A stretch of 64,000 nucleotides of DNA from Magnetovibrio sp. (GTDB lineage Bacteria > Pseudomonadota > Alphaproteobacteria > Rhodospirillales > Casp-alpha2). Below, in pieces: positions 1 to 64,000 of the stretch (the stretch's first letter is position 1; every line of letters starts with the position of its first letter). The notes below the pieces were generated by a model. The model was not told the origin of the DNA. It saw only the letters and a list, made by a program, of their open reading frames with translations, and did not search any database. A program made the translations under genes and the position numbers. Location of the stretch: contig NZFO01000006.1 of the NCBI GenBank assembly GCA_002690705.1, positions 62,001 through 126,000 of the forward strand, read 5' to 3'.

Positions 1-700
1 GAACGTGCTCTTCCCATAGATGGAATAGGTCTGATGAAATAATATGCACTCCGTGAGCCTTATTGCCTGCACCCAAGCTAATGACAGGAATCGACAGCGT
101 TTCCGTTAAATACTGGCACACCTCCTCAGTTGTCACCTCGCACAAGATAGAGAAACAGCCGGCGTCGACAAATGCATGAGCATCATCAACTAGCTGCTTA
201 GCGCGGTCTGCGGTTTTACCTTGCGCAATGAATCCACCTAACTGTGGCATTCGCATCGGCGTGATCCCGATATGGCCTTGAACCGGCACACCGGCTTTAA
301 CAATAGCTTCAATATTACGGGCGTGATGCTGATTTCCCTCACATTTCATCACTTCAGCATTTGCTTCATGGACGAAACGCCCAGCATTCTCAACAGCTTG
401 CTCGGGTGATACGTGGAAACTCCAATAAGGCATGTCCACCATTCTCAGGCCATATTGGCTTCCGCGGTCGATGGCTTGAGACATCATCATGACCTCCTCA
501 AAACTCACCGAAACGGTGCTTTGATGACCAAATAAAATCATGCCGCCGGTATCGGAAACGCACAAGATATCCATGCCCAAACGATCCGACACTACGGCCG
601 TCCGGTAATCGTAGACTGCCATCTGTGTAATTGCGCTTCCTTCACGCATTTTCTTCATTAGTTGAGTGATTGTCACCTTGCGGCGTTTCTGTTCCGCCAT
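1..700 (-). CDS. panB: PanB-family 3-methyl-2-oxobutanoate hydroxymethyltransferase (3' end beyond window)
   Basis: The 233 visible residues start at an ATG (698-700) behind a GGGAGG ribosome site and read as the ketopantoate hydroxymethyltransferase fold. That enzyme transfers the methylene of 5,10-methylene-THF to 2-oxoisovalerate in pantothenate synthesis. The family's metal and substrate residues are visible: Asp50 (in VSDTGG, where classical PanB has GDSLG), Asp89 in VDMPYWS, and Lys119/Glu121 in MKCEGN. The SDTGG variant and the absence of panC nearby leave room for a PanB-like enzyme acting on another 2-oxoacid. The gene is divergent from a LysR regulator and has a perfect inverted repeat just upstream. 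Family assignment is sure; the pantothenate role is inferred. Confidence 0.85.
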   Translation of the reverse strand, partial: MAEQKRRKVTITQLMKKMREGSAITQMAVYDYRTAVVSDRLGMDILCVSDTGGMILFGHQSTVSVSFEEVMMMSQAIDRGSQYGLRMVDMPYWSFHVSPEQAVENAGRFVHEANAEVMKCEGNQHHARNIEAIVKAGVPVQGHIGITPMRMPQLGGFIAQGKTADRAKQLVDDAHAFVDAGCFSILCEVTTEEVCQYLTETLSIPVISLGAGNKAHGVHIISSDLFHLWEEHV

Positions 701-725
701 AATTATCCTCCCGGTATTGAGTGTT

Positions 726-749
726 GTTGGTAGCTAATTCGTTACCAAC
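726..749. promoter_or_regulatory. Inverted repeat, candidate operator upstream of the PanB-family gene
   Basis: The arms GTTGGTA and TACCAAC are perfectly complementary and separated by 10 bases. They lie 26 bases upstream of the PanB-family start, between it and the divergent LysR gene. A dyad of this size fits a dimeric repressor or activator site. That LysR or any particular protein binds it is inference. Confidence 0.4.
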
Positions 750-1311
750 TCAGACCGTTACGATACTATTTGCGATGTGTCCGAGTAAAGTGGTAACTTA
801 TTGATAGGGCTTACTTATTTCGTTATAGAATATTTCTTAGAAACGAAAATATAAGTATCGAGCCCGGATCACTTCCCAAGGGATCAGTTACTGCAAATAT
901 AGATCACCTCGAGAAATAATAGTAATCTCCGACTGGACACTAAATCGTTACTAAATTACGTTAGCTACCATATTACTTTGGTTTTGAACATAATAATTAC
1001 ATAAAAAAAGGCTTTCACACTCAACTCAGCTGTTTTCACAGATAATGAGTAAGCGCTTTGAAGCGAACTTTTAAAGACAGTCAATGGAAAAAAAATCTGG
1101 TAAATTTCTATACAGATCACCACCTATCGACTGAAAACGAAGGCTCAAACTACTAGTCAATTTCATTATAGAACAGCTCATAGAACGCGTTTTAAGTGTC
1201 GCGTGCGATTAATTTTCGTTTTATTTATTATTAAACTACTCTAATAGATTCCAACAATCAAACGTCAAACGTGTAGTTTTGATACATAATGTTTATTACG
1301 AGAGGCCTCCG
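750..1311. other. AT-rich divergent intergenic region
   Basis: No coding frame with a ribosome site and family resemblance was found between the PanB-family and LysR genes. The stretch is AT-rich and should hold both promoters. Fragments resembling the GTTGGTA arm (ttagctacc near 962-970, gtggtaac near 789-796) recur but do not form a second perfect dyad. Confidence 0.5.
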
Positions 1312-2247
1312 ATGTTATTTCGTCAGCTTCAATATCTGGTTGCGTTAAATCAAGAGCGTCATTTTGGACGTGCTGCTGAGCGATGTCACGTATCCCAACC
1401 AAGCTTGTCAAGTGGGATCAAACAACTTGAATTTGGCTTAGGTGTGCCCATCGTCCTTCGTGGGCGGAGATTTATGGGATTTACGCCAGAGGGTGATCGC
1501 GTTGTGGAATGGGCAAAACGTGTCACTTCACAGCGCGATGCGATGATGACTGAACTCTCTCAAATGCGTAACAATTTGGAGGGGCGAATTCGAATTGGGG
1601 CTATGCCTAATTCATCACCTGTTCTGCCGTTTTTCTCACGGATCATGACTCAGCAGCATCCCAATGTAGACATTGAAATTCATTTTTTAGGAGTTGAGCA
1701 AACCCGCATGGGATTGAACAGTTTTGCGCTTGATGTTGGCATCACTTACATTCATGAGAAATCGATAGCTGACCTTCATTCGATGTCAATTTATACAGAG
1801 GAACTTAGTCTGCTGGTACCCGAGAGTTCCAAGTGGGCTGAGATGGAACAAATTACATGGGAGGAAGCTGCAGAACTTCCGCTATGTCTCCTTGACCCAT
1901 CAATGCACGAGCGTCGCATTATTGATGAGGCATTTCATAAAATTGACTGTTCCCCTACCCCCGTGGTTGTCGCGTCAGATTCCATCCTTAATCTTATTTT
2001 TCACGTTATGTTTGCTGGATTAGTAACAATCGTGCCAAGTCATTTCGCAAGATTGCCCGGCAGATTTCCCGGGACTAAAGAGATTAAATTGGTCAATCCA
2101 GAGATCTCGCGGGAGGTGGGTCTAGTTTGGTCACCGAGTGAGCCAGTAATGCCTATGGCAAAAATAGCCGCCTCGATAACAAAAGACCTGTGCGAAACGG
2201 CCGAGATGAAACAATGGTTTGGAGATTCGGTGAAGACACCAGCCTAA
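1312..2247 (+). CDS. LysR-family transcriptional regulator
   Basis: A 311-residue protein begins with the LysR winged helix-turn-helix (residues about 1-60, with FGRAAERCHVSQPSLS as the recognition region). A LysR substrate-binding domain follows from about residue 90 (GRIRIGAMP onward). The ATG at 1312 is preferred because GAGAGG lies 6 bases upstream; an in-frame TTG at 1279 has no such site. LysR proteins usually regulate a divergent neighbour in response to a small effector, so the PanB-family gene is the first candidate target. The gene converges on the ABC exporter permease, ending 7 bases before it. The effector is unknown. Confidence 0.92.
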   Translation: MLFRQLQYLVALNQERHFGRAAERCHVSQPSLSSGIKQLEFGLGVPIVLRGRRFMGFTPEGDRVVEWAKRVTSQRDAMMTELSQMRNNLEGRIRIGAMPNSSPVLPFFSRIMTQQHPNVDIEIHFLGVEQTRMGLNSFALDVGITYIHEKSIADLHSMSIYTEELSLLVPESSKWAEMEQITWEEAAELPLCLLDPSMHERRIIDEAFHKIDCSPTPVVVASDSILNLIFHVMFAGLVTIVPSHFARLPGRFPGTKEIKLVNPEISREVGLVWSPSEPVMPMAKIAASITKDLCETAEMKQWFGDSVKTPA

Positions 2248-2254
2248 ATGAAGT

Positions 2255-4825
2255 TTAACTACTTGAGAAGCGACGGCTGTGTCGATAAGCCCTTGTCAAA
2301 AACCAAAATAAAACGACCAGGCACGGTCCAGCTAAAATATTTATACTGCTAATCCATTTGCCCAATAGCTCAACGTCTTCGCGTGTTTTACGCCGAAGAT
2401 CTCGCAAACTAGAGCGGGATTTGATTAGATTTTTTCGAAAAGTCAAAATTTCTGCTTTTAATGTTGGTGGAAGATTCTCAGTGCTGGTCTCACCGGCAGC
2501 TCTTAACGCCGCTTGCATTTGAACCTCTATGGCAGTTACTTGAGCTAAGAGAGCCTCTTCCTCTTCTCGGTATCTATTTTGGGCAGTTTTTGATAGTTCG
2601 TGCACAATAAGAAATGGTCGTTGTAATTTTCCTCTCGCACGCACACCCGACAGGGTATTTTGCCTTGCAGCTACTTCGATTAAATTGAGTAAAAACACTA
2701 GATTGTCATTAAGAGGGCGAATAATGGTTCGACCACTGATGTTGACGCGCTGCAAAGAAAATGGGTCAAAAACCCAATCGACATCGGCGATGGCAAAAAC
2801 TTGGGGTGACCCAGTTGAGATTTTTTGATGTTTCAAAGAGTGCGTTACTGGGCTATCAAAAGCACTCTCGAATGGCGATTGTATTGCTACCGCAATCTTG
2901 CGTGAGTTACCATCTGTCTTCAATGCATTTGCTAAGTTACGTGGTTTGCGATCACCATATCCTTTGCGAGGTAAGAATCCACTCTCCGTGGATGTTGAGA
3001 CGAGCGGTAAAATTCTATTTGACGCCTCAAACTCAAAAGAGCCCGGGTCTACTAAAAAAATTTCATTGAGGCTAGCTGAAGCTGGATGATCTTCATTGAG
3101 ACCAGCTCTACGGATTCTCATCCAAAAAGGAAAATATAAACGAGCCTCGTTTTGGTCTGCGACAGGAGATGCAGCCTTACGGTCACCAATCACTCGATCT
3201 CCATTGTATTTAACACCCCATTTCATTAGCAAATCGGAAATGTCATTAATTTCACCAGATGGTGATGGATTTACTGAATTGGAACCGCGATTAAACCGCA
3301 CAAAAGGATCAATCATAATGATTAAGCTACCACCTGACATGACGAACTGATCTATTGCAAATAGCATCTCTCGTCGCAGGATACTTGCATCCATAATTAA
3401 CAATGCGTCGAGACCAATTGGAATCTCTTTTTTGAAATATGGTATTACAGCTACATCATACGCGCGTTTAAGCTCGTTTACGAAGGATAAACCCTCTCGA
3501 TCATTGATCGCAGCGGATGATGGTAGCAGTGGGCTGATAATACCAAGTTTTGGGGTATTACTCTGGATAAATGTACTGATGCTTTGAGCAATGTCATATT
3601 CAACAAAACGGTCCCGGGACAAATCAAAATATGCAATTTCACCCTTTCGCTTGTAAGATGATAACGTAAGTCCCAAATAAAAATGGTCACCCGATGTCAT
3701 CGGAACGCGCCTGACACCCGCTGACAGGGCCTGAAGTTCGTCATTGCTGTCAGGAAGAGGGTCCAGCTCAAAAATCTGGAATTTACCATTAGAGATTTGA
3801 GCCATTGACGATAATACTTTCCTAATCCGTCTGGCATGGGACTTTATGGCAATTGGAACACTGCTCTCATTAGCGCTCCAATATAAGGTTGCGGATATTT
3901 TGTTTGGAAGATTCCGCAGGATATTTTGTGTCGCCTTGTGAAGAGAGTACTCTTGTTCCTCTGTCAGATCGAGCGCAATTGGTTTATCAGCTAAATAAGG
4001 TACTAAGGCCATCATCCCCACAGCTGTGGGGAGGCCAAGCCTACTAAAGCCATTGGTCAAAGAACACGAGATATTATTTTTTTTCGCTATTACAGTTGTT
4101 AATACTAAGGCTAGTCCAGTTGCTCCTGTGAAATAGATAATGCCAGCAAACTCGATTAAGCCGTCGCCCATACGCAATATCCAAGTCCGCGGACTGTACA
4201 GCGAAATGAATGCAATGACCTGGGGTTCAATAACCCCCCGAAGCAGATTAGCAAAGACGTCCCACCCCAAAAGCATTACCAAAAATAGAATGCTCAGCCC
4301 AACAATAAACCCGCCTACTCGCTCCCGTGTGAGAACCACAGCGAATAATGCGATTGCAAAAAACAATCCAAACATCAAAGCCAAGCCGAAATATCCGCCT
4401 GCGACCCGGCCTATATCTGGATCGCCTAAATAAAAAATGGTAAATGGAAACGGTGCGGTAAATAGCAGTATAACGCACAGCACTGTATTCCCCGCAAAAA
4501 ATTTACCTAAAATAATTGAGAAAATAGAAATAGGAAGCGTTTGACTAAGTTCTGAACTGCTATCAATTTTTTCGTCAACCCACATCCCGATGGCTAAAGC
4601 GGGCACATAGACTACACCAACCCATGGGGCAAACATTAACATGAAACGCATTGATGCTTCATCTGACGCGTAGAATTCTGCAACGAGGAAAACAGCCGCC
4701 GATAAACAGATGAGAAAACCAGCCATAAACAGATAACTCTGGGGAGAATAGATTAACATACGCAGTTCATGGCCGGATACCGCCGCTATCGAACGTATTG
4801 AAGATATTGGAACTCCGGTTGTCAT
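2255..4825 (-). CDS. GldF/GldG-like fused ABC exporter permease and auxiliary domain
   Basis: This 856-residue protein starts with an ABC-2 type permease half: about six hydrophobic segments between residues 25 and 285, resembling GldF/NosY. A long soluble GldG-type domain follows (about 300-700), then a charged coiled-coil stretch (about 740-825, containing EEEEALLAQ) and one C-terminal membrane helix (about 830-848). The ATG overlaps the stop of the ATPase gene as ATGA, so the two are translationally coupled and should form one transporter. In Bacteroidetes GldAFG serves gliding; proteobacterial homologues have unclear substrates. The DUF4340 protein often found beside such systems was not seen here. 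Confidence 0.82.
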   Translation of the reverse strand: MTTGVPISSIRSIAAVSGHELRMLIYSPQSYLFMAGFLICLSAAVFLVAEFYASDEASMRFMLMFAPWVGVVYVPALAIGMWVDEKIDSSSELSQTLPISIFSIILGKFFAGNTVLCVILLFTAPFPFTIFYLGDPDIGRVAGGYFGLALMFGLFFAIALFAVVLTRERVGGFIVGLSILFLVMLLGWDVFANLLRGVIEPQVIAFISLYSPRTWILRMGDGLIEFAGIIYFTGATGLALVLTTVIAKKNNISCSLTNGFSRLGLPTAVGMMALVPYLADKPIALDLTEEQEYSLHKATQNILRNLPNKISATLYWSANESSVPIAIKSHARRIRKVLSSMAQISNGKFQIFELDPLPDSNDELQALSAGVRRVPMTSGDHFYLGLTLSSYKRKGEIAYFDLSRDRFVEYDIAQSISTFIQSNTPKLGIISPLLPSSAAINDREGLSFVNELKRAYDVAVIPYFKKEIPIGLDALLIMDASILRREMLFAIDQFVMSGGSLIIMIDPFVRFNRGSNSVNPSPSGEINDISDLLMKWGVKYNGDRVIGDRKAASPVADQNEARLYFPFWMRIRRAGLNEDHPASASLNEIFLVDPGSFEFEASNRILPLVSTSTESGFLPRKGYGDRKPRNLANALKTDGNSRKIAVAIQSPFESAFDSPVTHSLKHQKISTGSPQVFAIADVDWVFDPFSLQRVNISGRTIIRPLNDNLVFLLNLIEVAARQNTLSGVRARGKLQRPFLIVHELSKTAQNRYREEEEALLAQVTAIEVQMQAALRAAGETSTENLPPTLKAEILTFRKNLIKSRSSLRDLRRKTREDVELLGKWISSINILAGPCLVVLFWFLTRAYRHSRRFSSS

Positions 4826-5556
4826 GAAGAATTAATCTGGTCTGGTTGAGCATTTTTGACTAATTGCTCAAACATTGGAGCTAGATTGCCTTCTTTGTCT
4901 ATTAATTGGTCTTTCGGTTTATCGACTACAATGCGACCATCGTTAATAATGATGATCCGGTCGCAAACTTCTTCAGCTTCTTCTAGTATGTGAGAGGAGA
5001 TAATTATGATTTTTTCCGCCGCAATCCTTTTTATCAATCGACGCACTGTATTTTTTTGAAGTGGGTCTAGTCCATCGGTGGGCTCATCCAAAATAAGTAT
5101 TGGCGGGTCATGGATTAGAGCTTGTGCCAACCACGCGCGCTGCCTCCAGCCTTTTGAAAGATCTGCCAATGGTTTGTTAATGGCTGGGAGCAATTCAATA
5201 TTAGCGGAGACGTTTTGAATAGCGCTCTCAAGTATTGTGTCCCGAAGCCCCCTTGCCTCGCCTACAAATTTAAGAAATTCGTAAACGGTTAGGTGCGGAA
5301 ACCCAGAGGCAGATTCAGGTAAATAACCTATCAAAATTTGTGCTTTAAGGCACTGTTTCCCCATATCATTACCAAAAATACGGATATTTCCTGAGTCCAA
5401 TTCTAGAAAACCAGTTAAAAGTCGCATGGTAGTGGACTTCCCAGCGCCGTTTGCGCCCAGAAAACCCACCACTTCGCCGACACTTGCACTGAATGAGACG
5501 CCGTTCACTGCAACTACGTTTTTGAACTGTTTTTTTAGGTTTTGTGCTTCAATCAT
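4822..5556 (-). CDS. ABC transporter ATP-binding protein, GldA-like
   Basis: A 244-residue nucleotide-binding protein with Walker A GANGAGKST, a signature of the LSKGWRQR form typical of GldA/CcmA-type exporters, Walker B LILDEP and the H-loop ISSHIL. It powers the permease encoded directly downstream with a 4-base overlap. The start chosen gives the usual MIEAQNLKK opening. A longer reading to 5607 would overlap the preceding small membrane gene and adds no family-like sequence. It ends the long minus-strand run from the importer genes and may be co-transcribed with them, though the substrate is probably different. Confidence 0.9.
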   Translation of the reverse strand: MIEAQNLKKQFKNVVAVNGVSFSASVGEVVGFLGANGAGKSTTMRLLTGFLELDSGNIRIFGNDMGKQCLKAQILIGYLPESASGFPHLTVYEFLKFVGEARGLRDTILESAIQNVSANIELLPAINKPLADLSKGWRQRAWLAQALIHDPPILILDEPTDGLDPLQKNTVRRLIKRIAAEKIIIISSHILEEAEEVCDRIIIINDGRIVVDKPKDQLIDKEGNLAPMFEQLVKNAQPDQINSS

Positions 5557-5581
5557 GGCATTCCATTGTGCCAACCTATTT

Positions 5582-5791
5582 TTAATAAGCTGTGGCGAAG
5601 CCAGCAATTATAAATAAAGTGATACTGATGAAGGTTAGCCCGTAACCTAGTCGCAGCATCTGTCGCGCCCATGCTAGATTTGTTTGCTCTTTTCGATTAA
5701 CCATCGTGGAACCCAGTGTTGCCAAGCCACCGCCCACTAAAGCCAACGTAACGATAAACTCGCGTTCGATAAGGAATGTTACCCCATCCAC
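5582..5791 (-). CDS. Small two-helix membrane protein
   Basis: A 69-residue protein with two hydrophobic segments (about residues 10-28 and 48-67) separated by a basic/polar loop (NRKEQTNLAWARQ). It reads from a GTG 9 bases after the stop of the preceding ATPase gene and ends 25 bases before the GldA-like start. The tight packing and membrane character support a real gene, although the ribosome site is weak. I do not recognise the family. It could be an accessory subunit of the GldA/GldFG-like exporter, which is inference from position only. Confidence 0.6.
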   Translation of the reverse strand: MDGVTFLIEREFIVTLALVGGGLATLGSTMVNRKEQTNLAWARQMLRLGYGLTFISITLFIIAGFATAY

Positions 5792-5800
5792 GAGGTTATA

Positions 5801-6652
5801 TTATTCCGCTGCTGCTGACGAATTATCTTCTCTATGGAAGCTTTTCATTGCTTCTTCATGCAAAATTTCCATCGCTTCTCGTTTATATTCATAAGCTTCA
5901 GGGCTGCTTAGCATGTGAAAATCTCGGGGACGCGGTAGCTCAATATCGATGATGGATCGAACAGAAGTTGGCCGATTTGACAAGATAATCAATCTATCTG
6001 CAAGATAAATGGCTTCCTCAATTTCTGAAGTAACGAACAGGTTGGTTTTCTGGTTTTCTTCAAATAACCGTACAAAAAATTCCTGCATGAGCTCGCGAGA
6101 CATTGCGTCTAAACCACGAAACGGTTCGTCCATGATCATGACCAGTGGATTGTTAATCATTGCGCGCGCTAGCTCCGCTCGGCGTTGCATGCCGCCGGAG
6201 AGCTGAATTGGGTACTTTTCTTTGAATTCTGCAAGACCGACTTTGTCGAGGAGCCGATTAGCTTCTGCTTCGACCTCCTCAGCTGTGCGATCACCACGGA
6301 GATTTGGTCCAAATACCACATTTTCAAGAGTTGTTTGCCACGGAATTAACGCTGTTTCTTGAAAGACCACCATGCGATCGTTACCCGGATCTGTAATTTT
6401 TTTGCTATTGAGTAATATTTCGCCCGCATCCGGCCTATCGAACCCGGCAATCAGATTGACTAATGTTGACTTTCCGCACCCAGATGGACCAACGATTACC
6501 GTTAATTGGCTGGGATTAACTGTGAGAGATAGATCTTTTATTATTTCCTCCCGCTCCCATTCATCACCGAATGTACGACTAATATTTCTGAGTTCTAAAG
6601 TCGCTTTATTATCGGAGGGTAAGTTCGATTGATTTGTTTGTTGGGTATTCAT
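5801..6652 (-). CDS. SsuB/TauB-type ABC importer ATPase, H-loop His replaced by Ser
   Basis: A 283-residue ATPase of the nitrate/sulfonate/taurine importer family. It has Walker A GPSGCGKS (55-62), a good signature LSGGMQRR (151-158) and Walker B MIMDEP with Glu176. The switch histidine is missing: canonical VTHD reads VTSE here, with Ser209. A strong AGGAGGG lies before the ATG and overlaps the stop of the upstream permease. It is the second of two ATPases in the operon; its paralogue has the opposite defect pattern, which suggests the two form a heterodimer. The family is certain; the substrate is unknown. Confidence 0.93.
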   Translation of the reverse strand: MNTQQTNQSNLPSDNKATLELRNISRTFGDEWEREEIIKDLSLTVNPSQLTVIVGPSGCGKSTLVNLIAGFDRPDAGEILLNSKKITDPGNDRMVVFQETALIPWQTTLENVVFGPNLRGDRTAEEVEAEANRLLDKVGLAEFKEKYPIQLSGGMQRRAELARAMINNPLVMIMDEPFRGLDAMSRELMQEFFVRLFEENQKTNLFVTSEIEEAIYLADRLIILSNRPTSVRSIIDIELPRPRDFHMLSSPEAYEYKREAMEILHEEAMKSFHREDNSSAAAE

Positions 6653-6662
6653 GATTTCCCTC

Positions 6663-7547
6663 CTAAAACAGTCGGCGCCATGGCATCGAAATACTACCTA
6701 AGTATCGGATCAGCGAACTGGACAGGTATCCGGCGATACCAATCGAAATCATACCAACAATCACTTGCGCAACCGTACCTCCCATGTACGAGCTCCAAAT
6801 AAAGAACCCCAGCCCGCCGCCACCTTGTTGCCCCCCACCAGAAATCATCTCACCAGCAAGAACAACTTCCCAAGTTATACCCATGCCAACTGCGGCCCCC
6901 GTGAAAATTGAAGGCAGAGTGCCGGGTAAGATAATCTTACGAAATAAATCCCATTGTGATGCCCCCATCGACTGAGCGGCGCGAAGAAACCGTATATCAA
7001 TACTTTTGGCACCACCTAAAACGTTAATAACGATGGTGAAGAAAGCTCCAAGAAAAGTGACAAACGCGATCGAAAGCTCCGTGGTAGGCCAAAAAACGAT
7101 AGATGCTGGGACCCAAGCCAACGGAGGAATCGGGCGAAGTACCTCAAACGGAGGAAAGAAAATGTCATGAAAATACCTATTCACCGCAAGGCATAGGCCA
7201 AATGGAATTCCTAAGAGCATCGCGGCAATAAACCCTGCAAATACCCGCCCAGTACTTAGGTACCAGCTTTCCCAATAGCCTGGCAGCCAGAAAATTTCTG
7301 TCCAGGCTTCTAAAACTTCTGTCGGTGGGGGGACTTTGCCGATCCATGGCACTTCCACGCCTGTCCACTGTTTCATTCGCGAGCAGATTTCCCAAAAAAC
7401 CACAAACCCTATTAGAGAGACTACGCCGCGCCAAAAGGTGTCACTGGACAACGCCTTTAATATCTTTGAGCGTTTTTTTGGCGTGTTCGATACCCCACTT
7501 GAGCCGGGTTTGTGGGGAGCAATTGTATCTTGAGCAGCTTGTGTCAT
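6663..7547 (-). CDS. SsuC/TauC-type ABC importer permease (second copy)
   Basis: A 294-residue inner-membrane permease with about six hydrophobic segments after a polar N-terminus (residues 1-35). It carries the family region that docks the ATPase (MGASQWDLFRKIILPGTLPSI), followed by GAAVGMGITWEVVLAGEM. A glycine-rich stretch (SGGGQQGGGGLG) follows. It is a divergent paralogue of the permease at 8433-9311 in the same operon, so the transporter membrane unit may be a heterodimer. AGAGAAG upstream supports the start. Confidence 0.92.
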   Translation of the reverse strand: MTQAAQDTIAPHKPGSSGVSNTPKKRSKILKALSSDTFWRGVVSLIGFVVFWEICSRMKQWTGVEVPWIGKVPPPTEVLEAWTEIFWLPGYWESWYLSTGRVFAGFIAAMLLGIPFGLCLAVNRYFHDIFFPPFEVLRPIPPLAWVPASIVFWPTTELSIAFVTFLGAFFTIVINVLGGAKSIDIRFLRAAQSMGASQWDLFRKIILPGTLPSIFTGAAVGMGITWEVVLAGEMISGGGQQGGGGLGFFIWSSYMGGTVAQVIVGMISIGIAGYLSSSLIRYLGSISMPWRRLF

Positions 7548-7591
7548 CTTTACTTCTCTGTGTTACTTCCTAATCTATAAAATGCTTAGCT

Positions 7592-8431
7592 TCAGGCTAA
7601 TTCCCGTTCACCAGCTTCAAAGGCCTTAACGGCTTCCTCGTGCACAGCATCCTTTGCCTCTTGCACCAATTCTCTAAAGCGGTTTGATGATAACGTCGTA
7701 TAGTCTCTAGGCCGCGGGATATCTACATCTACTATTTTTTTGGTTTTTGCCGGTCGTGTGGTCATTACAACAACACGATCACCAAGAAAAATAGCCTCCT
7801 CAAGGTCGTGAGTGATGAAAAAAATTGTTACCTTGGTTCGGTCATAAACCTCCAGAAGGGATTCGTGCATTATTGATTTTGTGAGCGCGTCCATTGCTCG
7901 ATAAGGCTCATCAAGTAATAGTACTCTTGGGTCGTTAATTAGCGCCCGGACGATCTCAGCACGACGTGCCATGCCCGAGGAGACTTCCCCTGGGTATTTT
8001 TTTGCCATATCCCCAATGCCAGCCTCTGATAACATCGTACCAGCTTTGTCAATGGCTTCCGCTTTACTCATCGCTCCTTGAACAATTGGTCCATAAGCAA
8101 CATTTTCAGCGAGTGTTTTCCATGGAAATAGTGCGCCGTGTTGGAAAACAACCATTCTATCCGCACCCTGATTTGCAAGGGGCCTATCTGGTCCACACAA
8201 CATCTCCCCATCGAGATAAATTTCACCCTCGGTGATTGAGTGAAAGCCTGCGATAGCATTAAGTAGTGTCGTTTTGCCGCACCCTGAAGGCCCGACAATC
8301 ATGCAAACTTCTCCGGCTCCAATTTCCAATGAACAATCATCTACCGCCATAACGTTAACCCCCTCAGGGTCATATATTTTCGTTACGTTGCGGATACTGA
8401 TCGCGCCCCGATTACTGCTTGCAGAAGTCAT
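7592..8431 (-). CDS. SsuB/TauB-type ABC importer ATPase, degenerate signature motif
   Basis: A 279-residue ATPase with Walker A GPSGCGKT (47-54), Walker B LLLDEP (Glu175) and an intact H-loop ITHD (His208). Its signature is degenerate: VSSGMARR (150-157) where the family has LSGGMQRR. The ATG at 8431 is chosen because AAGGAAG lies 6-7 bases upstream and the upstream permease stops 1 base away; an in-frame TTG 15 bases earlier lacks this support. With the ATPase at 5801-6652 it would make one consensus and one degenerate ATP site. It imports the ligand of the periplasmic protein at 9433-10554. Confidence 0.93.
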   Translation of the reverse strand: MTSASSNRGAISIRNVTKIYDPEGVNVMAVDDCSLEIGAGEVCMIVGPSGCGKTTLLNAIAGFHSITEGEIYLDGEMLCGPDRPLANQGADRMVVFQHGALFPWKTLAENVAYGPIVQGAMSKAEAIDKAGTMLSEAGIGDMAKKYPGEVSSGMARRAEIVRALINDPRVLLLDEPYRAMDALTKSIMHESLLEVYDRTKVTIFFITHDLEEAIFLGDRVVVMTTRPAKTKKIVDVDIPRPRDYTTLSSNRFRELVQEAKDAVHEEAVKAFEAGERELA

Positions 8432-8432
8432 G

Positions 8433-9311
8433 CTATCTTCCTTCAAGAGCGAGTGCGCGAACCCGCCATTGCATTAAACGATTGCCGGCGATCCGAACTA
8501 GTGCAGATGAGAGCCAGCCAACAAATCCAAGCGTGAGCATGGCAATAACCATAATTACATAAGTTATATTCATGTAAGCGTCGACGATCAGATACCCTAG
8601 GCCAAATTCGCCCGAGACCATCTCCGCTGCAACTAGCGAGAACCATGCTACCCCGATACTTATTTGGAGGCCTGTAAAAATAAATGGTAATGCCCCGGGC
8701 ACAACTATGTGCATGAAAACATGATGGGGTTTTGACCCAAGACAGTTAGCTGCGCGAAAATATTCTTCATCTATCGAGTCAACACCCAAGAGTGTATTCA
8801 GCGTTGTAACGAATAAAGAGGCCAAAGTCGCCAAATAAATGACGGGTGTTTCCAATCCAGAAAACATCAAAATGGCAAGCGGTACCCAAGCTAATATTGG
8901 TATTGGTCGCAACGTCTCAAGGATGGGAAAGCTGTAATCGCGAAAAGTCTTTGACCAGCCCATGAATAGCCCTAGAGGAACCCCTACTCCCGTGGCTATT
9001 GCAAATGCGATAAGAATTCTCCGACAACTTACGAAAACATGGTCGTAAAACTCTGCGGTGAAGAGCGACATACCCCAATCTGGATCGGGGTTTAAAAATT
9101 CAGTGATTACCTCTACTGGCCCCGGCAGCTTATTAAAACGAGGCAATTCCCAACCTTCAACGAATAAGTAATAGGCGCCAATCCACAGGAATATTCCAAA
9201 CGTCATCAGATAAGGTGTGGGAGATTTCAGTGAGGTCCCCCAATCATAAATAGTCCGCGTAAGGCCAGTGGGTGGTTTTTTTGTTTGAGTTGTCGAGGTT
9301 GTATCGGTCAT
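8433..9311 (-). CDS. SsuC/TauC-type ABC importer permease (first copy)
   Basis: A 292-residue membrane protein with a polar N-terminus (about 30 residues, TTSTTQTKKPPTGL) and about six hydrophobic segments. The ATPase-coupling loop reads ANCLGSKPHHVFMHIVVPGA, equivalent to the EAA loop of this family. It is the first importer membrane gene after the binding protein and is separated from it by a hairpin with a T-run. Its paralogue lies two genes downstream. Confidence 0.92.
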   Translation of the reverse strand: MTDTTSTTQTKKPPTGLTRTIYDWGTSLKSPTPYLMTFGIFLWIGAYYLFVEGWELPRFNKLPGPVEVITEFLNPDPDWGMSLFTAEFYDHVFVSCRRILIAFAIATGVGVPLGLFMGWSKTFRDYSFPILETLRPIPILAWVPLAILMFSGLETPVIYLATLASLFVTTLNTLLGVDSIDEEYFRAANCLGSKPHHVFMHIVVPGALPFIFTGLQISIGVAWFSLVAAEMVSGEFGLGYLIVDAYMNITYVIMVIAMLTLGFVGWLSSALVRIAGNRLMQWRVRALALEGR

Positions 9312-9383
9312 TTAGCACCTAGCATATTGATTAGAGTCTTTGACAAATCAATGAGTTATAAACCGGTTTTTTGGTACGAAAAA

Positions 9384-9415
9384 TGGGTCCCGATCAGTTT
9401 TCGGGACCCACATCG
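9384..9415 (-). terminator. Intrinsic terminator or attenuator after the binding-protein gene
   Basis: The arms TGGGTCCCGA and TCGGGACCCA form a perfect 10-base stem with a 7-base loop. On the minus strand the stem is followed by ATTTTT. It sits between the binding-protein gene and the first permease. Partial termination here would give more binding protein than membrane components, as in many importers. Strength of termination is inference. Confidence 0.7.
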
Positions 9416-9432
9416 TGAACAATACTCTCGTA

Positions 9433-10554
9433 TTACGGCTTGTAATTTGATAGTGGAACGCCGTCGATTTTGCCCAATGGGCTTGAAAGCCCTCGTGATT
9501 TGAGAACCTCGCGGGCTACGCCGTCCCAAACTGCTTCCTTACGTAATTGCTTCCGCTTACCAAATTTCTTCTTACCGGCAAGAAAAGCCGCGGAGGCCTT
9601 GAGCATAGTCTTGACTTTATCATTAAACACAAAATCAAGCGTCAATTTGTTAGCGCCAGACTCGTCGCGATAAAGAGACGCCCAGAGTACTTTTCGCTCC
9701 ATGCCTTCCGTCTGATTATCAGCCATTTCTGCGACTGCGTTTGCATTAGCTGGGTTAGCCAAGAAAATTTGCGCGTCTAACTCAGCCTCAAGCCAGCCGC
9801 GATGTACGTCCGGGCGTGTTTCAATGAGTTCATTCATCATTACAAGAAAACCAGCATCGCCAGAGTCGTCACCAGCAAAGTCAGCACCAGTGGCTGCTCG
9901 ACGCGCTATGCCCTTCATTTCAATCTTGGAAGCAGTCGGCTCCCAGATCGCAGCCCCTTGAATTTTTCCTGCTTGAAGATTTTTGGTAATGTTTTCTATG
10001 TTCTGATTAAGGTACTTGGACGGCTTGATCCCAGCTTGTTCGAACGCTAGAAGAGCGAATCGATCAGTGCATGCGCCATGCGGGGCTGCAATCAATTTGC
10101 CATCCATCCACTTGACCGCATCCATACCTGAATTGAATTTTGGCGCATTGTTTGGTACTAAAAAGATATTGCACTGTTGCTTGGATGTTCCCAACACCGA
10201 GATCATCCGTATATCAACTTTCTTCTCGCGCATGGAGGCAACAATGGCGGGCATGTCGCCCATGTAACCAATGTGATTTTTCTCTCCCAGCATTTTACCA
10301 ACGATCACTGAACCTTGCAGGCCAATCTCAAATTTTGCGGATGAACCTGCGGGAAGATGCTTTTTCCACAGCTGTTTGCCATTGACCACAACTCCGGACC
10401 ATGACTCTGTATAGTATGGTTGATAACCGATAACAACATTGACGGGTTCGCCTGGTTTGCCAAATCCAACTTCGGACTTTGCCCCGTTTGTCGCACCAAA
10501 TGCCAGAGCAGCGACCATCGCCACCCCAAAAGTCTTCAAAAATTTATATTTCAT
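9433..10554 (-). CDS. Periplasmic substrate-binding protein of an SsuA/TauA/NMT1-like importer
   Basis: A 373-residue exported protein. A signal peptide is visible (basic MKYKFLK, hydrophobic FGVAMVAALAFG, likely cleavage near TNGA). The mature protein follows the two-lobe NMT1/SsuA pattern: VNVVIGYQPYY early, then GYMGDMPAIVASM and IQGAAIWEPTA. The ATG at 10554 has GGGAGG 10 bases upstream; a longer reading adds no signal-peptide-like sequence. It is the first gene of the importer operon and lies divergent from the oxygenase cluster, so its ligand is a good candidate for the oxygenase substrate. Relatives bind sulfonates, nitrate, thiamine precursors and aromatics, so the class of ligand is open. 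Confidence 0.92.
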   Translation of the reverse strand: MKYKFLKTFGVAMVAALAFGATNGAKSEVGFGKPGEPVNVVIGYQPYYTESWSGVVVNGKQLWKKHLPAGSSAKFEIGLQGSVIVGKMLGEKNHIGYMGDMPAIVASMREKKVDIRMISVLGTSKQQCNIFLVPNNAPKFNSGMDAVKWMDGKLIAAPHGACTDRFALLAFEQAGIKPSKYLNQNIENITKNLQAGKIQGAAIWEPTASKIEMKGIARRAATGADFAGDDSGDAGFLVMMNELIETRPDVHRGWLEAELDAQIFLANPANANAVAEMADNQTEGMERKVLWASLYRDESGANKLTLDFVFNDKVKTMLKASAAFLAGKKKFGKRKQLRKEAVWDGVAREVLKSRGLSSPLGKIDGVPLSNYKP

Positions 10555-11262
10555 TACAGCAACCTCCCAGTTTGGCTGAAAAGAGGCGGGGGGCTGGAAG
10601 AAATTCGCCGACCGCCGCAATCTTGATTTTGATATTAACCCGATTGTACAGAAGATGTAACGCTTATCTAATTAAAAGCGTGGCCTTAATCAATCAAACT
10701 CCTAACACAATCACTACACCCCGACAAATGTTTTAACAAGGTTATGATTGGGCGCACTGATAGTTGATCAATGCAAATCCAAATTAACTGTTAATTGATA
10801 ACCGTAACCTATTAAATACTAAAAAACCCTGCTTTTTTGGGCTAGGTAGCCGTGATATCTTCATTGATTGTGTTTGCCGGGACTAAAACTTTATTAACAA
10901 TCAAAGTCTCCAAACTCAAACTAATGATGCACATCAAGTATGTGTAAAACGAAATGCAGTCTTTAATTTTCCTCCCACGCTAAGGGCCTTTTTTGTTTCA
11001 ATATTCCCAGTACTACTCGGCTCACGGCTAACTATTTTGAAGACATCTGATATCTAGTTTGAGGCCATCTATCAAATGATAGAAGATTTAAGTTTTACGA
11101 ATGAAAAAAGGTTAGGAATATTAGGAGGGTGGCAAGAGGTGTTCAACCTCAGCCTACATAAAGATCAATAGCCAATAAAAAATTTCAGTAAACTTGAAAA
11201 TTAACTTTCAAACTTAGGGCTGAAAAACACATTTAAGTTTGCTGTGAGGAGAAGTCATTCCG
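10555..11262. promoter_or_regulatory. Divergent control region between importer and oxygenase operons
   Basis: This 700-base AT-rich region holds the promoters of both operons. Perfect dyads seen are TTGATCAA (10764-10771), AATTAAC-T-GTTAATT (10782-10796) and TTGAAA-ATTAAC-TTTCAA (11194-11211). Any could be an operator. No gene was found. No regulator gene is adjacent; the nearest is the LysR gene at 1312. Confidence 0.45.
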
Positions 11263-11292
11263 ATGTCGTCACTATTTAGAGTAAGTCCATGA
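11263..11292 (+). CDS. Possible 9-residue leader peptide coupled to the oxygenase gene
   Basis: ATG at 11263 opens a nine-codon reading frame (MSSLFRVSP) whose TGA overlaps the ATG of the Rieske fusion gene as ATGA. AGGAG lies 11 bases before this ATG, whereas the fusion gene itself has only a weak site. Translation of the mini-frame could deliver ribosomes to the fusion start. This is inferred from arrangement and may be chance. Confidence 0.35.
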   Translation: MSSLFRVSP

Positions 11293-13862
11293 GCAAATCC
11301 TCTTCGCAATTTGTAGACAGCAGAATTTTCTCTGATCCAGAGATTTTTGAAGATGAACTCGAATATATCTTTAAACAGGTGTGGGTTCCCGTCTGTCATG
11401 AGTCGGAAGTTGCGCAACCTTATGATTTTCGCACCACCAGTATAGCGCGTGAGAATATTTTAGTGGTAAGAGCGCATGATAATAAAGTGAATGCTTTTTT
11501 GAACGTTTGTCCCCATCGGGGCATGCTAATCGAGCGGAGACCTCAGGGTAGTTTTCTCGAGGGACAGCCCTCAGGCAACCCAAAACGTATCACATGCATG
11601 TTTCATGCTTGGCAGTTCGATATGCGCGGGAATTGTGTCTACGTTGCGCGGGAAAAAGAAGGATATCAAGATAGATTTTCAAAAAATGATGCTGGGCTCA
11701 GACGTTTGCGTTGTGAGGTCAAGTATGGGGGATTTGTCTGGGTCAATTTAAACGATCAACCACAAATTTCGCTGGAAGAATGGGTAGGTGATGCTCTCGA
11801 AGATATGAGCGTTTCCATCGAGCACAGTCCACTAGAAGTTTTCCATTACCATAAAGCGGTTCTTGGCAGAAACTACAAAGAAAATCACGATGATTTGATC
11901 AAATTTAGGCAAAATATTACCAATAAACTAAAGATAAATGACGGTTTAAGTGAAGGTTCCAGTAATAGCAGATTAAGACACCTAGGCTTTGGGCATGTGA
12001 TAAGCGGGATGCTCCGAAGACAGCATCAGGGCGAAGAGGTTAGCAGACTATACGGTGAGCTTTTAGATTGGGCTCACACTACTCAATTACCGCTGAGATC
12101 TGATAAATTGGACGAGCAGTTGCAACGCATTTCAGCGATGATGAAGTCTGAAATTAAAGAAATTATTAAGGCTAACGCACCGGATCAGGAAAAGGTCCGA
12201 GAGAGCGAAACAACGCATAATTTATCGTTCCCAAACATGAAACGAGGGGAATGGTTGATAGTCGACCTTTTTCCTGGCTTTCATTTTACTATTCACGGAT
12301 CCGCTTTGAGCGTAATGACAGTTACTCCACTGGCACCTGATGAAGTAATGCTCGAAGTCCGTGGGTTAGGTCTAAAAGGGGATACAGAGGGTATTCGGTC
12401 CAAGAGGATTAGTGACCACAATGAGGTGTGGAGTCCCCTGAATATTGGTTTGCCAGCTTGGCAGAGAGACAGTGATCTCGAAGAACAAGGGAACGACGAA
12501 CAGTATTTTCGGCAATATTACAATGAATGGGGGCGTATTATGGATCGTCTGCCATCCAATGTAGACGAGAAATTTCTGGCACCTCCCACCGATGTAGCGA
12601 CCACTCCTCCGTCCAAAAAAAGAATATTTGAACGTCCCGGTCTTCATGTTGTCGTAATCGGGGCAAGTCATGCAGGAATTAATGTTGCTGATAAGATGCG
12701 CAAGAACGGATTTGACGGCAACATAACAATTCTTGACCGTCAAAGCGGAGGACCAATGGAGCGACCCCCGCTTTCAAAAGCTTTTCTTCTAGAGTCAGAT
12801 CAGAAGTCCAACTCTAACTACCTTTTAAAACAGAAAAAGTGGTATAGAACCAATGACATAAGGCTGAGAACGAAAACTAGTGTAGAAAAAATTAATCTCG
12901 AAACCAAAAAGCTCATACTTAACGATGGAGAACAGATCCAATTTGATAAACTTGTTATAGCCAGTGGGGCTGTACCTCGGACGCTTCCGATCGCTGAGGG
13001 TATCGGGAATGTTTTCGTTTTAAGGCAGCCGTCCGATGCAATTTCTATTCGTAAGCAAGCTTCGGCTGCGAAAAAAATAATTATTATCGGTGGTGGTTAT
13101 ATTGGTCTTGAGGTTGCCGCCTCTCTTAGGAAAAAGGGCCTTGATATCGATGTTGTGGAAGTCGCTGACAGGATACTTGCAAGGGTTGCAAGTGCTCCTG
13201 CGGCGAATTTTTTAGCTGATTTGCACACTAGCCACGGTGTCTCTTTGCTTACTGGTAAAGGAGTGGATGAAATTATTGAGCAAAATGGCGTATTTGCAGG
13301 CGTAAAACTATCAGACGGCACAGCGCTATCGGGGGACATGCTCCTGATTGGTATAGGGGTTCTTCCAGATAGTAAATTAGCGTATGAGGCAGGGTTAGAT
13401 ACACTTATGGATGATGGCGGTGCTATTTTGGTTGACGAAAATATGTATACCAGCCATCCGGACGTATTGGCAGTAGGTGATGTTGCTCTGCTCCGTGGGC
13501 AAAAAGCAACCGTGGAGTCCGTCCACAATGCTCAGGAAACCTCAGCCGTAGCCGCGGCAACTCTCACAAAAGCAACGCCTCCAATGATCCAAGCCCCCTG
13601 GTTTTGGTCAGACCAATACGATACTAAGCTGCAATCTGTTGGTATTGTGCCGGTAGGCGATGAGCGAGTGTATCAAATCTCCCGGCCGGGAAAGCGGGAG
13701 GGGGGAATTTCATTCTGGAGTTACCGAGAAAACGATTTAGTTGCGGTTGAGGTTTTTAGTGATCCAGCAACATATATGGAGGCCAAGCAATGTCTTGATA
13801 CAGGCCGGTCACCAGATCCTAATTTGATTGGTGATTCCTCATTTTCTCCGATTAGTCATTAA
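11289..13862 (+). CDS. Rieske oxygenase alpha subunit (iron site lost) fused to FAD ferredoxin reductase
   Basis: The 857-residue protein joins two enzymes. Residues 20-430 are a ring-hydroxylating oxygenase alpha subunit. It has Rieske ligands Cys74/His76 (CPHRG) and Cys103/His106 (CMFHAW), with 26 residues between the pairs instead of the usual 17. The mononuclear iron motif is gone: NYKENHDDLIKFRQNI stands where the second alpha subunit (16379-17473) has a Glu/His-rich motif, and LPAW replaces its HED. An extra helical, charged stretch fills about 210-310. Residues 450-857 are a putidaredoxin-reductase-like flavoprotein: FAD motif GASHAG (458-463), NAD motif GGGYIG (601-606), FAD motif VGDVA (729-733), and a reductase C-terminal domain. 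It probably carries electrons from NAD(P)H to a partner oxygenase. Confidence 0.88.
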   Translation: MSKSSSQFVDSRIFSDPEIFEDELEYIFKQVWVPVCHESEVAQPYDFRTTSIARENILVVRAHDNKVNAFLNVCPHRGMLIERRPQGSFLEGQPSGNPKRITCMFHAWQFDMRGNCVYVAREKEGYQDRFSKNDAGLRRLRCEVKYGGFVWVNLNDQPQISLEEWVGDALEDMSVSIEHSPLEVFHYHKAVLGRNYKENHDDLIKFRQNITNKLKINDGLSEGSSNSRLRHLGFGHVISGMLRRQHQGEEVSRLYGELLDWAHTTQLPLRSDKLDEQLQRISAMMKSEIKEIIKANAPDQEKVRESETTHNLSFPNMKRGEWLIVDLFPGFHFTIHGSALSVMTVTPLAPDEVMLEVRGLGLKGDTEGIRSKRISDHNEVWSPLNIGLPAWQRDSDLEEQGNDEQYFRQYYNEWGRIMDRLPSNVDEKFLAPPTDVATTPPSKKRIFERPGLHVVVIGASHAGINVADKMRKNGFDGNITILDRQSGGPMERPPLSKAFLLESDQKSNSNYLLKQKKWYRTNDIRLRTKTSVEKINLETKKLILNDGEQIQFDKLVIASGAVPRTLPIAEGIGNVFVLRQPSDAISIRKQASAAKKIIIIGGGYIGLEVAASLRKKGLDIDVVEVADRILARVASAPAANFLADLHTSHGVSLLTGKGVDEIIEQNGVFAGVKLSDGTALSGDMLLIGIGVLPDSKLAYEAGLDTLMDDGGAILVDENMYTSHPDVLAVGDVALLRGQKATVESVHNAQETSAVAAATLTKATPPMIQAPWFWSDQYDTKLQSVGIVPVGDERVYQISRPGKREGGISFWSYRENDLVAVEVFSDPATYMEAKQCLDTGRSPDPNLIGDSSFSPISH

Positions 13863-13911
13863 TGGCGAGCCATGGTATATTACTGAAGCTATATGAGGGG
13901 ATAAAACCACT

Positions 13912-13960
13912 AAATCACACCATTCTAGCGTAATTCTGGGCATATTTGGAATGGTGATTT
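13912..13960 (+). other. Stem-loop between the fusion gene and beta subunit gene
   Basis: AAATCAC(AC)CATTC pairs with GAATGGTGATTT, a 12-base stem with a two-base bulge and a 23-base loop. No T-run follows, so it is more likely an mRNA-stability or processing element than a terminator. Confidence 0.35.
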
Positions 13961-14043
13961 AACTGATTGAACAACACACTCATAGTGAACTTGGCACATA
14001 ATCCCAAAGATGTTGGAAGTCGAAGAGCGGCAAAGGAATAAGT

Positions 14044-14532
14044 ATGGATTTGGATTTAGAAAAACAAATTGAAAGAACAATTTACAGGGCTGCTTTAGCC
14101 CTCGATACTCAGCAATGGAATGATTGGTTTGCGCTTTGTGATGAAAAATTTGAATATGCGATAACCTCCTTTAGCCCTGAGATTAATAAGGACATGATTT
14201 ATTTTTCAGGTGATAAAAAAGAACTCAAAGGATTGATGGATATGCTTCCAAAGCATAACACCGATCATTCGCCACTCCATCGCCATACCTCTGTGTATAC
14301 GATTGATGTTGCGAAAAATGGAGAGACGGCGACAGCAGTAAGCTCAGTTATTGTATACCAAAACATGCTGGATGGGCAGAATTCTCATTTAGATTCGGGG
14401 GAGAGCCGTCTTTTCGTGATAGGACACTATCATGACAAATTCATTATAAAAGATGGCATGGCTAAATTTGCACATCGTGAGGCCAAACTAGACAATCGTC
14501 GCCTAGATAAGGGCTCCCATTGGCCTATCTGA
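14044..14532 (+). CDS. Ring-hydroxylating oxygenase beta subunit
   Basis: A 162-residue SnoaL/NTF2-like small subunit. The N-terminal helix pattern IERTIYRAALALDTQQWNDW and the C-terminal REAKLDNRR are typical of oxygenase beta subunits. Such subunits are structural and build alpha3-beta3 assemblies. AAAGGAA is well placed before the ATG. It follows the Rieske fusion gene by 181 bases and precedes a Rieske ferredoxin gene, so the encoded multicomponent oxygenase has alpha, beta, ferredoxin and reductase parts. Which alpha subunit it pairs with cannot be told from sequence. Confidence 0.88.
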   Translation: MDLDLEKQIERTIYRAALALDTQQWNDWFALCDEKFEYAITSFSPEINKDMIYFSGDKKELKGLMDMLPKHNTDHSPLHRHTSVYTIDVAKNGETATAVSSVIVYQNMLDGQNSHLDSGESRLFVIGHYHDKFIIKDGMAKFAHREAKLDNRRLDKGSHWPI

Positions 14533-14600
14533 ATTTCGAAAAACTTTTGATAACTCGATACTAAATGTCAATTCCATCAGCGAGATGAGGGGCCAGTAAA

Positions 14601-15002
14601 ATGAGCTGGACGAAGGTATGTACAATCGACGAAGTTCCGCAGGGCTCAATAAAACGTATGTGGGCAAGAGTTAACGCGGGGGTTCCACTTTTAATAGTTC
14701 ATCATAGTTCAGGGTTTACCGCTCTGCCCCCGATTTGTCCCCATTTAGAGGAGCCATTGGAGGAATCTGGGACTATTATTGGCTGCAAATTGACCTGCAC
14801 TAAACACCTATGGTCGTGGGACCTTGACACAATGGAATTGCAGGATGAAGCGGAATTACCCCTGAAGACCTACGAGACAAAGGTTGATGGTGATACTCTC
14901 ATGGTATTCGTTGCGGAGGAACTCGAATATAATTTTGATGAGGAAGGCGATATCGATGAGGATGAGTTCTTTAGCGATGAACATGAAGATGACGAATGGT
15001 AA
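14601..15002 (+). CDS. Rieske-type [2Fe-2S] ferredoxin with long acidic tail
   Basis: A 133-residue protein with a complete Rieske motif, Cys-Pro-His, 17 residues, then Cys-x2-His (CPH... CTKHLWSWD), as in the ferredoxins that shuttle electrons from reductase to oxygenase. GAGGGG lies upstream of the ATG. The last 30 or so residues are almost purely acidic (FDEEGDIDEDEFFSDEHEDD), beyond the usual length of about 105. The tail could steer docking to a basic partner; that is inference. It is the separate soluble carrier of a system whose reductase is fused to an alpha subunit. Confidence 0.88.
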   Translation: MSWTKVCTIDEVPQGSIKRMWARVNAGVPLLIVHHSSGFTALPPICPHLEEPLEESGTIIGCKLTCTKHLWSWDLDTMELQDEAELPLKTYETKVDGDTLMVFVAEELEYNFDEEGDIDEDEFFSDEHEDDEW

Positions 15003-15164
15003 AACTATAAAAAACTAATTTTGTCGTGGATTGAGGTATAGCTTAGTTAAGTTTCCAAGATAGGCTCTTGATTGTGAAAAAATCTATGTGCACTTCCGTT
15101 CCAGTTTATGCTCTTAGCTCTTGCAAGTCAGTCGTGAAGGGTCCTTTTTAATTATGGGGAGCGG

Positions 15165-15362
15165 ATGAGTAACCCAGTGCTCGCTTATCCCAAGTGTTTA
15201 CATCAGTGTTTAGAAGGAAAAGAGACCAGAGAATTGTGTGCGGTTCCTGAGTCAATGACGCTATCTGCAGCTACAGGCTATGAGATAACAATTCCGCTCT
15301 CATGCCGAGCCATTCAGCTCAGAACGAAACCGTATTATTTAAAATACAGTGTATGGAGTTAA
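15165..15362 (+). CDS. Short hypothetical ORF overlapping the next gene start
   Basis: A 65-residue reading frame with GGGGAG close before its ATG. It ends in TAA ten bases after the next gene's likely ATG (15353), so the two could be coupled. The sequence (five cysteines, no clear domain) is not recognised. It may be a real small protein, a leader, or the eroded N-terminal part of the following gene. Confidence 0.35.
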   Translation: MSNPVLAYPKCLHQCLEGKETRELCAVPESMTLSAATGYEITIPLSCRAIQLRTKPYYLKYSVWS

Positions 15363-16183
15363 GTGTGTCTTCCGGTTGGCCTGATACATCGATATTTGGA
15401 TTGAAAAAGTACAGAAGGGCGCGTTTTGAGGCTCATAATGCCCTTTTCTGGATGGCTCGGGGTGTGAATAGTTATCGTGAAAAGGAGGACAATAATAAGC
15501 ATCTGGAATTGATGTGGGAAACGTCTACCAGCACGCTGAAAACGAGGGTATTTTGCGACAATCTTCAAGTCGGACTTAATTTCTTGGAGCTTGAGATATA
15601 TTTTTGTGAGGATGGAAAAAAGGTAAAACATAGCTTTTGGTTTGATGAGCGCACACCTGCATACGTAGAGGCCTGGTATTTGGTAGAGTTATTGCACCGT
15701 GAAAAGGATCAAAATAAATTCTCTACAGAGCTGCCTTTTCACTCTGATAATTTTTTTCTCGGTGATACTGAAGAGCACAATGCGTCAAGCTTGCAGCCTG
15801 AGCTAAGGGCTTTACACAATTGCTTTACCAAAGGTGCAGATATTTTATCTCAAGTGCAGTTGGATGCGGCTGCAGATAGAGAAGCATTGGGCGAAGAGTA
15901 CTCTCTAAGTGTCCAGCCAGAGACTTTCACGCTTGGTTTTGAGTTGTGTTCACTGACCGACAACGGAACAAAAATTGTAGTTGGATTGAGTGCTGGAGAT
16001 AATCTCAGACCAGCACCGTTTTTCTTTGTTAGTGCAAACCGAGCTAATCGAGATAAGAAATCTCATGTGCTTGATTTTAAACCAGAAAATCTTTTATTTC
16101 TCAACACAATTAATGACAAGCGGATGAACAACAAAGACATTATCGATATTTTATTTCGTCAGGTAAAAAATTTGGCCGGATGA
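15353..16183 (+). CDS. Hypothetical protein within the oxygenase operon
   Basis: A 276-residue protein (or 293 if an ATG at 15302 is used) that I do not recognise. It is soluble-looking, with no signal peptide or membrane segment, rich in aromatic and charged residues. The first 110 residues look beta-rich with alternating patterns (LKTRVFCDNLQVGLNFLELEIYF); the C-terminal third contains TFTLGFELCSL and IVVGLSAGD. It has no Rieske, flavin or metal motif. Both starts lack a good ribosome site, so coupling to the preceding short frame is plausible. Its place between the ferredoxin and second alpha subunit suggests an accessory, assembly or substrate-handling role, which is inference. Confidence 0.65.
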   Translation: MELSVSSGWPDTSIFGLKKYRRARFEAHNALFWMARGVNSYREKEDNNKHLELMWETSTSTLKTRVFCDNLQVGLNFLELEIYFCEDGKKVKHSFWFDERTPAYVEAWYLVELLHREKDQNKFSTELPFHSDNFFLGDTEEHNASSLQPELRALHNCFTKGADILSQVQLDAAADREALGEEYSLSVQPETFTLGFELCSLTDNGTKIVVGLSAGDNLRPAPFFFVSANRANRDKKSHVLDFKPENLLFLNTINDKRMNNKDIIDILFRQVKNLAG

Positions 16184-16378
16184 GGTTATCGGTCTGTGTA
16201 ATTTTCAATCTGATGCAAGGTTGGCGGAGAGGTAAATAATATTTTGTAAAAAATAAATAAATAAAGACTAGGTTCCGCAGTAATATATGTTATATTTGTA
16301 ATATAGAGCAGCGTGGGTGTATGTCGTTGATATCGCCGCTGATTCTGTTACCTACCTTGTTATGAAACGGAGAACACT

Positions 16379-17473
16379 ATGCCACCAAGAAATCACAAAA
16401 ACTGGTTAGCAACGCCTGACATAGAGCATATTTCGAGCGAGTGTTACAACAACTACGAGGTTTATCAGCAAGAGTTGGAACATATTTTTTCTAAAGTATG
16501 GATTCCAATGTGCCATAAAAGTGAGATGCCAAAGGCAAACGATTTCCGGTCAACTCAAATCGCTCATCGGAATGTTGTCGCGGTAAATCATGAGGGCGAA
16601 TTTAAGGTCTACCTATGCCCGTTGGTAGATCGTCCGTCTGGTAACGGCATCTCAGTAGAAGGGCTCACGGAATTGCACAGTGGTGTGCAACACGGAGGCA
16701 TGATTTGGGTGACCTTAGACCCCAATCCAGTTCAAAGTATTGATGAATGGACGGCTGGAGCTTTCGATTGCATCGCAGACGCGATTGATACAGAAGAAAT
16801 GGAAATATTCCATTACCACAAAGCAATTATTGAGACCAACTACAAGCTGTGGCATGACACAAACAGTGAGTTTTATCATGACTTTATGCACTACCATAAT
16901 CGCGTAACGGGATTTAACGAGGCCTATTTTGCTCGTAAGAATATTCCTTTTGCAAATGGACACGTAAATGTGAGTAGCTTTACAGTAAACTATGAGGAAT
17001 ACGAGGGTTTTGAGGATCGTGGAGAGTTATCTTTTCCCAATCTTCCCCCAAATCAATGGTACATGGTCGATTTGTTTCCCGGCTTTAACTTTAACCTAAG
17101 AGGTAGCGCATACCGCAGTGACTCAGTCACACCCCTTGGCCCAAATAAAGTACTCATCGAGTTTCGTGGCTATGGACTCAAGAAAGATACACCCGAAGAG
17201 AGGGCGACCAGAATAGAGCATCACAATTCAATTTGGGGGCCTTTCGGGCGTAATCTTCACGAAGATTTGATTGGTGTTGCCGGGCAAGGCACAACAATGC
17301 GCGAAGGGACGGAGGTGCGAAATATTTTGCATGGTCGACATGAAAATTCAACTATTCACGATGAAGTTGGAATGCGGCATTACTACGAAGAGTGGGGTAA
17401 GCATCTCGGAGTAACCCCAATGAATCCTTTAGCAATGCTTGAGCAAAATGATACGGTAATCGCAGCAGAGTAA
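16379..17473 (+). CDS. Oxygenase alpha subunit lacking the Rieske cluster site
   Basis: A 364-residue protein co-linear with the alpha part of the fusion protein at 11289-13862 (shared blocks: IF-KVWIPMCHKSE, FHYHKAI, LSFPN, VDLFPGF, EFRGYGLK, YYEEWG). The segment carrying the Rieske ligands is deleted: VYLCPLVDRPSGN runs straight into the region after the cluster, with only one Cys left. The catalytic part keeps a plausible mononuclear iron site: Glu164 and His167 in SEFYHDFMHYH, with His171 or His173, and Asp296 in RNLHED. It should therefore bind iron and substrate but need electrons from another protein's Rieske centre. GGAGA precedes the ATG, and a strong terminator follows. Confidence 0.87.
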   Translation: MPPRNHKNWLATPDIEHISSECYNNYEVYQQELEHIFSKVWIPMCHKSEMPKANDFRSTQIAHRNVVAVNHEGEFKVYLCPLVDRPSGNGISVEGLTELHSGVQHGGMIWVTLDPNPVQSIDEWTAGAFDCIADAIDTEEMEIFHYHKAIIETNYKLWHDTNSEFYHDFMHYHNRVTGFNEAYFARKNIPFANGHVNVSSFTVNYEEYEGFEDRGELSFPNLPPNQWYMVDLFPGFNFNLRGSAYRSDSVTPLGPNKVLIEFRGYGLKKDTPEERATRIEHHNSIWGPFGRNLHEDLIGVAGQGTTMREGTEVRNILHGRHENSTIHDEVGMRHYYEEWGKHLGVTPMNPLAMLEQNDTVIAAE

Positions 17474-17492
17474 TATTTGCTGAATTTGTTAT

Positions 17493-17530
17493 AAAAAGGC
17501 TAGTGGCTATCGAGTGTCCTAGCCTTTTTT
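17493..17530 (+). terminator. Intrinsic terminator after the Rieske-less alpha gene
   Basis: AAAAAGGCTAG and CTAGCCTTTTT form a perfect stem of 11 bases with a 15-base loop, ending in a T-run. It should end the oxygenase transcript, leaving the GcvT/FolD/OsmC genes to a separate promoter or to read-through. Confidence 0.85.
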
Positions 17531-17589
17531 ATTGTTCTAAAGCTAACTACTTTAGAGCGTATTCTGGAAAAAAAGTGAAATAGAGCGGT

Positions 17590-17610
17590 TTCGATTTTAT
17601 CGAGATCGAA
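17590..17610. promoter_or_regulatory. Small inverted repeat before the GcvT-like gene
   Basis: TTCGAT and ATCGAA are separated by 9 bases and end 8 bases before the GTG start. It could be an operator or a translation-blocking hairpin; the short arms make chance possible. Confidence 0.25.
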
Positions 17611-17618
17611 TTCAGTTA

Positions 17619-18644
17619 GTGCCATACTTAAACCACTCAAATTATCAAATCCCAAATCCGCCCCCTCGTGGCTTTAAAACGGATGTAATGCCTATTTTTT
17701 TCAGTAATATAGAGGACGAAGTTAATGCTTGCTGTCACAATGCTGCCATTTTTGATTATTCATTTTTACTGCGCATTGAGATCAAAGGATTAGGAGCCCT
17801 CGGCGTTATTTCCACAATCTGCGCACGAAACTTTAATACGATGCCCATCGGCAGTATCCGTTATGCGTTGTTCAGCGATGAGGACGGTTGGCTGATATCG
17901 GATCTGACAGTGTGGCGAACTGCAATAGACACAGTCGAGGTTATGTCGGGGCGTGCTGAGGATATAGATTACATCAAACTCAAGTGTTTGGGTAAAAATG
18001 TAATTTTACGTGATCTATCAGACGGAACGGCATGTATCGCCCTGCAAGGGCCAGCGACAAATAAAATCATATCCCAGTTTCGTGGTGGTGACGAAGTTTT
18101 AAATATCGCTTTTTTCAAATTTGCGGACATAAAATTGCACTCCTTATCGTGCAGGGTTGGTCGCATAGGGTATACTGGGTTGGAGGGTATAGAAATTTTG
18201 TGCTCACCGTCCGATGCGGGACAAATCTGGTCGGTGTTGAAGGCGTGCGCCCTCCCCTCCGGTTTTATTGCGGCAGACCGCTTGCGTCTAAGAGCTGGAC
18301 TACCGTTATTCAGTAAAGAATTCCATCCGCCAGTTGGACCAGCAGACGTTGGATTAAGTCGGATTAGGCCGGGGAGTGTAATTCCTGCACGAGTCAGAAG
18401 ATTGTGCTTTTCGGCGAACCTGCGTCGGGGGAAAGCTACAGATGATGTCTTGAGGGAGATTGAATGGTCACCTCAAAAACCCTTTCCCCCAAAAGACAGT
18501 GAAATTGCAATCACGTCAATTCAACGCAATTCGGAAATAAATAGAGTTGTAGGTATGGGGTACGCAGCGATAGGTGGGTCTATCTCTCAACTTTCGGTTA
18601 TATCCGGAGAGCTTAGCAACATTAATGTAAATCGTTGCTTTTAA
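17619..18644 (+). CDS. GcvT-like aminomethyltransferase / folate-binding family protein
   Basis: A 341-residue member of the glycine-cleavage T-protein superfamily, which moves a methyl or methylene group onto tetrahydrofolate. Visible family blocks are IRYALFSDEDGWLISDL, CIALQGPAT, RVGRIGYTGLEGIEI and DRLRLRAGLPLFSKEF. The GTG at 17619 gives a natural N-terminus but has only a weak ribosome site; an ATG 23 codons later is possible. FolD follows 30 bases downstream. Relatives include dimethylglycine/sarcosine enzymes, LigM O-demethylases and DmdA. No GcvH or GcvP is present, so this is not a normal glycine cleavage operon. It probably receives the C1 unit of the adjacent oxygenase reaction or demethylates its product. 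Confidence 0.82.
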   Translation: MPYLNHSNYQIPNPPPRGFKTDVMPIFFSNIEDEVNACCHNAAIFDYSFLLRIEIKGLGALGVISTICARNFNTMPIGSIRYALFSDEDGWLISDLTVWRTAIDTVEVMSGRAEDIDYIKLKCLGKNVILRDLSDGTACIALQGPATNKIISQFRGGDEVLNIAFFKFADIKLHSLSCRVGRIGYTGLEGIEILCSPSDAGQIWSVLKACALPSGFIAADRLRLRAGLPLFSKEFHPPVGPADVGLSRIRPGSVIPARVRRLCFSANLRRGKATDDVLREIEWSPQKPFPPKDSEIAITSIQRNSEINRVVGMGYAAIGGSISQLSVISGELSNINVNRCF

Positions 18645-18674
18645 AATAAACCTGTTAACCATGGAGAATCGACT

Positions 18675-19604
18675 ATGGCGCAAGTTCAAGCAATATCAAA
18701 TGACCACAAGTTAATCGATGGTCGCGCACATGCCGCTCGTATGATTGAGGATCTAAAGTTAGATGTCAGGGACCTCGACTCAAAGGGTTGGCGCCCCCAT
18801 TTGATATCGGTGACCGTTGGTGAGGTAGATGAAGTGGGTCTTTATGTTCGTAATCAGCGGCTCAACGCAGAGAAAGCTGGGATCGAATTCCAAGAGAGGA
18901 ACTTTCCTGCGAGCGTAACTGAAGCTGAACTCCTCGCGGCTATCGAGAGCATGAATGTTGACCCGCGTATTACTGGAATAATAATGCAAAGGCCGGTTCC
19001 TAATCATATCTCAGTCCATGCTTTGCAGGAGGCCGTGCACCCACTGAAAGACGTGGAAGGTATGCACCCCTCCTCTATAGGAAAGATAGTCTACCAAAAC
19101 CTTGAGACTGGGCCATGTACTGCCTTGGCAGCGGTGGAGTTGCTGAAAACAACAGGCCTTGAATTAGCGGGCCTTGAGGTGGTTATGGTTGGGCATTCGG
19201 AGATTGTTGGTAAGCCGATTGCATTTTTACTAATGGCTGAGGGCGCAACAGTCACAGTCTGTCACCATAGGACCCGCAATCTTGCTGTCCATTCTCGCCA
19301 AGCTGATGCAGTTTTTGTTGCCGCTGGGAAGCCCAACCTAATTACTCAAGAAATGATAAAACCCGGCGCGGTTGTTATCGATATTGGTATCAATCAGGTT
19401 GATCAACCTGAGGGCAAGTCAAAAGTTGTTGGTGATGTGGATTTTGCATCATGTGCCGATGTAGCAGGATGGATTACGCCGGTGCCCGGAGGTGTCGGGC
19501 CAGTGACGGTAGCTGTGCTTATGCGGAATGCAGTTATTGCTACGCAGCGGCAAAAAACACATTACGAGGTATTGCTCGCACGCTCAACAAAGGCTTTACA
19601 ATAG
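18675..19604 (+). CDS. folD: FolD-family methylene-THF dehydrogenase with substituted catalytic residues
   Basis: A 309-residue homologue of bifunctional FolD, which oxidises 5,10-methylene-THF to methenyl-THF and hydrolyses that to 10-formyl-THF. The dinucleotide site is intact (GHSEIVGKPIAF, PVPGGVGPVTVA). In the active site Tyr57 and Gln105 (MQRPVP) remain, but the lysine four residues after the tyrosine is Gln61 (YVRNQ) and the Asp of the KDVDG motif is Glu128 (KDVEG). That lysine is central to cyclohydrolase chemistry in characterised enzymes, so this may be mainly a dehydrogenase or an enzyme for a modified folate. GGAG precedes the ATG. It is in one run with the GcvT-like and OsmC genes. 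Confidence 0.88.
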   Translation: MAQVQAISNDHKLIDGRAHAARMIEDLKLDVRDLDSKGWRPHLISVTVGEVDEVGLYVRNQRLNAEKAGIEFQERNFPASVTEAELLAAIESMNVDPRITGIIMQRPVPNHISVHALQEAVHPLKDVEGMHPSSIGKIVYQNLETGPCTALAAVELLKTTGLELAGLEVVMVGHSEIVGKPIAFLLMAEGATVTVCHHRTRNLAVHSRQADAVFVAAGKPNLITQEMIKPGAVVIDIGINQVDQPEGKSKVVGDVDFASCADVAGWITPVPGGVGPVTVAVLMRNAVIATQRQKTHYEVLLARSTKALQ

Positions 19605-19642
19605 ACAATGCTGAGACGCGTGATGCCTTGGAGGCTATGAAA

Positions 19643-20215
19643 ATGTCTGATTTGGAAAGAAAATCTGATAAAAATGAAGGTTCCTCTATTGATGTAAACG
19701 AGCGGTTTAGAGATTTGTTTAAACGGTGCCAGAAAAGGTTGCGTGACGGCTCCATGACTAATGTTATTACAGTGAATGTGTGTAGCGAGAACCAAGGTGG
19801 TTTTGAGAGCTACTTGAAAATCCGCGATTTTGACATGACTATCGATCAGCCATTTGGGTTTGAAGGGGGTAACAAAGGTCCAAAACCTAGTGAGGTCCTG
19901 TTAGCGTCTCTCGCGGCGTGTCAGGAAGTAACATGGCGGCTCTACGCTGCAGCTAATGGTATCAAATTGGATGGTATTCGGGTGGAGTTGACTGGTACAC
20001 AAGATTTACGGGGTTTTTTGGACGTCGCAAAACATGTACCAGCTGGTTTTGAGGAAATTGCCGGTACAGTTTATTTGGAGAGTCCGGCCAGTGAGGAGGA
20101 TATATGCCGATTGCAGGAGGTTGTTGATGCTCATTGCCCTGTGCTGGATGACTTACGCCGGCCTGTTTCGGTGTCATTGAACGTACAAAGGGGTAGCTCT
20201 TCTTCTAAAGGGTGA
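19643..20215 (+). CDS. OsmC-family protein
   Basis: A 190-residue OsmC/Ohr-type protein with the two redox cysteines in family context: one in LAACQEVTW, the other in AHCPVLDDL. Members reduce organic hydroperoxides using these thiols. The second ATG of a close pair (19643) is chosen because GGAGG lies 8 bases upstream; the first ATG (19637) is only 2 bases from it. The first 45 residues before the domain are charged and poorly conserved. It closes the GcvT-FolD-OsmC run, and could protect against peroxide formed by an uncoupled oxygenase, which is inference. Confidence 0.85.
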   Translation: MSDLERKSDKNEGSSIDVNERFRDLFKRCQKRLRDGSMTNVITVNVCSENQGGFESYLKIRDFDMTIDQPFGFEGGNKGPKPSEVLLASLAACQEVTWRLYAAANGIKLDGIRVELTGTQDLRGFLDVAKHVPAGFEEIAGTVYLESPASEEDICRLQEVVDAHCPVLDDLRRPVSVSLNVQRGSSSSKG

Positions 20216-20674
20216 TGGTGTTAGAGAAGGATACGCGCTGGTGCTCGCTCCCAATAAGTTTGCAAAATCCATTCCTCTTTGAAGAAATAACATCGACCTA
20301 TAAACTAAGTTAAAAAAATAGATCACACCCAACATTATATTGAATAATCATAACAATGCATATGACAAATAATATTTTTAGCAAATAATTATTCTTGGTT
20401 AAATTATTGGTCGTATCTTAAACCCAATGAAAAAATAAACTTTAGCTCGGTTGTCCCCCCACCCTACCCTCTTTCACTTTACTCTATTCCCTGCTCTACA
20501 GCTTACATCAGGTTGGCATGCGTGGTTTTAAATTATTTACGGCCCTGATCTAGTAACCTTATTACTGCTCCGCTGCAAATAGACACACTTAGACCTTAAT
20601 CGGCATTGCAACAAGTACCCTAGAATGTTTATGCTCTCTGGAGTATATTAGTATGTTGTCTGAGGAGTCCAAGC
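20216..20674. other. Intergenic region without a gene
   Basis: No coding frame or RNA gene was recognised. It is AT-rich, with a polypyrimidine stretch around 20452-20500. It should hold the promoter of the aminotransferase gene. Confidence 0.5.
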
Positions 20675-21934
20675 ATGCGCCAGCGAGCTATTATCGAGCG
20701 CGCTCATGAAGTCCTTCCCGCGGGGACCTTTGGTAATTTTGCGGCTAATATCATGATCCGCAAGGGTAAAGAAGCGCATGTTTGGGACGAAGATGGAAAC
20801 GAATACATTGATTATTTGCTGGGGTCAGGACCTATGTTAGTTGGTCACGGTCATCCAGAGGTCGTTGAGGCTGTCAGTGAGCAACTAGCCAAGGGCACTA
20901 CTTTTTTTGCGAACAATTCCCGCGGCGTCCAATTGGCCGAGGATATATGTGACGCGTTAGAATGTGCTGAACAGGTTCGGTTCGTCTCAACGGGGAGCGA
21001 GGCTGACATGTACGCCATGCGGCTCGCGCGTGCCGTGACTGGCCGTGATAAGATCATGAAATTTGAGGGTGGTTACCATGGTATGTCGGCGGAAGGTCAA
21101 ATGAGCTTGGCTCCGGAAAAAAAATCGAATTTTCCCGTTGCTGTCCCGGACTCAGCCGGAATACCACAAAGTCTCCGAGATGAAATGCTTGTTGCGCCTT
21201 ACAACGATGTTGCGTTTGCGCGGTCTCTAATCAGCGAGCATGCAAGTCAAATTGCTGGTGTTATAGTAGAGCCGTTACAACGCGTTATACCGCCTGCTCC
21301 AGGGTTTTTAGCGGCAATACGTGAGGAATGCGATAAAAATGGTATTATCTTGATTTTTGACGAGGTCGTCACTGGTTTTCGATTCGCCTACGGTGGAGCC
21401 CAGGAACTCTATGGTGTGACGCCGGATGTGTGCACATTGGGTAAAGTTATTGGTGGCGGATTTCCGCTTGCTGCTATTGCTGGCAAGGCTGATATTATGG
21501 ATCACTTCGATAAAGAAAAGGTTGGCCCTGATAGCTTTTTAATGCAAGTCGGTACTTTGAGTGGTAATCCTGTTGCGGCGGTTGCAGGAATCAAGACATT
21601 GGAAATACTCCGCCGTCCCGGTCAGTACGAAAAACTCCTCGGTTACGGTGAGACACTTATAAATGGAATAGGCAAGAGGCTCAGAGCTAAAGGCCACGCG
21701 GTAAAGGTCAGTGGCCATCCATCTATGTTCGATGTGATTTTTACTGATCATGATATCTGCAATTACCGGGATGTACTGAAAGGTGATCGAGAGAAAGCTC
21801 TAGTTTTCAATAGAGTGCTCCTTGAGAACGGTATTTTTCGCTCGCCGAGTAAATTTTATATTTCCCTAGCTTTGACAGATGAAGATATTGCGCAAACATT
21901 GGCGGCTGTTGAGATGGCTGCGATGGTACTTTAA
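20675..21934 (+). CDS. Class III PLP aminotransferase, glutamate-1-semialdehyde aminomutase-like
   Basis: A 419-residue PLP enzyme. The cofactor lysine is in TLGKVIGGGFP, the cofactor Asp in LIFDEVVTGFR, and the phosphate-binding segment in STGSEADMYAMRLAR. Overall it is closest in feel to GSA aminomutase and related aminotransferases, but it is unlikely to be core HemL: it sits alone among catabolic genes, and its exact amino donor and acceptor cannot be read. GAGGAG lies 8 bases before the ATG. A role in catabolism of an amine or amino ketone is inference. Confidence 0.88.
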   Translation: MRQRAIIERAHEVLPAGTFGNFAANIMIRKGKEAHVWDEDGNEYIDYLLGSGPMLVGHGHPEVVEAVSEQLAKGTTFFANNSRGVQLAEDICDALECAEQVRFVSTGSEADMYAMRLARAVTGRDKIMKFEGGYHGMSAEGQMSLAPEKKSNFPVAVPDSAGIPQSLRDEMLVAPYNDVAFARSLISEHASQIAGVIVEPLQRVIPPAPGFLAAIREECDKNGIILIFDEVVTGFRFAYGGAQELYGVTPDVCTLGKVIGGGFPLAAIAGKADIMDHFDKEKVGPDSFLMQVGTLSGNPVAAVAGIKTLEILRRPGQYEKLLGYGETLINGIGKRLRAKGHAVKVSGHPSMFDVIFTDHDICNYRDVLKGDREKALVFNRVLLENGIFRSPSKFYISLALTDEDIAQTLAAVEMAAMVL

Positions 21935-22250
21935 GCAGCTATTAATTAAATTTGATTGAACATGAGCAAAAAGTACATAACTACATCATGTGTGAATTAT
22001 AGAGCAATGATGGAATAAAATACCATATGTCGAGAGCCAGCTTACAGAAGATTAGATCTACAAACGAAGCCACGTGGATAGGTTCAATTTGCAAAGGTTA
22101 TGCTTTTTAGCTGCAAGAAAAAAACGGAATATGACTGCTTATGGTCTAGAGAAACAACATCGCCAAACTGGTTTTTAGGGGTAAAGTTGGACTTTGGTGG
22201 TTGGATGGATTCTTGAAGTTAATAAAAAGACCAACCTAAATAAAGTGCCG
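21935..22250. other. Intergenic region without a gene
   Basis: AT-rich sequence between two convergent genes. I see no coding frame, RNA gene or clear terminator. Confidence 0.45.
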
Positions 22251-22541
22251 TTACCCCCTCATGGCATTAAAATCAATTGTTTGATCTAGCTCTTTGGACT
22301 CAGTGGTGAAGAAACTATTCATGTCTCCTAATTGATCGATTATTGCATCTGGACTCTCGGCTTTCCACCAGCATACCATCTCCATACCAATGCCACCATC
22401 ATGCCATGTCATCTGGCAAATAGCTCGTTCGCCGGTCATAGACGAGGCGATCTCACCTTCTGACATCGAGCCGATTGCTTCAAAGCAGTCAGCTTTTAAT
22501 TTTTCCGAAAAAAACGAGTGCGTGGCGATGTAGTTTTTCAT
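22251..22541 (-). CDS. Small hypothetical protein, 96 residues
   Basis: A soluble 96-residue protein, acidic at its C-terminus. GAGGAG lies 6 bases before the ATG, strong support for translation. The pattern (YIATHSFFSEK, GEIASSM, CQMTWHDGGIGMEMVCWWKAESPDAI) resembles small ferredoxin-like alpha/beta proteins of the dimeric barrel or DUF type, with an internal 'MVCWWKAES..AI' strand-helix unit, but I cannot name the family. It is transcribed alone, convergent with the aminotransferase gene. Confidence 0.7.
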   Translation of the reverse strand: MKNYIATHSFFSEKLKADCFEAIGSMSEGEIASSMTGERAICQMTWHDGGIGMEMVCWWKAESPDAIIDQLGDMNSFFTTESKELDQTIDFNAMRG

Positions 22542-23038
22542 TTTTTCTCCTCAGGGCGTTGTAAGTCCCAAAAACATTTTCATAATGGACGATTTATATT
22601 TATTTACCAATAATTTATAGTCGAAAATAACAGTATGATTGACGACTTCATCTACACCATTAAAGCCAACAATCTAAGTATGCACAAATAAAAGGCAAGA
22701 AACCAATACTGTGCAAAGAAATATCATATGAGTCTGGCCCCAACACGCAAGTAAAAACTCAAATAGATATTTGTAAGAAGTTCGACGGGGCGAGTTCTAG
22801 GGATCAAGGGTAAGTCGGGTAATGATAAAAAATCTGGCTGGTAAAAAATTTTATGGAGAGGAGAGCGGAATAACGCCTTGGGGCAGCGGGGTGCACGGTA
22901 TTTGGGGGCTAAACATGCATTTACGAATACTTTAGACACTTATTGTGAACCCACTATTAATTGGAAGACCTGTTAATCATAATCTCTTAATTACTGTGAG
23001 TATGAAACGCGGTATAGCGTTGAAGAGTATTTCACGAA
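22542..23038. other. Intergenic region without a convincing gene
   Basis: A 71-codon frame on the minus strand (22724-22939) lacks a ribosome site and family resemblance and is not called. No RNA gene or terminator seen. Confidence 0.45.
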
Positions 23039-23794
23039 TTAAGTTGCGAAAGATTTACCGCCATCGACATGTATGACTGTTCCTGTAATGTAAGAAGCCC
23101 GAGGTGAGGCGAGAAATGCAACCAGATCGGCCAGTTCTTCTGGCTCTCCAAAGCGACCCATTGGGATAAATTGTTCAATGTATCTTTTTTTTTCTTGAGG
23201 ATCGCGGTGCATCCGTTTCCGTACTTGTTCACTATTAATTCTTCCGGGAGATATGGAATTCACCGTAATTCCGTCAGGGGCGAGATCTCTCGATAACCCC
23301 TTAGCCCATGCATGAACAGCAGCGCAAGCAGTCAGCGCAGCATTTGCACCCGGGGGCTCGATGCTCCCAGTAATATTGATAACTCGTCCCCATTTATTGC
23401 ACCGCATGTCAGGCAGGAAACAATTGGTTAACCTTCGTACTGCTGTAAATTTTAAATCAAAGCCAGAGCTCCAATCCGTATCGGGGGCAATTGGATCGGC
23501 TTGGCTCGACTGCCCCGCATTATTTACGAGAATATCGATAGAACCTAGAGCGTCATTAACATCCCTTTTTACTTGGGCGGGAGTAGTTGTCTCCGTTAAA
23601 TCCGCACTTACGACAGTCGGACGACTACCAGTTTCAAATTGAATTTCATCAGCCACGGTTTCCAAGAGCTTTTGCCGTCTGGCTAAAATTGCAAGCTTGG
23701 CCCCCTCTTTCGCCAAAACTTGGGCTATCGCGAGGCCAATACCGGCGCTTGCCCCGGTGACAAGACATGTTTTGCCGTCAAGGTTAAGATTCAT
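23039..23794 (-). CDS. SDR-family protein lacking the catalytic Tyr-Lys pair
   Basis: A 251-residue short-chain dehydrogenase/reductase with the nucleotide motif TGASAGIG (13-20), NNAG (91-94) and SPG near VNSISPG. The catalytic YxxxK is missing: aligned to the family YxxSKAAVHAW, this protein reads ALTACAAVHAW, so Ala153 stands for Tyr and Cys157 for Lys. Ser144 remains. It may bind NAD(P) without classical reductase activity, or use other chemistry. The ATG at 23794 gives the usual MNLNLDGK opening and lies 4 bases after the preceding SDR gene. Confidence 0.85.
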   Translation of the reverse strand: MNLNLDGKTCLVTGASAGIGLAIAQVLAKEGAKLAILARRQKLLETVADEIQFETGSRPTVVSADLTETTTPAQVKRDVNDALGSIDILVNNAGQSSQADPIAPDTDWSSGFDLKFTAVRRLTNCFLPDMRCNKWGRVINITGSIEPPGANAALTACAAVHAWAKGLSRDLAPDGITVNSISPGRINSEQVRKRMHRDPQEKKRYIEQFIPMGRFGEPEELADLVAFLASPRASYITGTVIHVDGGKSFAT

Positions 23795-23798
23795 GATA

Positions 23799-24590
23799 TT
23801 AATAATTAATTGCTGTCCCGGATCCTCCATCAACCGCGATGGATTGACCGGTCACGCTATTAGCCATCGGTGAGCAAAAAAATAAAACGCTGTTTGCAAT
23901 ATCATCAGGTAGAATTAGTCGTCCGATGGGAATCTCAGATATCGTTTCGGCCTCTATTTCCTCGTAGGTTACACCTGCGTCTAATGCCCGCCTCTCAAAA
24001 AGAGCTCTCATTCGGTCGGTGATTGTCATTCCCGGGTGGATGCAGTTAACTGTAATGTTGGATGGAGCGAGGTGATTAGCTAGAGATTTTGTAAAATTTG
24101 TGACCCCGGCATTTACCACCCCGTTTGTTGGTCGCAAGGTTGCAACAATCCTTGCAGTCATACCTGCAATGTTGATTATCCGTCCACCACCAACTGCTGT
24201 CATATGGGGTATTACCTCGCGGCTACATCGGATATAGGACATAAGTTTTACGTCGATATGCTGCTGCCAATCTTCATCTGTTTGTTCATCAAACGGAGCA
24301 CCGACGGAATGTACAGCATTATTTACGAGTATATCGAGCTGAGTGGCTGCTTCAACTGCCTGAGATAGTAACTTTTTTATATTATTATAATCTCTGATGT
24401 CGGCTACTATAGGATATGCCTCTTGACCTAAGTCACGTATTTCTTCAGCGGTTTCGGTGAGAGTTTGTTCTGTTCGTCCACAAATAACCAGGTTTGCGCC
24501 ATTGCGGGCCAAAGCCAGTGCAATGGCTTTACCTATTCCTCGTCCCCCTCCAGTAACTAATGCTACTTTGTTGTTTAAATCGAATTTCAT
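23799..24590 (-). CDS. SDR-family protein lacking the catalytic triad
   Basis: A 263-residue SDR with TGGGRGIG (13-20) and a good VDGG C-terminal block. The catalytic Ser, Tyr and Lys positions are all replaced: IAGMTA where ISS is usual, and RPTNGVVNAGVTNF where YxxxKAGV is usual (Asn156 and Asn160). The nucleotide fold is otherwise complete. AGGAG lies 11 bases before this ATG and 5 bases before an in-frame TTG at 24596, so the start may be two codons earlier. It is coupled to a second catalytically unusual SDR. Confidence 0.85.
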   Translation of the reverse strand: MKFDLNNKVALVTGGGRGIGKAIALALARNGANLVICGRTEQTLTETAEEIRDLGQEAYPIVADIRDYNNIKKLLSQAVEAATQLDILVNNAVHSVGAPFDEQTDEDWQQHIDVKLMSYIRCSREVIPHMTAVGGGRIINIAGMTARIVATLRPTNGVVNAGVTNFTKSLANHLAPSNITVNCIHPGMTITDRMRALFERRALDAGVTYEEIEAETISEIPIGRLILPDDIANSVLFFCSPMANSVTGQSIAVDGGSGTAINY

Positions 24591-24661
24591 GTTCAAATTT
24601 TCTCCTAAAAAAATAATTAAAGAAACAAATATTCAATTCCGGGATACCTCTATCGCTCCCT

Positions 24662-25747
24662 CTAAGATGGTTGGAATTGAATTTGCGTGATAGTTTGGTC
24701 CTCCATGTAATCTATATCCAATTCAGGCCAGTAATTCTTGGGAATATGAACCTTGCCGTCGGAGAACTTAATGGGATTTTTAAACAGGCTTTGGTTGATT
24801 TTTAGAAAGCCATTAAACTCACCGGCAGTTTGGATAAATCGACTTGCCACGCATGCTTCCATCCAGCAAGCGATGTCTCCACCGAGCCCGTCCCCCAAAA
24901 CAGCTTGCATTCCATGCTCCTGAACTCGGCTCAGTCCGCTCTCGAGGCGCGCAAGACTTCCAAATCGCTTCAATTTAAGTTTACAAAAAGAAACGTTTTT
25001 AATTAGGGCTGCTCTATCAATATCGGGAAATGAGCAAATTGGCTCGTCCAGCATTACTGGTACAGAAGAGAGCTTAGCTACCTCCGCATTTGCATCCCAA
25101 TCTTCCGCGTTGCATGGCTGTTCGAATAATTCTATCTGCTCTGAGTTGAGCCCTTTAATAAATTTTATAGCGTCATTTACCGAATAAGCGCGATTAGCAT
25201 CCAAACGAAGGGTCGCGCGACCCGAGAGACTGTTTTGAATGGCTGCAACTCGACTTAGATCTTGATCAACATCTTTGCCAACTTTTATTTTAAACGTCCG
25301 GAATCCCTCGTTTAAACGCATTTCAATTTCTCTCCCTATCGAGCAAGAATTCGTGGCGTTAAACGGCGTTAAAATTGGAAATGAGAAGGCCTCAGTTGTT
25401 TTTAGCGTTTGATAGGAACGTGCCATTTCAATAGCCGACGTAAGCGAGGTCTTTGCAACTGGTAAATTTCCAGAAGCTTGAAGAATTAAAGAAATGGCAG
25501 CGTCTAATTCTTCACCAATCAATCTTCTTGATATTGTATTTACAAACTCCCAACCGGCATCTCGTGTTTCTGAGCTTGAGCCGGGGGAAATATGACCTTC
25601 ACCCCAACCCACACCCCCATTCGATAACGCTAGCTCAACGATAATTGGTTCAAATGTATTAAATGTTCGGTAAGATAAAATGTAAGGGCTTGTAAGCGGT
25701 AATTTCACCCTCCGAATAGTAAGTTTTTCAATCGTTGTCGTCTTCAT
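24662..25747 (-). CDS. Mandelate racemase / muconate lactonizing enzyme family (enolase superfamily)
   Basis: A 361-residue enolase-superfamily enzyme, which abstracts a proton alpha to a carboxylate using Mg2+. Metal ligands are visible in LRLDAN, ELFEQP and MLDEP; acid-base lysines are in FKIKVG and CKLKLKR. The KxK on the second strand plus a lysine on the sixth is the MLE/dipeptide-epimerase/OSBS pattern. Reaction (cycloisomerase, epimerase or racemase) cannot be fixed from motifs. It is the first gene of a minus-strand run with two SDR genes and is divergent from a tripartite tricarboxylate transporter. Confidence 0.88.
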   Translation of the reverse strand: MKTTTIEKLTIRRVKLPLTSPYILSYRTFNTFEPIIVELALSNGGVGWGEGHISPGSSSETRDAGWEFVNTISRRLIGEELDAAISLILQASGNLPVAKTSLTSAIEMARSYQTLKTTEAFSFPILTPFNATNSCSIGREIEMRLNEGFRTFKIKVGKDVDQDLSRVAAIQNSLSGRATLRLDANRAYSVNDAIKFIKGLNSEQIELFEQPCNAEDWDANAEVAKLSSVPVMLDEPICSFPDIDRAALIKNVSFCKLKLKRFGSLARLESGLSRVQEHGMQAVLGDGLGGDIACWMEACVASRFIQTAGEFNGFLKINQSLFKNPIKFSDGKVHIPKNYWPELDIDYMEDQTITQIQFQPS

Positions 25748-26205
25748 ATCACGCGTTTTCCTTGTTTGTGAACTGGGTCGATATCAATTCTTATCCTTAT
25801 GCTATAAATTGATTTGTATTTTATATTGGTATTATGAAGTAATCCTTATGTCAGTGAGTTCGTAGTCGGCAGCTCCCTTTATGATACTATTACATTGTTA
25901 AATAAACGGTCGAAACGCCAATTCCAAACATACGAATAGTGGGATTTTATTGAATAAAAGATTATAAAAAAATCATCTTAGATTAGAGCACAAGCGCAAT
26001 AACCGGGAGCCATGCAAAAATTAGATTGTGGTATGCACAATAAATTTTGACACAATGGAAAAAAAACGAGAGCCTTATATCCAAGATGCATTATCTGGCC
26101 TCCAGGGTGAAGCGCTCATTGTCTGTACAATCATCCATTGGATTTCTTGCTGGTGCGTTAGGATCGAGATAATGTGGTTTAATTAGTTAACTAGGGAGAT
26201 TTTAT
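25748..26205. promoter_or_regulatory. Divergent control region between enolase-superfamily gene and TctCBA genes
   Basis: AT-rich, 458 bases, no gene seen. It must hold two divergent promoters. GGGAG at the right end is the ribosome site of the binding-protein gene. No clear operator dyad was recognised. Confidence 0.4.
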
Positions 26206-27234
26206 ATGTTTACTTTAAGCCTCAAAAAGGTGGCTGGATTTCTATCCGCGTTAGGACTTGTAGCCGCTATTACGGGTGAGGTGGCTGCGGCACCCAAAAA
26301 GCCTGGCAGTTATCCCTCGCGGCCGATAACAATTATTATGTGTTACGGAAAGGCGGGCGGCTCAGCTCAGGCTATAATGGCCATGAAGGGGCCTATGTCC
26401 AAAATAATGGGTACAAAAGTCAATATGGTCAGTAAACCGGGTGGCGGCGGTACTAATTGCCTCCCTGACTACCAGCAAACGCCAGCCGACGGATATACTC
26501 TTCTAATGCACACCGATGGTCTAATTACAAAATATGTCGGAGGTGTTCATAACATTCATCCTACTAAAGACCTGATACCTCTTGTAATTATGAACGTTGC
26601 TCCAACCGGAATGTACATTAAAGGCGATGATAAACGCTTCATGACTGGTGGAAAACCTGACTGGGATAAAGTAGTAAATTATGCCAAGCAGGGAAAAGGG
26701 AAGTTAAGTGTGTCCAATCTCAATTCTGAGATGGAATTAATAACACAGATCATGGTTGAAAAACACTTCGGGTATGAGAGCAAACAAGTTCTTTTCGCAA
26801 AACCGGCTCAGCGTTATGGCTCAGTTATCGGGGGTAAATTAGATGTTTTAGTTGAACAACCTGGTGACGTTTCCAAGCATGTTGCAGCTGGAACACTGGC
26901 CCCGGTTCTATCAATTTGGCCGGAGCGTTTTAAGGTGGCTCCAGATGCAAAGTCTACTCATGCGGACTATGGTATGAAGTGGGATCCTCTTTTACGCGTT
27001 CGCGGTTTTTTCATTAAAAGAGAAACACCAGCTGAAATTGTGTCGTATTTGCAGGAAGTAATGGCAGAAGCCTATAGAATGGAGGAGCATCAGGCTTTTC
27101 TCAAACGGAAAAGCCTCGATATCGTGGACTCATTTAGGAGTGCAGAGGACGCTAAAAAGATATTTGACTCTTCAATTACGGAGTATGCAAAGATTTACAA
27201 AGAGATGGGGCGAAAAGTCCGACCGGGCCTTTAA
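26206..27234 (+). CDS. Tripartite tricarboxylate transporter substrate-binding protein (Bug/TctC family)
   Basis: A 342-residue exported protein. The signal peptide runs to about residue 28 (hydrophobic VAGFLSALGLVAAI, cleavage near EVAAA). The mature start YPSRPITIIM is the hallmark of Bug proteins, and GGGGTNCL is the family's ligand-loop region. It delivers a carboxylate or similar small molecule to the TctA/TctB channel encoded downstream. GGGAG precedes the ATG. The ligand is unknown. Confidence 0.92.
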   Translation: MFTLSLKKVAGFLSALGLVAAITGEVAAAPKKPGSYPSRPITIIMCYGKAGGSAQAIMAMKGPMSKIMGTKVNMVSKPGGGGTNCLPDYQQTPADGYTLLMHTDGLITKYVGGVHNIHPTKDLIPLVIMNVAPTGMYIKGDDKRFMTGGKPDWDKVVNYAKQGKGKLSVSNLNSEMELITQIMVEKHFGYESKQVLFAKPAQRYGSVIGGKLDVLVEQPGDVSKHVAAGTLAPVLSIWPERFKVAPDAKSTHADYGMKWDPLLRVRGFFIKRETPAEIVSYLQEVMAEAYRMEEHQAFLKRKSLDIVDSFRSAEDAKKIFDSSITEYAKIYKEMGRKVRPGL

Positions 27235-27274
27235 GGCTTGTTTACATTCTGCTATCAGCAGAGCAGCGTAATTT

Positions 27275-27302
27275 GACTTGGGTGCCTTAGGGGACCCAAG
27301 TC
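27275..27302 (+). other. Stem-loop between binding-protein and TctB genes
   Basis: GACTTGGGT and ACCCAAGTC form a perfect 9-base stem with a 10-base loop. There is no T-run, so it is probably a stabilising or processing hairpin that favours binding-protein expression rather than a terminator. Confidence 0.5.
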
Positions 27303-27323
27303 ATTATCTGAGGAACAGCAATC

Positions 27324-27875
27324 ATGGCCAACAATTTTAAAGCTGTTTTGGCGCCCGTGCTTTGGGTTGTTTTTGGAATAGTCGGACTACTAATTACTCT
27401 AGATTACATGGGTCCACTTCCGACATTTGAGTTGGGCGCGGCTTTCTGGCCCCAAGTGATTCTCGTGGGCATTATCCTGGTGTCGTTTATTCAGATCCTT
27501 TCTATCTTTTTCTCCCGCAGCACAACCAATCAAATAACTTCTGATCCATTGCTTAATGGGGAGGCGCAAAGCCTCAAAGAGGCGGATGAAGCGGTATTTC
27601 TCAATGTAAATGTGCGAACGTTGGCCATTTTTTTATTACCTCTTGTTTACGTGTACGGTATGCACCAGTTTGGTTTTTTTCTTGTCACACCAGTCTTTTT
27701 GCCCTTGTATATGTATGTGATGGGCGTACGGGAGGTGAAAAAAATATTTTTTGTTTCTCTTGGCTTTTACGGAATGATCATATTTTTATTTGTACACTTG
27801 GTCTTTACGCCCTTACCGCAGGGTGCTGGTGCTTTTCACTCTTTAAATGGCCAATTTCTCTCTTTTTTTCAGTGA
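27324..27875 (+). CDS. Tripartite tricarboxylate transporter small membrane subunit (TctB family)
   Basis: A 183-residue protein with four hydrophobic segments (about residues 5-25, 38-62, 92-112 and 120-160), the normal TctB topology, with a polar linker around residues 65-90. It lies between the binding protein and the large TctA subunit with 18 bases before the latter. It is poorly conserved in sequence, as usual for TctB. Confidence 0.88.
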   Translation: MANNFKAVLAPVLWVVFGIVGLLITLDYMGPLPTFELGAAFWPQVILVGIILVSFIQILSIFFSRSTTNQITSDPLLNGEAQSLKEADEAVFLNVNVRTLAIFLLPLVYVYGMHQFGFFLVTPVFLPLYMYVMGVREVKKIFFVSLGFYGMIIFLFVHLVFTPLPQGAGAFHSLNGQFLSFFQ

Positions 27876-27893
27876 TTTGTGTGATTTATCGAC

Positions 27894-29387
27894 ATGAATG
27901 ATTTCTTTACTGGAACTACCTTACTTTTTACAGATCCTATCGGGATAGCTGTATTTATCGGTGGATTAGTGGGAGGCTTAGTTTTTGGAGCCATTCCCGG
28001 CCTAAGTTTGTTAACTTTAGCGGCAGTGTTATTGCCATTTAGTGCTTGGCTTTCACCTGAGCACGCTATCATGTTGTACGGAGTGATATACGTGTCCGGT
28101 GTATATGGCGGTGCCATAACTGCAATACTATTTAACATTCCGGGTTCCGTTGAAAATGCGCCAACAGCTTTTGATGGTTATCCGATGACTAGAAATGGTC
28201 AAGCTGGAAAAGCGATTGGGTTCGCAGTGACATGTTCGGCAATTGGTGGAACGATCTCAGCTATCCTGATGATGATGGCGACTGCTCCAATAGCTAACTT
28301 CGCCATAAGCACGTTTGGGCCTATTGAGGTATTTTCTGTTATTTTCTTTGGTTTGACTGTTGTTGCGGGGGTCGGAACAGGTTCCTTATCTAAAGGCTGG
28401 CTCTCATTGTTATTTGGTTTATTTTTAGGAACTATCGGTCAGGACCCCGTTGGAGCCACCCCGAGGTTTACATTTGGAACTTTGTATTTAAGTGGCGGAA
28501 TTGGCTTTGTGCCCTTAATTCTGGGTTTTTTTGCGGTGGCAGAGGTCTTTATTCAAGGACAACGAGTTGCATCAGGGACCCATTCTTCATCCAAAGTTTC
28601 TGTCGCATACCCATCATTTTTAGAATTTTGGGGAATGAAACTCGCTGTGGTGCGTTCAGCTATTATTGGGTGGTTTTGTGGACTTTTACCCGGAGTAGGA
28701 GCAACTTTGGCCGCTTTCATCTCATATAATGAAGCTGTGAGATGGTCAAAAAATCCCGAGAGGTTCGGTAAGGGAGAGCCGGAAGGAGTGGTCGCGGCCG
28801 AGACTGCTAACAATGCAGCGACGGGTGCTGCAATGATACCGTTGCTTGCGTTAGGACTTCCGGGGGGCGCGCTTACTGCGATAATGATCGGTGTTTTTAA
28901 CATGCACGACATGGAAATTGGGCCATTAATTATGATTGAAGCCCGTGATTTAGTTTGGGTATTGTTTGCTTCAATATTTTGGGCGAGCCTAGCCATTTTA
29001 TTTCTTGGTGTAATTGAGGCCAAAGGTATCGTTCATTTGCTCCGCATACCGTTTCCTATACTCGCACCTTGCATCCTTATCTTCGCTACAATTGGTACGT
29101 ATGCATTGCGGGCAAGCATCGTTGATATTTACGTAATGTTTGGTGCGGGGGTTTTAGGGTTTTTCATGCGTAAAACCAATTACTCTATTCCAGCTGTTGT
29201 AATGGGTGTGATATTGGGACAGATCGGTGAAAATGTGTTTTCTCAGGCCATGGTGATGGTTGATTATAGCGTAATCGGGTTGTTCGATACTTGGGTGTCT
29301 AGTTCGTGCTTGGTGGGTGGTGTGCTTACGATCGTTTATCTGCTATACCGTCAGGCTATTATTCTGGTGGCACAGCGAGGTAAATAA
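27894..29387 (+). CDS. Tripartite tricarboxylate transporter large membrane subunit (TctA family)
   Basis: A 497-residue membrane protein with about 11-12 hydrophobic segments. Family signatures are visible: GAIPGLSLLTLAAVLLP near residue 30, NIPGSVENAPTAFDGYP near 80, and the repeated GLLPGVGATLAAFISY near 265 with NNAATGAAMIPLLALGLPG near 305. It forms the ion-driven channel of the uptake system. Completes the binding-protein, TctB and TctA set. Confidence 0.93.
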   Translation: MNDFFTGTTLLFTDPIGIAVFIGGLVGGLVFGAIPGLSLLTLAAVLLPFSAWLSPEHAIMLYGVIYVSGVYGGAITAILFNIPGSVENAPTAFDGYPMTRNGQAGKAIGFAVTCSAIGGTISAILMMMATAPIANFAISTFGPIEVFSVIFFGLTVVAGVGTGSLSKGWLSLLFGLFLGTIGQDPVGATPRFTFGTLYLSGGIGFVPLILGFFAVAEVFIQGQRVASGTHSSSKVSVAYPSFLEFWGMKLAVVRSAIIGWFCGLLPGVGATLAAFISYNEAVRWSKNPERFGKGEPEGVVAAETANNAATGAAMIPLLALGLPGGALTAIMIGVFNMHDMEIGPLIMIEARDLVWVLFASIFWASLAILFLGVIEAKGIVHLLRIPFPILAPCILIFATIGTYALRASIVDIYVMFGAGVLGFFMRKTNYSIPAVVMGVILGQIGENVFSQAMVMVDYSVIGLFDTWVSSSCLVGGVLTIVYLLYRQAIILVAQRGK

Positions 29388-29424
29388 TAGTTAACCGCCC
29401 TTTACAAACTATGCTTAAATTTTT

Positions 29425-30396
29425 TTATCCGTGATAAAAAGGTAAACCGTCATCACGAATCCACATTCGAACGAGGTGGCGTTGACGCTCAGGTTCAGGC
29501 CAGTCAGTGTATCCCGTTCTACGATGACCAACGCGTCTGTTGTTCAAGATCTGAACCTGTCCAATCTCAAATTCTAGGTTTTTCCCAATACCAGGTTGCT
29601 CGCACACATCCTTGATTGCTTCAAGGGCTTGATGGGTTCTATCGTCCATTTTGTCATCAATCATTGCGTAGCCTCTGTAGATAACGTTTGGAGAATAATT
29701 AGCACGTATCGTCTCCCCATCTTTCTCAAAAATAGGTTTGCAAATGGTTCGAGCTTCACCCGGGGCATGCTCCATTTGTCTATCGAAATAGAATGGTTCG
29801 TATAACCTTTCGAGTGTTTCTGGATATTTTTTCCGGAGAAGATTATGAACTGTTTCAAAGCTAATTATGCCGCTTTTCCCCCCTTCTTTAGCGGTTTGCA
29901 AGCATAAAAGGCTCACAAAACTCGGAGGTAAATTAAAGGCATTGTCCACGTGATATCCCTGATCACCATTTGTTTTTGATGAACGTACGTTTGAGCCTGC
30001 AGCATCTTTGCCACCCTCATCTTTAACGTCATAAACAAGGGTCCCGTCCCACTTTTGCGCAACAGGCTGCCCTACCATTGACATAAGCAGCCAATAGAGT
30101 TTCTTGGAAATATCTTCATTGAGGCCGTCTACTGGAAGCCGATCAATAATAGCAAGCCCAATTCCTGTCTCTATTTGGTCTCGAATTTTTCCCATAAATG
30201 CGCGACATGCAGTCATTTCAAAGTAGTTATGACTAAGTGCTACAGCAGGAAGAGGATTAGCTCTGAGACTCTCAGCGATATATTTCAATTCTGTAAGGCA
30301 ATCCTCATCGAGGTAAACCAAGCCACCATCATTTAATACTGTATCTGATGTCCAAGCCATTGGCCCCATAATTTTTTCATCGTATACTTGTGTCAT
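29425..30396 (-). CDS. TauD/TfdA-family Fe(II)/2-oxoglutarate-dependent dioxygenase
   Basis: A 323-residue enzyme with the iron motif HxD in GYHVDNAFNLPP, the distal His in GHRRTGYTDW and, following it, arginines suited to 2-oxoglutarate. AAGGGC lies before the ATG. Family members hydroxylate a substrate carbon with decarboxylation of 2-oxoglutarate, often to release sulfite, or to break ether or N-alkyl bonds. It is convergent with the TctA gene and does not share an operon with neighbours. The substrate is unknown; the adjacent carboxylate transporter makes an organic acid plausible. Confidence 0.87.
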   Translation of the reverse strand: MTQVYDEKIMGPMAWTSDTVLNDGGLVYLDEDCLTELKYIAESLRANPLPAVALSHNYFEMTACRAFMGKIRDQIETGIGLAIIDRLPVDGLNEDISKKLYWLLMSMVGQPVAQKWDGTLVYDVKDEGGKDAAGSNVRSSKTNGDQGYHVDNAFNLPPSFVSLLCLQTAKEGGKSGIISFETVHNLLRKKYPETLERLYEPFYFDRQMEHAPGEARTICKPIFEKDGETIRANYSPNVIYRGYAMIDDKMDDRTHQALEAIKDVCEQPGIGKNLEFEIGQVQILNNRRVGHRRTGYTDWPEPERQRHLVRMWIRDDGLPFYHG

Positions 30397-30608
30397 GATA
30401 TGCCCTTCAAAACCGATTGCCCGGAATGTTTAGATTTTATTGCTTGAGTAACAAGGTTTAAAGTAAAAAATACATTTGAGGTAATGCATGACCATATTCA
30501 GAAAGGACACGCGCAAGTGTGGTCTCAATCGTGTAAATTGGTATGGTTTTTCTCTTGGGTTTATGTAATGGGATGTGGGTTTCGTTCTAACATTAAGCGA
30601 GGGCAACA

Positions 30609-30836
30609 GTGGCAATAATTGACGTTAAGACAGAGATAACCGGAAATGTGTGGAAAATTGTTGTCGAAGCCGGTGACAATATTGAGGAAGATCAGCCGAT
30701 CATGATCCTTGAATCTATGAAGATGGAAATACCGGTTTCCTCGCCTGAGTCAGGCGTTGTTCTTGAAATATTAGTTGAACCTGATCAGACTATCCTTGAG
30801 GGCAGTGTGGTCGCGCGGGTTGAGAGCCTAGCTTAA
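30609..30836 (+). CDS. Small biotin carboxyl carrier protein
   Basis: A 75-residue single-domain biotinyl protein with the biotinylation site Lys in ESMKMEIPV. It starts with GTG behind GAGGG. The carrier arm moves carboxylate between a biotin carboxylase and a carboxyltransferase. Here it is convergent with an operon that encodes the carboxyltransferase (33098-34633), but no biotin carboxylase is in the window. Free-standing carriers of about 70 residues occur in acyl-CoA carboxylase systems. Confidence 0.9.
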   Translation: MAIIDVKTEITGNVWKIVVEAGDNIEEDQPIMILESMKMEIPVSSPESGVVLEILVEPDQTILEGSVVARVESLA

Positions 30837-30852
30837 CAACTGGCGTTTGTAA

Positions 30853-30910
30853 TAAGTTTAAGTTTAAGTTTAAGTTTAAGTTTAAGTTTAAGTTTAAGTT
30901 TAAGTTTAAG
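30853..30910. repeat. Tandem hexanucleotide repeat (TAAGTT), 9.7 copies
   Basis: An uninterrupted run of the hexamer TAAGTT over 58 bases lies in the short gap between the convergent biotin carrier and acyl-CoA synthetase genes. Its last bases include the stop codon of the synthetase (30906-30908). Such perfect repeats slip in length during replication. One reading phase carries stop codons. Confidence 0.95.
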
Positions 30911-33086
30911 TGTTATACTTGGATAACTTATTCTCCAGCTTTGAGACGGCTGATAATGCAAAAGCTAATTCTGGAATTTCATCATAAACAGGAACATTCA
31001 CTTGGCGCGCGCGTTCTCTGTACTTGCGTCTTGCATCGTCTAACTCAGGTGACCCATCAGTTCTGAGAGCTAAACAAAAGTGAGCCATTTCGGAGCGACC
31101 AATTTGGGCCTGTTCGATAATTTTTAACAAATTATCTATCGGGTCGATCTCTCCACGCCCCACAAACGATGCTAAATTCAAATGCATTGCGATAGCGTCA
31201 ACTTTATTGGAGCCGTAGATAATATTTAAAATTTCGCCGGCTACCCAACCATTCCTCTCCTGGAGAGTTCTGACTGGAGTATCAACTGGGTTCTCAATGC
31301 CTGTCCCCGGCGGAAGTTTAAGTGCTTCTAATTTGGCAAGGGTTTTATTATTGAAAGGCGAAACAATTAGACCATGGTGTGCGAATGTATCTGCGCCCAG
31401 GACACTTGATCCGCCGCCATTTCCAAACAAGACTATATTTTGTGTTGGTTTTTTTGGGCGTAACTCAAAATTTTGTAAAGCAAGCAGAACATCAATGAAC
31501 GCATTAATTGTAGTGACAACTACAGAACTAGTCTGTTTTTCAATTGCTTGCCATGAATCTTTGGTTGTCGTTAATGCTCCAGTATGGGATGCCGCTGCAC
31601 GCTTTCCTTGGTTAGATTGTCCTCCCACAAGTATAACTACAGGCTTTGTGGCACTCGGAGAGCGCAATAAGTTAACAAACCTTGGGCCATCTTTAACATC
31701 TTCCAAGTAGAGCCCTATCGCTTTGGTTCTGGGGTCCGCAAAATAAAATTCCATTAGTTCGCTGGGTGTAACATCCGCGCTATTCCCAATTGTAACCAGT
31801 CCGCTGAAGCGCAGACCTCGCCATTGTCCCCGCTTTATTATATCGGTTGAGAGGCCACCCGATTGCGAAATAACGCCAATCACACCTGTTTCTTTGGGTG
31901 CATCAACTGGAAAAGTCAGGCCGCCTCTTGGTGAATATGTACCAAGGCAGTTTGGCCCGAGCACACGAACTCCAGCACGCTGTGCTTTCTGTACTAATTC
32001 AATCTGTGAATTGACACCTTCCCGTACCTCGGCAAACCCAGCGGAGATAACCTGCGCAAATCGAAGATGGCCTCCCGATTTTGCTAAAATATCGGGAATA
32101 AGGTCTGATTTGATTGCAATGTAGGCGTAATCAACCACTTCTGGAGTTGAGTTTAGATCCGCGTATGTTTGATAGCCCTCAATTTCGTTAACCGCAGGGT
32201 GTATTGGATAAATTCGCCCCGGGTATCCAAAATCTCTCAATCTCTGGATGAATGTGTTAGCGATTGTTTTTGTCTTTGAGGACGCGCCCAGAACGGCAAC
32301 AGAATCTGGTTGAAATAAAGGCTTAAAATCAGACAATACTGAATCCGGTGAGTTTTGTTGCGAAGTCGATAACGGTTTGTCTTCAACATTGGAAATGATA
32401 AATCTTGCATCCACTGCTATCGCAGCATTTTTTGATACAATAATGGGATTAATATCAATCTCTGAGAATAATTCAGCGTTTTTGAAAAATAGGCCTTCGG
32501 CTCCCCCAAAACGAAGCATTACATCAATTAGTGCTCGTGGGTTAATCGGAGGGGCTCCTCTTACCCCGTCGAAAATTTTACTAAATTTTATTTCGGATAG
32601 CATCTCTTTGGCATCAAATTCAGTTATTGGGCAGCTACGAAGTGAGGTATCTTTAAGTAGTTCAATCAAAATACCACCAATTCCAACTAACATCATGGGT
32701 CCAAAGCAGGGATCATTTATTCCACCAATTGCAAATTCGTGCCCTTGAGGAGCCATTTCTTCAATTAACCATCCATCAACTCTAGCTTTTTTAATTATTG
32801 ACTGCGAAGACATTAGTTTAATGGTGTTCGATACAGATTTATAATCATTGATGTTTATTGCGACTCCGCCAGCATCAGATTTATGGATTATATCCTGTGA
32901 TATGACCTTTACTGCGAACGGGCCTGACATACTCTTGGCGAGGGTTTCGGCTTGTTGAATCGTTGATGCAACCGCAGATTTTGGGATGTGAATTCCAGCG
33001 GACGCAACGATAAGCTTTCCATCCGGCTCGCTTAGAGAATGTCGACCGGTGGCTCGAGCCTTTGCAACTATTGTATCTATGGTCAT
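30906..33086 (-). CDS. Acyl-CoA synthetase (NDP-forming), ATP-grasp domain first
   Basis: A 726-residue fused enzyme that makes an acyl-CoA with ATP hydrolysed to ADP. Residues about 1-235 are an ATP-grasp domain (AVKVISQDIIHKSDAGGV, GIGGILIELLKD, EIDINPIIV). Residues about 255-720 are the CoA-binding and succinyl-CoA-ligase parts (VAVLGASSKTKTI, ISQSGGLSTDII, AASHTGALTT with the likely phosphorylated His). This is the beta-alpha order, the reverse of many archaeal ACD enzymes. It follows the carboxyltransferase gene by 11 bases. The stop codon lies inside the hexamer repeat. Confidence 0.9.
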   Translation of the reverse strand: MTIDTIVAKARATGRHSLSEPDGKLIVASAGIHIPKSAVASTIQQAETLAKSMSGPFAVKVISQDIIHKSDAGGVAININDYKSVSNTIKLMSSQSIIKKARVDGWLIEEMAPQGHEFAIGGINDPCFGPMMLVGIGGILIELLKDTSLRSCPITEFDAKEMLSEIKFSKIFDGVRGAPPINPRALIDVMLRFGGAEGLFFKNAELFSEIDINPIIVSKNAAIAVDARFIISNVEDKPLSTSQQNSPDSVLSDFKPLFQPDSVAVLGASSKTKTIANTFIQRLRDFGYPGRIYPIHPAVNEIEGYQTYADLNSTPEVVDYAYIAIKSDLIPDILAKSGGHLRFAQVISAGFAEVREGVNSQIELVQKAQRAGVRVLGPNCLGTYSPRGGLTFPVDAPKETGVIGVISQSGGLSTDIIKRGQWRGLRFSGLVTIGNSADVTPSELMEFYFADPRTKAIGLYLEDVKDGPRFVNLLRSPSATKPVVILVGGQSNQGKRAAASHTGALTTTKDSWQAIEKQTSSVVVTTINAFIDVLLALQNFELRPKKPTQNIVLFGNGGGSSVLGADTFAHHGLIVSPFNNKTLAKLEALKLPPGTGIENPVDTPVRTLQERNGWVAGEILNIIYGSNKVDAIAMHLNLASFVGRGEIDPIDNLLKIIEQAQIGRSEMAHFCLALRTDGSPELDDARRKYRERARQVNVPVYDEIPELAFALSAVSKLENKLSKYNT

Positions 33087-33097
33087 CTAAAATACCG

Positions 33098-34633
33098 CTA
33101 ATAGCTCGTCGGCCACGTGCGCATAAGATGCTGTCCGATACCGTTAGTTCGACGTCGCCGTTGTATATCCAACATTCTGATTAGAAAAGTACGGGTCTCC
33201 TGTGGTTTTATAACATCGTGTGCAGAAAATATTCGCGCCATGTCCCACACTTCTAAATCTTTTTGAATATCAGACAATGCCTCGTCAAAGCCTTCGTCTC
33301 CCGGCCGTTTGCTATGAACAATATCTGTTGCAAATACGGGGTCCATAAAGCTCACTTCTGCCATTGGCCAAGCAACCATAGCATCGTTATGTGCCCCCCC
33401 ACCCATTGCCACATATGCTCTACCATATGCTTTTCGGACTAGAACGGTTATTGAAGGAACAGTGGTAAGGCATGTTGCATTCATAAAATTCATTATCCAA
33501 CCCGGAGCTCCGCGTTTTTCTGCCTCGGTCCCCACAACGAAACCTGGCGTATCCATCAAACGAATAATAGGAACATTAAAACTATCGCACATTACCGTGA
33601 AATCTATAGCTTTCTTGCAGGCATCAGCCGACAGGGCACCTCCCCCCACGATCGGATTATTTGCAATAATTCCAACTGTTTTCCCTTTTAATCTTGCAAG
33701 ACCAACTACCAACGATTTACCAAATCGTTGTTTCAATTCCAAAAAACTCTCGTTATCAAAAATAATATTGATAATCGCTTTCATGTTATAGACTTGAGTA
33801 CGTTTCTCGGGAAGAATTTCAAGAAGTTGTTCCTGATTTTGATTAGAACCCTCCGGTACGGTGATTTCGGGCGATAATTCCCCGTTGTGGCTCGGCATGT
33901 ATGAAAGAAAGTGCCGTAGTGCTTCCATAGCATCTTGATCAGTGTTGACAAATTGATCTATTAACCCGGTCTGCTCTGCATGAAGACGCCAGCCACCCAA
34001 TTCTTCAAGATTTACCTCTTCCCCTATAGCCATGGAGACAAGGCGTGGGCTGGATACTGACATAATAGCACCTTTTTTCATGACAGCAAAATCCGAGATG
34101 CAACAAAGCCACGCGGAGGAGCCGAATGACGAATTTAATGCTGCGGCGGCCCATGGAGTTTCTCGGGTGCGCGTAAATTGTGTAACATCGTTTCCCAGCA
34201 GTTGTCCCATCCCCTTTGATCCCATTGCATCTGGGAGCCGCGCTCCGGTCGACTCCCCTACATGAATAAATGGAATGCCGCGCTCTGTGCACGTTTTTCG
34301 GATGTAACCCATCTTTTTTGAATTTGTGGCACTAGTAGATGCACCTTTGGTTGTGAAATCGTTAATTGCCACACCAACGTCGCGTCCATTTATTTGTCCA
34401 AATCCAACAATTTTTCCGTCTCGTGGGGTTTTGTCTACGTCTTTGTCAAAAACACCAGAGGCACCGAGTAATCCAAGTTCCATAAAGCTATCTTGATCTA
34501 CTAAAAGTGTGAGTCGCTCCTCTGCGTTGAGGTCGCCGCTTTCTCTTCTTTTAAAGAGTTTTTTCTCTCCACCCATTTGGCTTGCGGCTAATCGGCGTTT
34601 ATTTAGCTCCGCAATTATTTTTTCGTGGGCCAT
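33098..34633 (-). CDS. Acyl-CoA carboxyltransferase (PccB/MmdA-type)
   Basis: A 511-residue carboxyltransferase of the propionyl-CoA carboxylase beta / methylmalonyl-CoA decarboxylase alpha family, of normal length. Visible are the acyl-CoA and carboxybiotin oxyanion-hole regions (GESTGARLPDAMGSKGMG; RKAYGRAYVAMGGG). AGGAGC lies before the ATG. Together with the small biotin carrier and acyl-CoA synthetase it suggests activation of a carboxylic acid to its CoA thioester followed by (de)carboxylation. Without a biotin carboxylase nearby, transcarboxylation or decarboxylation are alternatives. Confidence 0.9.
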   Translation of the reverse strand: MAHEKIIAELNKRRLAASQMGGEKKLFKRRESGDLNAEERLTLLVDQDSFMELGLLGASGVFDKDVDKTPRDGKIVGFGQINGRDVGVAINDFTTKGASTSATNSKKMGYIRKTCTERGIPFIHVGESTGARLPDAMGSKGMGQLLGNDVTQFTRTRETPWAAAALNSSFGSSAWLCCISDFAVMKKGAIMSVSSPRLVSMAIGEEVNLEELGGWRLHAEQTGLIDQFVNTDQDAMEALRHFLSYMPSHNGELSPEITVPEGSNQNQEQLLEILPEKRTQVYNMKAIINIIFDNESFLELKQRFGKSLVVGLARLKGKTVGIIANNPIVGGGALSADACKKAIDFTVMCDSFNVPIIRLMDTPGFVVGTEAEKRGAPGWIMNFMNATCLTTVPSITVLVRKAYGRAYVAMGGGAHNDAMVAWPMAEVSFMDPVFATDIVHSKRPGDEGFDEALSDIQKDLEVWDMARIFSAHDVIKPQETRTFLIRMLDIQRRRRTNGIGQHLMRTWPTSY

Positions 34634-34760
34634 AGATGCTCCTATATAGTATTGAACGAAATAGTATGCCGCAAAAAAATCATTATCTTTATTTACTAAT
34701 TCGGTGGCTCATGGGAACTTTATCCAAATGCTCACATTTTTTATTCCCTTTGAAATTCCG

Positions 34761-36317
34761 TTACTGCGTAGCACGCGTTTTTTTCAAGGGTTCACCGGCC
34801 GCTGCCCTGCCAGCAATCCTTCCGCTAACAAAACATTCCGTCAGGTTTCCGCCCGAGAGATACATGCTGCCCCATATGCTACCTAGCTCGCCGGCCGTGT
34901 ATAATTTTGGTATGGGTTCGTCGTAAGAATTGAGGACACGACGTTTTTCGTCGTGTACAGGGCCACCTTGGGTATTTGAGACGCACGGCCATACCTGTGC
35001 CATATAGAAGGGAGGCTTTTGTATTGGCATCATACTTTTTGAGGGGCGACCAAGATCGTCTTTCCCATCAATACAGGCTTTGTTCCATATTTCTATTGAG
35101 TTTTTTAACTTTGATAATGGACAGCCGATAAATCTTGCTAACTCTTCTATGTTCTTTGCCCGTTTTAGTAATCCGTTTTTCACTTCCTTAAGATTGTCCT
35201 TACTCCACTTATAATTTTTGTATGATCCGTCATTAAACATTGTTTTACCTAGGGGATACAAAGTACGTCCCTCATCATCGAGCACTAAATAGCATGGAAC
35301 ATAAGATTGTTTGCCCATTTCTGAGGGGTTTACATTATCTAAAGCACGGTGACCTGTGTCTTGCATATATGGGTCGTATTCATTCATAAATCGCCTTCCG
35401 TTGCCATCCAGAAGAATCCAACTCATTTTTGCCTGAGTTTCTCGAACGCCGGGGACCCAGTCGGGAAGCCGTTTGGTGCGGATTGCAAATGGTAAATCTG
35501 GGTGTCGGAAAGCGTAAGTTCCATGAAAGTGCCACATATGCCACAAATTTGCGCCAAGATCGGTCGCCATTCGAATTCCGTCTCCGGTGTTTCCAACAAA
35601 TGCGGCGGTATATACAGGATTTATTTGCCAGTATTGCCTCTGCATTTCGGGGGCGTGCTCAAAGCCTCCACACGCAAGGATTACAGCTCGTCGTGCTCCA
35701 AAGGCCCGGGGGCCGCTTCCCGCGTCAAGCCAAACTCCAGCTACCTCACCAAATTCATTGGTAATCATGCGCTTTGCTGATACGCCTAGTCGGGTTTCGA
35801 TACCGCGACTTGCGATGTTATCTTGCAAGATTTTAAAAAGGAGTGGTCCTCCGCCTAATGAGGTGGCGTAGGGATATTCTTGTTCTGGATTGAAGTCTGG
35901 GATCGAGTCGATCTCAAGAAAATACATTTTGTCGTAGCCAGGGAATGTGTAATTCCCTGGCCTTTCGACTCTCCTAGTTTTGGCGCAGTTAATTTCAGCT
36001 AAATCATGTACGTATTTATCGATATGAACCATCTCATCTAAAAAGGCCTCCAACACTGTATCCGGAGTGGTTCCGTCATTGGTGGCTTTGAGGTATTCAA
36101 GTGTTTTATCTCGATCATGGGGTAACCTAAGCCCACCACCGGAGCAGATTGATATGCCCCCCGGGTCAGGCATTTTTTCCACAAGCAGAACGGATACACC
36201 TTCGTCGTATGCAGTAAGTGCTGCCACAGCTCCGGCAAATCCGTACCCCACGACAATGACATCGAAACTTTCATCAAAATGTGACGCAGAGTTTTTTGGG
36301 ATTGTATTTTTTGTCAT
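34761..36317 (-). CDS. FAD-dependent oxidoreductase, fumarate reductase / ketosteroid dehydrogenase-like
   Basis: A 518-residue flavoprotein with the FAD-binding motif VVGYGFAGAVAA near residue 24, the GGISICSGGG loop, and the C-terminal FAD block YTAGELGSIWGSMYLSGGNLTE. This is the FAD_binding_2 family (fumarate reductase, ketosteroid dehydrogenase, urocanate reductase), which reduces or forms alpha-beta double bonds. There is no signal peptide or heme domain. The ATG at 36317 has GAGAT upstream; an in-frame GTG seven codons earlier is possible. It lies between an SDR gene and the carboxyltransferase gene and probably acts in the same pathway. Confidence 0.87.
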   Translation of the reverse strand: MTKNTIPKNSASHFDESFDVIVVGYGFAGAVAALTAYDEGVSVLLVEKMPDPGGISICSGGGLRLPHDRDKTLEYLKATNDGTTPDTVLEAFLDEMVHIDKYVHDLAEINCAKTRRVERPGNYTFPGYDKMYFLEIDSIPDFNPEQEYPYATSLGGGPLLFKILQDNIASRGIETRLGVSAKRMITNEFGEVAGVWLDAGSGPRAFGARRAVILACGGFEHAPEMQRQYWQINPVYTAAFVGNTGDGIRMATDLGANLWHMWHFHGTYAFRHPDLPFAIRTKRLPDWVPGVRETQAKMSWILLDGNGRRFMNEYDPYMQDTGHRALDNVNPSEMGKQSYVPCYLVLDDEGRTLYPLGKTMFNDGSYKNYKWSKDNLKEVKNGLLKRAKNIEELARFIGCPLSKLKNSIEIWNKACIDGKDDLGRPSKSMMPIQKPPFYMAQVWPCVSNTQGGPVHDEKRRVLNSYDEPIPKLYTAGELGSIWGSMYLSGGNLTECFVSGRIAGRAAAGEPLKKTRATQ

Positions 36318-36368
36318 AAGTTTATTTATCTCGTGCACAAATACTTCGGTAATTTAGTTCGGTACCTT

Positions 36369-37145
36369 TTAACTATCCCACATCGGCACTTCACCTGCCC
36401 GAGCGCGGCCGTAAAGCCAGCCCCCCTCCACTTTAATATCAGACCCCGTAATAAATTCTGAGTCATCCGAAGCTAAGAAGACCGCCGCTCCCGCGATATC
36501 ATCAGGAGCTCCCCATCGGCCAATTAAGTTTTCTGAAGCCCAAGTATCACTGGTCTCCTCCGCTTCAGCAAAAGATTGATTAAATGGAGACGCAATCATG
36601 CCGGGTGAAATTGCATTAACGCGTATCTTTTTCAAGCTTAAATCTATAGCCATAGCTCTTGTTAATCCAATGAGGCCTGATTTTGCCGCCACATAACCGC
36701 ATCGATTTGGCCTTCCAATATAACTTGCGATTGAACACAAATTGATTATTACCCCACCCCCTGATCTTATTAGATTAGGGACAAAGGCTTGGGAACAATG
36801 AAAGGGCCCGCTGAGATTTATTGCTAACATTTGATCCCAATCGTCAGCTGAATGCTGCATAAACCCTTTAATTATTCTGGCACCTGCATTGTTCACTAAA
36901 ATATTTATGTCGCCATGTTCTGATGTGACCTGTTTTGCCATTTTAATCACACTAGAACGGTTACTTATGTCGACCTCGTATGAGCACGAGTTGCTTCCAA
37001 TTTCTTGAGCAAGCTTAGAAGCCGCCTCAGCATTAATGTCAGCTATAATAACTTTTGCGCCCTCTTGACTATATGCTTTGCAGATAGACTCCCCGATTCC
37101 ACTGGCACCTCCGGTGACAACTGCAATTTTGTCCTTTAACTTCAT
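36369..37145 (-). CDS. SDR-family oxidoreductase with intact catalytic residues
   Basis: A 258-residue SDR with TGGASGIG, NNAG, catalytic Ser in NLCSIAS and YVAAK (Tyr and Lys present), and VNAISPG. It should be an active NAD(P)-dependent alcohol/ketone oxidoreductase, unlike the two SDRs at 23-24.6 kb. AAAGG lies upstream of the chosen ATG. First gene of a minus-strand run that continues into the flavoprotein, carboxyltransferase and acyl-CoA synthetase genes, so it may oxidise a hydroxy-acid intermediate; that is inference. Confidence 0.9.
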   Translation of the reverse strand: MKLKDKIAVVTGGASGIGESICKAYSQEGAKVIIADINAEAASKLAQEIGSNSCSYEVDISNRSSVIKMAKQVTSEHGDINILVNNAGARIIKGFMQHSADDWDQMLAINLSGPFHCSQAFVPNLIRSGGGVIINLCSIASYIGRPNRCGYVAAKSGLIGLTRAMAIDLSLKKIRVNAISPGMIASPFNQSFAEAEETSDTWASENLIGRWGAPDDIAGAAVFLASDDSEFITGSDIKVEGGWLYGRARAGEVPMWDS

Positions 37146-37985
37146 TTTTCTGAACCTTTCCAAAACTAATTAAAATCAAGTGATGTATCTCCTCGGTATC
37201 AGCCCTTTTTCTGTCTCAGTCGCCTCAATTTCAGCTCAAGAGGAAATACTCTAAGCCCGATGATCGGAAAAGCCATGTATTGATGCTCTAAATTCAATCC
37301 GGCAATTTTCTAGCCTTACATAAATTTACAAAACCTTACGAGAGGGTAGCCCGCCTTTTATTTTATGTTCTATTACCGATTCTGTGTGAGGTATTACATT
37401 TAAGTAGCCAATTTAATTGTACGTCAGTATAATAATATTATTGCGTAAAACTCTACCCCATTTGATCTGCCACGGGTCCCTAAAACTATCGCTCAATTAT
37501 ATGAAAATATCTAAGTTTTTTTAAAGTGGCCCCATACTCTAATCACATGAGGAGAACTGAAAATGGCACCTGTCTCTCGCCCAACTGACGTTCACCGGTA
37601 GGCAAAAAAATTAAGTACTTTCAGTGTTTTGAAATCTGATTTTGAGACGCCTGCCGTGGATGCCTGGTTACATCATTCTATTTTAGTAAACCGCTGGTTT
37701 ATGGTAACTCCGTGAGGAGCCAAATTGTGCAGGTCCTTTGAGATAGTTTTTACTCTTTTAAAAATATTATTCGTTTCAATAACGTCAGGCAAAGGTGTTG
37801 AGGGCCTGTAGACCTAGCTTTGCCATCCGTAACATACAATAGATATCATACAATTGCCCTAGTCGTTTTCCCACTTTTATCGAGACGGTCACGGTACTTA
37901 GGGATGCATACTAAAGCCTAGCTTAAATACTAAGTTGTTAATTGAATGTATTAAACTTCAGATCTTAGAGTTGCAGGAAAATATA
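37146..37985. other. Long AT-rich intergenic region
   Basis: About 840 bases with no gene of recognisable family. It contains one 12-codon frame with a strong ribosome site (37563-37601). It should hold the promoter for the minus-strand SDR operon and for the SGNH gene. Confidence 0.5.
37563..37601 (+). CDS. Possible 12-residue peptide or truncated gene start
   Basis: ATG at 37563 is preceded by AGGAGA at ideal distance and reads MAPVSRPTDVHR then TAG. The strong ribosome site with so short a frame suggests a leader peptide or the surviving start of a deleted gene. No coding continuation was found in any frame after the stop. Confidence 0.25.
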   Translation: MAPVSRPTDVHR

Positions 37986-39173
37986 TTGTATCAGACATTT
38001 AGACAAAATCTTCGATCTGCAACCAAGGTATTTGCAGTCAATATTGGACTTTTCTTGGTTGGGTTTTTGTTGATTGAAGTAATTTTTGGCTCGTGGTTTA
38101 AAGCACCGAACCTCTGGAGTCTGAGCATTTATCGAAACAAAGATTGGACTTTTGTTGCCAACGAGAAATATCCAGGCGTAAACATCGTTCGCTATCGTCG
38201 GGACTATTATGGTTTGAGAGGCGACTATGGTAAAATTAAGCAGATAAGGATTTTGACGCTAGGAGGAAGCACGACCGATGAACGCTTTGTAAGTGATGGA
38301 AAAACATGGACGGATACGCTTGATAATTGTTTAGAAAAAAAGATTGGGTCTCAAATTGGAACTGCTAATGCAGGTGTAACTGGCCAAACAACGCGCGGTC
38401 ACGCAAAGAATTTTGATGTTTGGTTAAATCATATACCTGACTTGGCACCAAAATACGTTTTAGTTTATTTTGGTGTAAACGAGAGAGGTATAGTGAAATT
38501 GGCTGACAAAGACGACGTTAGAGACTTTAACGAATCTAATCGTCCGATTTCGCGTATAAAAATTTTACGAAAATGGTTTTACATGAATAGCGCAATTTAT
38601 GCCATGTGGCGTATTTTTCGAGGAAATCTTGCGGCGGATAAGCTTGGGTTTGCGCCGTATCGGAGAAAAGATTTTGATCGAAGAGTATTTGAGATTAGGA
38701 ATACGCAAGACAAATTGGGTACTGAGAGGGTAAATCTTAGGTATGTTGAAAATTCTTTAAGTAAGATCGCTACCGGAACTCCTGAATTTCAAAAGTTATT
38801 AAACGCCGAACTATCTATCTCTAAAGACAAATTAAATGCTCTTACCGAACGGTTGGGAATACTACGGGAGAAAATCATAGATTTTGGGGCCACTCCGGTA
38901 TTTGTAACACAAAGTTGGGGACACTATCGGATCAAAGGTGGAATGATCAGCGGTGATCTTGATTTATATTTCACCGCTCGAGCAGAAAACGAGAGTATTA
39001 TGGAGTTTTGCGCGGAAAAAGACATGGGGTGTATAAATTTGGGCGAGGAACTCGAATTTCACGACAATGATTTTTGGGACATTGTACACACTTCGCCCCA
39101 AGGTTCGTCTCGCATTGGTAACTTCATTTGCGAGCGTTTATACTCTATGAAGCATTTTTCTATAGAGCCGTGA
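37986..39173 (+). CDS. Membrane-anchored SGNH/GDSL-like hydrolase
   Basis: About 395 residues from a TTG with AGGA 8 bases upstream; a TTG at 37935 would add 17 residues. An N-terminal membrane helix (VFAVNIGLFLVGFLLIEVIF) anchors a periplasmic domain. SGNH blocks are visible: GGSTTDE (block I with the likely catalytic Ser), NAGVTGQT (block II Gly), FGVNERG (block III Asn) and DIVHTS (block V Asp and His). A charged helical stretch lies between blocks III and V. Such proteins hydrolyse or transfer acyl groups, often on envelope polysaccharides. It is flanked by non-coding DNA on both sides and its role is unknown. Confidence 0.75.
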   Translation: MYQTFRQNLRSATKVFAVNIGLFLVGFLLIEVIFGSWFKAPNLWSLSIYRNKDWTFVANEKYPGVNIVRYRRDYYGLRGDYGKIKQIRILTLGGSTTDERFVSDGKTWTDTLDNCLEKKIGSQIGTANAGVTGQTTRGHAKNFDVWLNHIPDLAPKYVLVYFGVNERGIVKLADKDDVRDFNESNRPISRIKILRKWFYMNSAIYAMWRIFRGNLAADKLGFAPYRRKDFDRRVFEIRNTQDKLGTERVNLRYVENSLSKIATGTPEFQKLLNAELSISKDKLNALTERLGILREKIIDFGATPVFVTQSWGHYRIKGGMISGDLDLYFTARAENESIMEFCAEKDMGCINLGEELEFHDNDFWDIVHTSPQGSSRIGNFICERLYSMKHFSIEP

Positions 39174-39506
39174 AAGAAGTTGTATTTAGGTACTCAATTA
39201 CCTTAGATTATAAGCTGTCATTTCCGAGTTTGCCTGTAAATATTTGCTGGAAGGTTACCTGCTTTATCCCAAATCCTATCGAGCCTCCTTGATAATGTGT
39301 TTAATCATAAAAAGTATGGGCTGATCGGTTCGTATCGTCTGCTGCGGATTGCGTGAAGGCGTCGCCGCTAGGCCAGCCGCTGCAGGGGTTGGGAAATTTG
39401 TGTTGATGTCTGTTATGGGTTGGAGGAAGTCCTATCAAGAGCGGGAATATATCTAACAAGCGAACTCTACCAAGATGACAGGTGTAATTATGCGTGTGCT
39501 AAACGA
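39174..39506. other. Intergenic region left of the tRNA gene
   Basis: No gene was recognised. A locally GC-richer patch (about 39340-39400) differs from its AT-rich surroundings but matches nothing I can name. Confidence 0.4.
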
Positions 39507-39538
39507 GAAAAAAATAAGCCTAACCTTGGGTCAGGCTT
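39507..39538 (-). terminator. Intrinsic terminator of tRNA-Glu
   Basis: On the minus strand AAGCCTGACC and GGTTAGGCTT form a 10-base stem with a 3-base loop, followed by ATTTTTTT. It lies about 60 bases after the tRNA 3' end. Confidence 0.85.
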
Positions 39539-39596
39539 CCAAGCCTGTTAGCACAATGCTATTTTACTCAACAAAAACATAAGGCTATCAGGCAGG

Positions 39597-39672
39597 TGGT
39601 GACCCCTACGGGACTCGAACCCGTGTTTCCGCCGTGAAAGGGCAGCGTCCTAGACCGCTAGACGAAGGGGCC
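39597..39672 (-). tRNA. tRNA-Glu (anticodon TTC)
   Basis: The 76-base gene folds as a cloverleaf: acceptor GGCCCCT with AGGGGTC, anticodon loop CTTTCAC with anticodon TTC, T arm ACGGG-TTCGAGT-CCCGT, and an encoded CCA. It closely resembles bacterial tRNA-Glu. It stands alone, its 3' end facing the accessory half of the window. Confidence 0.96.
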
Positions 39673-39835
39673 ATCTGAAACCCGGTTGGTAACTGTCATT
39701 AGCGCGGAAATCAAGGTTAAACTTCAGTCTTACCTTCGCTCGCTGCCACTTTCGCTCTTTTCGAAAGCGGTGTGCCATCTTAACATTCATAATATTTGAT
39801 TTAAGTTACTCGAGTTTGTTTAAAGGGGTTTTGAT

Positions 39836-41053
39836 GTGTTGCATGGAAAAGTACTTATTGCCCAAGGTGGTGGTCCCACTGCGGTTATAAATCAATCACT
39901 CGTAGGCGCAGTTCAAGAGGCACGGCGATGGAAAGCAGATGGCGTTTACGGCGCTATGCACGGTGTCAGCGGGATTATAAACGAAAAATTCGTTGATCTG
40001 GCGCAAGAGTCAGACGTGAATCTTGAACAAGTAGCAACCAGTCCTTGTTCTGCTCTGGGTTCCACTCGTGATAAACCGGATCTCGCATACTGTCAGGAAA
40101 TTTTTAGGGTTTTGAAAACTCACGATATTAAAACTTTCTTCTATATCGGTGGAAATGATTCATCCGATACCCTTCGTATTTTGGTCGATGAGGGGCAAAA
40201 AGTTAATTACGGGTTGCGTTGTATTCACATCCCGAAAACCATCGATAATGACTTGATGATAAGCGATCATACTCCGGGTTTTCCGTCGGCCGCATTATTT
40301 GTAGCGCGTGCATTTGCAGGCATTAATATGGACAATCGCGCGTTACCGGGGGTATACGTTGGGGTGGTCATGGGACGGCACGCGGGGTTTTTAACAGCAG
40401 CCTCAGCGCTTGCCCGGCAGTTTGATGACGACGGACCGCACTTAATTTATCTCCCTGAGCGTAATTTTGACCTCGATAATTTTGTAAATGACGTTAAATC
40501 AGCATATCACAAGTATGGACGATGCATCATTGCTGTCTCTGAGGGTATTCATAATCAGAGAGGTGTCCCCATTTCCAACACGATATCAAATGATGTTGAG
40601 CGTGATGCTCATGGCAATGTGCAGTTATCCGGTACTGGCGCACTGGCTGATTTACTAACTGATGCTATTAAGTCTAGCACGGGTATTAAGCGCGTTCGGG
40701 GAGATACATTTGGTTATTTGCAACGTTCCTTTTTGGGATGCGTCTCCAAAATTGATCAATTGGAAGCCCGTGAGGTTGGAATTAAAGCAGTTCAGTTTGC
40801 CGCAAATGCAGGTCGCGATGGCGCTATAACAATTCACCGCGTTGGAGATTACGCGGTAGATTATCGACTAACTGAACTTAGAGATGTCGCTGGAAAAACC
40901 AAACTGATGGGTGATAGCTTTATTGCCGAAAGTGGCGCGGATGTAACCCCTGCCTTCATCCAGTATTGCCGTCCTTTAGTCGGTGACGAATTGCCGGCAG
41001 TTGCTCGCTTGCAAGCACCTGCTGTACAAATAGAAGAGCCTCTATGCCTCTAA
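39836..41053 (+). CDS. 6-phosphofructokinase, probably pyrophosphate-dependent
   Basis: A 405-residue phosphofructokinase with GGGPTAVIN at the N-terminus, GGNDSSDT in the phosphoryl-donor loop, and PKTIDND. The Lys in PKTIDND, where ATP enzymes have PGTIDND, marks pyrophosphate-dependent enzymes, which act reversibly between fructose 6-phosphate and fructose 1,6-bisphosphate. GMRHAG-type substrate residues (MGRHAGFL) are present. The GTG start has AAGGGG 7 bases upstream. The class II fructose bisphosphatase gene lies 2.4 kb away, so the region covers both directions of this step. Confidence 0.92.
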   Translation: MLHGKVLIAQGGGPTAVINQSLVGAVQEARRWKADGVYGAMHGVSGIINEKFVDLAQESDVNLEQVATSPCSALGSTRDKPDLAYCQEIFRVLKTHDIKTFFYIGGNDSSDTLRILVDEGQKVNYGLRCIHIPKTIDNDLMISDHTPGFPSAALFVARAFAGINMDNRALPGVYVGVVMGRHAGFLTAASALARQFDDDGPHLIYLPERNFDLDNFVNDVKSAYHKYGRCIIAVSEGIHNQRGVPISNTISNDVERDAHGNVQLSGTGALADLLTDAIKSSTGIKRVRGDTFGYLQRSFLGCVSKIDQLEAREVGIKAVQFAANAGRDGAITIHRVGDYAVDYRLTELRDVAGKTKLMGDSFIAESGADVTPAFIQYCRPLVGDELPAVARLQAPAVQIEEPLCL

Positions 41054-41150
41054 TTGGAGCAGAGGTGAAAAGGGTAATTAAAAAGATTGCCCACTCTTTC
41101 ATACTCTCTGTGATTGATTACGAACCTGCGCGTGCACGAGATAGGGGGTC

Positions 41151-41594
41151 CTATTTTGAGTAATCTACAATAACACCGGCCTCTTTAAACATCTGCTCAG
41201 CGATTTCACTCTGGGTTTTCCATGGCTCTTTGCTTTTGTCTGGAACAGGGCAGACGACCCGTTGAATACCGGCTTGAATAATTAGAACTGCGCAACGTGC
41301 GCACGGCGGCAGTGGTGTTACAAACAGAGTGCAGCCCTCAGCCGCTGGACCTGCGAAAAGAAGCGCATTAGCCTCGGCGTGAACTACCATCTCGTATTTA
41401 ATTTCTCGTTTTTGTAATCGTTCTTCGTAATCCTCGACACCTGCGGGAAAGCCGTTGAAACCAGTCGATACAACACGTTTTGTGGCAGGATTGGCAACTA
41501 CCGCACCTACCTGAGTTGATGGGTCTTTAGACCAGCCCGCAATGAACTCAGCTAAGTCCATGAACCGTGTATCCCATTTATCTCGGTTACTCAT
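41151..41594 (-). CDS. dCMP deaminase / ComEB-like zinc deaminase
   Basis: A 147-residue zinc deaminase with the HAEANAL motif (zinc His and catalytic Glu) and PLPPCARCAV (two zinc cysteines). The N-terminal RWDTRFMDLAEFIAGWSKDPSTQVGAV pattern is typical of deoxycytidylate deaminase, which makes dUMP for thymidylate synthesis. AAGGAAG lies before the ATG. It is the last gene of a short minus-strand run after recJ. Confidence 0.92.
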   Translation of the reverse strand: MSNRDKWDTRFMDLAEFIAGWSKDPSTQVGAVVANPATKRVVSTGFNGFPAGVEDYEERLQKREIKYEMVVHAEANALLFAGPAAEGCTLFVTPLPPCARCAVLIIQAGIQRVVCPVPDKSKEPWKTQSEIAEQMFKEAGVIVDYSK

Positions 41595-41634
41595 CTCTGC
41601 TTCCTTTTAACAACATGGTAATATAATAGTGCTT

Positions 41635-43449
41635 TCACCATATCGGATTTGCATCGTCGATCATGAATTGAGGAGCGGATCGCCCTCGCCAACAATTTAC
41701 CCGCAGACGACCTGCAATGTTCACGGGTAGGCCATTCGCTTGCAATAAAAGTCGGCCTAAAGGTCGATCCGTGCAGCTAAAGCATATAGCTTGCAGTTTA
41801 CTCCCCTCTTCACCCTCCAAGGTAGCCCGCACATGATTTTCTCCAACACGATCGGCAAAGGTAACGCGCGCACCTGAAAGAGCGAAACGCGGTTCCGGGT
41901 TGCTGCTGCCAAATGGACTGAGGCCTTGCAGTATATGAGCGACGTCAAGGTTAGCACCACGAGTTGTCAGAACTCCATCGAGTTGAAGTGTTGGGCGGAT
42001 CCCTGTTTCTTTGATACGTGCCCTTACCCGCTCGTCTAAAAAAGCCCGAAATGTTGGGATTTGATCTGCACGTAGAGTGAATCCGGCGGCCATAGCGTGA
42101 CCACCCCCCTTGTTAATGACGCCGGCTTGGGACGCAGCGATTACGATGGCTCCCAAATCCACACCTTTCACAGATCGACCAGACCCCGTCGTTACTTTAC
42201 CTGTGTTGTCGATAGCTAACACGCAGGCGGGCCGATTAAAACGTTCTTTAAGGCGACTTGCGACGATTCCTAACACTCCCGTATGCCACCCTTTACCGAC
42301 AGTAAATACGGTTGCACCCCTGCCATCACTCTCCTGTTCAACCTGACTTAATGCCTGGTCTAGAACTTTCCTTTCGATCAACTGGCGCTCTCGATTTAGG
42401 TTGTCTAGGTTGATCGCAATTTTTCTAGCCTCTGCTATATCATCGGTCGCTAATATCCTGGCTCCCAAGTCAGGCGAGCCAATGCGTCCGCCTGCATTAA
42501 CCCTGGGCCCCATGATAAATCCAAGATGATATGCGCTGGGTATTTCTGTGATCCCGCCGACATCGGCTAATGACATTAGCCCGGGGTTGGTGCGGCGGGC
42601 CATCACCCTCAAGCCTTGATGCACAAATGCCCGATTTAATCCTATTAAAGGCACCACATCGCAAACAGTACCGAGTGCTACAAGATCAAGCCATTGCATG
42701 AGGTCTGGCTCAGTTCGGTCATCAAACCATCCACCTTTCCGTAAGATACGATTGACCGCGATAACCAACAAAAATGCAACACCGACAGCAGCTAATGCCC
42801 CCTGCCCGCTGTTGTCGTCAATTCGGTTTGGATTAACTACAGCGAGGACGCGAGGCAGATCCGGCTCAGCGGCGTGGTGATCAACGACGATAATATCAAG
42901 ACCATTCTTACTGGCCTCGGCTAGTGGACCATGTGCTGATGTACCGCAGTCCACTGTTATCACGACTGACGCCCCCTTTTTTGCAAGGGTTGTCAGCCCT
43001 GCTACATTGGGCCCGTAACCTTCCTCTAAACGATTTGGTATGTAGACTAGTGAGTCCCCGCCTACAGCGCGGATGAATCTCACCAATAGTGATGATGAAG
43101 TCGCGCCATCCACATCATAGTCTCCGAATATACCGATAGTTTCGTTTTGGACGATAGCTGCGGAAATGCGTTCTGCAGCTTTGTCCATGTCAATTAGTGA
43201 TGATGGATTTGGCATCAGTTCACGTAATTTAGGTTCTAAGAAGGCGCTTGCTTCATTCAATCCAATTCCGCGCCCGGCCAAGATGCGTGCGAGGATCTCG
43301 GGCACGTTCAACCTTTGTGCTAAAGCTAATGTTTGGCGGCTATCAGCATCACGTATGAGCCATCGTTTTCCTTCGAGCGATTCCTCTACACCAAGAAATG
43401 CCGGCTCAGACTGCCCAAAATCTTGATGTTTTGTGAGGGATTCGCTCAT
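41635..43449 (-). CDS. recJ: Single-stranded-DNA-specific exonuclease RecJ
   Basis: A 604-residue DHH-family nuclease that degrades single-stranded DNA 5' to 3' in recombination and mismatch repair. Metal motifs are visible: GDYDVDGATS (motif I), VDCGTS, and VDHHAAE (DHH, motif III); the DHHA1 part carries GGGHAMAAGF. The ATG at 43449 is 1 base from the glpX stop, indicating coupling; a longer N-terminus from 43488 would overlap glpX. glpX followed by recJ is a common alphaproteobacterial arrangement. Confidence 0.96.
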   Translation of the reverse strand: MSESLTKHQDFGQSEPAFLGVEESLEGKRWLIRDADSRQTLALAQRLNVPEILARILAGRGIGLNEASAFLEPKLRELMPNPSSLIDMDKAAERISAAIVQNETIGIFGDYDVDGATSSSLLVRFIRAVGGDSLVYIPNRLEEGYGPNVAGLTTLAKKGASVVITVDCGTSAHGPLAEASKNGLDIIVVDHHAAEPDLPRVLAVVNPNRIDDNSGQGALAAVGVAFLLVIAVNRILRKGGWFDDRTEPDLMQWLDLVALGTVCDVVPLIGLNRAFVHQGLRVMARRTNPGLMSLADVGGITEIPSAYHLGFIMGPRVNAGGRIGSPDLGARILATDDIAEARKIAINLDNLNRERQLIERKVLDQALSQVEQESDGRGATVFTVGKGWHTGVLGIVASRLKERFNRPACVLAIDNTGKVTTGSGRSVKGVDLGAIVIAASQAGVINKGGGHAMAAGFTLRADQIPTFRAFLDERVRARIKETGIRPTLQLDGVLTTRGANLDVAHILQGLSPFGSSNPEPRFALSGARVTFADRVGENHVRATLEGEEGSKLQAICFSCTDRPLGRLLLQANGLPVNIAGRLRVNCWRGRSAPQFMIDDANPIW

Positions 43450-43450
43450 G

Positions 43451-44422
43451 TTATTTGTCACTTCTAGAAAAATCGTGATGGCCTTCAATGACCCGGAAGG
43501 TTCCTGTACGTGATCGAGTAATGATAGAATGAGTTATGGCGACCCCTTGACATAACTTAACTCCCTTGAGCATTGAGCTATCTGTGACACCCGTGGCCGC
43601 AAAGGTAACATTTCCCTCAGCCATTTCACTGGCTTGATATTTACGTTTAAAATCTTCTATCCCTGCGGCTCGAGCTTTTAGCGCATCATCATGATTACGG
43701 ATTATCAGCCGGCTCTGCATTTGAGCGCCAAAACACTTGAGGGCAGCTGCTGCTAAAACCCCTTGCTGTGCCCCCCCGATCCCCATGTACACGTCAACGT
43801 TCCCAGTGGGTAACCCACTGGCGATAGCTCCGCTAACATCTCCATCTAAAATCAAGCATATCCTAGCACCAGCATCTCGTACCTTTGCTATAAGTTGGCC
43901 GTGGCGTGGCCTATCCAACATACATACAACTAAATCACTTATTTTGACGCCCTTAGCTTCTGCAACTGCCTTTATATTATCCGCGGGCTCATTATCGAGA
44001 TCGATCGCGTCTTTCGGAACTTGCGGACCCACGGCGATCTTATCCATATATAGTTCTGGAACCGATAAAAAGCCCCCATCTTCTGCGGTTGCTAAGACAG
44101 AAAGTGCATTATACCCTCCTCGGGCAACAATGCTTTTCCCTTCAAGTGCAACGACGGCCACGTCAACTTTTACCCCTGTGCCGTTACCGACTTTGTCGCC
44201 AACGCTCAATTTTCTCTCGCTTCCGAGCATGCCGTCACCAATACGCACTGTGCCATCCAAACTTAATGTGTTGAGGGCACTGCGCATGGCATTCACAGTG
44301 GCGTTGTCGATCGTCGATTCATCCCCGTTACCCATTAAACGGACTGCAGCTATGGCGGCGGCCTCAGTTGCACGCACTGACTCCAGAGACAAATTACGGT
44401 CAGGTGTAAGATCCGAATTCAT
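43451..44422 (-). CDS. glpX: Fructose-1,6-bisphosphatase class II
   Basis: A 323-residue GlpX-type phosphatase for gluconeogenesis. Family blocks are ATEAAAIAAVRLMGNGDE at the N-terminus, VDVAVVALEG (metal Asp), and GIGGAQQGVLAAAALKC near the middle. Normal length. Translationally adjacent to recJ. Upstream lies a long non-coding region, so its promoter is probably there. Confidence 0.96.
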   Translation of the reverse strand: MNSDLTPDRNLSLESVRATEAAAIAAVRLMGNGDESTIDNATVNAMRSALNTLSLDGTVRIGDGMLGSERKLSVGDKVGNGTGVKVDVAVVALEGKSIVARGGYNALSVLATAEDGGFLSVPELYMDKIAVGPQVPKDAIDLDNEPADNIKAVAEAKGVKISDLVVCMLDRPRHGQLIAKVRDAGARICLILDGDVSGAIASGLPTGNVDVYMGIGGAQQGVLAAAALKCFGAQMQSRLIIRNHDDALKARAAGIEDFKRKYQASEMAEGNVTFAATGVTDSSMLKGVKLCQGVAITHSIITRSRTGTFRVIEGHHDFSRSDK

Positions 44423-45648
44423 TAGGTTATGTTGGACTTACTGACCTATTGCATCAAGTTTTGGTGACAAGATTACCCTCTTTGACCAATGTCTAAGATA
44501 ATGGCTGAGAGACTATTAAGGATAGCAATTTTTTGACTATGTAAAAATAAGTGAAGTGGGGGTCCATTAAATGCCTAGGTTAACTCCGCGTGTTCCTCCT
44601 TTAAGTAACTATAAAGCCTTCATAATTTCTCCAATTACTCGAAATGTGTTAGAGTTGCATTGAGTATTTGCGCTAATGCATCTCTTTACCAATGTGTGAA
44701 GCTTATCTCGTTACAGATCATAGATTTCTGAATACCTCGATTTGTCTACTACAAATGCTACACGCTATTAAACACTTTCTGCGCGACGATTCGCACAAAA
44801 GATGTGACAAATAGAAGAGAGGATGCGGGGTATGCTAAATGGTGTGGTCGCTGGTAGCCGATCGAAAAATACCTGTATCAATGCTTCCTATTCTAGTAAA
44901 TCGGATCGACTTAAAGCGCATTTGGAAGCGGGGGAAGAATTTAAATAATAATCAATTAAAGCACGGATATTCTGCATGTTTAAGACTTATGAGATACCGT
45001 GTTGAGTGGCAAGTACGATTGGAAACAACAATTTGTGAGAGTGCCACCTGTCGGTATCTTTCTATACGAGAGTAAAGTGGTTGCTACCAACGCCAGGCTA
45101 AATGAGCCTATATTCATAGGCTGCTATCTCCGGCATGGCTTTTCGCAAGTTAATTTGAACTCCTTTAAGTCCTTGTGACTAAATAAAAGCTGGATGACCA
45201 AACTAGCCCGCCCATAGGTCTGGCTCTTTGGGCTGTTGTTATTCTAGATATGCCGTGGTTGAATTAAGCGGTTTAAGGCGTAGAAGTTACCGGTGCTATA
45301 TTCACCAAAAGTTATAATATTTATTTTTATCCATAAATTATTACCACGGAACTATGTATAATGATCGAATATTGATAAGCTTAACGTATAATGATCGAAT
45401 ATTGATAAGCTTAACCTAATGTTGAGTGTGTCACTTTTTTAGGGGCACGTGGTGCAGCTTTTCATTTGCCATCCGTATATATCAGTGAAGCATCGGTCCA
45501 TAGCATTGCGAGAAAACTATGGGGATTGGAAACGCTCTAAGAAGTGCTTTGTATCCAGAAAATGGCTCTCTGGGCCTCTTGATTGCCGAAACGATTTGGT
45601 ATGGAGCAAACAAAACCCCAAGTGGTAAATGCCGATTAAGGATTGATT
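44423..45648. other. 1.2-kb region without a convincing gene
   Basis: Between glpX and hemB no frame shows a ribosome site together with family resemblance. A 78-codon frame (44839-45075) has basic, unspecific sequence and is not called. A 30-base perfect tandem duplication lies at 45356-45415. An untranslated RNA or decayed gene is possible but not visible. Confidence 0.5.
45356..45415. repeat. Perfect tandem duplication of 30 bases
   Basis: Two identical adjacent 30-base units begin GTATAATGATC and end GATAAGCTTAAC (45356-45385 and 45386-45415). They lie about 230 bases before hemB. A TATAAT sequence occurs in each unit, so a promoter -10 element may be doubled. Confidence 0.95.
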
Positions 45649-46656
45649 ATGTCTGATTATTTGTTAGAGACTAAATTCCCAACTACGCGGATGCGCCGGA
45701 CCCGAGCCTCTGGATGGCTCAGAAGGTTGGTTCAAGAAAACACCCTTACCCCAGACGACTTAATTTGGCCATTATTCGTTGTTGATGGGGAAAACCAGCG
45801 CCAATCGGTGGAGCTAATGCCGGGCGTGGATCGATTGTCGATAGATCTTTTGGTTGAGTCCATCTCAACCGCTGTTGAATTCGGTATTTCCGCTATCGCG
45901 TTATTTCCGCATGTTGATCAATCGTTAAAAACTCCCGTAGCATACGAGGCTGTTAACCCAGACAATTTGGTGTGTCGCGCAGTTCGTGCGGTAAAGGAAG
46001 CAAAACTTGATGTAGGAGTAATTTGTGATGTTGCCCTTGATCCTTTCAATTCGGATGGACACGACGGGATAGTGCTGGGGGGGGAAGTCGTTAATGATGA
46101 GACGATTGAAATTCTCTGTCGTCAAGCCGTTATTCAGGCTGAAGCTGGCTGTGATGTTATTGCGCCCTCCGATATGATGGACGGGCGCGTTGGCGCAATC
46201 CGTGAAGCTCTAGATAAATCTGGCTTTCAGAACGTGGTAATTATGTCTTACGCGGTAAAATATGCTTCTGGGTTTTACGGACCTTTTCGTAACGCTGTGG
46301 GTTCTGATGTTGCGCTGATAGGCAGCAAAGAGACATATCAGATGAACCCAACCAATTCTGACGAGGCATTGCGGGAGGTTGCACTGGATATTTCTGAGGG
46401 TGCAGATATGATCATGGTTAAGCCCGGCTTGTCTTATTTGGACGTGGTTCATAGAGTGAAAAAAAAGTTTGAAATGCCTACATTTGCTTATAACGTGTCT
46501 GGGGAATACGCAATGGTAAAAGTGGCTAGTGAACAAGGCTGTATTGACTATAACAAGACGGTAATGGAAATGCTGGTTGGATTTAAGCGAGCTGGTGCGG
46601 ATGGGATCTTAACATATCATGCGCTGGACGCTGCCCAATTAATGAAATCTGGCTAG
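45649..46656 (+). CDS. hemB: Delta-aminolevulinic acid dehydratase (porphobilinogen synthase)
   Basis: A 335-residue HemB that condenses two 5-aminolevulinates to porphobilinogen. Schiff-base lysines are in YAVKYASGFYGPF and MVKPGLSYLD. The metal-site segment reads DVALDPFNSDGHDG with Asp instead of the three cysteines of zinc enzymes, the Mg-type found in many alphaproteobacteria and Pseudomonas. The ATG at 45649 has AAGGA upstream; a TTG two codons earlier is less likely. Confidence 0.97.
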   Translation: MSDYLLETKFPTTRMRRTRASGWLRRLVQENTLTPDDLIWPLFVVDGENQRQSVELMPGVDRLSIDLLVESISTAVEFGISAIALFPHVDQSLKTPVAYEAVNPDNLVCRAVRAVKEAKLDVGVICDVALDPFNSDGHDGIVLGGEVVNDETIEILCRQAVIQAEAGCDVIAPSDMMDGRVGAIREALDKSGFQNVVIMSYAVKYASGFYGPFRNAVGSDVALIGSKETYQMNPTNSDEALREVALDISEGADMIMVKPGLSYLDVVHRVKKKFEMPTFAYNVSGEYAMVKVASEQGCIDYNKTVMEMLVGFKRAGADGILTYHALDAAQLMKSG

Positions 46657-47503
46657 ATAATGGATATTGATATTTAACATGGCGACCCACGGGAGGACTC
46701 TCTCTAGTAGGCTAAAGCAGCTAGTGTCTTAATTTATTTATTGGTCGATTCCTCAAACTTTGGCTGGACGACCTCAATCATCTTGTATGTGCATTCAGGG
46801 AACTGCCTACGCGTTGTGTTATTTTGCGGTATTTTGATGAATAGTATAACTTAAGTGGAAATGGGCTGGACACTAGTAGGGTAAGAGATGCTGTCCTGAA
46901 GATACTGCATTTACATGTCTGGCTTTGAGCACCAGTTATTCACGAAACTGTGATTTTTGGATTATAATAATTGGAACCAGTTTTATTTGTCTCTGCTCGA
47001 CTAACAACTTAGAGCTGCGAAATACTTAATTTTCCAGTTGGCTGTCAATTAAGCGATCAAAATTAGGATGACCCTCTGATAATATGTTTTAATTTATGCC
47101 GGTCCTGAAAAATGTATTAGGCCCGAGTAAAAAGTTTTTTTGTTTTTAGAGTTCTAAACTTGTCCGTGTCTTGCGGGTATTTCGCATAAAATGAACTATG
47201 GCTTATTTTTTTTAATAAACTTTGTTCCAAATTTAGCAGACTGAGTATTTTTTGACTCATAACTTTAAGGTATTGTTCTTCCTGTTACAGAATGGCGGGC
47301 GGTGTGCAGACTCGGGCCTGTCAGGTGATGAGTTCCCGTTCGCCGACTTTTGATAATTGACTCGCGAGTTCCTTCTGGAAAGACATTGACAAATTTGGTA
47401 AAAAATTGTGTTTAGACTCCATTCTTAACCCTCACTTTAAGTTGACAAACTAAGAAATTAAAAAATTTAATTTTTTTACTTGTGTATTTTTAAAGTCACA
47501 AAT
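46657..47503. other. Intergenic region without a gene
   Basis: About 850 bases, AT-rich, no coding frame or RNA gene recognised. T-runs occur near 47135-47155 but without a convincing stem. Confidence 0.5.
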
Positions 47504-48202
47504 ATGGCGGAGGATTTAGTGACCAAAACTATGCTTTTCGACACTTGGGGCACTTTGGTTGATAATTATTCCATTGCGGATGTGATCGAGCAATATGTGT
47601 TTGAGTCACATATTGCACAGCGCATAGCCCAAGATTGGCGTTTCCAGCAAAAATGGGCGATGTTCCATTTAACTTTGAGCGATAATTTTGTCCCGCATCC
47701 GGCATTAAACGAGGCTTGTCTGCGTTGGGCTCTAGAACTCCATAATATTGATCTTGGTGATGATGATATCAGAACTATTAATGATCAATATCATAAGCTT
47801 CGAGCTTATCCTGACGTGATTAATGCGTTGAGCAGTATCAAGGATCAGGGGTGGGTCGTTAAAATTGTTGCAAATCCAACTAAAAAGATGATCGAAGACC
47901 ATTCAAAATTTGCAGGGACCATTAAATTCATTGATGAAATTATTTCTTCGGGTGAGGAAAAGCAGGCCTTTAAACCATCCCCGCAGGTTTTTGAAATTGG
48001 TGCAGAGCGCGCTGGTTGTCCTAAAGAGGAGATTCTCTGGGTTACTGGGCATCAATGGGAAGCTTTCGGGGCCGTGCGGCATGGATTGAAGGTCGCGTGG
48101 ACTAACCGTGCTCAACAACCTAAGCTGCAGATCGGGATTGAGCCGAATTATATTACTAAAAACCTTCAGGAACTGGCGGATATTGTCGCGCATGACTACT
48201 AG
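47504..48202 (+). CDS. HAD-superfamily hydrolase, haloacid dehalogenase type II-like
   Basis: A 232-residue HAD hydrolase. The nucleophile Asp lies in LFDTWGTLVD, motif II in VVKIVANPT, the Lys in KQAFKPSPQVFEIG, and the later acidic region in WVTGHQWEAFGAVRHG. The overall layout (cap between motifs I and II, KPSPQVFE) matches type II 2-haloacid dehalogenases, but many relatives have other substrates. The start at 47504 gives MAEDLVTKTMLFDTWG; it is only weakly supported by a ribosome site. The gene is isolated. Confidence 0.85.
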   Translation: MAEDLVTKTMLFDTWGTLVDNYSIADVIEQYVFESHIAQRIAQDWRFQQKWAMFHLTLSDNFVPHPALNEACLRWALELHNIDLGDDDIRTINDQYHKLRAYPDVINALSSIKDQGWVVKIVANPTKKMIEDHSKFAGTIKFIDEIISSGEEKQAFKPSPQVFEIGAERAGCPKEEILWVTGHQWEAFGAVRHGLKVAWTNRAQQPKLQIGIEPNYITKNLQELADIVAHDY

Positions 48203-48410
48203 CCCGCAAATATCTGCGTAAACGGACCAGACACATTTTGGTGCACTAATGTATGAAGAAAAGTATTGAAACCTCAATTTTATGAAACAAAAATTTTTTT
48301 AGTTATATTTTCTGCATGGTTAGCTATAACTTTGGCTTTTGGATTTGTGAATAAGGCGCTTGGATTTGGTAGTGCGTAAGCCAAATATTTGTCCTAATAA
48401 AGGATGTTCT

Positions 48411-48893
48411 CTATTCTTTTTCGCGCATTAATCGGGCTTTTTGACGGCCCCAGTCACGTTCCTTGAGGGCATGTCGTTTATCGTGATTCTTTTTCCCTTC
48501 CGCAACACCTATTAATAACTTAGCGATACCCCGGGGATTAAAATAAATTTTTAATGGGACAAGAGTCATTCCCTTCCGTTGAGTGGCTGCATTTAACTTT
48601 GTAACTTCGCGGTGATGCACGAGTAATTTTCGCGCACTGCGTGGTTCGTGACTAAAAGTTGAGGCCCCGCTGTATTCTGGAATATAAGCATTACGAAGCC
48701 ACAACTCGCCTTTTTCCTCCGTTGCATAAGCTTCAGTAATTGATGCGCGCCCCTCACGCAACGACTTAACCTCTGACCCTTTGAGCATAAGACCAGCCTC
48801 AAGGGTTTCTAGAATAAAATAATCGTGACGTGCACGTCGGTTTTGCGCCGCAATCTTTCCCAAGGTTTTATTGTCTTGTTTTTTTGCGGCCAT
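48411..48893 (-). CDS. smpB: SsrA-binding protein SmpB
   Basis: A 160-residue tmRNA-binding protein needed for rescue of stalled ribosomes. Family blocks are [30 protein letters not shown], and the basic C-terminal tail [20 protein letters not shown]. It follows dapA by 33 bases on the minus strand, a common alphaproteobacterial order. tmRNA itself was not found in the window. Confidence 0.97.
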
Positions 48894-48926
48894 AAAGTTA
48901 CGCCCTTTTAGATGCGGCTATTCTTA

Positions 48927-49802
48927 TTAGTTAAGCAGACCGGTGCCGACCAGTGCATCGCGCACCACTTGTTTTGAGCTTTCAGCAATATCTGTCATTG
49001 GAAGTCGCACCTCAGCGCTGCACTTACCTAATAATTTTGCCGCGTATTTTACTGGCCCCGGATTTGTCTCGCAAAACATAGCGTTGTGCAGGGGCATTAG
49101 TTGATCTTGCAAAATCATGCAGGTTTTAATGTCGCAGGAGCGCCAAGCACGCTGCATATCGGCACAGAGACGCGGCGCAATATTGGCGGTTACAGAAATG
49201 CAGCCATGGCCTCCAGCAGCCAAGAAAGGAAGAGCAGTGCTGTCCTCGCCGGACAAGTGACAAAAATGAGGATTACCCATCGCAGCACGTGTCATCTGTG
49301 GGCGTGTAAGATCAGCTGTTGCGTCTTTTACTCCAACAATATGCGGTAATTTTGCGAGCTCGCACATAGTTTCAATCTGCATATCAACTATCGAGCGGCC
49401 GGGGATATTATATATAACAATTGGTAAACCGACGTCTTGAACAGCTTTAAAATGTTCGTAGAGGCCTTTTTGAGTAGGTTTGTTATAATATGGCGTGACT
49501 ACCAGCGCCGCATCAGCGCCGGATTTTTTTGCGTGCGAGACAAAGCCCACTGCTTCGTGGGTTGAGTTAGAGCCAGCACCGGCAATTACTGGGACCCGAC
49601 CTCTCGCTTGCTCAATACACATTTCTGTAACCCGCATATGCTCAGCGTGCGTCAACGTAGGAGATTCACCTGTTGTCCCGCATGGAACTAACCCATCTGT
49701 CCCTGCATAGATCTGCCAATCAACAATCTCTCGGAAGCTATCCTCGTCTATGTTACCGCCCCTGAACGGCGTAATTAAAGCAGGAAATGACCCCTTAAAC
49801 AT
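48927..49802 (-). CDS. dapA: 4-hydroxy-tetrahydrodipicolinate synthase
   Basis: A 291-residue DapA that condenses pyruvate with aspartate semialdehyde in lysine and diaminopimelate synthesis. Catalytic residues are visible: Tyr in VVTPYYNKPTQKGLY and in IVIYNIPGR, Schiff-base Lys in GVKDAT, and the GTTGESPTL loop. Normal length. Divergent from the lytic transglycosylase gene and upstream of smpB. Confidence 0.97.
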   Translation of the reverse strand: MFKGSFPALITPFRGGNIDEDSFREIVDWQIYAGTDGLVPCGTTGESPTLTHAEHMRVTEMCIEQARGRVPVIAGAGSNSTHEAVGFVSHAKKSGADAALVVTPYYNKPTQKGLYEHFKAVQDVGLPIVIYNIPGRSIVDMQIETMCELAKLPHIVGVKDATADLTRPQMTRAAMGNPHFCHLSGEDSTALPFLAAGGHGCISVTANIAPRLCADMQRAWRSCDIKTCMILQDQLMPLHNAMFCETNPGPVKYAAKLLGKCSAEVRLPMTDIAESSKQVVRDALVGTGLLN

Positions 49803-49991
49803 TGCTTTTCTCCCGATGTTTGCCGTGAGAGCAAACCAACCAAAACCAAAGCCGGAAGATACTCTCCGATCTGATTCCGGGCAAGTGGAACCTCGAAATC
49901 AAATACCGGCTTGCGGCATAGGGTGGGGCGGCGCTACGCTACCCAGTATGATATTTGTTTGCCAATAATTTTATCGGGAGCCAAGTAAGTT

Positions 49992-51983
49992 ATGCCTAAT
50001 CGGTTGGTTCTATCGCTATTGGGTATGGCAGCAGGGTCAATTCTAATCGGAACACCTATGGCGTCAGGGTTTGCACAAAAATCGTCAGATACGCTTTTAA
50101 TGCGTGATGCGTTTAAGGCGGCTGAGCTCTCTCGGTGGAAGACTTTTAGGATCTACACGAATAAAGTTAATGGTCTACTTGCCAAAAAATTAATGCGGTG
50201 GCGGCGATTAATTGATTCACCTAATGGCACGCATTTCAGCGAACTTAATGCTTTTTTGCGGGCGAATCCTAAGTGGCCGAAGCGAGGGCGTATATTACGT
50301 CACGCAGAGCGGCTAATGCCATTTACATTGGCGGCGGATGAGACAATTGCGTGGTTTGGGACACGAGGGCCTTATAGCGCGGGTGGCCGGATGAGGCTTG
50401 GTTCGGCCCTGATTATCAAGGGAAAAGAGGTTGAGGCTAGGAAAATTATCCGAGATGCATGGATCACAGGCAATTTTACGAGAGCAGATAGTAAGGCAGT
50501 GTATAAAAAATTTTTTCGTTACCTCTCAACTGAGGACCATATCGCTCGAATGGATCGGTTATTGTGGGATGGTAAAATTGGGGCGGCTAGGCGAATGCTA
50601 TACATTGTGCCGGAAAATTGGCGGAAGCTAGCTCAAGCCAGATATTCGCTTCGAAATCGGCGAGGGAATGTCGATTATTTAATCTCAAAAGTTCCATCTG
50701 ATCTGAGAAGGCATTTAGGTCTTGTTTATGAACGTGTCAGGTGGCGTCGGCGTAAGGGAAAAGACTCAGTCTGGGAACTATTGGATGATTTACCGGATAC
50801 TTTGCCGCGACCTGAGTTATGGTGGCGGGAAAAAGCCCGTCTGGCCCGGCAGGCGCTTCGTAATGGTCTAATTTCAAAAGCTTATAAACTAGCCAAATCT
50901 CATGGCCTGTCGGCGGGTGGCGCAAATTATGCGGATGCAGAATTTTTGGCGGGGTGGATTGCCCTTAGATTTCTTAAAGAGCCCGGGAATGCCCTTATCC
51001 ATTTTGAGTCTTTATTTACTGCAGTTAACTATCCTGTCAGCATGGCACGTGCTGCCTATTGGGCAGGACGCGCGGCTGATGCCCTTAAAAATAAAGACAA
51101 GGCAGTCGCGTGGTTTGGCCAAGCGGCGCTTCATCCTTTTACGTACTATGGTCAGCTTGCTTTTTCCAGATTATACCCAGCACAATCATTACCAGTGCTG
51201 AAGCCCAGATTCACAAATATCAAAAACCTTGATGCTTTCAAAAAACATGAATTAACAGGTGTAATTAAAATTCTCCAAGAAGTTGGTGAACCAAGGTTGA
51301 TGCGTTTATTTTTTGAGGAGTTATTTGAAGTTTCTGGTGAAGCAAGTTGGCAATATCTAAGCGCTAAATTTGCCCTCAGTATCGGTCAACCGGGTATAGC
51401 CATAAGTTTGGCTAAACGGGCTAATCGTCAAGGAAACTCACTTTTGGATGTAGGCTACCCTGTTTTGGCACCACCCAAATTACCTAAAAAAGCCTCTAAT
51501 TTAGCACCTGAGATTTCTTTGACACTGGCCGTTATCCGTCAAGAAAGTGCTTTTCAAGTTGACGCCAAAAGCCATGCTAGTGCGCGGGGATTGATGCAGA
51601 TTATGCCGGCTACTGCGAAACGTGTAGCTAAGAGTTTGGATGTGCAATTTTCTCGAGACAAACTGATAACAGATCCCAGCTATAACATGGCTCTTGGCCA
51701 AGCCTATCTCGGCGGACTGATAAGTGATTTTCAAGGTTCATATGTATTGGCGTTGGCAGGTTATAATGCGGGACCGCATAGGGCGAGGCGCTGGCTTAAG
51801 GCGCATGGAGATCCGCGTTCAGACGATGTTGATGCTATTGACTGGGTGGAGATGATACCTTTCTATGAAACCCGTAATTATGTGCAAAGGGTGTTAGAAA
51901 ACTTGCAGGTGTATCGCCAAATAACTTCCAACGGTGATGTTGTTCCGGGGCTGACGGAAGATTTGCATTTGTCCAATAAGTGA
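49992..51983 (+). CDS. slt: Soluble lytic murein transglycosylase
   Basis: A 663-residue periplasmic peptidoglycan lyase. A signal peptide spans about residues 1-29 (LVLSLLGMAAGSILIG, cleavage near SGFAQK). A long alpha-helical superhelix fills 35-480. The catalytic SLT domain follows, with the Glu in IRQESAFQVDAKS, ARGLMQIMPATA, and ALAGYNAGPHR. Domain order and length match Slt70-type enzymes. Divergent from dapA. Confidence 0.94.
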   Translation: MPNRLVLSLLGMAAGSILIGTPMASGFAQKSSDTLLMRDAFKAAELSRWKTFRIYTNKVNGLLAKKLMRWRRLIDSPNGTHFSELNAFLRANPKWPKRGRILRHAERLMPFTLAADETIAWFGTRGPYSAGGRMRLGSALIIKGKEVEARKIIRDAWITGNFTRADSKAVYKKFFRYLSTEDHIARMDRLLWDGKIGAARRMLYIVPENWRKLAQARYSLRNRRGNVDYLISKVPSDLRRHLGLVYERVRWRRRKGKDSVWELLDDLPDTLPRPELWWREKARLARQALRNGLISKAYKLAKSHGLSAGGANYADAEFLAGWIALRFLKEPGNALIHFESLFTAVNYPVSMARAAYWAGRAADALKNKDKAVAWFGQAALHPFTYYGQLAFSRLYPAQSLPVLKPRFTNIKNLDAFKKHELTGVIKILQEVGEPRLMRLFFEELFEVSGEASWQYLSAKFALSIGQPGIAISLAKRANRQGNSLLDVGYPVLAPPKLPKKASNLAPEISLTLAVIRQESAFQVDAKSHASARGLMQIMPATAKRVAKSLDVQFSRDKLITDPSYNMALGQAYLGGLISDFQGSYVLALAGYNAGPHRARRWLKAHGDPRSDDVDAIDWVEMIPFYETRNYVQRVLENLQVYRQITSNGDVVPGLTEDLHLSNK

Positions 51984-52240
51984 CCAAAAACGGCAATGAA
52001 ATGGCTTTATAACTGGTTTTGTTTAACCTTCACAGTAATCCGCTGCAGATAGTATTTCGCTATATCTTTAATTTATTAACTTAATTGTTTAGTTTTTATT
52101 AGTTTGACTGATAACCCATTAAATTCATATGCGTGAATCCTTCTTCTGTCTGTTCCTTTTAACTAAAAGAGAGGTCCAAGGTTTTGAGAGCCGTGTAATT
52201 ATGACTTAGTGAGCTTTTTGATATTCGGGAGAAAGATACG

Positions 52241-53119
52241 GTGAGTACTGATACATTTGTTGAGGGATATGTAACATCGCAGAACGGCTTATCTCTATAT
52301 TACCGAGATTATGGGCCAAAATACGGGGCAGCTATCCCGGTACTTTGTCTCCATGGCTTAACCCGTAATTGTCGAGACTTTGATATATTTGCCAAATCCC
52401 TGATGGATAAAAGACGGGTTATCTGTCCCGATATTAGAGGGCATGGCAACTCTGACCGAGACAAAAATTGGCGAAATTACCATCCCTCAGTATACGTTGA
52501 TGACGTGCGTCATATTATTTCGGCACTCAATTTAAAGCATGTTTTTGTAGTAGGCACATCAATGGGTGGCATTATGGCTATGATTATGGGGGTTGTGATG
52601 CCAACCGCGATCGTTGGCGTACTCATTAATGACGTGGGACCTGATATTGATGACCATGGCCTGGATAATATTATCTCCTATGTAAATCGCGCTGATCAGG
52701 TGTTTAAGGACTGGGATGCGGCTGCCAGCTTTCTCAAAGCATCCTTTCCTCATGCGCCGGCCATGGATAGTGATGAGTGGCTTCGAGTGGCAAGACGAAC
52801 TGGTATTGAACGCCCGGATGGCACCGTAATAAATAACTGGGACCCGGGCATCACTAAATCCTTAAAGAAGCAACGCAGAGGCACAGCGTTATGGGGTTTA
52901 TTCCGCTCCCTAAAACGTATCCCTGTTGTCGTTGTACGTGGTTTTTTTTCAGATATCTTGTCAGGAAATACGCTACTCCGGATGCAGGATATCCTTCCCC
53001 GTATGCATCCTGTGATTGTGCCTGAATCCGGTCATGCGCCAACATTATCAGAGCCCCAAGTTTGGGAGCCTTTAAATGATGCCCTCGCTAAAGCAGAATC
53101 CGCTAATTCCTGGAATTAA
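52241..53119 (+). CDS. Alpha/beta hydrolase
   Basis: A 292-residue alpha/beta hydrolase with oxyanion region LCLHGLTRN, nucleophile Ser in VGTSMGGIMA, DIRGHGNSD after strand 4, and the catalytic His in PESGHAPTLSEP. The GTG start has GGGAG upstream. The reaction is not determined by sequence; relatives include esterases, C-C hydrolases and haloperoxidase-type enzymes. Its end overlaps the start of the next gene by 44 bases. Confidence 0.88.
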   Translation: MSTDTFVEGYVTSQNGLSLYYRDYGPKYGAAIPVLCLHGLTRNCRDFDIFAKSLMDKRRVICPDIRGHGNSDRDKNWRNYHPSVYVDDVRHIISALNLKHVFVVGTSMGGIMAMIMGVVMPTAIVGVLINDVGPDIDDHGLDNIISYVNRADQVFKDWDAAASFLKASFPHAPAMDSDEWLRVARRTGIERPDGTVINNWDPGITKSLKKQRRGTALWGLFRSLKRIPVVVVRGFFSDILSGNTLLRMQDILPRMHPVIVPESGHAPTLSEPQVWEPLNDALAKAESANSWN

Positions 53120-54065
53120 AGATATACGCGCTGCCGCCCACCGACTCTCTGGATGGGCCGTCTGGACCCCTTTATTGGAGTCGCCTCATCTTAATGAGAT
53201 GGTTGAAGGTCGCTTATTAATTAAAGCTGAGTGTTTGCAGCGAACTGGTGCATTTAAGTTTAGAGGTGCTTTTAATATGATCTCTCAAATACCTGAAAAT
53301 ATTAAACAAATGGGGGTTGTGAGTTTTTCTTCTGGTAATCATGCCCAAGGTGTTGCGCATGCAGCAAAGTTACTGGGTATACCTGCTATTCTTGTCATGC
53401 CAGACGACGCACCAACATTAAAAATCGAGAATACTCGAGGTTATGGTGCGGAAGTTAGGCTTTATGATCGAACGAAAGAAGATCGAGAGATAATTGCTTC
53501 TGATATTGCAAAGCAGCGAGACGCGACCCTTGTTAAACCTTATGATGATGCGGCTATTATTGCTGGACAGGGTACGGTTGGCTTGGAAATTAGTGAACAA
53601 TTTGATGGCGGGATGGATCAAGTTTTATGCTGCGTTGGCGGTGGAGGGCTCGCGGCAGGCACCGCAATTGCTATCAAAGCGAAGTTCCCAAATGCTAATT
53701 TTTATGCGGTTGAACCTGAGGGTTTCGACAGTATGGGGCGTTCATTACGCGCAGGTGAGTTGGTAGGGAATAAGCCGGGAGCAACAACCATATGCGACTC
53801 ATTAATGCCACCAAAACCGGGAGTATTAACGTTTGCTGTGGCGCAGGAACATATGGAAGGTGGAGTAATCGTCAGTGATGCTGATGTAAAACATGCGATG
53901 AGACAAGCCTTTCTCCGCCTAAAATTAGTTGTGGAGCCTGGTGGAGCCGCGGGATTGGCAGCTGCATTAAGTGGTCGAGTTAGCTGCAAGAATAAAACAA
54001 CCGTTGTCATTTGTTCCGGAGGCAATGTGGACCGGATTGTTTTTGCAAATGTGCTTAATAGTTGA
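53076..54065 (+). CDS. Threonine/serine dehydratase family PLP enzyme
   Basis: A 329-residue fold-type II PLP enzyme with the cofactor Lys in GAFKFRGAFN, the phosphate loop CVGGGGLAAG, and SGGNVD near the end. This is the catabolic threonine ammonia-lyase / serine racemase group without an ACT domain, making 2-oxobutyrate or pyruvate. The ATG overlaps the hydrolase gene by 44 bases, so the two are co-translated; a later start is possible. Confidence 0.9.
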   Translation: MMPSLKQNPLIPGIKDIRAAAHRLSGWAVWTPLLESPHLNEMVEGRLLIKAECLQRTGAFKFRGAFNMISQIPENIKQMGVVSFSSGNHAQGVAHAAKLLGIPAILVMPDDAPTLKIENTRGYGAEVRLYDRTKEDREIIASDIAKQRDATLVKPYDDAAIIAGQGTVGLEISEQFDGGMDQVLCCVGGGGLAAGTAIAIKAKFPNANFYAVEPEGFDSMGRSLRAGELVGNKPGATTICDSLMPPKPGVLTFAVAQEHMEGGVIVSDADVKHAMRQAFLRLKLVVEPGGAAGLAAALSGRVSCKNKTTVVICSGGNVDRIVFANVLNS

Positions 54066-54073
54066 TAATCGGG

Positions 54074-54095
54074 CATTAATACTCACGTATTAATG
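54074..54095. other. Hairpin between convergent genes
   Basis: CATTAATAC and GTATTAATG form a perfect 9-base stem with a 4-base loop, between the dehydratase and bactofilin genes. It lacks a T-run in either direction, so termination is possible but unproven. Confidence 0.45.
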
Positions 54096-54110
54096 GAGGT
54101 ATACTCATCA

Positions 54111-54599
54111 TTACGTGGAGTTTACTTGCGTCAACGAAGTTTTATTTTCGGGTGCTGCTGAAATTGTTTCCGCAGGTTTAGATTTTGTCGATCCTAAAGA
54201 CTGAGGACTTTGTGTCGATTTCTCCTCCTCTATACGCTGGCACAAGCCTTCTAGGAAAGCGCCTGTCTCAATTGCGAGATTTTCGTGCAGTATATCCCCC
54301 ACCATATGTGCAGACTGCGCTAATCGGACTGAGCGCGATTTAATTTGACCAATTACAGTGCCATGAATAACTACCGAGTCGGCAATAATTTGTCCCTTAA
54401 CGTTCCCATTCTCTCCAATCAGCAAGGTCTTGGAGCGAACGTCACCGTCGACCGAACCGTCAACTTGAATTTCCCCATCACTCTGCAAATCCCCAACGAT
54501 TTTTAGATTGCCACTGATTAACGAAGGGTGCGTGGACTTTTGGGAAGTTTGCGGCTGCGTGGACCTTGATTGTTGTTTTTTATTATTCTTGGAAAACAT
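54111..54599 (-). CDS. Bactofilin-family cytoskeletal protein
   Basis: A 162-residue bactofilin. The core (about residues 28-120) is a beta-helix of short repeats (LKIVGDLQSDGEIQVDGSVDG, TLLIGENGNVKG, SVVIHGTVIG). Disordered Gln/Ser-rich ends flank it. Bactofilins polymerise and scaffold cell-wall enzymes. It overlaps by 17 bases the gene for an M23 peptidase, the classic bactofilin partner, which supports a shared role in cell shape. Confidence 0.93.
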   Translation of the reverse strand: MFSKNNKKQQSRSTQPQTSQKSTHPSLISGNLKIVGDLQSDGEIQVDGSVDGDVRSKTLLIGENGNVKGQIIADSVVIHGTVIGQIKSRSVRLAQSAHMVGDILHENLAIETGAFLEGLCQRIEEEKSTQSPQSLGSTKSKPAETISAAPENKTSLTQVNST

Positions 54600-55914
54600 A
54601 CCGACCTGCTTTAATAAATTTCAATGGATCAAGATGACGTTTATTAAACAAAGTCTCATAGTGCAAATGCGAGCCAGTAGTTCGCCCTGTATTACCTAAA
54701 AGACCAATTTTTTCTCTATACTTAACTTTTTGCCCGCGTTTCACAAAAATTTTACTCATATGACCGTAACGTGTTCTAACACCGTGGCCGTGGTCAATTT
54801 CGACAAACCGACCATATCGGCCTTTCCAACCTGCTTGTTTCACGACTCCCGGCGCCGTTGCATAAATTTTTGCCCTATTTGTGGATCCAAAGTCGAGCCC
54901 GTAATGTGCCGCCCAGCGTTTATTCACAGGATCCCGGCGCTTTCCAAATCCACTGGTAATGTAATAGCTATTTAAGGGTGGCATCAAAGGTAAATACCTT
55001 ACAGCGGTTTGTAGCGTGTTTAAATGTGCTAGCTGCTGATCCAGATTATCAAGACCTCGCTTTAATTCACCAGCAGGAAGGTTATCTGTATCACCGACCG
55101 GTATGAAAGGTCCACCTTGCCCTTTTACACTGCCATTATAGTTGTTGGCGAGTTTTTCCGGGTTTATCCCAGTCTTTGTGATGATTTGTTCCAAACTGTC
55201 TATCTGTACCGAAGCTTGTTTAGACAGACGTTTCACAGAACTTTTATGTGTTTGTTGCAGTGCAGTTAAGCGCGTTTCCAACTCATTTACGTGGATCTTC
55301 ATGCGCGATCCCTCGAAGCGCGCGTGATTGCGTTCTGCAATCACTGTTTGCAGATTACTCTCAATTGTATCTAACTTGTCTTTTAGGTTAAAATTATGCG
55401 AAGTCATATCGCGTATTTCGCTTTTTACTTGAGAGAGCTTTAGCCCTAAAGCCTCCCTAGCATTGTCGATATTTGCGCGATCATCCTGTGTAAGAACCAG
55501 CTCTTCAGATACCGAACGCAAGCTCGTTTGTAACTTGGCATTTCTCTCTACAAGACCAAGCATCATCGCGTGATTACGTTCTAAATCCTTTGTTATTTCG
55601 GTAAATTTATTCTGGTACTCAGAGACCTCGCCAAGCAGGCTATGGTAGGCGAGTCTTGCATTTGCGATTTGTCCTTCTCTCGAAGATAGAATTCGGTCAT
55701 GTTCGACGTAGCTGTATGATGAATATACCATCCAACTACCAGTAAGCGCTATGGCTACAAGAGCCAAGCTTTGTTTAAGGGTCGTGAGCCGCCAATAGCT
55801 GACTTTCCCGTCTGTACGGAAATGGATTTGGCGCTCAGGTAACATTCTGCGTAGTCTACTTATGAATGCGCGATGCCAAGGCAGGTGATCGCGTTCAAAT
55901 GTTATCAGCATCAC
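54583..55914 (-). CDS. M23 (LytM) family peptidoglycan endopeptidase with coiled coil
   Basis: A 443-residue membrane-anchored protein. One membrane helix lies near residues 48-68 (LKQSLALVAIALTGSWMV), a coiled coil spans about 75-240, and the LytM domain fills 310-440. The zinc motifs are visible: HYGLDFG and GSHLHYE, with HGHGVRTRYGH. It should cut peptide crosslinks in the periplasm. Coupled with the bactofilin gene downstream. Confidence 0.94.
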   Translation of the reverse strand: MMLITFERDHLPWHRAFISRLRRMLPERQIHFRTDGKVSYWRLTTLKQSLALVAIALTGSWMVYSSYSYVEHDRILSSREGQIANARLAYHSLLGEVSEYQNKFTEITKDLERNHAMMLGLVERNAKLQTSLRSVSEELVLTQDDRANIDNAREALGLKLSQVKSEIRDMTSHNFNLKDKLDTIESNLQTVIAERNHARFEGSRMKIHVNELETRLTALQQTHKSSVKRLSKQASVQIDSLEQIITKTGINPEKLANNYNGSVKGQGGPFIPVGDTDNLPAGELKRGLDNLDQQLAHLNTLQTAVRYLPLMPPLNSYYITSGFGKRRDPVNKRWAAHYGLDFGSTNRAKIYATAPGVVKQAGWKGRYGRFVEIDHGHGVRTRYGHMSKIFVKRGQKVKYREKIGLLGNTGRTTGSHLHYETLFNKRHLDPLKFIKAGRYVFQE

Positions 55915-56160
55915 TGGACTCTCTGCACTTGTCGTTAATTTCCGATAATGACAATATCATGTAAGATTCTAGCTTAATACGATGATAATATTTTACTAAT
56001 CAGTTTCCTTTCTAAAAAATATCGGTAAGGTTCTCATCGCACAAGTTAATATTGGCTGTTTACCTGCCATTTACGGCTCAAAACAAATTAATCAGCGGGT
56101 TTGGCAGTTCAATTTAAAAAAATTAAAGCCTTGTTTAAAATGCAAGGGGACAGTGCTTTT

Positions 56161-56700
56161 ATGACAGAATCATCACCTTTCGACCCGAATCTGCCCTCTA
56201 ATCAAACGAATCAACCTGCACCACGTCCGGTTTTGTGGCGGCCACCTATTCTGTTTGCTACCTGGTTTGGTGTTGGTTGGTTGCCAGTGGCACCGGGAAC
56301 TTGGGGGTCGTTAGCTTCTATTCCATTTGCTTGGTTCATTCATCTAAATTGGGGACCTGATGGATTAATGTTTGGAGCAATGATCGTTTTTACGGGGGGT
56401 ATTTGGGCGTCAGAAATTTATGCCCGCGAAGTCAATACCCGTGACCCTAGTCAGGTTGTTATTGATGAAGTAGCAGGGCAATGGCTGACTCTAGCACTTG
56501 CCGCGCCCTTGGATCCTATTTTTTATGCGTTAGGTTTTGTGCTATTTCGATTTATGGACATTGTAAAGCCTTGGCCTGTGAATTGGGCAGATAAAATCCT
56601 ACATGGCGGCTTTGGGATCATGCTAGATGATATGATAGCGGCACTCTACGCTGGTGTGGCTTTAATGGGGATTGGTTACATATTTGGGGTTTATGGATGA
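56161..56700 (+). CDS. pgpA: Phosphatidylglycerophosphatase A
   Basis: A 179-residue membrane phosphatase that makes phosphatidylglycerol. Family blocks are LPVAPGTWGSLASIP, VIDEVAGQW and FRFMDIVKPWP. The ATG at 56161 is favoured, with AGGGGA about 11 bases upstream; longer starts at 56140 (ATG) or 56101 (TTG) exist. The stop overlaps the cinA start as ATGA. Confidence 0.93.
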   Translation: MTESSPFDPNLPSNQTNQPAPRPVLWRPPILFATWFGVGWLPVAPGTWGSLASIPFAWFIHLNWGPDGLMFGAMIVFTGGIWASEIYAREVNTRDPSQVVIDEVAGQWLTLALAAPLDPIFYALGFVLFRFMDIVKPWPVNWADKILHGGFGIMLDDMIAALYAGVALMGIGYIFGVYG

Positions 56701-57191
56701 TTTTTGATATTGGTATTCTCGCAGGGGCCACGGATTTACTCGCTATTTGTCGAGAAAAAAAAATAAAATTGGCGACGGCCGAATCATGTACTGGGGGATT
56801 AATTAGTGGTGTGTTGACGGCAGTGCCCGGGGCTTCTGCAATTGTGGAACGCGGTTTTATTACTTATTCTAACGAAGCAAAGGCAGAAATGCTGGGCGTT
56901 CAAAATGCATTATTGACCAGCGTTGGGGCGGTTAGTGAGGAAGTTGCATGCGCGATGGCCGATGGAGCATTGGAACGTTCGAGGGCAAATCTCTCGGCAG
57001 CTGTCACGGGAATTGCAGGGCCAGATGGGGGCTCAAAGGAAAAACCAGTTGGTTTGGTGTATATCGCCGTTGCACGTCAAGGATTTAAAACTCGGCATAA
57101 TCGATATTTATTCTCTGGTGACCGAGATTCTGTTCGCCGCCAAACACTCATAGAAGTATTAGGCATGCTTACCTTATTGGTAAAGGGTTAG
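56697..57191 (+). CDS. CinA-family nicotinamide-nucleotide amidohydrolase (PncC-type)
   Basis: A 164-residue stand-alone CinA C-terminal domain that deamidates nicotinamide mononucleotide for NAD recycling. Motifs: TAESCTGGLISG, VPGAS, GFITYSNEAKAEMLGV and TGIAGPDGGS. It overlaps pgpA by 4 bases, a conserved alphaproteobacterial pairing, and is convergent with the COQ10-like gene. Confidence 0.94.
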   Translation: MIFDIGILAGATDLLAICREKKIKLATAESCTGGLISGVLTAVPGASAIVERGFITYSNEAKAEMLGVQNALLTSVGAVSEEVACAMADGALERSRANLSAAVTGIAGPDGGSKEKPVGLVYIAVARQGFKTRHNRYLFSGDRDSVRRQTLIEVLGMLTLLVKG

Positions 57192-57193
57192 AA

Positions 57194-57661
57194 TTAATCG
57201 GTCTTGTTGTATATGTGCGCAGCGCGGCCTTCAAATGCATCGACCATTTTCTGCACGGCTTCATTAAAGACAAGGCCTATGGCCTTTTCCAAGATCTTTG
57301 ATGAGAATTCAAAATCAACGAAAAAGTCAATTTCGACTCCTTTTGAATGCGGTTTGAATATCCAATAGTTGTTGAGAAACTTAAATGGTCCCTCGGTGTA
57401 AGTGACATCGATTCTTGCAGGTTGCGATTTAGTTGCCGGTTTAGCGGCGATGACTGAGGTAAATTGTTCCCGAAAAACTTTGAAGCCAATTACCATATCG
57501 GCCAGAACCATTTCGCAGCCGTCACTGTCAACCTCATGCTGCCGTATGCGGAGAGCTTGGCACCAAGGCAAGAAGTTCGGATAATTCTCAACACTCTTCA
57601 CCAGATCGTACATTTGATCGGGACGATAAGTCAGAGTCCTTTTTTCAGTGTGCATTGGCAT
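57194..57661 (-). CDS. COQ10/RatA-type START-domain protein
   Basis: A 155-residue polyketide-cyclase/START-fold protein of the ubiquinone-binding COQ10 family. Typical segments are YDLVKSVENYPNFLPWCQALRI, the FREQFTSV strand, GPFKFLNNYW, and IDFFVDFEFSSKILEKAIG. It probably chaperones ubiquinone in the respiratory membrane. MPMHTEKRTL is taken as the start; a longer N-terminus to 57697 is less typical. In many alphaproteobacteria it directly follows lipA; here about 4.9 kb lies between. Confidence 0.9.
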   Translation of the reverse strand: MPMHTEKRTLTYRPDQMYDLVKSVENYPNFLPWCQALRIRQHEVDSDGCEMVLADMVIGFKVFREQFTSVIAAKPATKSQPARIDVTYTEGPFKFLNNYWIFKPHSKGVEIDFFVDFEFSSKILEKAIGLVFNEAVQKMVDAFEGRAAHIYNKTD

Positions 57662-57804
57662 ATACTGGGTGTTGCACAACAACGTTGGCTCCGTCAATCA
57701 TCATGTCTGCTAATCTTGGTGTTGCTTCTATTCGCCAACTCACATACTTGTAGAATAGCATAATTGAACAAATACCTGTGCCCTACCAGTCAATCCAACG
57801 ACAT

Positions 57805-59076
57805 ATGAAAAAAAAAATTAAGCTGGAACCGGCGAAAAGATTAACGATTAAGATTACGCGTCTTGGCCGACACGGCGATGGGGTTGCGGTTACAGAGCTT
57901 GGTCAAGTTTTCATCCCTTTCGCTTTGCCGGGCGAGCAAATCGAGGCTGAAGTGAGGGGTAATCGCGGTAAGCTAATGCGTGTTGTGCATCCTGTTCCTG
58001 AGCGTTCTCGCCCACCATGCCAAGAATTCGGCATTTGCGGTGGCTGCTCGGTCCAGCAATTAAAAAATCCTGATTATCACAATTGGAAACGAGGAACTCT
58101 TGTTGAGGCATTAACCAATCAAAATTTAATTGCGCCAGTCGATAGCATTTTGGATGCACACGGTGAAGGACGCCGGCGCGTAACCCTGCATGCTCGGCCT
58201 GAAGGCAAAACACTTAACGTCGGTTTTATGCGTCGGCGGACTTGGAAATTACACCCCATCAGTCACTGCATGCTGCTGACAAAAACGTTGTCTGACGCAC
58301 CTGCGATAGCAAAGCGTATTGTAAAGCCCCTTGGTTTCCCAAAAAAAGGTGGTTTTGAGATTGGTTTAACAGAGACTGAGGCAGGAATAGATGCGGATAT
58401 TAAATGTAAAAAACCAGTCAATATGCCATTATTAAGTTCACTTGCATATGTAGCTGAGAAGGATGATTTAGCTCGCCTAACTTTGAACGGTGAGATAGTT
58501 GTTGAGAGGCGTCGCCCTGTCCTTACTATGGGGGTTGCAGAAGTTTCTCCGGTTGCGGGGGGGTTCCTTCAGGCCACCCAAGCAGGCGAAGAGGCCTTGT
58601 CATCTGTGATAAGGCGTGCGCTTCCAAAAAAAGTAAAGGTGCTTGACCTTTTCTCAGGTATCGGGCCGTTTGCTCTTAGATTAGCCATGGACCATCAGGT
58701 TCATGCTAGCGACTCAAATGGGGCCGCGTTGCAAGCCTTGGACAGAGCCTGGCGTAATGCGAAAGGCTTGAAACCGATAACAACTGAAACTCGGGATCTC
58801 TTTGATAACCCGTATTTAACTACTGATTTCAATGGTTATGGCTGCGTTTTATTTAATCCTCCGCGCTCGGGGGCCAAGGCTCAGGTTCAGGAAATTGCAA
58901 GATCTGCAGCACCACTGGTTATCGCTGTCTCTTGCAATCCAGTAACTTTTGCCCGCGATGCTGCGATTTTAGTCGCTGGGGGGTATAAACTTGATCGCGT
59001 AACACCCATTGACCAATTTCGTTATAGTGCCCACGTCGAAATTATCGGGGTTTTCCGGAGAGTTTCATGTAAATAG
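57805..59076 (+). CDS. TrmA/RumA-family RNA (uracil-5-)methyltransferase
   Basis: A 423-residue SAM-dependent RNA methyltransferase. An N-terminal TRAM domain (LTIKITRLGRHGDGVAV) is followed by an iron-sulfur cysteine cluster (CQEFGICGGC plus a later Cys) and a Rossmann domain (DLFSGIGPFALRLA). The catalytic Cys is in VSCNPVTFARD and the Glu in HVEIIGVFR. The iron-sulfur cluster points to RlmD/RumA-like enzymes rather than TrmA. A GTG at 57778 would add nine residues. Confidence 0.92.
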   Translation: MKKKIKLEPAKRLTIKITRLGRHGDGVAVTELGQVFIPFALPGEQIEAEVRGNRGKLMRVVHPVPERSRPPCQEFGICGGCSVQQLKNPDYHNWKRGTLVEALTNQNLIAPVDSILDAHGEGRRRVTLHARPEGKTLNVGFMRRRTWKLHPISHCMLLTKTLSDAPAIAKRIVKPLGFPKKGGFEIGLTETEAGIDADIKCKKPVNMPLLSSLAYVAEKDDLARLTLNGEIVVERRRPVLTMGVAEVSPVAGGFLQATQAGEEALSSVIRRALPKKVKVLDLFSGIGPFALRLAMDHQVHASDSNGAALQALDRAWRNAKGLKPITTETRDLFDNPYLTTDFNGYGCVLFNPPRSGAKAQVQEIARSAAPLVIAVSCNPVTFARDAAILVAGGYKLDRVTPIDQFRYSAHVEIIGVFRRVSCK

Positions 59077-59245
59077 TTTTAGGGTGTGGCGGTCTGTAAA
59101 TTGATTTTAAGCAACCGATTTTGACATGGTTACATTCACAACTCGCCATTGCACTAAGCTTTAATGTAAAACGTTATCGAAGTTTATTCAGTCTAAGTGT
59201 AGGCCGCGGTTTTCCCTTATTCAAACGACTGCCATTGCCCTACTA

Positions 59246-59934
59246 ATGGATCCCATAAATGTGTTGATAAATATGGCAGACCATAAATTGAAGCTGGGCT
59301 GTGATCTAGACTCGCCTAAGCATATGAACATGCTCGCTTAACTGCATCACGGTGGGACTTACGAGCGCCCAATACAACGCTTTATCTTGCAGACCCTTAA
59401 GCCTGGAGACATCTTTATTGATCTTGACGCTCATATGGGTTTCGTCTCGGTTTTAGCTGGAGTGGTTGTCAGTGAGGCTGGTCGTGTTGTCGCGTTTGAG
59501 CCCATCAAAGAGAACCACAGTCACTTAACCTGTCACATAAAGGAAAATAATTTAAGCTGGGTAACGCCTGTATATGCTCAACTTGCGGGCGCGTATGGGG
59601 AGATTGCGGCACACTTTAATCCAGATAACGATGGGGAGCATGCGCTTTGGGATCCGGGCCAACATTGAGCCATCGAGGAGAATCACAAGCATTTTAATAG
59701 TTGATTGAGTCAAGTCACTCGCAATCCCTCCCTAAACTTTTCTCGGATTTGCGTGTCGACGGGGTAAAACTGATGAAAATCGACACCGAGGGCGTTGAGG
59801 TAATAATCTTGGGGGCACCTGCAAACTTACTCAGCTCGCGACAGGTGAACTTTATTATTGTAGAAGTTAACTCAGGTGACCTTGAACTTATGGACTCGAT
59901 TGTAAAATTTTTTTTGTATTTGCCCGGGATATAA
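59246..59934 (+). pseudogene. Broken FkbM-family methyltransferase
   Basis: A degraded SAM-dependent methyltransferase gene. From ATG 59246 the frame is stopped by TAA at 59339-59341, then continues in frame with GTYERPIQRF, LKPGDIFIDLDAHMGF (SAM motif) and GRVVAFEPI until a stop at 59666-59668. A different frame then carries VDGVKLMKIDTEGVEVIILGA, the hallmark C-terminal FkbM block. At least one nonsense change and one frameshift are needed. A sugar or lipid O-methylation role was probably lost. Confidence 0.85.
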
Positions 59935-60079
59935 AATTCACGGTTAGTCTTATCCACCCTTTAAATGGACCTCCGTAACAGTTAAGGAGAGGTCCCTTCC
60001 AGATAGTAAATACGTTTATAATGCCTTATTAACACTATCTTGAACTGAGAGAGTTCAATGAGTTTTGACTTCTAATAGG

Positions 60080-61060
60080 TTAACGTTCATCAACTTTAGC
60101 AGTGAGTAATATGACCGCAAATAATTGATCTGGATCAGACCAAACTGCCTCTCGGCTTAGGCCGGCGTGATTTGCGAGTACAGTGAACTCGTCGATAGTA
60201 TACTTGTAAGAGTTTTCTGTGTGCACTGTTTCTTTTGGAGTGAAATGAAAAATGTTGCCGGTAACATTAACACTCTGCTCGATTTGACTTTCTAGATGCA
60301 TTTCAATCCGACCTGCGGTTGAATTGTAGCGCACTACATGGTCAAAGAGTGAAGGAATAAAGTTAGCATTCAATTCACGGTTTATTCTAGAAAGTATATT
60401 TTTGTTGAAGGCTGCAGTTACGCCCTGAGGGTCATCATAAGCCTTTATCAAACGGGTAGAATCCTTTTTTAGATCAAATCCAATTAAAACTTTACCCTTG
60501 GGACCAACAGTCTTAGCAATTGCGGTTAGAAGTTTTGCATCTTCAGGTGGCGCAAAATTGCCAATGGTAGAACCGGGAAAAAACGCGACCTTCCCCTCAA
60601 CGGTTTTCGGCATTTTGGGAACTTTGATTGGCCCTGTAAAGTCAGCAGCCATAGGATAGACCGGTAGCGAGGGAAAATCACTTGCAAGAATTTTAGTTGC
60701 AATCCTTAATTGCTCCCTACTGATGTCAATAGCGACTAGCGCAGCTGGATTTTGTAATGCAGATAGCAAAACCCTAACTTTGTCTAATGCCCCTGAACCA
60801 TACTCGATAAGTGCCTTATTTGGTCCAATAGCCTCCGAAATACTTTTAATGTGATCACTCAAAATTTTGTTCTCGGTCCGTGTGGGGTAATAAGCATCAA
60901 GTCTGGAAATTTTTGTAAATAGTCTTGCTCCTTCAGCATCATAGAAATATTTAGACGGAAGCGTCTTTGGCACCTCTGAGAGACCTTTGAGAACATCGGT
61001 TAAAAATGTGTTTGGGCTATCAATAAGATTTTCGTCTGTCTCAGCATGAAGTGATGTCAT
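60080..61060 (-). CDS. egtD: L-histidine N-alpha-methyltransferase (EgtD-type)
   Basis: A 326-residue SAM-dependent methyltransferase that trimethylates histidine to hercynine, the first step to ergothioneine. Family blocks: SKYFYDAEGARLF, YYPTRTE, LIEYGSGALDKVR (SAM motif), FFPGSTIGNF and IGFDLKKD. AAGG lies 6 bases before the ATG at 61060. No egtB lies on either side, so this organism either encodes it elsewhere or uses hercynine or another product. Confidence 0.92.
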   Translation of the reverse strand: MTSLHAETDENLIDSPNTFLTDVLKGLSEVPKTLPSKYFYDAEGARLFTKISRLDAYYPTRTENKILSDHIKSISEAIGPNKALIEYGSGALDKVRVLLSALQNPAALVAIDISREQLRIATKILASDFPSLPVYPMAADFTGPIKVPKMPKTVEGKVAFFPGSTIGNFAPPEDAKLLTAIAKTVGPKGKVLIGFDLKKDSTRLIKAYDDPQGVTAAFNKNILSRINRELNANFIPSLFDHVVRYNSTAGRIEMHLESQIEQSVNVTGNIFHFTPKETVHTENSYKYTIDEFTVLANHAGLSREAVWSDPDQLFAVILLTAKVDER

Positions 61061-61358
61061 TTTTAACCTTTTCAATGCGCGAACGTGTATGACTGTATAG
61101 ATGGATTACAATACAGCAAGGCCGTAATAAAGTTAAAATACTGGAATTAAACTCAATCGTGGATGTTAAAAAATTTACAATGAATTGTTGAGGGACTTCG
61201 CGGAGCTTCATTGGCATTTTGTGCTCAAGCATATTGATCTGTATATTAGTTTTTTAAATTCTTTGAGTGTGGAACGTCTTGCATTGTCTTAATAACAGTT
61301 GCACATATTAATATCCAGGAGTCACCTGTTGTGGTTTCAATGCTGCAAGTGAAGGGCT
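61061..61358. other. Divergent intergenic region
   Basis: About 300 bases between egtD and the sulfotransferase gene with no recognisable feature beyond presumed divergent promoters. Confidence 0.4.
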
Positions 61359-62366
61359 TTGCTGTGTATCAAACTGCTTAGCGTGGAATTGGTAAATCCA
61401 TTGTTAACTGAACACATTTTTGAAAAATTTAGAGATCGGAATAGTAATTTCGCCAATATTATTCCGAGTCGAGCCATTAATAAAAAGAAGATTGATATAC
61501 GATCAGTATTTCTCTACCACGCTGGGCGGACAGGCGGAGTAGCCTTGTCGACCGCATTTAATGCGGTAATCTCCTCCTTATTAGAGCACACGCAATCGAA
61601 TAGTAAGAACTTTGCTGCCGGTCGTGTTGAGGTAATTTCACCGGAAGCGCTGAAGGCCCATCATTTTTTTATAGGATCTCATGCCTCGTATGGGTTTCAC
61701 AATAATTTTCACCCTCAACCTTTTCAATTAGTTGCTTTGGTTCGGGATCCAGTTGCCCGCGTCACATCTTCGTATACCAAGCAATGTATGCGGCGCGGAA
61801 GCCTACCGACTCGTGATAATTTTGTTCATTTCTTATCAGAAACTGATGTTCATAACGCTATGACGTGCCAGCTATGTGGTCTTGACCCGGGAAGCGTAAT
61901 TCAGGCCTCACATTTTGAAATAGCTGTTGCCAATCTAAACCAATATTTTACTGCTTTTTGTGAAACTGTGCACTCAAAGTTTATTTTGGATTACTATTTC
62001 ACCTTGTTTAATTTTCCAAATTTAATCCAGGATATTCCAAATAGGACGCTCTCTGCTTATCAATTGAAAGTTCCTGATTTGTCCGAGGCGATACTGGAAA
62101 AAAATACGTTTGATTTAAAGCTGTATAATTGGGTTTGCGATAACTCACGCATGCCATTTGTTGAGGAAATTGCAGATGAAGTCTCGCCGTTTACTGTAAT
62201 AATGTATGAGAATGAAAAGGAAACCCATTCGGCCGTTAAGTGGAGGCTATTCTCCACGGAAATTGTGGTTTCGTTATTGGATAACGAACCCGAGTTAATG
62301 GATGATGTTGGTGCTCTGTATAAACGATGCGTAATTGTAAGTGATAATCCCAAGAGGAGTGGTTAA
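61359..62366 (+). CDS. Sulfotransferase-like protein
   Basis: A protein of up to 335 residues with PAPS-binding signatures: the 5'-phosphosulfate loop FLYHAGRTGGVALS (residues about 50-63) and the 3'-phosphate region LVALVRDPVARVTSSY (about 125-140). This fits sulfotransferases of the Golgi/NodH-like fold. The acceptor is unknown. The start is uncertain: a TTG at 61359 or a GTG at 61383, neither with a good ribosome site. It lies in the accessory patch between the COQ10-like gene and lipA. Confidence 0.75.
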   Translation: MLCIKLLSVELVNPLLTEHIFEKFRDRNSNFANIIPSRAINKKKIDIRSVFLYHAGRTGGVALSTAFNAVISSLLEHTQSNSKNFAAGRVEVISPEALKAHHFFIGSHASYGFHNNFHPQPFQLVALVRDPVARVTSSYTKQCMRRGSLPTRDNFVHFLSETDVHNAMTCQLCGLDPGSVIQASHFEIAVANLNQYFTAFCETVHSKFILDYYFTLFNFPNLIQDIPNRTLSAYQLKVPDLSEAILEKNTFDLKLYNWVCDNSRMPFVEEIADEVSPFTVIMYENEKETHSAVKWRLFSTEIVVSLLDNEPELMDDVGALYKRCVIVSDNPKRSG

Positions 62367-62514
62367 ACCACCTTCAATTCTTTATCGGATAGAAACAAAG
62401 CCATCAATGACTGTTACAAAGTTTTTGACTTTTTCTATATGTTGTTGTGTTTAGGCCGTTGACATGCTGTAAAGAGCGAATATCCTAGATATTAATATTA
62501 CGTAATCTTTTTAT

Positions 62515-63483
62515 TTAGGCGCTCATTAAACTAACTTCTTTTTCTCGCGCTATCTGCAATTTTGCGAAGTCAGCATCGGCGTGATAACTGGATCGAGTTA
62601 AAGGCGTGGACGCAACCAATAAAAAGCCTTTAGACTCACCAATGTGTTTCAACTCGTCAAATTCTTTGGGTGTTACGAAGCGATGGACAGCTGCATGACG
62701 AGTCGTTGGTGCTAAGTATTGCCCAATGGTGAGGAAATCTACATTTGCAGCGCGTAAATCATCCATTACCTTTAGGATTTCATTCTGCTCCTCCCCAAGG
62801 CCCAGCATAATCCCAGATTTGGTAAAGATATTCGGGTTCATTTTTTTGACATCAGCTAAGTTTTTGAGTGAGTGAGAGTAACGTGCCCCGGGGCGAATGG
62901 TTGGATATAGCCGCGGGACCGTCTCTAAATTGTGGTTGAAGACGTCCGGGCCAGATCTAGTAACTATTTCAAGGGCATCTGGTTTGTTCCGGAAGTCAGG
63001 AGTAAGGATCTCAATTGTTGTCTTTGGTGAACGTTCCCGAATAAGTTTAATGCATCTGGCGAACTGCGAAGCTCCACCATCGGTGAGGTCGTCACGGTCG
63101 ACACTGGTAATGACTACATGGGCCATTCCAATAGTTGCCACTGAGGTTGCTAAGTTTTCGGGCTCCATCAGGTCAACGACCCCGGGTTTCCCCGTAGCGA
63201 CGTTGCAGAATGCACAGGCACGCGTACAAATATCACCAAGGATCATTACGGTTGCATGCCTCTTTGACCAACACTCACCTATATTTGGGCACGCGGCTTC
63301 CTCGCAGACCGTATTTAAATTTTTTTCGCGCATAAGGTCTCGTGTTAACGTGTAGGCTGTTGATGTCGGGGCTTTAACCTTGATCCATTCAGGTTTCTGA
63401 ATTGATGGATTGGGCTTGTTCCTCGCCTTTTCGGGGTGTCGAAGTCGGCTATTTTTAGGAGGTAGATATTCAATGTCGCTCAT
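62515..63483 (-). CDS. lipA: Lipoyl synthase
   Basis: A 322-residue radical-SAM enzyme that inserts two sulfurs into protein-bound octanoate. Both iron-sulfur motifs are present: [12 protein letters not shown] (auxiliary cluster) and [10 protein letters not shown] (CxxxCxxC for SAM), and the C-terminal RSSYHAD serine motif. It lies downstream of the lipoamide dehydrogenase gene on the same strand, so lipoate synthesis and use are linked. Confidence 0.97.
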
Positions 63484-63762
63484 AATACTTGCTTTTAAAC
63501 TTTATGCTTTTTAAGTTTTGAAGTTTGCTACTAACTAATGAATGTTTGATAACGATAGGTTCGGGCCTTTTTTCAACATTCTACACAAAAAAAAACTGAT
63601 AAGTTTATTATTTTGTCAGACTTTCTTAATTTTTTACGGAACAATTGCCCCGGGAGATCTTTTTTTTGGGAGGCACAGTCTATTTTTTGAGACGGCCTAC
63701 CTTCCTGCCCTGCCCCAAAAAACGCAACCAGTAATATTTTTCATCAAATTATTGTATGTTTC

Positions 63763-64000
63763 TTATAAGTGAAGAACACGATCATAAGCATCGAGTGCCG
63801 ACTCATGTAACATTTCAGATAAAGTAGGATGTGGGAAGATAGTATGAATCAGATCTTCCTCTGTAGTTTCGAGGCCTATGGCTACGACGAAGCTTGAGAT
63901 TAACTCTGTTACTTCTGCTCCCACCATATGTGCGCCAAGTAACTCTCCAGTGTTGGCATTGAAAACAGTTTTAATTAAACCGTTTGTTTCACCTAGTGCA
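63763..64000 (-). CDS. lpdA: Dihydrolipoyl dehydrogenase, C-terminal part (start beyond window)
   Basis: The last 79 codons of a lipoamide dehydrogenase. The dimer-interface domain is clear: LIKTVFNANTGELLGAHMVG, then the catalytic His-Glu block TIFPHPTLSEMLHE. It ends at TAA 63763-63765. The gene continues past the window edge. Being 280 bases upstream of lipA, it probably belongs to a 2-oxoacid dehydrogenase operon. Confidence 0.95.
   Translation of the reverse strand, partial: ALGETNGLIKTVFNANTGELLGAHMVGAEVTELISSFVVAIGLETTEEDLIHTIFPHPTLSEMLHESALDAYDRVLHL

Follow-up and report, generated by a model that had tools for sequence, protein, structure and literature searches.

The window, by which we mean the whole 64,000-nucleotide stretch of Magnetovibrio sp. 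DNA that was analysed, encodes two oxygenase alpha subunits, and both open reading frames were found where an earlier note, made from the sequence alone, had placed them (11289-13862 and 16379-17473, forward strand). The first gene (hereafter copy A) encodes a fusion protein of 857 aa, in which an MsmA-like alpha part (approximately residues 1-440) precedes a FAD ferredoxin reductase (residues 453-852). Its Pfam domains are Rieske (32-120), Pyr_redox_2 (453-750), and Reductase_C (771-852), and the reductase is of the BphA4/HcaD type, HcaD being the nearest NCBIfam model, with a score below the cut-off. A fold search with the predicted structure recovered ferredoxin reductases (Z approximately 40-43), among them 3fg2, putidaredoxin reductase, and BphA4. 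As that comparison covered the reductase part only, the assignment of the alpha part rests on sequence; the model has a mean pLDDT of 39-57 in blocks spanning residues 71-130 and a pTM of 0.49. The Rieske ligands C74, H76, C103, and H106 are present as claimed earlier, in an intact CxH-X26-CxxH motif (CPH...CMFH with a 26-residue spacer, codons 74-106, 11508-11606, forward strand). The iron motif is indeed replaced, with both NYKENHDDLIKFRQNI and LPAW found in the sequence.

The second gene (copy B) encodes an alpha subunit of 364 aa (Pfam Ring_hydroxyl_A, 5.7e-6) that has no CxH/CxxH motif. Its cluster-binding subdomain is absent and its iron region (E164, H167, H171, and D296) is retained, including the RNLHED motif and the iron-binding stretch NYKLWHDTNSEFYHDFMHYH (codons 154-173, 16838-16897, forward strand), where E164 occupies the place of the bridging acid. 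In its predicted structure (mean pLDDT 86), copy B has the alpha-subunit fold, with Z of 31-32 to Rieske oxygenase alpha chains; the best matches align over 310-327 residues, covering model residues of approximately 14-350.

Three genes lie between the two alpha genes on the same strand. An MsmB-like oxygenase beta subunit (14044-14532; Pfam SnoaL_4, 1.1e-9, and Ring_hydroxyl_B, 9.1e-8) is 74-82% identical to its homologues in other loci with a split alpha subunit, where these were seen. It is followed by a separate MsmC-like Rieske ferredoxin (14601-15002; Pfam Rieske, 6.4e-10), in which the CxH/CxxH ligands can be read and whose position is conserved across the split loci. The third gene (15302-16183) encodes a conserved protein of 293 aa, linked to msm operons by its neighbourhood and without an assigned function. 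Split loci contain relatives of this protein, as do 15 of 52 ordinary msm loci. It had no Pfam or NCBIfam match at an E-value of 0.1, and a profile search of the PDB returned only designed proteins (best 3.8e-5) and, as weak matches, patched proteins, with no credible relative among them.

The operon is flanked by sulfonate-type uptake genes and C1 genes. Downstream on the forward strand are a GcvT-like folate-binding protein with a GTG start (17619-18644; Pfam GCV_T, 2e-43) and the methylene-THF dehydrogenase/cyclohydrolase FolD (18675-19604; Pfam and NCBIfam searches), both of C1 metabolism. On the reverse strand, a divergent SsuA-family sulfonate-type substrate-binding protein (9433-10620; Pfam NMT1_2) takes an MsmE-like position and matches TIGR01728 at 7.3e-20 and 71 bits, under the curated cut-off of 163.5. 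Adjoining it are two ABC ATPase and permease pairs (5801-9311, reverse strand), assigned to putative sulfonate uptake from their translations by eye.

Reciprocal loss of the two cofactor sites

The paralogy of the two alpha proteins, previously proposed from blockwise similarity, is borne out by a local alignment score of 432, compared with a mean of 37 (s.d. 5, maximum 57) in 200 shuffles. We aligned 168 sequences, comprising 14 fusions, 100 Rieske-less alphas (17 bacterial and 83 viral), and 54 ordinary MsmA. This set excludes L084 (match starting at a contig edge), L089 (broken match, probably a frameshift), and the duplicates L103-L112, and the 14 fusions do not include that of G076 or the fragment and second piece of G070. 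Rieske ligands occur in all 14 fusions and all 54 ordinary MsmA, each time with the CXH-X26-CXXH spacer, and in none of the 100 Rieske-less alphas. The residues E164, H167, and D296 occur in 100/100 Rieske-less alphas, 54/54 ordinary MsmA, and 0/14 fusions. Neither protein therefore holds a Rieske cluster and a mononuclear iron site in one chain, and the ligands are complete only jointly. With gaps counted as mismatches, mean identity to ordinary MsmA is 71% for the Rieske domain of the fusions and 15% for that of the bacterial Rieske-less alphas, and 31% and approximately 69%, respectively, for the catalytic domain; leaving gaps out raises the two low values (15% and 31%) to 31% and 38%. Ordinary MsmA compared among themselves average 79% in the Rieske domain and 78% in the catalytic domain.

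In trees built by quick searches without bootstrap, one of them with 31 of the 83 viral rows, each form makes up one clade (SH-aLRT 100 and 98). The divergences of the two forms run parallel (Mantel r 0.86, with 0 of 9999 permutations as high), of which vertical descent alone may be the source. The two domain trees, of which the Rieske tree used only 98 columns and had an outgroup that was not one clade, give the fusion and Rieske-less forms different positions among ordinary MsmA. Because of this disagreement over placement, a single duplication may be proposed but is not proved.

Either of two histidines in the iron motif of copy B, H171 or H173, could serve as the second histidine ligand. 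As H171 does not vary in any of the 154 non-fusion sequences while H173 is mostly phenylalanine in Rieske-less copies (15/17 bacterial and 76/83 viral, or 91/100, compared with 1/54 ordinary MsmA), H171 is the likelier ligand. In contrast, a phmmer alignment to 9o71 places H173, not H171, beside the second histidine of the 9o71 chain, and if H173 were the ligand, the iron sites of 91 of the 100 Rieske-less copies would be altered. A first motif count, made with a pattern requiring H173, had made most Rieske-less copies appear iron-free; the alignment shows the H173F change with E164, H167, H171, and D296 kept. In the alignment to 9o71, E164 faces the Asp that forms the bridge to the Rieske centre of the neighbouring subunit.

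Occurrence in cellular genomes and viruses

Among 61 genomes of the SAR116 family, 12 have a Rieske-less alpha, and 11 of these also have the fusion; in the twelfth, a piece of the fusion lies at the end of a contig, and the remaining 49 have neither gene. Family and class surveys counted matches only at E-values of at most 1e-60, 1e-55, and 1e-60, and one survey scored up to 15 first-look candidates per genome. The class sample had three carriers: the window genome and two whose coordinates are those of the family-sample genomes G087 and G071. It therefore contributes further absences but no new carriers. The first 17 Rieske-less loci led to 16 genomes, 12 of which carry the fusion, whole or as two separate halves. 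The other four comprise one whose contig begins within the beta gene, one with part of the fusion at the edge of a contig, and two genome bins in which the Rieske-less gene lies on phage-like contigs. The pair is kept even where its genes are approximately 11 kb apart on opposite strands (twice in G071 and once in G073). At L034, L036, and L080 the fusion had seemed absent, but it lies approximately 11 kb away, beyond the first flank. No ordinary MsmA was found in G000, and none at an E-value of at most 1e-20 in the 12 SAR116-family carriers.

Relatives of the Rieske-less alpha are encoded in at least 600 viral stretches, and the 80 that were kept, together with that of phage HMO-2011, are all Rieske-less. 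No fusion or beta gene was found in viral contigs, whose loci span 4-17 kb (median 9.3 kb), so that msm genes farther away on these contigs could be missed. The HMO-2011 gene annotated as "msmA", a methanesulfonate monooxygenase by itself, encodes a protein 72% identical to copy B of the window, with the iron residues kept and the Rieske ligands absent. It differs in standing without the other operon parts, for which the HMO-2011 genome gave no match at an E-value of at most 0.01. The gene counts for this phage were not inflated by spurious reading frames inside the msm gene, as a recount gave the same values (18 and 23).

The earlier note had read the two proteins as an obligate mixed oligomer, an interpretation that frequent occurrence of either gene without the other would refute. 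Genome comparison strongly supports complementary loss, common ancestry, and pairing, with neither gene alone in the family and class surveys, and from it joint function of the two alphas may be inferred. The note did not foresee that the iron subunit is commonly alone in viral contigs, the other operon parts being absent from the loci examined.

A proposed mixed assembly and its alternatives

We think it fairly likely that the locus encodes a methanesulfonate-monooxygenase-type Rieske oxygenase with an alpha subunit split by duplication and complementary loss, in which copy A reduces copy B within a mixed assembly and phages supply the catalytic half. After duplication of the alpha gene, copy A would have retained the Rieske [2Fe-2S] domain, lost the iron site, and been fused to its own FAD reductase, and copy B would have lost the subdomain that binds the cluster and kept its mononuclear iron site. 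The proposed electron path leads from NADH through the fused FAD domain and the small Rieske ferredoxin to the Rieske centre of copy A, and then to the iron in an adjacent copy B. Copies A and B would form a mixed assembly with the beta subunit, and this assembly would cleave methanesulfonate to formaldehyde and sulfite. Excerpts of PMC12445004 give approximately 12 Å between a Rieske centre and the neighbour's iron as the general case. Two subunit types cannot alternate evenly in a ring of three, an observation that we counted against a mixed assembly. Judging from sequence, the enzyme probably acts on methanesulfonate. Excerpts of PMC4433239 report the Rieske motif with a long spacer in all proven methanesulfonate growers, and the literature searched, available in part, yielded no account of a carrier growing on methanesulfonate.

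As phages carry the catalytic half only, they would need the host's other half for its use; phage copy B would supplement the host enzyme's catalytic subunit or take its place, with the rest supplied by the host. We lean slightly towards the view that abundant marine phages bring in a catalytic subunit which, irreducible alone, functions only on joining the host's Rieske-bearing, reductase-fused partner, so that methanesulfonate oxidation is taken over by subunit exchange.

It is possible, but in our judgement unlikely, that copy B forms its own alpha3beta3 ring, with copy A, or else the small Rieske ferredoxin, binding externally in the gap of the lost subdomain. Copy A would then be a reductase with a Rieske domain, outside the ring, as NdmD is for NdmC. 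Such a carrier role would suit the catalytic-like domain of copy A, which is shortened in most fusions and faster evolving, as well as G073, where copy A and the reductase are separate reading frames overlapping by 4 nt. However, the dN/dS of this domain (approximately 0.11-0.22, compared with 0.01-0.02 for the Rieske domain of the fusions; 5/6 pairs finite for each) indicates purifying selection, which argues against a mere carrier, as that would have no need of such a domain. The separate ferredoxin is also still encoded, and E164 is kept in copy B, although the latter is compatible with both models.

We give considerably less credence to copy B being a Rieske-independent iron enzyme or having a new role, with copy A as a separate redox protein and co-occurrence owed to linkage or a shared pathway only. 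The lone copies in the viral loci examined and in HMO-2011 fit this idea, as does the common H173F change, but pairs persisting at approximately 11 kb on opposite strands, the 89% identity of bacterial and viral Rieske-less copies in the catalytic domain, and the retention of E164 do not. Nor does IMCC1322, the recorded host of HMO-2011, which according to excerpts of PMC4433239 has two MsmA annotations, one with the Rieske motif. Decay or misassembly of both genes, to which the cofactor site missing from each might point, was rejected as wildly improbable because 12 fusion copies in 11 other genomes have open frames of 788-822 aa and dN/dS is far below 1 in the retained halves.

The split enzyme with a mixed assembly that we prefer resembles MsmABCD, as described in excerpts of PMC4433239, in its beta, ferredoxin, and sulfonate-type uptake genes, in the catalytic domain of copy B, and in the 26-residue Rieske spacer of the fusion, which that source calls specific to MsmA. 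It is unlike MsmABCD in having alpha spread over two genes and a BphA4/HcaD-type reductase fused to the Rieske-bearing one. In being one Rieske oxygenase made of two polypeptide chains, it is comparable to MpCAO, the chlorophyllide a oxygenase of Micromonas pusilla. MpCAO has its Rieske cluster in one chain and its iron site in the other; it is eukaryotic, unlike the present system, and we know of no reductase fusion or phage copy of it. Complementary residues and co-occurrence are the traits of this kind found here, and both chains may be needed. Excerpts of PMC9615114 propose a heterodimer or trimer of dimers for MpCAO.

The caffeine N7-demethylase NdmCDE has a Rieske-less oxygenase served by an extra Rieske cluster on its reductase (PMC4408171, in excerpt), similar to the Rieske-less oxygenase and the chain joining Rieske domain to reductase described here. 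In contrast, the Rieske domain here lies inside another alpha-like chain, and the ferredoxin is still a protein of its own; a GST-like partner as in NdmCDE was not identified, the 293-aa neighbour having no family match. NdmA/NdmB form an alpha3alpha'3 assembly of two alpha types (PMC12445004, in excerpt), as would the two alphas of the assembly proposed here, but there both alpha types are Rieske enzymes containing non-heme iron (PMC4408171, in excerpt), whereas each alpha here has the ligands of one centre only.

Rieske-less MsmA in ocean data and in HMO-2011, and the one Rieske-bearing protein of two in IMCC1322, were already known (PMC4433239, in excerpt). We found no mention of the fusion, of a missing iron site, or of the two genes as a pair in the available portions of the literature searched (PMC4433239, PMC5068391, PMC12262181, PMC8547437, PMC4928673, PMC9615114, PMC4408171, PMC12445004, and PMC10134843). 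If true, our reading describes a bacterial Rieske oxygenase that divides between two genes the electron transfer across subunits which a ring of identical chains normally conceals, so that each half could be altered and examined by itself. It also alters how a reported marine phage gene is to be read: the viral "msmA" copies examined are without the centre that accepts electrons and should not be counted as methanesulfonate oxidation unless the host has the partner. A natural pair for this phage-host reading would be HMO-2011 with its recorded host IMCC1322.

Operon layout and reciprocal loss of centres

The split operon lies on the forward strand at 11289-19604 of the window and encodes, in order, the fusion (11289-13862, an MsmA-like alpha' part joined to a FAD reductase), a beta subunit, a Rieske ferredoxin, a 293-aa protein, the Rieske-less alpha (16379-17473), a GcvT-like protein, and FolD, with successive gaps of 181, 68, 299, 195, 145, and 30 nt. 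Upstream, on the reverse strand, are an SsuA-family binding protein and ABC transporter genes, the latter read from translations. The fusion comprises a Rieske domain (residues 32-120) and a pyridine nucleotide-disulphide reductase with a Reductase_C domain (residues 453-852), and its nearest NCBIfam model is HcaD; the only family match of the Rieske-less alpha is Ring_hydroxyl_A. The coordinates and residues that the earlier note gave for these two proteins were correct when the sequence was re-read. The 293-aa protein (15302-16183), which has no known family, is present in split msm operons, with more distant relatives in 15 of 52 ordinary msm loci, and is probably an unrecognised msm accessory. 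The listed start of an OsmC-like ORF (19451-20215) falls inside folD, the true start probably being further downstream, and three genes at 26206-29387, read from translations only, resemble a TctABC-type tripartite carboxylate transporter.

That note had also pointed out complementary losses in the two alpha copies, and this was borne out by an alignment of 14 fusions, 100 Rieske-less alphas (17 bacterial, 83 viral or phage-like), and 54 ordinary MsmA (methanesulfonate monooxygenase alphas with both centres in one chain; 50 taken from a genome scan, four from the window genome's relatives). All four Rieske ligands are present in 54/54 ordinary MsmA and 14/14 fusions and in none of the Rieske-less alphas. 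Conversely, E164, H167, H171, and D296 are kept in 54/54 ordinary MsmA and 100/100 Rieske-less alphas, while E164, H167, and D296 occur in 0/14 fusions and H171 in one. All 14 fusions have the 26-residue Rieske spacer, given as a mark of MsmA in the available text of PMC4433239. With gaps counted, mean identity to ordinary MsmA in the Rieske domain is 71% for fusions, 15% for bacterial and 16% for viral Rieske-less alphas; in the catalytic domain it is 31%, 69%, and 69%, and the low identities recomputed without gaps are 31%, 31%, and 38%. By a simple Nei-Gojobori count on chosen pairs, dN/dS in the fusions is about 0.01-0.02 for the Rieske domain and about 0.11-0.22 for the catalytic-like domain (five of six pairs with finite dS in each case), and catalytic-domain dN ranges over 0.007-0.115 across 14 pairs of Rieske-less alphas, with synonymous change large or saturated. 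The half that each protein retains is under strong constraint, and the fusion's damaged half is still constrained to some degree.

The iron site and a possible cross-interface pair

Phe replaces H173 in 91/100 Rieske-less copies vs 1/54 ordinary MsmA, and H171 is invariant across all 154 of these sequences. On sequence grounds, we read H171 as the likelier second iron ligand of the Rieske-less alpha. Against this, a phmmer alignment to 9o71 favours H173, and the structure model is weak around the two residues (block means 63 and 72). Most SAR116 and viral copies have Phe at residue 173, with His in the window, genome G087, the phage HMO-2011, and six other viral copies; the state of each viral copy is that of its nearest bacterial copy (83/83), an agreement that is not an independent test. 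Overall, the Rieske-less alpha model (mean pLDDT 86, pTM 0.86) matches alpha chains of Rieske oxygenases over nearly its full length, the best fold match being 7c8z (Z 31.9, 310 residues, 2.8 A). The fusion model is weaker (mean pLDDT 75.6, pTM 0.49), and its listed fold matches cover the reductase part only.

In known enzymes, the Rieske centre and the iron of the adjacent subunit are ~12 A apart vs ~45 A within a subunit, according to the available text of PMC12445004, so two alpha copies with one centre each could pair across the interface. A working pair would combine the Rieske centre of one copy with the iron of the other. The bridging acid is kept in the iron copy only, which fits what such a pair requires. 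The main alternative is an external electron carrier resembling NdmCD. In the available texts, both NdmCDE (PMC4408171) and the two-chain MpCAO (PMC9615114) provide mechanistic precedents. Rieske-less MsmA had already been reported in IMCC1322, ocean data, and HMO-2011 (PMC4433239, available text); we found no report of the reciprocal loss, reductase fusion, pairing, or one-sided phage inheritance in the available portions of the literature searched.

Distribution in cells and phages

The first 17 Rieske-less loci led to 16 genomes, of which 12 have the fusion or its two halves, including two bins titled Planktomarina and Marinovum rather than SAR116 (G066, G068). In G070 the last part of the fusion is at a contig end, the contig of G067 begins within the beta gene, and G074 and G075 carry the Rieske-less alpha on phage-like contigs without the fusion. 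In G073 (L197, 14189-16575), alpha' and reductase are two ORFs with a 4-nt overlap, an arrangement that is either unfused or the result of a frameshift. Within the family of G061, the Rieske-less alpha is present in 12/61 genomes. The fusion, scored as paired matches to its alpha part and to its reductase, is seen in 11 of these, with G070 as the twelfth. Neither gene is seen in the remaining 49, many of which have separate reductases only. Among 385 genomes of the class, both genes occur in the same three (the window genome plus two whose coordinates are those of G087 and G071) and either alone in none. The window genome does not belong to the same family as the other named carriers, and two genomes of its genus, one only 83% complete, have no Rieske-less alpha match; horizontal transfer is likely.

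The family and class surveys gave no case of either gene alone; in viral contigs the Rieske-less alpha commonly stands by itself, which the earlier note did not foresee. A viral scan gave at least 600 stretches that all code for Rieske-less alpha relatives, of which the best 80 (76-82% identity) were retained; none of the 80 has the Rieske ligands. In these best-80 loci (4-17 kb), no match at E 1e-4 was seen for beta, ferredoxin, the 293-aa protein, GcvT, or FolD, nor was the fusion matched outside the alpha gene itself, and scans of viral contigs with two fusion alpha parts and one beta, which detect close relatives only, gave none. The only match in a phage collection was two records of HMO-2011, whose genome has no match to other split-operon parts. 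At least two further genes are shared with HMO-2011 in 18/82 viral or phage-like loci and one in 23/82, and the matches among eight neighbour proteins tested include lysozyme/endolysin, exonuclease, thymidylate synthase, and DnaB-like helicase families. A 316-kb IMG/VR contig (L117), with the gene beside apparently metabolic genes, may come from a large phage or from a host.

The Rieske-less alphas form one clade (SH-aLRT 100; 17 bacterial and 31 of 83 viral sequences), as do the 14 fusions (SH-aLRT 98, on only 98 Rieske columns), and the trees do not agree on a single point of attachment among ordinary MsmA. Viral copies are mixed in with bacterial ones within the Rieske-less clade, needing four changes for the viral label and three for the bacterial (three and two forced by well-supported branches), which suggests that the gene moved more than once between hosts and phages. 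Pairwise distances correlate among the 14 fusion/alpha pairs (r 0.86, 0/9999 permutations as high), which could be explained by common descent alone.

Substrate and relation to the ordinary enzyme

The relationship to MsmA, with sulfonate uptake and C1 genes, points to methanesulfonate as the putative substrate. In G087, a single contig of 2,753,527 bases, the operon (L198, 5412-9999) has, from translations, a 962-aa oxidoreductase, an Fe-S protein, and a membrane protein between the ferredoxin and the 293-aa gene. The available text of SAR116 papers describes dmsABC near msmA, or soeABC sulfite dehydrogenase, which would be consistent with sulfite as product. No ordinary MsmA match was seen in the window genome, which gave one weak further match only, and ordinary MsmA was not found at E <= 1e-20 in the 12 carriers of the G061 family. 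The relatives G011, G013, G033, and G037 have ordinary MsmA, with a separate reductase of the fusion's type nearby in G011 and G033. With ordinary MsmA present in these relatives but not found in the carriers searched, the fusion and the Rieske-less alpha seem to take its place.
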